A stretch of 24,185 nucleotides of DNA, from IMG/VR virus record IMGVR_UViG_3300006166_000411, positions 1 through 24,185 of that record, one strand, 5' to 3'. Each line of letters opens with the position of its first letter. Positions within the stretch are counted from its first letter, which is position 1. The notes below the pieces were generated by a model. That model saw only the letters and a list, made by a program, of their open reading frames with translations, searched no databases and had not been told where the DNA came from. This DNA is from a virus. This document shows positions 1 to 24,185 of the stretch, piece after piece. The position numbers and the translations under genes were made by a program.

Positions 1-1065
1 GCAGGTGCTTCAGTCTTAAATGCCACCACTCTAGGTGGAGCAGTGGTCGCATCCTCTCTAACAAGTGTTGGAACACTAACTGCTTTAACAGTTTCAGGTA
101 TTGCCACATTTAGTGGAACAATCGCAGGCGCTAGTCCTTTCATATTTGAAGGTGCAACAGCGAATGATTTTGAAACCACATTGGCTATCACCGATCCAAC
201 GGCAGATAGAACAATTACTATTCCTGACGTAACTGGAACAGTTGTAACTACAGGAAACTTGAGTGCAATTACTGCTCTTACAGATGGAACTACTGCTACT
301 ACTCAATCGGCTAATGATAGTTCAACAAAGGTTGCGACTACAGCGTTCGTAATGACTGAAGTTGGTGATTATGCACCTTTGGCTTCTCCAACCTTGACAG
401 GTACTCCAGCGGCACCTACCGCTTCTGCTGATACGAATACGACACAGATTGCCACTACAGCGTTTGTGATGACAGAGTTGGGTGATTACGCTACTTTGGC
501 TTCTCCAACCCTTACGGGTACTCCAGCGGCTCCAACTGCTGCGGCGGATACGAATACTACTCAGATTGCTACCACGGCTTATGTTCAGACAGAGTTGGGC
601 GCTCTTAGCAGCGACTCAATCAAAGATGCTGATAACGACACCAAGATTCAAGTTGAGGAAGCCTCAGATGAGGACAAGATCCGATTTGATATCGGGGGTT
701 CAGAATTTGTTGTCATGGATGGTTCAACTGTTGATGTAACAGGAAATGTTGTTGACAATATTGCACTGTCTGCCCAGACGGGAACCACATACACCTTCGT
801 GTTGGCCGACCGAGGCAAGTTAGTTACAACTAGCAATGGGTCTGCACAAACTATTACAGTTCCACCTAACAGCAGTGTTGCGTTTGCCGTGGGAACTCAA
901 GTTCAGGTTGCTGGTCTTGGTTCTGGTGAAGTAACTATGGCGGCTGGTTCTGGTGTGACTTTGAGATACACACCGGGTTTGAAATTGCGTGCCCAGTACT
1001 CGTCTGTGACTTGTATTAAGATCGCTACAGATGAATGGATACTGGTAGGAGACCTTGAGGCATAA
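1..1065 (+). CDS. Phage tail fibre protein, C-terminal part (5' end outside window)
   Basis: The reading frame is open from base 1, so this is the 3' part of a longer gene; the GTG at 43 is internal. The product is Thr/Ala/Ser-rich and carries tandem 39-residue units (GDYAPLASPTLTGTPAAPTA..., ending in ATTAFVMTEL) typical of phage tail fibres and receptor-binding proteins. The last ~100 residues (TYTFVLADRGKLV ... VPPNSSVAFAVGTQVQVAG ... LRAQYSSVTCIKI ... EWILVGDL) match the common C-terminal beta domain of tail-fibre and tail-spike proteins. It would act in host recognition at the tail tip. Its TAA overlaps the next ATG by one base (TAATG at 1063-1067), which suggests translational coupling. 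The family call is firm; the receptor is unknown. Confidence 0.85.
   Translation, partial: AGASVLNATTLGGAVVASSLTSVGTLTALTVSGIATFSGTIAGASPFIFEGATANDFETTLAITDPTADRTITIPDVTGTVVTTGNLSAITALTDGTTATTQSANDSSTKVATTAFVMTEVGDYAPLASPTLTGTPAAPTASADTNTTQIATTAFVMTELGDYATLASPTLTGTPAAPTAAADTNTTQIATTAYVQTELGALSSDSIKDADNDTKIQVEEASDEDKIRFDIGGSEFVVMDGSTVDVTGNVVDNIALSAQTGTTYTFVLADRGKLVTTSNGSAQTITVPPNSSVAFAVGTQVQVAGLGSGEVTMAAGSGVTLRYTPGLKLRAQYSSVTCIKIATDEWILVGDLEA
364..597 (+). repeat. Two tandem 117-bp (39-aa) tail-fibre repeats
   Basis: Copies at 364-480 and 481-597 both encode GDYA[P/T]LASPTLTGTPAAPTA followed by DTNTTQIATTA[F/Y]V. A partial copy (TKVATTAFVMTEV) precedes them at 325-363. The DNA copies differ mainly at third codon positions, so the protein repeat is maintained by selection and is not a recent duplication. 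Confidence 0.85.
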
Positions 1066-1454
1066 TGGCTGAGTCAGAGGGTAGAACGGGGCCTAGAAAA
1101 GACACCGTTCCTAATATTGTTGGTCAAACTACGACCAATGCTGACTCACAGATAACGTCGGCTGGATTCACGGTAGGAAGTAAATCGACTACGAACGCTA
1201 CTGGTTCACAGACAATAAATACCGTAGTGTCACAGGTGGTAGCGGCTAGTACGGAATATCCGTTAGGTTTTGCTATTGACTACACTTATTACAGTCCATA
1301 TTTTCCTCCTCACTTTCCACCACATTTTCCTCCTCATTTCCCACCGCACTTCCCACCATTTTTCCCACCACATTTCCCACCTCATTTCCCACCATTCTTT
1401 CCACCGCATTTCCCACCGCACTTCCCACCGCACTTTCCGCCACACTTCATCTAA
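1065..1454 (+). CDS. PASTA-like protein with (FPPH)n proline/histidine tail
   Basis: 129 residues, translationally coupled to the tail fibre. Residues ~15-75 read like one PASTA domain (VPNIVGQTTTNADSQITSAG, then VVSQVVAASTEYPLG), a small fold that binds peptidoglycan or beta-lactams in bacterial kinases and penicillin-binding proteins. Residues 80-127 are twelve tetrapeptides, ten FPPH and two FPPF, ending in Phe-Ile. The repeat is extremely Pro/Phe/His-rich, should form an extended polyproline-like rod, and could bind metal through regularly spaced histidines. Its place directly after the tail fibre suggests a virion tip or fibre-associated protein (inference). I do not recognise a named family for the whole protein. 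The PASTA call rests on sequence pattern only. Confidence 0.7.
   Translation: MAESEGRTGPRKDTVPNIVGQTTTNADSQITSAGFTVGSKSTTNATGSQTINTVVSQVVAASTEYPLGFAIDYTYYSPYFPPHFPPHFPPHFPPHFPPFFPPHFPPHFPPFFPPHFPPHFPPHFPPHFI
1302..1445 (+). repeat. Twelve 12-bp units encoding FPPH/FPPF
   Basis: Units are TTY-CCN-CCN-CAY, with two variants ending in TTT or TTC (Phe). Proline codons vary (CCT, CCA, CCG) and Phe/His codons alternate, so the amino-acid pattern is conserved while the DNA has drifted. This is not a simple slippage array or a CRISPR. Confidence 0.9.
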
Positions 1455-1474
1455 GAAGGGTGTAAACTTGGAGG

Positions 1475-2218
1475 ATGCTTTCTAGAAGGTTGCGTAATCT
1501 CCGGTCTTATGCTGACTGGCCTAAAGTGAAACCCAATGAGATATTGGTAGTGCCAAAAGATAATCGCTTGTTGGAACATCCACCTTTTCGCAATTCTGCT
1601 GGTTGGCCTGATTGGTTTAAGAAAGCGGGCAAAGACAATGTAGCGGTTGCTAGTTGTAAGGGTATTCAGGATTATTTATCTCTTGGTATCACTGTGCCGT
1701 TGTGGGGGGATGTGAAGATACACCCCACAGAAGGTGGCGGTACGGCAGTGGCCATGGCGGATTCCTTTTTTTCTGCTGAACAATTCGATGCAGAAACGAC
1801 TAAAGGGTGTCCTTTTATGGAGGATCGCCCAGTGGAACATGCTGGATGTCCTGATTTGAGATCCCCGTTTCTATATAAAACTGCTCCCGGTTATTCGTTA
1901 TTATGTTTACCTGTTCTTTATGAACCTGATTCCAGATATCAGGTATTGCCTTCTGTGATTAATAGTGATTATTTTCATAGAGGAAATGTGGCTTTAAGAG
2001 TGTTGTCTGATGAAGAATTTATTATTCCTGCTGGCACACCTATTTATCATTTGATTCCTTTTAAGAGAAGTGATCAAGTTAAAAAAGTTATTATGGGAGA
2101 TGAATACATGCACAAACATGCCACTAACAGGGGTGTTGGACATGGAGGCTTTCAGACTTTTCGGCGCAAGGGTGCATATAGGAAGCATCAGCGACAAGCC
2201 GACGATGATATTATTTAG
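1475..2218 (+). CDS. Phage protein of unknown function, possibly related to DUF6065
   Basis: 247 residues, no named family recognised with confidence. The layout resembles DUF6065-type phage proteins: an N-terminal NEILVVPKDNRLLEHPP segment, a central ITVPLWGDVKIHP strand pair, TAPGYSLLCLPVLYEP, then VLPSVINSDYFHRGN and IIPAGTPIYHLIPFKR, followed by a basic tail. These correspond in order to the TPPG, target-strand and 'GxP...PF' elements of the DUF6065 gene at 4585. GGAGG (1470-1474) abuts the ATG with no spacer, but a stop codon just upstream excludes any earlier start in this frame. It sits between tail and accessory genes. The function is unknown; a beta-rich structural or enzymatic fold is the most I would infer. 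Confidence 0.7.
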   Translation: MLSRRLRNLRSYADWPKVKPNEILVVPKDNRLLEHPPFRNSAGWPDWFKKAGKDNVAVASCKGIQDYLSLGITVPLWGDVKIHPTEGGGTAVAMADSFFSAEQFDAETTKGCPFMEDRPVEHAGCPDLRSPFLYKTAPGYSLLCLPVLYEPDSRYQVLPSVINSDYFHRGNVALRVLSDEEFIIPAGTPIYHLIPFKRSDQVKKVIMGDEYMHKHATNRGVGHGGFQTFRRKGAYRKHQRQADDDII

Positions 2219-2221
2219 AGC

Positions 2222-3175
2222 ATGACTACTGTAGAAACATTAACACTTGATAGATCAGTTTATGATTTTGATATGAAAGCGGCTGACGGAACAGACGGTT
2301 ATTTGCAACAATTCAAAGGAAAAGTTACTTTGTTTGCCAATTGTGCCGCTGGTTGTGGAAACATAACGCAACATGTTGCTTTGCAGGAATTGCATGAGTC
2401 TTATCCAGATGAAGATTTTAATGTTGTGATAATAGTTGTAGATGACTTCCCTAGACATAATCTTCCAGAGTTTGGAGAAGGATTAGAAACTTATGCTTGC
2501 AATTTGAAGGAAGAAACCGGAGAGGAACTAACTCCCGGTCAAATTGCTGAACGGTATGGTCGTGAAGAATTTGGTGTTACTTATACTTTTTCCGAGTTGA
2601 CCAATGCTCGATATGACAAAGATTGGAATATGTATGATCCAAAGAGACTTAAAGGATCTGTAAAAGAACAAGAACCTCATCCGTTTTGGTTTTTCATAAC
2701 AGAAGGAGACAAACTTCCGTTAGAAGAAAACGGCATGCCTCACCATTGGGAAGTTAATGATTGGGCGGACGATCCCAAGTTGAAAGTTCCCGATGTGACG
2801 AAGCCGGGTTGGAGACCAGTTCCGGGTCACATGGAAAAATTTCTTGTAGATAGAACGGGCACCCAAGTGCGTCGTTATCATAATGGGTTTTTAAGTGGTG
2901 AAATAGATGAACAAGGTCTTCCATTTGACACATTCGATCCAGATGCGGGGGTGTCTTTCAATAGGATGCAACCTGATGGTTCTCCATATGACATGCCTCG
3001 CGGTATGCATGATGTTGAATTAATGCCACCTGAAAAATGGAAACATTACAAAGAATCTTATATAGATACTCTTAACGAGTGGCATGAGGGGTGGCCTACT
3101 CCTACACAAAAAGCCAATATTGATGATGCTGTACAAAAGTTGAAAGAAGACATAGACCTTTTCCTCCCCTTATAG
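2222..3175 (+). CDS. Divergent glutathione peroxidase-like (thioredoxin-fold) protein
   Basis: 317 residues, about twice a typical glutathione peroxidase. Residues 13-90 follow the GPx pattern: VYDFDMKAADG, FKGKVTLFANCAAGCG (Cys45 aligns with the peroxidatic Cys/Sec of NVASxCG), then LQELHESYPDEDFNVV. Residues 203-220 (HMEKFLVDRTGTQVRRY) match the conserved GPx segment WNFxKFLVDxxGxVVxRY, but the Trp and Asn of the GPx catalytic tetrad are replaced by Gly and His. A ~110-residue acidic insertion separates the two halves and a ~95-residue extension follows. The redox fold is likely; classical peroxidase activity is uncertain. The last codon and the stop lie inside the left 26-bp inverted repeat. 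Confidence 0.7.
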   Translation: MTTVETLTLDRSVYDFDMKAADGTDGYLQQFKGKVTLFANCAAGCGNITQHVALQELHESYPDEDFNVVIIVVDDFPRHNLPEFGEGLETYACNLKEETGEELTPGQIAERYGREEFGVTYTFSELTNARYDKDWNMYDPKRLKGSVKEQEPHPFWFFITEGDKLPLEENGMPHHWEVNDWADDPKLKVPDVTKPGWRPVPGHMEKFLVDRTGTQVRRYHNGFLSGEIDEQGLPFDTFDPDAGVSFNRMQPDGSPYDMPRGMHDVELMPPEKWKHYKESYIDTLNEWHEGWPTPTQKANIDDAVQKLKEDIDLFLPL

Positions 3176-3194
3176 GACTTAAGTCCCTAGTATC
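3169..3194 (+). repeat. Left copy of 26-bp inverted repeat (palindromic core)
   Basis: This sequence is the exact reverse complement of 12382-12407. It contains the perfect 12-bp palindrome GGACTTAAGTCC at 3175-3186, with asymmetric flanks CTTATA (left) and CTAGTATC (right). Beyond the exact 26 bp, two of the next three bases on the left also match. It starts inside the end of the GPx-like gene and lies 47 bp upstream of the first oxygenase. It may be an operator or a recombination or exchange site. Confidence 0.85.
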
Positions 3195-3225
3195 TCTAGA
3201 CAATATCTGGTAGTATTTTTAGATG

Positions 3226-3233
3226 AAAGAGGA
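3226..3233 (+). promoter_or_regulatory. Ribosome binding site AAAGAGGA that sets the start at 3241
   Basis: AAAGAGGA is followed by a 7-nt spacer and ATGATG at 3241. The upstream in-frame ATG at 3223 has only TTTTTAG before it and no Shine-Dalgarno match, so 3241 is preferred. Confidence 0.6.
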
Positions 3234-3240
3234 ATCTTTA

Positions 3241-3891
3241 ATGATGGAGGAATCACTGGTGCCGCCGGGTTATTTTGGTGATTCTTCGGACAATATTATA
3301 ATTATTCCTGATTTGGTAAGTCCTGTGGATTTAGAGAATATGTCTGCTTTTATGCCACATATAAAAGAATGGGACAACCCTAGGGAAACAGAATACAACG
3401 ATGAAGGTGTTTGTATTTATGACGCTTCCTATTGGTGGGATCGTATGTGTAGCGGAGACATTCTTCAGCGGATAAATCCATTTATATTTGAAATGGTCAA
3501 TAAATATATTTTAAAAATAGCGGTGGCAATAGAAGATAAATTTGGAGTGAGCACATATTCTCGCCCACCAGTTCTTGTGAGGTGGTTGCCCGGAAATGAA
3601 CAGTTACCTCATGCCGACAAGCAACTTAATGATGGGACACCGAACCCGTTCCCTACCTACGATCTCAATTCTATTATTTATTGGAATGACGATTTTGAGG
3701 GTGGACAAATATATTATCCTCAGCATGATATAGAATTAGAAATAAAAGCAGGTATGGGAGTCGCTCATATAGGTGATGTTAATTATTTGCATGGAGTTAA
3801 GGAAATAAAGTCTGGAATAAGATGGACGACACCATCTTTTTATACTGTTACTGGATTTAATCAATATTCATTAGCAGCGTTTGGAGAATAA
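3241..3891 (+). CDS. 2OG-Fe(II) oxygenase, prolyl-4-hydroxylase-like
   Basis: 216 residues; this start is chosen for its strong RBS, and the frame could begin at 3223. A double-stranded beta-helix oxygenase is shown by HxD at His124-Asp126 (LPHADKQ), the strand signature IIYWNDDFEGGQIYYP (~145-160), distal His184 (NYLHGVKEI) and the 2OG-binding Arg194 (SGIRW). This is the complete Fe(II) 2-His-1-carboxylate triad plus the 2-oxoglutarate anchor, so it should be catalytically competent. The family hydroxylates peptidyl proline or lysine or small molecules using O2 and 2-oxoglutarate; the substrate here is unknown. First gene of an accessory operon, it is followed one base later by a second P4H-like gene. 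Confidence 0.88.
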   Translation: MMEESLVPPGYFGDSSDNIIIIPDLVSPVDLENMSAFMPHIKEWDNPRETEYNDEGVCIYDASYWWDRMCSGDILQRINPFIFEMVNKYILKIAVAIEDKFGVSTYSRPPVLVRWLPGNEQLPHADKQLNDGTPNPFPTYDLNSIIYWNDDFEGGQIYYPQHDIELEIKAGMGVAHIGDVNYLHGVKEIKSGIRWTTPSFYTVTGFNQYSLAAFGE

Positions 3892-3892
3892 T

Positions 3893-4588
3893 ATGGAATT
3901 TGCAGGAGCATGTGGACATCCCGGATTCGGGATTTGTTTATATAAAAAGGTATGGCCGGAGGAATCTAATCTTGCCGAAAGATTAGAAAATGCTATTGGT
4001 GATAGCGAGGACGTTTGTTATTCATGGCATAAGGCTCTTGTGGGGGATTTGCAGGAAATGCCGGATTATAGAGATTGTCACGATTTTAAATTGCGGGATT
4101 CGGATTTAGAAAACATTCCTGAAGAGTTTGAAGATGCAGGCAAAGTTTATTCAGAATACATTACAGAAGTTCGTCATTGTGTGGCAGATTACACGAGGCG
4201 TTACAACATCGAAATGGAATACGAAGAGGCAACAAATTTTGTAAAGTACACAGAAGGTCAACATTTTTCCGTTCATGCGGATCATGGGTTTTCTTATAGC
4301 GCTACCGTTTCAACAGTGGGCTATTTGAATAATGCTTATGAAGGTGGGGAATTAGAATTTCCATATTTAGATATTAGATTTTTGCCTGAAGCGGGAGACC
4401 TTCTTGTTTTCCCATCTACTTTTATATACGCCCATCAATCACTTCCTGTCACGGAGGGAATTAAATATTCTGGTGTAACTATGTTTGATTACAATGACCG
4501 CAATCATCAAAATCATGGAGCATATGCAGAGGTTAAGTCGTCTTCTGTGGACGATGAAAACCCACAGGTGACTACTGCTGGAACATGA
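3893..4588 (+). CDS. 2OG-Fe(II) oxygenase, P4H-like, second copy
   Basis: 231 residues from ATG 3893, which has GGAG at 3883-3886 six bases upstream; a TTG at 3881 is a weaker alternative. Visible motifs are FVKYTEGQHFSVHAD (His128, Asp130), GYLNNAYEGGELEFP (~143-157), AGDLLVFPS and distal His181 (YAHQSLPV). The usual 2OG-binding Arg is Lys191 here (EGIKYSG), a conservative change found in some members. Iron ligands are intact, so dioxygenase activity is plausible. The C-terminal ~35 residues are polar and low in complexity. The stop overlaps the next start (ATGA, 4585-4588), so it is part of a coupled operon. Confidence 0.88.
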   Translation: MEFAGACGHPGFGICLYKKVWPEESNLAERLENAIGDSEDVCYSWHKALVGDLQEMPDYRDCHDFKLRDSDLENIPEEFEDAGKVYSEYITEVRHCVADYTRRYNIEMEYEEATNFVKYTEGQHFSVHADHGFSYSATVSTVGYLNNAYEGGELEFPYLDIRFLPEAGDLLVFPSTFIYAHQSLPVTEGIKYSGVTMFDYNDRNHQNHGAYAEVKSSSVDDENPQVTTAGT

Positions 4589-5307
4589 AGGTAACACTTA
4601 CCCGTACTCATCAGAACCCACCAACAATTAAACAGTCTCGTCCACGACGCGATTGGATGGATGAAACTTACAAAAAACATGCTTATAAGTGCTATCCCGT
4701 AACATCGGCAAATATTCATGGTTGGGAAATGCAACTTCAACAAGATGTTGTTATTCAGTGGGATGGGGGGAATACGCCTCCACGCATCTTGACTGGAGAA
4801 ATGATGACTCATACTACTGATGGACAGGAGTATTCGAGACCAATTGTGTTTTCTAGTATTATTGGAACAATTTCTTTCGCTACTTCGTGGTCTATGAACA
4901 CTCCACCCGGAATTTGCACATGGGTTTCGGGTACACCTAACTATTTCGTTGATGGTGCCGTTCCTATGACTGCGAACATTCCTACGTCATGGTGGCCTGA
5001 TGAGTGGAATATGAATTGGAGAATAACAAAAGAAAACACTCCTATTACTTTTCCTAAAGGAATGCCATTTATGTTTTTTCAGTTTTATGAAGAATCATTA
5101 TTGTCAGAAGTTGAATTTGAAGTAGAGAATTATTGGGATAAGCCTGAGTTGATGAAGGAGCGTCAAGAGTATGGTGACGCCAAGATGAAACAGTTAGAGG
5201 AACAACCGTGGACTTGGATGGGGAGCATACGAACAGGCTTGAATGAAAAAGGTGAGCGCATTGGTCCAAAGGCAGAGCGTTCAGAAATTTTGGATGTGCC
5301 CGAATGA
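4585..5307 (+). CDS. DUF6065 family protein
   Basis: 240 residues. Its ordered motifs match my memory of DUF6065: RDWMDETYKKHAYKCYP then SANIHGWEM (~22-49), IQWDGG, a FSSIIGTISFATSW strand block, NTPPGICTWVSGTPNYFVDG (~105-125), WWPDEWNMNWRITK and FPKGMPFMFFQFY. Families of this kind occur in phages and bacteria and have no assigned biochemical function. It is embedded between oxygenases with ATGA overlaps on both sides, so it is expressed with them and may share a pathway. It may be distantly related to the protein at 1475. Function unknown. Confidence 0.75.
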   Translation: MKVTLTRTHQNPPTIKQSRPRRDWMDETYKKHAYKCYPVTSANIHGWEMQLQQDVVIQWDGGNTPPRILTGEMMTHTTDGQEYSRPIVFSSIIGTISFATSWSMNTPPGICTWVSGTPNYFVDGAVPMTANIPTSWWPDEWNMNWRITKENTPITFPKGMPFMFFQFYEESLLSEVEFEVENYWDKPELMKERQEYGDAKMKQLEEQPWTWMGSIRTGLNEKGERIGPKAERSEILDVPE

Positions 5308-5954
5308 TTCACATGAAAGAAGGAGATCATATTCCTTGGGCGTATACCAGAGGAATATATGGTGATCTTTCTTTTCAGCCTTATAAGGGCAAAGTTTTAT
5401 TAGTTGCTTTTAATGACGGTTTTGCAAGAGGGCTGCCTGAAGATTTAAACGCTCTGTGTGAGAAATTAAAATCGTTAGATGATTTTAAAGCCATTGCAAT
5501 AGATGATGCTTCAGTTATGGGAAGTAAGTTGGCTCCTTACAAAAAGCAATACCCAAATAGTAGGGCTTTCATATTTAGCCGGAATGGAACTCTTACATGG
5601 GTGTTCTTTAACGGAGAGAATGTGGCGGACCGAGAAGAAGAGGTCGTAGGCGTTGTTAAAACTCCGAAAGAATTACGGCATGTGGGGAATGCTTGGCATT
5701 ATCCAGATTGGAGAGATTACCCTTCCATAGAGAACAGACCATTAAATTGGGGACATCTATATATGGCGGATCAATTCAATGAGGATGAACCTCCTTCCAT
5801 ATCGGTATTAGTGCAAGGGGTTTTAGATGTCATACATGCTTCTATGTACCACATGGAAGATGATGATGACAGGGAAGAACTGGTGTCGAGCATATTAACT
5901 AGCGTACAAATGCTGTATGACAGAGAAGAGCATTTAAGGTATTGGGATGATTGA
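5304..5954 (+). CDS. Redoxin-fold protein lacking the catalytic cysteine
   Basis: 216 residues; start fixed by an ATGA overlap with the upstream stop. The first ~105 residues look like a thioredoxin/peroxiredoxin fold: GDLSFQPYKGKVLLVAFNDG (beta-alpha start), ALCEKLKSLDDFKAIAIDD, and RAFIFSRNGTLTWVFFNG. Where redoxins carry their active-site Cys (after the VLLVAF strand) this protein reads NDGFARGLPE, with no Cys. A non-enzymatic or repurposed role is therefore likely. The C-terminal half is acidic and helical (SILTSVQMLYDREEHL) with no recognised domain. The fold assignment is by pattern only. It overlaps the next gene by 8 bp. Confidence 0.6.
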   Translation: MIHMKEGDHIPWAYTRGIYGDLSFQPYKGKVLLVAFNDGFARGLPEDLNALCEKLKSLDDFKAIAIDDASVMGSKLAPYKKQYPNSRAFIFSRNGTLTWVFFNGENVADREEEVVGVVKTPKELRHVGNAWHYPDWRDYPSIENRPLNWGHLYMADQFNEDEPPSISVLVQGVLDVIHASMYHMEDDDDREELVSSILTSVQMLYDREEHLRYWDD

Positions 5955-6831
5955 GTATAAGAATGTCACTAAAGAAGACATACTTGAAAACCCTACGATT
6001 TATACGGAGGCTTTAAAGGCGAAAGGTGTTATTGCATTTAGACAATTAGGGTTAACACGCGATGAGTTTCAGAATGTGACTCGTGCTTTGGGGATGGTTG
6101 ATAGTCCTATAGCCCAAGATGTTGAGCACAAAACTAGATTCGATCACATTGAACAAAATCCAAGTTACACAAGTGGTGGATTATTTTTAGCGTGGCATAT
6201 TGAAGATACATACAAGGAGCATTTACCTCAAATCATTGCTTTGAATATGCATACTTTTCAAGTGCCACATGAATCAGATCGACAACCCGGAGGTCAAACA
6301 GGGTTTGTAGACATGCATCAATGTTACAACTCAATGCCTGACGATTGGAAAGAAGCATTGAAGGATGCGTGCATGTTAGAAGCACAAGTTTCATATCTTC
6401 CAACAGAAATTTTCCATTATCCTCACAAATTATTTAAAGAAGATCCTATTTCTGGAAAAATTGTGGTGTTTGCTCAAGGGCATACCACTACTCCAGAGCC
6501 TCCTTATCAGATAAATCCTGATACGTGTCCTGCTCTTTCTGAAGAAGATGTTTCTAATGTCAATCAATGGATTCAAGATTTTGTGTATACAGAAGAAAAT
6601 CAACAGTGGTATTCGTGGTTAGAAGGCGATCTTATTTTATTTTGTGGTGTTCGATATGCTCATGCGGTCAGTTTGGGTTTCCAAAGGGGGCAGAGAATAT
6701 TTGATCGGGCGGCTTTTCATGGAGGCAACAAGGATGCTTGGTTGGTTCCTGCATATAACACTTTTGAAGATGAGGAAGAATTATTCAGACTCGTTCCAAA
6801 GAAAGAAGAAAAGCGTGACGGAAGGAACTAA
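5947..6831 (+). CDS. TauD/TfdA-like 2OG-Fe(II) dioxygenase
   Basis: 294 residues, the usual length for TauD/TfdA enzymes. Motifs: KGVIAFRQLGLTRDEF near the N-terminus; the iron-binding HxE at His84-Glu86 (LAWHIEDTY); the family element GGQTGFVDMHQCYNSMP (~115-131); distal His239 (RYAHAVS); and a 2OG-anchor Arg at ~250-254 (RGQRIFDRAAFHGG). The family hydroxylates small molecules such as taurine, amino acids or peptidyl carrier-bound substrates. The substrate here is unknown. It overlaps its neighbours on both sides, so it belongs to the same operon as the P4H-like genes although it comes from a different subfamily. Confidence 0.88.
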   Translation: MIEYKNVTKEDILENPTIYTEALKAKGVIAFRQLGLTRDEFQNVTRALGMVDSPIAQDVEHKTRFDHIEQNPSYTSGGLFLAWHIEDTYKEHLPQIIALNMHTFQVPHESDRQPGGQTGFVDMHQCYNSMPDDWKEALKDACMLEAQVSYLPTEIFHYPHKLFKEDPISGKIVVFAQGHTTTPEPPYQINPDTCPALSEEDVSNVNQWIQDFVYTEENQQWYSWLEGDLILFCGVRYAHAVSLGFQRGQRIFDRAAFHGGNKDAWLVPAYNTFEDEEELFRLVPKKEEKRDGRN

Positions 6832-7651
6832 TTGGAAGCCACGACCAGCAGAAGGTAAGCATTTAGGCGGTGGCGTGGTTCTTTATGAGAGCGCCATAGA
6901 AGCCGACTGGGAGGCTCTCGCAGGTTTTGCAGAGGACTCCGCGGCAAAAGAACGTGAGGTCATGTATGAACCCGGAAAAGATCCTATTACTGGGGAAGAT
7001 GGATTTATAAATAGGAATGGTTATTTTTTTCCAGCCCATTCTGTGTATACGATGCCGCAACATTGTGCATATGTTCAAAGAGATGGATCTCCAGAATTTA
7101 AAAAGATACTTTTAAATATAGAAAAAAGAACTGATGAATGTCTTTTAGATTATTTGAAGTTATTTCCATTAGCGGGTAAATGTATTTGGTGGAAGATAAA
7201 AAGTCATATTTTGGTTTATCCAGAAGGTTCTTATTTGGGCATGCATTCAGATCAAAGTGTTGATTATAAATATGGTTTGCCTCATCCTCCTGATCAAATA
7301 GCAACACGCACAACAGTTTCACATTCAACTTTTTTCAATGACAGTGTTTCTACAGAGGAAGAATTAGATGGAACTAATTATGTGGGCGGATTGGTTCAGT
7401 TCGGATATTTAGAAATTGACTACAGACCCCGAAAGGGAGATATTATATTTTTTCCTTCTAACTATATTGCTGCCCATGGAGTCAGCAGAGTGGAGAAGGG
7501 CACACGGTACTCTCATATTGGATGGTATTGTCATGGAAGTCCTAATAAAGAGTTTCGTGAAGCAGTTGCAGACCCTGCGACTCAACCAGAACTGGCTAGA
7601 GAAGCAAGTAACGTGTATATGACAGAAGGGTATAATACGTATTATGAGTAA
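6815..7651 (+). CDS. 2OG-Fe(II) oxygenase (HSD-motif phage family), copy A
   Basis: 278 residues from GTG 6815, which follows AGAAGA and restores the N-terminus (TEGTNWKPRP) seen in its paralogue at 9115-10152 (PEGSNWPIPY). The frame runs open further upstream inside the preceding gene, but that part is a shadow. Motifs: WWKIKSHILVYPEGSYLGMH with His144-Ser-Asp146, NDSVSTEEELDGTNYVGG, KGDIIFFPSNY, distal His221 (AAHGVSRV) and Arg231 (GTRYSHIGW). The triad and 2OG anchor are complete. It shares a nearly identical 18-residue segment with the minus-strand copy. Confidence 0.88.
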   Translation: MTEGTNWKPRPAEGKHLGGGVVLYESAIEADWEALAGFAEDSAAKEREVMYEPGKDPITGEDGFINRNGYFFPAHSVYTMPQHCAYVQRDGSPEFKKILLNIEKRTDECLLDYLKLFPLAGKCIWWKIKSHILVYPEGSYLGMHSDQSVDYKYGLPHPPDQIATRTTVSHSTFFNDSVSTEEELDGTNYVGGLVQFGYLEIDYRPRKGDIIFFPSNYIAAHGVSRVEKGTRYSHIGWYCHGSPNKEFREAVADPATQPELAREASNVYMTEGYNTYYE

Positions 7652-8312
7652 TAATTTGAAAGTAGGCGTACTGCATCCCGGTTCTATGGGGTTGACCATT
7701 GCGAAAGCCTTCAATGCTAGTGGTTGTGAGATATTGTGCGCCACGGAAGGGCGCTCTGAAAGAACAGTTGATCGAGTTGAAACGGCAAACTATAAAGATG
7801 TTGGAACTATTGCAAACATGGTTGAACAGGCTGATGTAATCGCGTCCATTTGTGATGGTAGAGGTGTTTTTGCTGTGTATCAAAAAGATAGACCCGACGA
7901 GGAGGTTCAATTTCCAGTTGCGAGGGAAGTAATGGAAGCGGGGTTTAAGGGTATTTATCTTGATTGCAACACCATTATCCATGATCCAGTTGAAAGTCGT
8001 TGGGAAAAGGCTCTAGAAGAATACGTTAACAATAATGGGGCTTCTTATGTTTCTGCTGCGATTTATGGTTATCCACCCGCACAAGGTGAAAAGCATAACA
8101 AGTCACAGGATGTGCGCTTCTTGTTTGTATCTGGGGAAAAGGCTCAAACAATTGTAGACATATTAGATTCTAATGATTTTCCTTTAGTGGGTGAGATACC
8201 ACCAGAAGATGCTAAGGATTATAAGAGGCGGCTTATTGAAGAAAATGAACCACCTAATCCAGAATTATATTCACGAACAGATGAGGTATGGACCAATGCG
8301 CACTCCGATTAG
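7644..8312 (+). CDS. NAD(P)-binding oxidoreductase, 6PGDH/HIBADH-type N-terminal domain only
   Basis: 222 residues. The start GVLHPGSMGLTIAKAF is a Rossmann dinucleotide-binding loop (H-P-G-x-M-G) and is followed by CATEGRSERT, DVGTIANMVEQADVIASIC and GFKGIYLDCN. This is the layout of the beta-hydroxyacid dehydrogenase-like oxidoreductases common in Actinobacteria (HPGxMG ... ASEGRS ... DVGTL). Those bacterial proteins usually carry a C-terminal DUF1932 helical domain; here the protein ends after the Rossmann domain with a short acidic tail. It could be a host-derived gene that lost its substrate domain. Substrate unknown. It overlaps both flanking oxygenase genes (8 and 17 bp). Confidence 0.75.
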   Translation: MSNNLKVGVLHPGSMGLTIAKAFNASGCEILCATEGRSERTVDRVETANYKDVGTIANMVEQADVIASICDGRGVFAVYQKDRPDEEVQFPVAREVMEAGFKGIYLDCNTIIHDPVESRWEKALEEYVNNNGASYVSAAIYGYPPAQGEKHNKSQDVRFLFVSGEKAQTIVDILDSNDFPLVGEIPPEDAKDYKRRLIEENEPPNPELYSRTDEVWTNAHSD

Positions 8313-9135
8313 TCCCCACTTGCTTGATCCTGAAAAGTATGATTGCGGAGTAGTTGTTTTCCCTGATGCAGTACAACCAGAATTAGATCCAGATTGGGTA
8401 AAAGGTTGGGTTCATCGAAGACAAGAACAACGCGCTAGAACGTGGTATGACCGCCGAATAAAAACAGACATGCAACAGGATTATGTCATAGATGAAGATG
8501 GAAATTATATCAATCGTGGTGGTTACAAATTTACTCCTGAACAGTTCAAGCAGGCGCCCGGACGGTTGGTGGGATTGAAACATGCGGCAAATGCAGAAGA
8601 TCTTGAATTTATAAACAGAATGGATGCTGTAGTAGCAGAGTGCTTACGCGTGTATATGAGAATTTATCCTCAAGTTAGACCATCTATTTGGTGGAGAACA
8701 CCAAGTCATTGTTGCCTCTATGAAGAGGGTCAGGATCTTGGACCACATTCTGACCAGACATATGAGCGAGGTGACGATGAGTGGAACATGGGCATACACG
8801 CAGGACGCCACGATGCTCCAGTTACAGAATTTCCTGTTCATACGGTAGTGACATCCAGTCTTACACTCATTGATGAATGTGAAGGTGGTGAGTTGGTTTA
8901 CCCAAATGCAAATTTGACTAAGAAAATTTTACCGGGATCGGTTGTTCTTTATCCTTCTAGTTATATCGGAACGCATGGAGTAAATATGGTTACTTCTGGC
9001 ACGCGTGTTTCTTATCTACAGTTTTTTTGTCAGGGCACACCAGCGCAGGAGCATGCAGGATTTGTAGATGCATGGTTAGAGGGTCCGGCTAATAATCGAC
9101 AGTGGGTTTCTAACTCAGATAGTTTGCCCATCTAA
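8296..9135 (+). CDS. 2OG-Fe(II) oxygenase (HSD-motif phage family), copy B
   Basis: 279 residues from ATG 8296, with GAGG at 8283-8286; ATG 8281 is also possible. The frame extends further upstream only as a shadow of the dehydrogenase gene. Motifs: YDCGVVVFPDAV at the N-terminus (compare YGAGVVLFRNVL in the 9115 copy), IWWRTPSHCCLYEEGQDLGP with His151-Ser-Asp153, DECEGGELVYP, GSVVLYPSSY, distal His227 (GTHGVNMV) and Arg237 (GTRVSYLQFF). All metal and 2OG residues are present. It is more diverged than the 6815/9115 pair. Its 3' end overlaps the convergent minus-strand oxygenase by 21 bp, leaving no room for a terminator. Confidence 0.87.
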   Translation: MRTPISPHLLDPEKYDCGVVVFPDAVQPELDPDWVKGWVHRRQEQRARTWYDRRIKTDMQQDYVIDEDGNYINRGGYKFTPEQFKQAPGRLVGLKHAANAEDLEFINRMDAVVAECLRVYMRIYPQVRPSIWWRTPSHCCLYEEGQDLGPHSDQTYERGDDEWNMGIHAGRHDAPVTEFPVHTVVTSSLTLIDECEGGELVYPNANLTKKILPGSVVLYPSSYIGTHGVNMVTSGTRVSYLQFFCQGTPAQEHAGFVDAWLEGPANNRQWVSNSDSLPI

Positions 9136-10152
9136 TTCAGCGTATGGCATTAAAGGTCCAACGGGTTCTGATTCAGGGGGACGGTTGAGTGGGTTTATCT
9201 CTCCATTAGGTGAATGGTCTGGCCAATTTATCCACCTAGAGTATGGCGACTTAGAAAAACGCTCCCAATCTTGGTGAATCCATGGCAAGTATCCTGCCAT
9301 TCCCCAAGGCAGTCGTTCTGTTTCATATCCGGGTATCAGCACGGGTTTAGTTTCCGTGTGAACACCTTGACCGTAACATGACTGATAGACGTATCTGTAC
9401 CCTGCGGTTACTTCGGTTACTCCGTGTGTGCCTACGTAGTTGGCAGGGAAGAACAACATGTCACCTGTTTTTGGTTTGTAAGTAAGGTTGTTGAGGTAAG
9501 GGAACCACATTTCTCCACCCATAAAGTTGGTTCCGTCTAATTCTTCTTCAGTATCTACAGAGTCGTTGTAATAGACGAGGATGGACAGGGTTTGGTATAT
9601 TGCTTCCGGTCTGCCTGTCTCATACCTTTGCCCATCAATAGTCTTGTAACTGGTGTCATTGTCACTATGCATTCCTAGTGAACCGTTCGGAAAGTATTTA
9701 AGGACATTGCCTCGGAAGTGCCACCACAACGAGTTTAGTAAATGGGTATAAATATCTATGTACTTCATTAAACAGAGATACATCTGGTGTTCATTTTCGT
9801 AAAAGAACTCTTTAATGTCAGGAGGTGTATTTTCCATCACGGGTTTATTTTCACCGTAACCACCCAATCGGTAGGGATTGGAATAGTAGCGTTCTACTGG
9901 GAATTTTTCACCTGCCCAGTCTTCACACCACTGTTCTCCGTTTTCTTCTTTTAGAAAGATGCCCGGAGTTGAGTGTTCTGCATGTTCGTCTACATAACTA
10001 AGTAATGATTTTTGGTCTACGTCAAGTACATTCCGAAAAAGGACAACTCCTGCTCCATAATCAACTACATCTAAGTTGCCTATGTATTCACAGTCTGATT
10101 CAGCAACATAAGGTATCGGCCAGTTAGAACCTTCTGGAGTTGTGAGACTCAT
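9115..10152 (-). CDS. 2OG-Fe(II) oxygenase (HSD-motif phage family), copy C, minus strand
   Basis: 345 residues. Motifs: DYGAGVVLFRNVLD (31-44), LWWHFRGNVLKYFPNGSLGM with His162-Ser-Asp164, VYYNDSVDTEEELDGTNFMG, KTGDMLFFPANY, distal His243 (GTHGVTEV) and Arg253 (AGYRYVY). The Fe and 2OG sites are complete. Relative to copies A and B it has a C-terminal extension of ~80 residues that is Trp/Pro-rich (WGMAGYLPWIHQDW, WINWPDH) and has no recognised domain. It is the last gene of the minus-strand cluster, directly downstream of five unrecognised genes, with a 20-bp gap to the next one. Confidence 0.87.
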   Translation of the reverse strand: MSLTTPEGSNWPIPYVAESDCEYIGNLDVVDYGAGVVLFRNVLDVDQKSLLSYVDEHAEHSTPGIFLKEENGEQWCEDWAGEKFPVERYYSNPYRLGGYGENKPVMENTPPDIKEFFYENEHQMYLCLMKYIDIYTHLLNSLWWHFRGNVLKYFPNGSLGMHSDNDTSYKTIDGQRYETGRPEAIYQTLSILVYYNDSVDTEEELDGTNFMGGEMWFPYLNNLTYKPKTGDMLFFPANYVGTHGVTEVTAGYRYVYQSCYGQGVHTETKPVLIPGYETERLPWGMAGYLPWIHQDWERFSKSPYSRWINWPDHSPNGEINPLNRPPESEPVGPLMPYAELDGQTI

Positions 10153-10172
10153 GTACGTAGCCTATCAGACTG

Positions 10173-10928
10173 CTAAGAATCACGCCTAATCAATGTTGTT
10201 CCATCATCTGTAGCAAGATGGAAAACCGTTAAGTTGCTTTGGGCTGCGATGTGTCGGTTGAACTTCGTGTAAGGATGCCAGAACATTTGACTATGGTTGC
10301 CGTAAAGTTGTCCGTATGATCCAGTATCTTCGATCTGCATAAGACCACCTACGGACAGCATGGCTAAATAGGCATCTAGTTTGTCTGTGTTGAGATCAAT
10401 TATTTCTTTCATTCGTATTTGTATGAAATCGTAAGTGCCTGCGCCAGTTCCAGCAAGAATACTTTGAGGTGTAACAGTTGAATACTGAGTGTCAGAATAA
10501 GCGGCTATTTCAGGAATAGTGAGAAAGAATTGTTCAAAGTTGTATAACCACTCATTGTTTACAACTGTCACATTTTTAGAACGGTCATTCATTTTTTCGA
10601 TTAACCATTCTGAAGGTTGTGCTAAAGCAAGTAGATAATTTGTTGCTTGAGCAAGTTCTTGGAAGAGCACGAAACGCAACTCGGATGCGAATACGTTTGC
10701 ATCCCAACCCGCAACTTTACTATTAAGCATTGTCCACCAGTGAAGTTCTATATCGTTACCAATGGCTACTGCGCGACGATCACTATTTAATGTTGTGTGA
10801 TGGGCAACAAGAGCATTTGTAAAATCTTCAGAATGAGAATTCCAATTGAGGTTGTGCGAACTGGAAGATGAGCCAACTTTGCTTAGTTCTTTAACAACCA
10901 TATTTGTTTCAAACCACGGATGAGCCAT
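10173..10928 (-). CDS. Hypothetical protein, possible phage structural protein
   Basis: 251 residues, no family recognised. It is Asn/Ser/Thr-rich with aromatic clusters (IELHWWTMLNSK, HSQMFWHPYTKFNRH) and mixed helix/strand character (ELRFVLFQELAQATNYLLAL). It has no signal peptide, membrane segment or catalytic motif. The ATG overlaps the upstream stop by one base (TAATG on the minus strand), so it is coupled to the small gene before it. Its position in a cluster of small proteins near tail and lysis genes makes a virion or assembly role plausible but unproven. Confidence 0.6.
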   Translation of the reverse strand: MAHPWFETNMVVKELSKVGSSSSSHNLNWNSHSEDFTNALVAHHTTLNSDRRAVAIGNDIELHWWTMLNSKVAGWDANVFASELRFVLFQELAQATNYLLALAQPSEWLIEKMNDRSKNVTVVNNEWLYNFEQFFLTIPEIAAYSDTQYSTVTPQSILAGTGAGTYDFIQIRMKEIIDLNTDKLDAYLAMLSVGGLMQIEDTGSYGQLYGNHSQMFWHPYTKFNRHIAAQSNLTVFHLATDDGTTLIRRDS

Positions 10929-11212
10929 TATGAAACTCCAATTGCTAAGTGTCGTTTATACCATAAGCGACGTGCGAGTAAGGCAAGTAGACGATGTTGG
11001 GTTGTAACATGAGCATCTGGAGCAAGGGTTGTAACTCCCTTGTTCGGTGTTGCAAGAGTATTGGTAGTTAATGTGTAATTGTCTTTGATCTTGTCAAGAA
11101 TATTATCGATAGAAAGAGTGTCGATATTAGCCCAGTCAAGTCCTAAGACAAATAGGATTTTTGCTAATTCTGATTCAATTTCACTAAGGTCATCTGCTGC
11201 TGAATAAGCCAT
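10928..11212 (-). CDS. Small hypothetical protein (helical)
   Basis: 94 residues, unrecognised. The N-terminal helix (ADDLSEIESELAKILFVLGLD) leads to a loop (WANIDTLSIDN) and a basic C-terminal helix (HRLLALLARRLWYKRH). The helix-GxD-loop-helix arrangement is reminiscent of the two related proteins at 11463 and 11675, though similarity is weak. It is coupled on both sides: one intervening base upstream and one overlapping base downstream. Confidence 0.6.
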   Translation of the reverse strand: MAYSAADDLSEIESELAKILFVLGLDWANIDTLSIDNILDKIKDNYTLTTNTLATPNKGVTTLAPDAHVTTQHRLLALLARRLWYKRHLAIGVS

Positions 11213-11213
11213 T

Positions 11214-11459
11214 TTATTCGGTTTCTTTTCTTGCTGTATGTTGATCTAAACTATCTGTTTCTAATCGGCTACAGAAAAAAACAGCGCCATCTGAAGCGTA
11301 TTCCCAACAAGCGAGTTCAGAATTCCATTTGATTTCTTCATTGTCTCTCCATAAACCGTGAGGACTTTCTCCTTCGGTTTGGGGAGCGGGTAAATCTTTT
11401 TTTGCTAAAAGATACTTACCAGCAGTTGTGGCTACATCTTGCTGCGTCGAGTCAGCCAT
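11214..11459 (-). CDS. Small hypothetical protein
   Basis: 81 residues, unrecognised. A polar N-terminus (TQQDVATTAGKYLLAKKDLP) precedes a Trp-rich segment, GLWRDNEEIKWNSELACWEY, and ASDGAVFFCSRL, which reads like a short beta-hairpin or baseplate/fibre-attachment-like module. No signal or membrane segment. Gaps to its neighbours are 1 and 3 bp, so it is clearly part of the minus-strand operon. Confidence 0.55.
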   Translation of the reverse strand: MADSTQQDVATTAGKYLLAKKDLPAPQTEGESPHGLWRDNEEIKWNSELACWEYASDGAVFFCSRLETDSLDQHTARKETE

Positions 11460-11462
11460 AAC

Positions 11463-11672
11463 TTATGCCAATGCGCCAAGTGCGGCTAGTTGCTTCCTTA
11501 GACACTCATGTGCAACATAAAATTCTGTGCCGCTTGTTTCTGGATTTGTGTAAGAAGCCGTAACGGTAGCGGGGTCTACGCCTAAAGCAAGACAAAGAAC
11601 TTGAGTCGAATACTCTAAATATTCTTTGGCTTCTGCTTTTGCCGCAGCCACCTGTGCATCAGTAAGCGCCAT
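11463..11672 (-). CDS. Small hypothetical protein, paralogue of 11675-11926
   Basis: 69 residues, Ala-rich and helical (DAQVAAAKAEAKEYLEYSTQVL), followed by LALGVDPATVTASYTNPET and a helix ending LRKQLAALGALA. The segment G-V-D-x-A-T-V-x-A-x-Y-x-x-P matches G-I-D-x-A-S-I-x-A-x-Y-x-x-P in the neighbouring protein, so the two are related by duplication. Function unknown. Confidence 0.6.
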   Translation of the reverse strand: MALTDAQVAAAKAEAKEYLEYSTQVLCLALGVDPATVTASYTNPETSGTEFYVAHECLRKQLAALGALA

Positions 11673-11674
11673 GA

Positions 11675-11926
11675 TTAAAGTGCTGCTTTCTTCGCTTTAG
11701 CATCTATGATTCGTGTGTTTAAACTTGCTATGCGACGTTCGTCATTGTAAATTGTTCCATCAGGAGAATCGGCAGGCTCTGCTGGTGCGGCATAATCTGC
11801 GGCAATTGAAGCCATATCAATTCCTCTACGGGTACACACTTCATAAAATTCTTGTTCTAAATCTTTAATAACACGTTCCAGAATGACAGATTTTGTCGCG
11901 CTAGGAATTTCGTATTCTAAATCCAT
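11675..11926 (-). CDS. Small hypothetical protein, first gene of minus-strand operon
   Basis: 83 residues from ATG at 11926, with AAGGG (11937-11933) six bases upstream; the frame could also start at 11965, but no good RBS is seen there. The protein has an N-terminal helix (KSVILERVIKDLEQEFYEVC), then RGIDMASIAADYAAPAEPAD and a C-terminal helix (ERRIASLNTRIIDAKAKKAA). It is related to the 11463 protein through the GxDxAxxxAxYxxP segment. Unknown role. It is expressed from the divergent intergenic region 11927-12111. Confidence 0.6.
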   Translation of the reverse strand: MDLEYEIPSATKSVILERVIKDLEQEFYEVCTRRGIDMASIAADYAAPAEPADSPDGTIYNDERRIASLNTRIIDAKAKKAAL

Positions 11927-12003
11927 TGCTGACCCTTCATTATTCTCGGTAATAGAGGCTATCACGGCATATTACTACGGATTTGAAGAAAGTCGAATGA
12001 CCT

Positions 12004-12009
12004 ATTATA
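12004..12009 (-). promoter_or_regulatory. Candidate -10 box TATAAT for the minus-strand operon
   Basis: The minus strand reads TATAAT, a perfect sigma70-type -10 hexamer, about 78 bases upstream of the ATG at 11926. The best -35-like hexamer, TGGACC, lies at a long spacing of 19, so the match is partial. The 11927-12111 gap between divergent operons is the logical place for such a promoter. Confidence 0.35.
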
Positions 12010-12069
12010 CAGATTTGAAAAAGTATAAGGTCCATCTTGGAGTATGTAAACATGAACTAAACTCTTTTT

Positions 12070-12083
12070 TAGCCTTCGGGCTA
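12070..12083 (+). promoter_or_regulatory. Short hairpin with TTCG tetraloop upstream of the holin
   Basis: TAGCC-TTCG-GGCTA forms a 5-bp stem with a very stable C(UUCG)G loop, preceded by a run of six T, 29 bases upstream of the holin ATG. No T-run follows it on either strand, so it is not a standard intrinsic terminator. It may affect leader folding or translation. Confidence 0.35.
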
Positions 12084-12111
12084 TTCATATTGGCGAGAGA
12101 TGAGGTTTTCA

Positions 12112-12318
12112 ATGGCCGAATACAAGGATCTTGCCGAACGTACAGTAGCGACTTTTATCCAAGCCGCAATTGGTGCCATGGGTACCAACAGCGTAATGGA
12201 TCTAGGCGTTGATAACTGGAAAATGATTGTAGCGGCAGGAGTTTCCGCAGCAGTTGCAGTTATCAAGGGCTGGGTTGCAAGTAAGTTCGGAGACCGTTCA
12301 CCATCTATGATGTCGTAA
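12112..12318 (+). CDS. Holin, r1t-like family
   Basis: 68 residues from ATG 12112, which has GAGG (12102-12105) at a 6-nt spacing; ATG 12100 is an in-frame alternative adding four residues. The pattern AERTVATFIQAAIGAMG ... DLGVDNWKMIVAAGVSAAVAVIKGWVAS fits small r1t-type holins: one amphipathic/hydrophobic helix near residues 8-24, a short loop and a second Ala/Val-rich membrane helix (~36-55). Holins permeabilise the cytoplasmic membrane and time lysis. It opens the plus-strand lysis/accessory block. r1t-type holins are typical of phages of Gram-positive hosts. Confidence 0.75.
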   Translation: MAEYKDLAERTVATFIQAAIGAMGTNSVMDLGVDNWKMIVAAGVSAAVAVIKGWVASKFGDRSPSMMS

Positions 12319-12381
12319 CAACGACTGAAAAGACCACAATTATAACTGTTTCTGTATAGTAGAAGCAAGTATCATAGTAGC

Positions 12382-12407
12382 GATACTAGGGACTTAAGTC
12401 CTATAAG
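12382..12407 (-). repeat. Right copy of 26-bp inverted repeat (palindromic core)
   Basis: Exact reverse complement of 3169-3194, with the GGACTTAAGTCC palindrome at 12390-12401. It lies 8 bases before the ATG at 12416 and overlaps that gene's AAGAGG ribosome binding site. Just outside, GTATC (12369-12373) pairs with GATAC (12382-12386, inside the repeat) to give a possible 5-bp stem; the left copy has no such partner. Confidence 0.85.
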
Positions 12408-12415
12408 AGGTTGCT

Positions 12416-12865
12416 ATGGATGACTTGTTTCGACAATATTTGAAAGGTGCTTCGGAAAATATTTCCAAAGTACTGGAAGAAACAGACGATACAGAAATAG
12501 ACGTAACAGAGGACGTAGGTAATTCTGTCGTAGGGGCCGTCAAGCACGCTTCCAGCCTGTTTGACCGCTTGAAAGACAACATTGCCTACGTTCTTGGTCT
12601 GCCTGCCGCTATATCAGGGGCTTTTGGATTTCTATGGCAATCGTCAGGGGAAGAGGCTGCTTTAAATCATAAAGTTGAACAATTAGAGCAGGCAGTATCA
12701 GAGTTGAAATCCGAGAACGATCTTCTTGGTGGTGGGACCAAAAACTTTTCGTTAGATATGAGTGGAGCACCGGGTGGATCGGTGACTGTAATCATTGTCG
12801 CTACCATATTGATAATTGTGATCGGACTTTTGTTCTGGTACCAGAGTAAACGTAAAAAACGGTAA
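12416..12865 (+). CDS. Membrane-anchored coiled-coil protein, possible lysis accessory
   Basis: 149 residues, no family recognised. An acidic N-terminus (EETDDTEIDVTEDV) is followed by a moderately hydrophobic segment at 57-74 (AYVLGLPAAISGAFGFLW), a heptad-like coiled coil at ~82-104 (ALNHKVEQLEQAVSELKSEN), a Gly/Ser linker, and a strong C-terminal transmembrane helix at 123-142 ending in basic KRKKR. The tail-anchored topology plus coiled coil, located right after a holin, would suit a spanin-like or lysis-regulatory membrane protein; this is inference. RBS AAGAGG is 5 bases from the ATG and lies partly within the 26-bp repeat, so a protein bound there could control its translation or transcription. 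Confidence 0.65.
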   Translation: MDDLFRQYLKGASENISKVLEETDDTEIDVTEDVGNSVVGAVKHASSLFDRLKDNIAYVLGLPAAISGAFGFLWQSSGEEAALNHKVEQLEQAVSELKSENDLLGGGTKNFSLDMSGAPGGSVTVIIVATILIIVIGLLFWYQSKRKKR

Positions 12866-12869
12866 CGTC

Positions 12870-15800
12870 ATGCGACGACTTGCCGCTGCACTTTTTATAG
12901 GTGCGTTATTTTCTTCTTCCTGTTCTTCGGGTAATTCAGATTCTCCTGTAGATACTGTTCCGGCGACTACGACAATCGCTCCAATAGTTCTTGAAGAAGT
13001 TCCTTTAGCGGATCACGCCATCCCTGAATATGTGGCATCAGACGATACGTTTTCTTTTGCAAACTTTGGTGGTGGTGAGGCGCCCGCAGACTTGACAGTC
13101 AACATGGCTCGTCGTCTGTATGGGGATTCTCAAGTTTGTTCAGATGTGTCAGATGGGAAATGTACGCCTTATCCTGTGATTCTTCAATTGATGTCACAAG
13201 CGAACAAGTCGATGCGTGGGGGCTTGTGTGAGGGTCTAGCAGTTTTAAGTTTGAGACTTGCAGGTGATGTCGAAACTCTGATGACATATCAAAACACCAA
13301 CACGGTATTTGATTTGGTTAAAGAAGATCCAGCACTTCTTTCGGAAATTGCTTATTGGTATGTAACACAATTCGCCGCGGAGGTTCAGGAAACAGCCTCT
13401 GCCTTTTTAGAAAAATCGCCTGCGGAATTAGCACAGGTGTTGATGTACGACTTTGCAGAAGCAGAGAAAGGTAATCCTCACACCGGCTTCACTATTGGTA
13501 TTTACTCTGAGCAAGGCGGTCACGCTGTAACTCCTTACAGAGTTGAAGAGATGCCTAGTGGTTATCGCATTTATATTTATGACTCTAATTGGCCGGGTGA
13601 AGAGCGTTGGATTGATGTTTCCAAAGAGGGAGCATGGATGTATGCCCTTGCCGCTACCAATCCGACAGAACAATCTGAAGCATGGTCTGGTGGAACTGGA
13701 ACCATGGAACTTACACCCATGCGTGCCCGTTCTGGTCCGTTCACTTGTAGTTTCTGTCCTCAGGAAGAAGGTGAAGAATCAGGAACGATGTTGACTGTTG
13801 CCGCTTCTGGCAGTAAGCAGATGTCGTTGAAAATTGAAACAGAATCTGGTGAGCGTCTTGGTTATTACGATGGCAAGTTCGTTAATGAAATAGAAGGCGC
13901 AACATATCGTTATTTGATTTCAGGACCAAGCACTGCTGATCCTGTATTAGTTTTTCTTCCACCCGGAGTTGAAGAGTTCAGCGCAGACGTTGAAGAAATA
14001 GAAGTTCCGCAAAAGAAAGAAGAAGCAAAATCTTCAAAGGATCGGATACAAGAACTTGTCGAAGAGAAGGTAGAGGAGGAAACTCAACAAAAGTTTTCGC
14101 TACTTGTTCTTAATGAGGAAAAATCAATTCAAATTGAAGCAGTAATAGTTGAAGAGGAAAAAGTTGAACGGTGGGAACAAGAAGTTGAAGAAGTTGAAGA
14201 AGTTGAAGAAGTTCAATCATTGCTGGCTTTCTCTGAAGAGGCAATCGAGATCGCCGAAATTGAGGAAGCAACTGTTGCAATTGCCGTGGACGCATTGGAA
14301 GTTGAAGTTGAACTTACTTCAGGTCAACAAATTGAAGTTGCCTTTGCGCCAGAGCCACCGATAGGGGAGCCTACACAACAGCAACCCGGTCAACCAGATG
14401 TGCCTGTAGTTCCCGTTCAAGATTTCTTGAACATTGCTATTGAAGATGAAACTGGTGAAGTATTAGCAGAAGTTGAAGTTGATCTTGCTGATTACAGAGT
14501 TGAAGAAGTTGAAGAACGTGCTCCTCCTGTGACACCTAATCCGGGTCAACCGGAAGAGGTGGTAGAGGAAGTTCCAGTAGCGCCGCTGAGTATCGAGATT
14601 TCCTACGATGAAGAAGTTGGGGAGATTATTCAAGAAGAGGCAGAAATAGAAGCGTGGGTTGCTTCTGATGCTGAATATTTTCAAGCCGTTGCTGAGGATC
14701 GCTTAGAAGAAGTTCTTGGTGAGTCATATGTTGAAGAGATTTTAGAAATAGAAGAAGAGTGGGAAACATTAGAAGTATTTGAAGAAGATGAAATTGATTT
14801 CACAGAAATTCTTTTAACTGTTGATGAGGACTACTGGGAAGATGAACAGTGGGAAGAAATTGATTATGACGATGAATGGTTTGAAGAAGAACGAGAGTTA
14901 ATGGATGAACTCTTCGGAGAGGAAATTAATGTAGAGGAACTCTTTGAAGAAGTTGAAGAGTTCGTAGATGAAGTTGAAGAAGAGCGAACTTTATTCTTTG
15001 CTGAACATGAAGAATTTGAAGAGGATTATTTTTGGGAGGAATATGAGGAAGAATTTTATGAAGATGATTTTGCTTTCCAAGAGTATGACCCTGAACTAGA
15101 AGAACAACATATTCTTGAAGAATTTGGTCTTGAAGAATGGAATGAAGATCTTTTAGGACCATCACCTACTGAAACTGCTGATTGGACTGGTGAAGATTGG
15201 GAAGCCTATGACGAAGAAATGGATGCCATTTGGGAAGAGCAAATGGAAGATCCAGAAACATGGGAAGAAGAATTACTAGAAGAATTTGGAGTTGAAGAAT
15301 GGAATCCAGACTGGGGTCCATCGCCCACAGAGTCGGCTGAATGGACAGAGGATGATTGGGATGAATATGATCGCCAGTGGGCAGTCGATGAAGAGGCTCG
15401 CATTCTCGAAGAAGAAGGTTTCGATGAATGGCCAGAAGACTGGGGTCCTTCGCCCAGTGAAACTGCCTTGTGGGATGAAAGTGACTGGCAAGCCTATGAC
15501 GAAGAACAGCATGCTCTTTGGGAGGAAGAAGAATTTGAAGAAGAGTGGGAAGAAGAAGAGTGGGAAGAAGAGTGGGAAGAAGAAGAATTTTTTGAAGAAG
15601 AGTGGGAAGAGGAAGAATGGGAAGAAGAAAATCTTTCTGAAGAAGAACTTGATTGGATAGAAGAAACTGAAAGTTGGACAGAAGAAGATTGGGAAAACTG
15701 GGACAACTTCATGGGAGTTGAAGAAGAGTTTCCTGAAGAAGAATGGGAAGAATGGACGGCTGAGGATGAAGAAGCCCTAGTTCTAGAAGAACTCGGTCTT

Positions 15801-17291
15801 GAGGAATGGCCGGAAGATTGGGGTCCATCACCCACTGAAAGTTGGGACTGGACAGAAGAAGATTGGGTGGCTTACGACGAGGAACAAGAAGCACTATGGG
15901 AAGAAGAAACAGACCTCGACTGGATTTTTGAAATAGATGAAGAGGATTGGGAAGATGAATGGGGTCCGCATCCCACTACGACAATCGATTGGACAGAGGA
16001 AGACTGGCTTGCTTATGAGGATGAGATGGGGTACCCCGAAGAATGGGAAGAGTGGGAAGAAGATGACCAGTTTGAAGGTTGGACAGAAGATGATTGGGAT
16101 GATTGGACAGGAGAAGATGAAGAGGCGTGGGTTTTAGAACAAGAGGGGTTGGAGGAGTGGCCAGAGGATTGGGGTCCAAGCCCAACTGAATCATGGGATT
16201 GGGTTGAGGAAGATTGGTTGGCTTATGAAGATGAGATGGGGTATGAGGAAGAAGAATGGGAGGAGTATCCTGAAGAAGAGTGGGAGAACCCCTATGAAGA
16301 TTGCATAGGCACAGCCGCTTGCGAAAACGCACCGGGAGGTTTTGATACTTGGGCGCAATGGGAATCTGCTAATAACCCTAATTATGTAGCCCCTGAAGTT
16401 GGTGATCCTGATTATGTGCCGCCTCCACCACCGCCACCAGTTTATGTTCCTGTCTATTGGGCTTATTCTAATGATTTAGTTACTAGCAGGATTAATACCG
16501 CCAGTGAAGCGACTGTCACGACAGTGTTGGCTAGAGGTACAGATGGACATTGGTATGAAACGCACACGACTGAAACGACTGTCACTACCACGACTTACAC
16601 TACGAACGGAACAGAACAATATGGTTGCGTAGATAATGCTTGCGCCATATCAGGCACTACATGGGATGATGAAACAAGTTCACAGTCTGTAGCGGTAACA
16701 ACTGCCACAGAAGTTGTACCTGCTTCTTGTTCGCAAGGTGGTTGGACTGGCTTAGGAGACTGGTGCATAGTTGATTCGAGTAGTCGAAACGATTACGACT
16801 ATGTTGCTTTCTCGGTTCCTACTGCCGCTGAAGAAAACGAAGCCTGCGATTGCACAGATGGCGATGGGCTTATGGACATTCGTATAGACGCTGAAAGCAA
16901 CTTAACCAGAGCGCAGTTCGGCTCTAATAACGAACACGCTGACCCTTACATCTACCTGAACCACGACACAGACTCAGATGATGGTGACCACTCAGGAGAT
17001 ACATCAGAAATAACAGTTGGCAATCAGATTCTAGCAAACGATGATGGTGGTAGAGATTGTGGTAACACTTGCACTAATCCGCCTAGCACCGCAACTGATC
17101 CTGACGAGACACCGAACGTAACGCTTGCCAATGGTGATCCTGTTATAGAAAATGTTTCGGATATGTGGGATTCTCGCATTGAGAGAGAACTATCTGCGGG
17201 AGACTATGTAGTAAGGGGTTCGGTTTACAACAACGCTAATAGCGGATGGTATCGACTAACTATTCGTGATGCGGATGTGACTTACCCGTAA
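12870..17291 (+). CDS. Giant Glu/Trp-rich secreted protein with papain-like cysteine peptidase and PPC-like domains
   Basis: 1473 residues. Residues 1-18 look like a signal peptide with a degenerate lipobox (SSS-Cys18), then a Thr/Pro linker. Residues ~80-290 carry a papain-fold peptidase pattern: GGLCEGLAVLSL (Cys120), GGHAVTPYRV (His218) and IYIYDSNWPG (Asp238/Asn240), in the correct C-H-D/N order. Residues ~376-1143 are extraordinarily rich in Glu and Trp, with six imperfect copies of GPSPTES-x-W-x-x-x-DW-x-AYDEE. A poly-Pro segment (~1184), a Thr-rich stretch and a PPC-like beta domain (~1340-1470: DPYIYL, ILANDDGG, RIERELSAGDYVVRG, GWYRLTI) follow. It occupies the slot where an endolysin might be expected, downstream of the holin. 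Lysis, virion or cell-surface roles are all possible; none is proven. Confidence 0.75.
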   Translation: MRRLAAALFIGALFSSSCSSGNSDSPVDTVPATTTIAPIVLEEVPLADHAIPEYVASDDTFSFANFGGGEAPADLTVNMARRLYGDSQVCSDVSDGKCTPYPVILQLMSQANKSMRGGLCEGLAVLSLRLAGDVETLMTYQNTNTVFDLVKEDPALLSEIAYWYVTQFAAEVQETASAFLEKSPAELAQVLMYDFAEAEKGNPHTGFTIGIYSEQGGHAVTPYRVEEMPSGYRIYIYDSNWPGEERWIDVSKEGAWMYALAATNPTEQSEAWSGGTGTMELTPMRARSGPFTCSFCPQEEGEESGTMLTVAASGSKQMSLKIETESGERLGYYDGKFVNEIEGATYRYLISGPSTADPVLVFLPPGVEEFSADVEEIEVPQKKEEAKSSKDRIQELVEEKVEEETQQKFSLLVLNEEKSIQIEAVIVEEEKVERWEQEVEEVEEVEEVQSLLAFSEEAIEIAEIEEATVAIAVDALEVEVELTSGQQIEVAFAPEPPIGEPTQQQPGQPDVPVVPVQDFLNIAIEDETGEVLAEVEVDLADYRVEEVEERAPPVTPNPGQPEEVVEEVPVAPLSIEISYDEEVGEIIQEEAEIEAWVASDAEYFQAVAEDRLEEVLGESYVEEILEIEEEWETLEVFEEDEIDFTEILLTVDEDYWEDEQWEEIDYDDEWFEEERELMDELFGEEINVEELFEEVEEFVDEVEEERTLFFAEHEEFEEDYFWEEYEEEFYEDDFAFQEYDPELEEQHILEEFGLEEWNEDLLGPSPTETADWTGEDWEAYDEEMDAIWEEQMEDPETWEEELLEEFGVEEWNPDWGPSPTESAEWTEDDWDEYDRQWAVDEEARILEEEGFDEWPEDWGPSPSETALWDESDWQAYDEEQHALWEEEEFEEEWEEEEWEEEWEEEEFFEEEWEEEEWEEENLSEEELDWIEETESWTEEDWENWDNFMGVEEEFPEEEWEEWTAEDEEALVLEELGLEEWPEDWGPSPTESWDWTEEDWVAYDEEQEALWEEETDLDWIFEIDEEDWEDEWGPHPTTTIDWTEEDWLAYEDEMGYPEEWEEWEEDDQFEGWTEDDWDDWTGEDEEAWVLEQEGLEEWPEDWGPSPTESWDWVEEDWLAYEDEMGYEEEEWEEYPEEEWENPYEDCIGTAACENAPGGFDTWAQWESANNPNYVAPEVGDPDYVPPPPPPPVYVPVYWAYSNDLVTSRINTASEATVTTVLARGTDGHWYETHTTETTVTTTTYTTNGTEQYGCVDNACAISGTTWDDETSSQSVAVTTATEVVPASCSQGGWTGLGDWCIVDSSSRNDYDYVAFSVPTAAEENEACDCTDGDGLMDIRIDAESNLTRAQFGSNNEHADPYIYLNHDTDSDDGDHSGDTSEITVGNQILANDDGGRDCGNTCTNPPSTATDPDETPNVTLANGDPVIENVSDMWDSRIERELSAGDYVVRGSVYNNANSGWYRLTIRDADVTYP
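14159..16299 (+). repeat. GAA/TGG-rich low-complexity tract with six GPSPTES...DW repeats
   Basis: Long runs of GAA/GAG and TGG codons encode (E)n(W/F) patterns such as EEEWEEEEWEEEWEEEE. Six better-defined units, starting GPSPTE, GPSPTE, GPSPSE, GPSPTE, GPHPTT and GPSPTE, lie between about 15156 and 16235; each is followed by a DW-x-x-x-DW-x-x-Y motif. The unit spacing varies, so it is a diverged protein repeat, not a recent DNA tandem array. Confidence 0.85.
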
Positions 17292-17304
17292 CAGTTGGAG
17301 AAAC

Positions 17305-17601
17305 ATGCAACATAAAGATGTAAAAATAAAAGTTTGGATTGATCAAGATTTATGTACAGGTGATGGCTTATGCGAAGAAATTTGCCCATCGGTTTTTGGA
17401 ATGAATCCTAATGATGGGTTGGCATATGTCAAAGAAGCGGAATGGAAAACTATCAATGGGCCAACTGGCTCTTCTGGGGATGAACCCGTTTATAAGATGG
17501 CAGACGGACTGGCAACGGTTCCCGGAGAAGACGTCCAAGCGGCAATTGAAGCGGCAGAAGAATGTCCGGGGGAATGTATCTTCATCGAGGTAATGGATTA
17601 G
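17305..17601 (+). CDS. Ferredoxin with CxxDxxC...CP cluster motif
   Basis: 98 residues. Cluster ligands read Cys17-x2-Asp20-x2-Cys23, then Cys27-Pro, with the distal Cys87 in AAEECPGECIFIE. Asp replaces the second Cys of the classical CxxCxxC motif, as in Pyrococcus furiosus ferredoxin, so it could hold a [3Fe-4S] or an Asp-ligated [4Fe-4S] cluster. A ~25-residue insert (WKTINGPTGSSGDEPVYKMA) precedes the C-terminal half. Single-cluster ferredoxins with this C-terminus are widespread in Actinobacteria, often as electron donors to P450s or other oxygenases. No reductase or P450 is seen here, so host partners are likely. 13 bp downstream of the giant gene. Confidence 0.85.
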   Translation: MQHKDVKIKVWIDQDLCTGDGLCEEICPSVFGMNPNDGLAYVKEAEWKTINGPTGSSGDEPVYKMADGLATVPGEDVQAAIEAAEECPGECIFIEVMD

Positions 17602-17618
17602 TGAACTAGGATGCTTGA

Positions 17619-17981
17619 ATGAGTCTGTATCAGTATCGCGCCAAAGTTACAAAAGTAGTAGATGGTGACACTATTGATGTGGAGTTGGATTTAGGTTTTG
17701 ACATTACTTATAAGGCGCGTGTTCGTTTTGTAGGGATTAACACACCAGAATCTCGTACAAGAGACTTAGAGGAAAAGGCTTTAGGTCTTGCGGCGAAAGA
17801 TTTTGTGGGTCGTTGGCTCGTAGAAGAGGCAGGCATGCATCCAATAATTGAAACCAGTTTGGACGCGAAGGGAAAGTTTGGTCGAGTTCTTGGGCGGATT
17901 GTAAATGATGAGGGTGTTTGTTTGAATGATGTGCTGATCCAAGAAGGTCATGCAACCGAGTACCACGGAGGTAAACGGTAA
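17619..17981 (+). CDS. Thermonuclease (staphylococcal nuclease-like, SNase)
   Basis: 120 residues, one minimal SNase OB-fold domain. Motifs: KVVDGDTIDV (Asp15, Asp17, Ca-binding), RVRFVGINTPE (Arg36, Glu44), and KFGRVLGRI (Arg89), equivalent to Arg35, Glu43 and Arg87 of the staphylococcal enzyme. The second Ca-ligand Asp (Asp40) is Asn41 here, a substitution common in GINTPE-type homologues. No signal peptide, so it acts in the infected cell or virion; host nucleic acid degradation is a reasonable role. It lies 17 bp after the ferredoxin, in the same operon. Confidence 0.88.
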   Translation: MSLYQYRAKVTKVVDGDTIDVELDLGFDITYKARVRFVGINTPESRTRDLEEKALGLAAKDFVGRWLVEEAGMHPIIETSLDAKGKFGRVLGRIVNDEGVCLNDVLIQEGHATEYHGGKR

Positions 17982-18002
17982 TAACAAGTTAGGAGTTGAG
18001 TC

Positions 18003-18854
18003 ATGTCCATATTGGTACATGAAACTTTTGAAGATGGATGGCAAGATGCATGGAGCGGAAAGTCTCATAACGCATATGTCAGCGGAGATGCCTTACGACT
18101 GATGTTTCGTCAGGGCGACCATTATGGTTGTGCATTACATAAAGAAGTAACCCCATCGCGTCATGTGAAATGTTCTTACATGGTCAGAGCATTGGGAGAT
18201 TGGGATTCACACAGCACAGGTAAAACACTTGGGTTTTGTGATTTACGCTACAAAAACGAAAAAGGACAGTCTTACGGGCATGGGAATAGACAACCTGCCC
18301 CTGATGGATTCTCTTTTAGAACATGGTTTGGCAAAAGCAAAGATGGATACCTGCCTATTGGTATGTACGTTTACCATCTAGGACAGGTTCCAAGATGGGG
18401 CGATTCGATCAAAGTGGGACAGATAAAGATAGGTGGTCCTGCTGTATCCTTTGAATGTGAAGCCGATTTTGACGAAGGTTTCATTCGTGCTCGTATTGAT
18501 GGTGGTGATTGGGTTCGTCATAACATTGTCGTTACTGACAAAACTGCTGTTACGTGGGCGTGGCTAGATGCCTATTATGGTGGTCCTGCTGTGTCTCCGA
18601 AAGATATGGCATGGGATATTTCTGATTACAAGTTAGAGAATCTTGGTCCAGACATCACCGCACCTGAGATTGATTGGGATGCCATTGCTCGAATGGTTGC
18701 CGCTAAAGAGGAAGCCGCAAAAGAAACTGCTGAGTCAGAAGAACTTGCCCCTCCTCCATTCCCCAACAAAAGCACAACTCCTGCAACAGAATCTCAGGCT
18801 AGTGTTTTGGCTACACAACTTAGAGAGTTAGCGGACAAAATAGAGGCACTTTAA
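18003..18854 (+). CDS. Polysaccharide lyase 14-like jelly-roll protein
   Basis: 283 residues. It opens with LVHETFEDGW and has the concanavalin-like jelly-roll layout: TGKTLGFCDLRY (~72-83), DGFSFRTWFGKSKDGYLPIG (~101-120), MYVYHLGQ (121-128), a GGDW strand and WAWLDAYYGGPAVSPKDMAW (~185-204). This order (GGK-LPG-like segment, GFSxRxxW, YVYH, FfGG) is that of the polysaccharide lyase family 14/alginate-lyase-like group. The last ~60 residues are Ala/Glu/Pro-rich and helical, possibly for oligomerisation. It has no signal peptide, so a virion-borne depolymerase or glycan-binding role is plausible. The catalytic state is not established from sequence. Confidence 0.65.
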   Translation: MSILVHETFEDGWQDAWSGKSHNAYVSGDALRLMFRQGDHYGCALHKEVTPSRHVKCSYMVRALGDWDSHSTGKTLGFCDLRYKNEKGQSYGHGNRQPAPDGFSFRTWFGKSKDGYLPIGMYVYHLGQVPRWGDSIKVGQIKIGGPAVSFECEADFDEGFIRARIDGGDWVRHNIVVTDKTAVTWAWLDAYYGGPAVSPKDMAWDISDYKLENLGPDITAPEIDWDAIARMVAAKEEAAKETAESEELAPPPFPNKSTTPATESQASVLATQLRELADKIEAL

Positions 18855-18856
18855 GA

Positions 18857-18958
18857 ATGGGTTATTACGGAGGGAAGAGGAGTGGTAACGCCAAGCGTTT
18901 GCCTAAAAAGCAACGTGCTCGGCGACCAGAACGTAGACCGCGTACGAAACGACGTTAG
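18857..18958 (+). CDS. Tiny Arg/Lys-rich basic peptide (33 aa)
   Basis: A complete ATG-to-TAG frame fills the gap between two genes and encodes 33 residues: [16 protein letters not shown], then [17 protein letters not shown]. It is very basic (about half Lys/Arg) with a Tyr/Gly start. No strong RBS is visible, but the gap of two bases after the upstream stop is typical of coupled phage genes. Possible nucleic-acid-binding or packaging peptide; no family recognised. Confidence 0.5.
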
Positions 18959-18972
18959 CAGGTAGAGGCATT

Positions 18973-19287
18973 GTGGGTAAAATATTTTTAATCTTTACCA
19001 TTCTTCTAGGTGTGGTTGGATGCGGTATTCCAGAAGATGAACAGTGGTCTTCCGAGTATCAAGACGAGTGGATGCCAACTTGTCAGTTCTTTTTGCATGA
19101 ATGGGCGACAATGAGTGGCGTAGGGTCAAGAGATCTTTGCCGTTGTTCATTAGACGGACTTATGAAACATTGGGATCAAAGCACATACATGGCGTGGGAT
19201 CAGGATACAAAAGATGCCGCCGCTGATCCTTACGTTACAGAATGTTGGGAGTCTTTAATGAAAACCAATAGGTTCGCTAAGTTCTAG
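18973..19287 (+). CDS. Small lipoprotein
   Basis: 104 residues from GTG 18973, with AGAGG four to five bases upstream. The N-terminus [16 protein letters not shown] is a clear type II signal peptide, with lipobox Val14-Val15-Gly16-Cys17. The mature part is acidic and Trp/Cys-rich ([30 protein letters not shown]), suggesting a small disulphide-stabilised extracytoplasmic domain. Phage lipoproteins of this size may act in superinfection exclusion or as an outer-leaflet spanin part; there is no direct evidence for either. Confidence 0.7.
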
Positions 19288-19301
19288 TAATATTTTCTTG
19301 T

Positions 19302-19805
19302 ATGCAGAGCAAGCAAGAGTTGGAAGACTGGTATGAGAAAGAAGATCCATGGGATTACACCATTACCCATGATGACATCTATCGCAAAAACTTTTATTTA
19401 ACTGTCTTAGAAGACTTGGGTGGAAATTACAGTAGGGCACTTGATATAGGAGCAGGGGAAGGATTTATAACTAAGGATCTTCCTGCTGATGAAATCCATG
19501 CAATAGAAATGAGTGACACCGCCGCAAGTAGATTTCCAGACAATGTTAAAAGAATGTCTACCCCTATGGGGACATATGATTTGGTTTTAGTAACTGGTCT
19601 TCTCTATAAGCAATATGATCACGCAGGGATAGCACAGATGGCATTGTCTGCCGCTCAAAAGCATGTATGTATTGGAGGAATTGAAGATTGGCTATTGCCT
19701 TATTCTTTTGGTCGAATGGTTGCTACCTTTAAATTTCCTTACAGAGAATATATTTCTGTATTCAACGTCTACGAATATGACCAGTCGGTGTCATGGCCAT
19801 TATGA
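19302..19805 (+). CDS. Class I SAM-dependent methyltransferase, NodS-like
   Basis: 167 residues. Motif I ALDIGAGEGF (46-55) binds S-adenosylmethionine, with an acidic motif II residue at ~69 (IHAIEMS). The YDLVLVTGLLYKQYD segment (~91-105) is motif IV-like. The start (EDWYEKEDPWDYTITHDDIYRK) resembles NodS/nodulation-type N-methyltransferases that act on amino sugars. It is shorter than most, so the C-terminal beta-sheet is compact. It overlaps a NodB-like deacetylase by ATGA, which strengthens a shared role in glycan or amino-sugar modification. Substrate unknown. Confidence 0.75.
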   Translation: MQSKQELEDWYEKEDPWDYTITHDDIYRKNFYLTVLEDLGGNYSRALDIGAGEGFITKDLPADEIHAIEMSDTAASRFPDNVKRMSTPMGTYDLVLVTGLLYKQYDHAGIAQMALSAAQKHVCIGGIEDWLLPYSFGRMVATFKFPYREYISVFNVYEYDQSVSWPL

Positions 19806-20308
19806 GGCTTGCTCATAATATTGGAGATGAACTGCATTCCAATTACCACACCCGTGAACAAATCCTTGCCTGTGATGAACCCATAGGTTTTGATGGTGTT
19901 TATTACAATGTGTATAAGAATCAAGATGTTTTGCGTAAAAAGTCTGGAATCATGTTTGTTACAGGAAACTATTTGGGCGGTGATAATAGTTTTGATTTAG
20001 AAAACGTGCCCAAATTAGAAAAGTTCTGCACCCTTGCAGAAGTTAAAGAATTGTGTAATAGGTATGACTTTGAAATTGGATGGCACACTTGGTCACATAG
20101 AAACCTGTGCGAGTTGTCAGAAAAAGAAATCATACAAGAAATAACTGCGCCGTTTGAAACGAGATACCTACGGTACCCGCATGGAGAGTATTGCGACAAA
20201 GTTGTAAATTGTGTTAAGAGTGCAGGGTATGAAAAGGCTTTCGCTGTTACACAAGGCGTGGTGGATGACCGATATAGACTTTTAAGTAATTATGTTGATT
20301 GGTCTTAA
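19802..20308 (+). CDS. Polysaccharide deacetylase (NodB-like)
   Basis: 168 residues from ATG 19802, chosen because it forms an ATGA overlap with the upstream stop; ATG 19793 is in frame. NodB motifs: IGFDG (Asp31) in place of the usual TFDDG, followed by VLRKKSGIMFVTGNYLGG; HTWSH (His95, His99) as metal-binding motif 2; and RYPHG (Arg124-Pro126-Gly128) as motif 3. One Asp of the DD pair is missing, so catalysis may be altered or lost. The family removes N- or O-acetyl groups from chitin, peptidoglycan or other sugars. It overlaps the next gene by 17 bp. Confidence 0.8.
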   Translation: MRLAHNIGDELHSNYHTREQILACDEPIGFDGVYYNVYKNQDVLRKKSGIMFVTGNYLGGDNSFDLENVPKLEKFCTLAEVKELCNRYDFEIGWHTWSHRNLCELSEKEIIQEITAPFETRYLRYPHGEYCDKVVNCVKSAGYEKAFAVTQGVVDDRYRLLSNYVDWS

Positions 20309-21020
20309 ACGAGCGTATGAAGATGACGGTGTTGTTGTCATACCTTCAGTTTTTTCTGAAGAAGAATGTGATCGCATAAAAGAAGAGGCTTATCGCGTCA
20401 CAGATGAACAAATAAAAGAAACTGGATACAAGCATGTTCCCAGCGAGCAAGCATACAACAAGAAGTCATTAATATTTTTTCCAGCATTAGCCAATGAATA
20501 TTTGAATTCGATCAGAATAGATGAACGAATGCAAGACATTGTGCGTAATCTTCTTGGCAATAATGTTAGACAGATCAATAATCAAATCTATTTTAGAGAG
20601 TCAGGTGATCTGGACACTTTCGCATGGCACAGGGATACGATTTTTAGAGAAAGTCATCTCTTTTCTTCGGGCGTTGAAACTGATTATTTGCAAACCATCA
20701 TTGCTGTAGATGACATTACAGAAGATAACGGTGCAGTTGAATTCATTACAGGATCACATTTTTGGGATTCATTCACCAATCCAAGAAATCTCCGAATATT
20801 TGAAAGGGGCATTTATCAAGGGACAAAATACACAGCAAAAAAAGGTGACATGATGATTTGGTCTGTGAAAATTGTTCACGGAAGCGAAGCCAACACTTCG
20901 GGAGATCCTCGAATGACATATATGAATGGATTTTGTCGGACTAAATCTGTAAGCAGTTATCCAGATTATTTATTAAATGGAAATATTGTAAAGAATATTG
21001 ATCCAAGTCTTATCCCTTGA
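20292..21020 (+). CDS. Phytanoyl-CoA dioxygenase (PhyH) family 2OG oxygenase
   Basis: 242 residues. Motifs: EDDGVVVIPSVFSEEECDRI (PhyH N-terminus), RESGDLDTFAWHRD with His113 and Asp115, TIIAVDDITEDNGAVEFITG (~135-154, typical PhyH), KKGDMMIWSVKIVHGS with distal His196, and Arg207 (DPRMTYMNGF). All Fe and 2-oxoglutarate residues are present. PhyH proteins hydroxylate lipids, ectoine, halogenated or small metabolites. It is coupled to the methyltransferase/deacetylase pair, so a sugar or lipid substrate is conceivable. Its 3' end overlaps the convergent gene by 11 bp. Confidence 0.88.
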   Translation: MLIGLKRAYEDDGVVVIPSVFSEEECDRIKEEAYRVTDEQIKETGYKHVPSEQAYNKKSLIFFPALANEYLNSIRIDERMQDIVRNLLGNNVRQINNQIYFRESGDLDTFAWHRDTIFRESHLFSSGVETDYLQTIIAVDDITEDNGAVEFITGSHFWDSFTNPRNLRIFERGIYQGTKYTAKKGDMMIWSVKIVHGSEANTSGDPRMTYMNGFCRTKSVSSYPDYLLNGNIVKNIDPSLIP

Positions 21021-22032
21021 ACCCATGCGCTCCGTTCATGGACATGGAAAGGGGAGAAATTTTGATCAGTTCTGCTTTTAGATGAAACTGTTCAATGTTT
21101 TCTGCTCCTGAATAGGAGAACGCACTTCGCAGTCCTTTGCAAATGTCAAGGATAATAGGTTCCGTAGGACCTTTGCATTCAACCATGCCTGATGCACCTT
21201 CTTCATAGTGAGATCCTGCTTTTTTAGATGCCATTCCTCTGAACTCTTTATAGGCTTTCCCTTTTTCTAGTACGACATCGCCGGGAGCCTCATCTGTTCC
21301 TGCCAGCATTCCACCCACCATTACGGCATCGGCTCCCAAAGCAAGAGCCTTAGCAATGTCTCCTGCTGTTTTCATTCCTCCATCTGCAATGGCACTCATG
21401 CCATATTTGTCTGCCGCTTCTGCACATTCTGTAATAGCGTTTACTTGAGGAACGCCGACACCAGTTTTGATTCGTGTCGTACATGCCGAACCCGGACCTA
21501 TGCCAATTTTTACTGAGTGCGCACCTGCATTCCACATTCTTTCTACTGCCCCTGCTGTAGCGACGTTTCCACCTACCACACATACGGATGAGTTAGATTT
21601 TTCAACCATAGAACGAATCGTATGGATTTTATCTAAAGCGTGAGTTGAATCGCCATGTGCTATATCTAAAACAATTGCATCGACTCCATTATCGGCGTAA
21701 GCCTGTATCTCATCTGCAAGACAATGGATACCAACAGCGACAGCAACTTGTTTACCCTTTCTGCCCAGAAGACGGATTTCTTTTAATCGTTGACCGGGAG
21801 TTAAGGCACGATGAAGCACTCCCATGCCTCCGAGATCAGCCATGACGTTGGCCATTTTACCACCACACACTGTGTCCATGTTGGCGGCGAGAATAGGGAT
21901 GTCTAACTCTAAATTATTTGAAAGCCTTGTAACCAGACTGACATCATCCCTGCTACGAATTTCGGAATATTGTGGGCGAATAAGAACATCGTTGAATGAC
22001 AAATGCTCTTGAGTAATTAGTTGTGCAACCAC
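21010..22032 (-). CDS. GMP reductase-like enzyme (IMPDH/GMPR family, no CBS domains)
   Basis: 340 residues, starting at GTG; E. coli GuaC is 347. Motifs: [41 protein letters not shown], the catalytic loop [20 protein letters not shown] with Cys184, [20 protein letters not shown], and [19 protein letters not shown] and GGMLAG are GMP reductase-like. CBS domains and the long IMPDH flap with the Arg-Tyr pair are absent, which favours GMP reductase (GMP + NADPH to IMP + ammonia). [15 protein letters not shown] and the GVLHR segment are more IMPDH-like, so a GuaB-related function cannot be excluded. It would remodel purine pools during infection. Confidence 0.8.
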
Positions 22033-22075
22033 ATGCCATATTCTGTCACAAGGGCAAGTCTGTTACGCGCACCCT

Positions 22076-22690
22076 CTATGTGCAGTTGATGAAGTTTTCC
22101 CTGTGCCTTCTGTAGAAAAGGAGAGGTTCTTCTAGATGAACACGTTTTGCTCCTAGTTCTAACATTCGATCCCAAAGCACATGATCTTCTTCTGTGTTTA
22201 CTCCACCATCTCGTTTGGCGTATCCAGCCGATTGCCCATAAGAAGTGCGATACAGCATTGATCCGTGATGTCCATTCCAACGCCAATAGACATCACCGTT
22301 TCTCATTACATCTGGAAGTTGAGCGTCGCGATGATTCATTTTGAATTCCCCTGTGACCATGACTTCATAGGTAACAATGTCAGCCTCAGGTGTTTCGTTC
22401 ATTACTGTTTCAATAGCATCAGATCGCAACCAATTGTCTGCACCTAAAAACATTGTGTATTCAGTTGTCACTCGCATGAGCATGTCTTGAAAATTATCTA
22501 CAGTACCCAAGTTACCCTCACGGAAAATGTAGGTAACTTCTGGATAAATCTCAGGCAGATGCTTACAATCTCCGATGCCGTCATCTACAAAAAGAATCTG
22601 ATCAGGAGGGCGTGTTTGAGAGAGCAGGCTCTCTATGCAGTGTGCCGCTAGATGACCATAGTGATAGGAAGCAACTACTACGGTAAGCAC
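22076..22690 (-). CDS. Glycosyltransferase family 2
   Basis: 204 residues, a compact GT-A fold. VVVASYHYGHLAAHCIESLL (4-23), ILFVDDGIGD (nucleotide-binding Asp pair), FREGNLGTVDNF and FLGADNWLRSDA (ADN in place of the usual DxD, binding metal and UDP-sugar), then EEDHVLWDRMLELGAKRVHL (the ED acceptor motif) and LLFYRRHREN. Short C-terminus but all core motifs are in order. The adjacent PhyH gene starts one base from its own start codon, on the same strand. Likely decorates a host or virion glycan or DNA base; the acceptor is unknown. Confidence 0.85.
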   Translation of the reverse strand: MLTVVVASYHYGHLAAHCIESLLSQTRPPDQILFVDDGIGDCKHLPEIYPEVTYIFREGNLGTVDNFQDMLMRVTTEYTMFLGADNWLRSDAIETVMNETPEADIVTYEVMVTGEFKMNHRDAQLPDVMRNGDVYWRWNGHHGSMLYRTSYGQSAGYAKRDGGVNTEEDHVLWDRMLELGAKRVHLEEPLLFYRRHRENFINCT

Positions 22691-23566
22691 TTAGACATAC
22701 ATTTGGTTGATTGGAAAATAGTAACCGTTTAATTCATAGTGGTGTTTCCATCCTAAACGGGAAAGAGGAGCAGGCATATCAGGTCGGTGGTTGATGCCTG
22801 AAAAGTGTGCGATGCATGAACGGCGGTCTAAGTCAGGATTTTTAGGGGTACTACCACGATGCATGAGGCGACCATGCCATAAAAGAACATCACCTTTTTT
22901 CGCAATGAAATCTTCTACTTCTAATTCTGAATCGGTAATTAGTTGTTCAAAAAGTGGAGTGAGTATTTCTTCTGAATGTTTTGGCCAGTTAGGATCTTCT
23001 GCGGCGTTTGGTCCTAAAGCGGCGAGCATTTTTTCATGTGTTATTACTGGAAATTTATGTGACCCACGAATGAATTGAAATGGACCTGAATCAGGATGAA
23101 TGTCATCTAGGGCTATCCAAATAGCCATATAGAAATCACGATTTGTGTCTGGATTTAGATAGCCGTCTTGGTGCCAGTTGCGTTGAGTTGAATTCCATCC
23201 TGTCAAGTTGAGATGAACTCCTAGCGGTTCACCAATAAGGTCAGTCATTATTTCATTGAGTGGAGCGTAGGAAAGCATGTCTCCTAATGAAGGGACATAC
23301 ATATAAGGAACGTCGAAAGGCCAACCCATAGGTCGGTTTACTCTGGTGCGATTTTCATGTATCCATGCTTTTTTGTAATCTTCTATAAGTTCTTCTGGCA
23401 TGAATTCTGGAAGGATAACAAGACCATCATTTTGCCATTGGGTTTGTATTTCTGTTTCTGGTTTGTTTGCTTCGTTGTCCAACCAAGGTATCTGAGTTAA
23501 GTCATCCCACTCTTGAATTAAGTTAGCATTATAGAAACCTTTGAAATTATCTAGGTTTATAGTCAT
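22691..23566 (-). CDS. Phytanoyl-CoA dioxygenase (PhyH) family 2OG oxygenase, second copy
   Basis: 291 residues; the RBS AAGGA lies 5 bases before the ATG at 23566. Motifs: WQNDGLVILPEFMPEELIED (44-63), NSTQRNWHQDGYLNPDTN with His132 and Asp134, MAIWIALDDIHPDSGPFQFI (147-166), KKGDVLLWHGRLMHRG with distal His236, and an Arg at 248-249 (DRRSCIAHF). It has the complete catalytic set and is closer to bacterial phytanoyl/ectoine-type PhyH than the copy at 20292. It heads a minus-strand operon with a glycosyltransferase and a GMP-reductase-like gene. Confidence 0.88.
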   Translation of the reverse strand: MTINLDNFKGFYNANLIQEWDDLTQIPWLDNEANKPETEIQTQWQNDGLVILPEFMPEELIEDYKKAWIHENRTRVNRPMGWPFDVPYMYVPSLGDMLSYAPLNEIMTDLIGEPLGVHLNLTGWNSTQRNWHQDGYLNPDTNRDFYMAIWIALDDIHPDSGPFQFIRGSHKFPVITHEKMLAALGPNAAEDPNWPKHSEEILTPLFEQLITDSELEVEDFIAKKGDVLLWHGRLMHRGSTPKNPDLDRRSCIAHFSGINHRPDMPAPLSRLGWKHHYELNGYYFPINQMYV

Positions 23567-23600
23567 TGTATTCCTTCTTTGTTTTATTTATTGTTTGCTC

Positions 23601-23628
23601 TTTTCGTATTTGTTCTCTTTGCTACTAT
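23601..23628 (+). promoter_or_regulatory. Weak candidate promoter upstream of 23658
   Basis: In the divergent gap 23567-23657, TACTAT (23623-23628) resembles a -10 box, with TTTTCG 16 bases upstream as a poor -35. The region is T-rich. Apart from RBS sites on both edges nothing else is seen in this gap. Confidence 0.25.
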
Positions 23629-23646
23629 TGAATTGTCTGTCCATAC

Positions 23647-23651
23647 GGAGG
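23647..23651 (+). promoter_or_regulatory. Ribosome binding site GGAGG deciding the start at 23658
   Basis: GGAGG is followed by a 6-nt spacer and ATG 23658. The frame is open upstream to 23541, but that part would overlap the divergent gene's start and has no RBS. Confidence 0.65.
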
Positions 23652-23657
23652 TCTCTT

Positions 23658-24035
23658 ATGGAATCCATTTTCGCAAGCGGAGCGGTTGGGGCTATTCTAG
23701 TCGCGGTCGCTGCAATATTTAGGGAACGTAACATGCGTCGCAAACATAAAACAGAGCGGTATCAGTCCGACTTTCAAATTGGTCAACGATTGCGTGACGA
23801 GTTGCGCACCGAGATGGATCGTCGGGAGCAGGAATATCAGGCAGATCGTAAAGAGTTGGAAGCCAGAATTACTGCTTTGGAAAAAGAAGTTGAAAGATGC
23901 CACGACGAGCGACGAGAATTACAACAGTACGTTAAAGAAATTAATGAGATGAACAAGAAGAAAACTCCCGTACGTGCGGGTTCACCTAAAAAGGCACAGG
24001 CTAAAAAGCCTGCACCAAAAGCAAAAAAGAAATGA
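23658..24035 (+). CDS. Membrane-anchored coiled-coil protein with Lys/Pro/Ala tail
   Basis: 125 residues. A short N-terminal transmembrane helix (4-21, IFASGAVGAILVAVAAIF) is followed by a long charged coiled coil at ~42-100 (DRREQEYQADRKELEARITA, LEKEVERCHDERREL) and a tail of KK/PK/AK repeats (PKKAQAKKPAPKAKKK). It resembles inner-membrane spanin (Rz-like) or holin-associated proteins in topology, but no family is recognised. The basic Ala/Pro/Lys tail may bind nucleic acid or acidic cell-wall polymers. The stop overlaps the next ATG (ATGA). Confidence 0.65.
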   Translation: MESIFASGAVGAILVAVAAIFRERNMRRKHKTERYQSDFQIGQRLRDELRTEMDRREQEYQADRKELEARITALEKEVERCHDERRELQQYVKEINEMNKKKTPVRAGSPKKAQAKKPAPKAKKK

Positions 24036-24185
24036 AAGAAAAAAAGAGCAATCCTTTTCCAACTAGCCATTGGGAATGTTTGAAATGTGAAAATCGTGGG
24101 GCTGAAACGGGGAAGATCCGTGTTACAGGTGATGGTGCTTCTCGATATGTGAATCTGCAAAATCACAAGTTTGGTTATATCTCAT
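24032..24185 (+). CDS. DUF2082-like zinc-ribbon protein, partial (3' end outside window)
   Basis: 51 residues are visible and the frame runs off the window. It starts by ATGA overlap with the previous gene. WECLKCENRG is a CxxC zinc-knuckle half, and TGDGASRYVNLQNHKFGYIS matches the RTTGGGxSxxFDxQNxKFxxVSC pattern of the small DUF2082/YdgA-type Zn-ribbon proteins. The second CxxC expected just downstream is cut off. These are predicted nucleic-acid-binding proteins of unknown role. Confidence 0.6.
   Translation, partial: MKEKKSNPFPTSHWECLKCENRGAETGKIRVTGDGASRYVNLQNHKFGYIS

Follow-up and report, generated by a model that had tools for sequence, protein, structure and literature searches.

A Giant Lipoprotein with a Predicted Papain-Like Domain and a Glu/Trp-Rich Arm, Paired with a Membrane Protein, in a Candidate Lysis Cassette of Marine Phages

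Introduction

Phages of actinobacteria must cross more than peptidoglycan, and they carry extra lysis proteins, that is, LysB and LysZ, the latter having been proposed as spanin-like (PMC9671378, PMC13056207); these two are the known candidates for the last step. LysZ is a protein of 177 aa with one membrane segment, and LysB is a mycolyl-arabinogalactan esterase. In the two-component spanins (Rz/Rz1 type) of Gram-negative phages, a membrane protein with an N-terminal transmembrane segment (N-in, C-out) is followed by a lipoprotein, and their genes are adjacent or overlapping within the lysis cassette.

The present work deals with the window, i.e., the whole virus record IMGVR_UViG_3300006166_000411 (24,185 bases), which embeds a gene for a giant lipoprotein. 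In our judgement, it is an even call whether this lipoprotein represents the larger member of an envelope module of two genes located in the lysis cassette of a phage of marine actinobacteria. The features considered are the following (coordinates in the window, strand, description, evidence):

12112-12318, plus strand: r1t-type holin, 68 aa; Pfam PF16945, 30.2 bits (curated cut-off 26.9), E 4.6e-7; homologues at the same place in relatives
12416-12865, plus strand: membrane partner, 149 aa; alignment A8, hydropathy
12870-17291, plus strand: giant lipoprotein, 1473 aa; open frame, relatives in more than 80 viral contigs
12870-12923, plus strand: signal peptide and candidate lipidation Cys18 (SSSC); Cys conserved in place
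13044-13940, plus strand: predicted papain-like N-terminal domain, residues 59-357; alignment A5 (54 rows), hhalign with a Rhodococcus homologue, Foldseek (low-confidence model)
13227-13229, plus strand: Cys120, proposed nucleophile (GGLCEG); invariant in 58/58, kept in the Rhodococcus and Lachnospiraceae homologues
13521-13523, plus strand: His218 (GGHAVTPY); invariant in 58/58, kept in the homologues
13581-13583, plus strand: Asp238 (IYDSNWP); invariant in 58/58, kept in the homologues
13941-14648, plus strand: predicted beta-rich region with Pro/Glu linkers, residues 358-593; conserved blocks in alignment A2, strands predicted at low confidence
14649-16298, plus strand: acidic Trp-rich region with six GPxP repeats, residues 594-1143, of variable length among relatives; composition, frame control, repeats, pN/pS
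16299-16739, plus strand: poly-Pro and Thr-rich stalk, residues 1144-1290; sequence, with 18.6% Thr just before the C domain
16740-17288, plus strand: C-terminal beta-type domain, residues 1291-1473, with a conserved Cys and the motifs DPYIYL and DDDGG; alignment A9 (30 sequences), weakly PPC-like

Reading Frame and Layout of the Lipoprotein

The open reading frame is uninterrupted from the ATG at 12870 to the stop codon ending at 17291, and its product carries, in this order, a signal with the candidate lipidation Cys, the N domain, an acidic Trp-rich middle, a poly-Pro tract, a Thr-rich stretch, and the C-terminal beta-type domain. In the comparison with four relatives, in which synonymous sites were near saturation, synonymous change was in excess in all the segments of the protein (pN/pS between 0.04 and 0.48). 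The N and C domains had the lowest ratios, roughly 0.1-0.2 and 0.04-0.1, respectively, against 0.2-0.3 for the acidic part. This, in turn, implies that the frame is real and selected, and the translated frame of 1473 residues claimed by the sequence-only reading is therefore borne out. The same reading had spoken of a single protein, which holds for the frame; the protein is, however, half of an invariable two-gene unit with the membrane protein encoded upstream.

An origin of the gene by chance or from purine-rich DNA was ruled out by the frame control and by conservation, and a singleton or an assembly artefact by the many separate contigs encoding relatives. Sequence searches of Pfam, PHROGs, NCBIfam and PDB yielded nothing useful for the giant lipoprotein, and no description of such a protein was found in the literature.

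The candidate lipidation Cys is present in all the family loci compared, and an acceptable lipobox was found at the same position in 51 of the 52 non-redundant relatives. The suggestion of a lipoprotein-like signal thus agrees with the family, whereas the lipobox of the window's own copy is degenerate.

The N-Terminal Domain

Besides Cys120, His218 and Asp238, which lie where the initial inspection had placed them, the residues G118, E121, G122, G217 and N240 are invariant in all 58 aligned family members. The order Cys, His, Asp, expected of clan CA papain-like peptidases, is shared by all the phage members and by two sets of distant homologues: the Rhodococcus plasmid protein WP_241065042, which matches the N domain with a tblastn E of 3e-5 and a profile-comparison probability of 98.9, and surface-type proteins of Lachnospiraceae, with 31-34% identity.

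The structure model of the domain has a mean pLDDT of 59.8, with parts of the His/Asp sheet region at 78-89; in this low-confidence model, a helix starts right after Cys120, and strands lie at His218 and just before Asp238. Probing with the model in Foldseek retrieved IdeS/Mac-1 as the best match (E 2.6e-3, prob 0.99), followed by phytochelatin synthase, staphopain and other papain-like enzymes; none of the PDB matches passed E 0.001, and the sequence of the domain gave no match to PDB chains or Pfam peptidase families. Comparison with viral structures yielded nothing informative. According to these sequence and model data, the N domain likely has a papain-like fold, from which we infer that it may act as a peptidase. 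The papain-like site proposed beforehand is thus well supported by conservation and by the distant homologues, and weakly by the fold comparison; the affinity with papain-like families appeared in the latter and not at the level of sequence matches.

The homologues also bear on the idea that the papain-like domain, as a peptidase or a transpeptidase, takes the protein's own acidic repeats, or partner proteins, as substrates and thereby matures a surface polymer. Such auto-processing or cross-linking would fit the Lachnospiraceae homologues, in which the domain is likewise followed by acidic Trp repeats (WTEEDE...) within one large surface-type protein. We consider it very unlikely, however, given that the Rhodococcus homologue is devoid of acidic Trp repeats, that the likeness of the phage and Lachnospiraceae repeats may be convergent, and that no cleavage site was identified.

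The Lachnospiraceae MAG proteins (L036, 758-5320; L121, 1-3231; L037) combine leucine-rich repeats, the Cys/His/Asp domain, the acidic Trp array and a long cationic (RMRY)n array; the pairing of acidic Trp repeats with poly-RMRY is striking.

The Acidic Arm, the Stalk and the C-Terminal Domain

The dominance of Glu and Trp that had first drawn attention to this protein is correct, with 45% D+E, 10% W, 0.9% K+R and a net charge of -253 over residues 594-1161. Read in the two remaining forward frames, this stretch has 16 and 77 stops and gives basic products, so that the acidic composition belongs to the lipoprotein frame and not to purine-rich DNA in general; furthermore, the codons AAA, AAG, AGA and AGG are wholly absent from the acidic-region frame. 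The six repeats were also found, counted as GPxP motifs at residues 763, 816, 859, 985, 1032 (GPHPTTT) and 1102. In all the measured members of the family, the acidic region is kept (39-48% D+E, 3-10% W, at most 3% K+R) over about 120-680 residues, and a Thr-rich stretch follows it.

This composition, and the fact that the acidic character persists despite the change in length, might suggest that the protein, as a Trp-rich polyanion, mainly binds cationic peptides, divalent metals or wall polymers, with the N domain as a pseudo-enzyme or scaffold. That Cys, His, Asp and the motifs around them do not vary, even in the distant homologues, is unexpected for a pure scaffold, and we regard this explanation as improbable. 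As for the decoy for cationic peptides or metals and the adhesive polymer of the sequence-only reading, no evidence was found for them; the composition would permit either.

The poly-Pro tract that had been described is present within residues 1144-1290. A C-terminal beta-type domain exists as well, whereas its designation as PPC-like is weak: the PPC domain PF04151 had no match in the window copy, and the best match, in one of 30 relatives, had an E of 0.023, below the curated cut-off. Moreover, one relative (L032) resembles the window far more in its stalk and C domain (pS 0.46) than in its N domain (pS 0.70); from these sequences, the C-terminal part appears to be mosaic, having been exchanged between lineages.

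Organization of the Genes around the Lipoprotein

The membrane partner comprises a hydrophobic segment (56-74), a probable coiled coil (75-104), a transmembrane segment (123-141) and a basic tail (KRKKR). Its gene lies directly upstream of the lipoprotein gene in 52/52 non-redundant loci, a linkage that represents conservation of the pair and not 52 separate events, since the relatives are not independent samples. The gap between the two genes ranges from -30 to 10 nt, the genes usually overlapping, and the other neighbours change.

The holin gene of the window, shorter than the ORF-length cut of the first listing, is located about 100 nt before the partner gene. Only 17 of the 52 loci have a recognisable r1t holin upstream, and its gene immediately precedes that of the partner in 14. 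A VanY/PG-binding endolysin was found 0.3-3 kb from the pair in L023, L092, L094, L097, L100, L101, L103 and L104, among others, and endolysin (VanY-like and/or PG-binding) and holin precede the pair in L091, L092, L096, L101 and L103-L106. The gene order is endolysin, PG-binding protein, holin, partner, lipoprotein in L101, and endolysin, holin, partner, lipoprotein in L096 and L092; in L100 and L023, the endolysin is 0.3-1 kb downstream, and the upstream tail-module genes, the pair and the endolysin are on one strand. What speaks against the lysis reading is the limited number of loci with a recognisable holin and the endolysin, which was recognised neither in the window nor in the examined flanks of many relatives.

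The main rival explanation, superinfection exclusion or receptor masking, has to be weighed against this context. A lipid-anchored, wall-spanning and highly negative brush with an adhesive tip would block or degrade the receptor that phages use on an infected cell, preventing both the adsorption of later phages and the rebinding of progeny to debris. Phage exclusion lipoproteins exist, and the architecture of the protein, the tail-fibre genes that precede the pair in several relatives, the variable length of the acidic part and the mosaic C-terminal part are in its favour; on the other hand, the exclusion lipoproteins known so far are small, and the closest recurrent association of the pair is with holin and endolysin. 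We therefore consider this explanation rather doubtful.

The window harbors other genes of interest. Those for a ferredoxin (17305-17601) and a staphylococcal-nuclease-like protein (17619-17981) follow the lipoprotein gene, as they do in many relatives. The regions 6644-10152 and 20292-23566 include several 2OG-Fe(II) or PhyH-type oxygenase genes (8191-9135, 9115-10152 and 22691-23566 according to Pfam, the others being similar-looking). A 129-aa protein (1065-1454), in which an array of HFPPHFPP repeats comes after a PASTA domain (E 1.5e-5), is encoded beside the tail-fibre gene, and an IMP dehydrogenase/GMP reductase-like gene (21010-22032, minus strand) shares about 40% identity with guaB-type genes of other phage records.

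Distribution of the Family and Host Signals

Relatives of the same layout, with an N-domain identity of 59-100%, are encoded by more than 80 environmental (marine) viral contigs, and a second, more distant clade shares the layout; the complete members have about 990-1730 aa. Contractile-tail genes occur in relatives. A search for a T4-type capsid gave no match, its controls being silent as well. The lipoprotein had no relative among about 50,000 phage records, nor did the partner have one in cultured phage records. An origin as a host gene was rejected, in that the genomes yielded only the distant homologues and one 3.3-kb MAG contig (L034). This contig, assigned to a Phycisphaerae MAG, has a close copy (84%) of the gene and is probably a phage contig within the bin.

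WhiB genes are typical of actinobacteria and their phages, and WhiB-type genes were identified (Pfam match, motif search) in over a dozen of the relatives' loci. In a 114-kb relative, whose genome also has a tail sheath, the terminase is nearest to those of Gordonia phages (41-43%), and the ferredoxin adjoining the lipoprotein gene matches only Streptomyces in the plasmid set. Taken together, these sequence signals suggest that the host is probably a marine actinobacterium. The 114-kb relative (L115) also encodes, at 10519-15750, a 1743-aa protein that matches a head maturation protease over its first 176 residues.

Proposed Role

A role in the envelope at the lysis stage is the best explanation because of the position of the gene, its invariable pairing and the lipoprotein nature of its product. 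Among the three functions offered by the sequence-only reading, the "unusual lysis protein" is the one backed by the context, that is, by the r1t holin in the window and the endolysin and holin cassettes in relatives. Speaking against it, gene position is no proof, in that exclusion and host-takeover genes can also adjoin lysis genes, and 1000-1700 aa is big and costly for a lysis factor.

We can depict the following scenario for a lysis-stage role. The lipoprotein would be exported late, lipidated and anchored next to its partner on the external side of the cytoplasmic membrane. The papain-like domain would then be located near the membrane, and the polyanionic Glu/Trp arm, continued by the Thr-rich stalk, would span the cell wall, putting the C-terminal domain at the surface. 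After the action of holin and endolysin, the lipoprotein might help to break through the outer envelope or strip it off, through cleavage of proteins attached to the wall or the surface or through physical disturbance of the wall; it would represent a third lysis component, with a role comparable to that of spanins, LysB or LysZ. A more tentative extension is that such a protease-bearing, wall-spanning lipoprotein and its membrane partner constitute the spanin-like third lysis component of phages of monoderm actinobacteria, and hence a new lysis-protein family that combines a papain-like domain not described before with a polyanionic Glu/Trp arm.

The giant lipoprotein, being conserved and invariably paired in these marine phage contigs, with holin and endolysin adjoining in several, is a new candidate for the last envelope step. 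Its N domain represents an undescribed, cysteine-peptidase-like family common to phage, actinobacterial and gut-bacterial proteins.

Comparison with Known Systems

In the lysis reading, the pair would occupy the same cassette position as the spanin pairs of Gram-negative phages, and it shares with the two-component spanins the succession of a probable coiled-coil membrane protein and a lipoprotein, encoded by adjacent or overlapping genes. Unlike in spanins, however, the lipoprotein is far larger, the strongest hydrophobic segment of the partner is C-terminal and followed by the basic tail, and the host appears to be actinobacterial, for which an outer membrane is not expected. The partner has a weak match to an Rz-like spanin in PHROG (E 0.003) and no other sequence relation to spanins. 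Membership in the spanins was ruled out by the topology of the partner, and the pair was not filed as a spanin, given this misfit and the outer membrane not being expected.

LysZ and LysB are, similarly, additional envelope-directed lysis proteins from phages of Gram-positive actinobacteria (PMC13056207, PMC9671378); neither has the domain layout of the giant lipoprotein. With the papain-like cysteine peptidases, the nearest fold match being IdeS/Mac-1 of family C66, the N domain shares the Cys-His-Asp order; its low-confidence model also places the Cys where a predicted helix begins, and the His and Asp on or beside strands. It differs from them in its lack of sequence matches, its fold match (E 2.6e-3) coming from that model. 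Lastly, the Rhodococcus protein and the BspA-type surface proteins of Lachnospiraceae, both uncharacterised, possess a homologous N domain with the same Cys/His/Asp motifs; the former differs from the phage lipoprotein in having no acidic Trp arm, and the latter in their leucine-rich repeats and (RMRY)n array.
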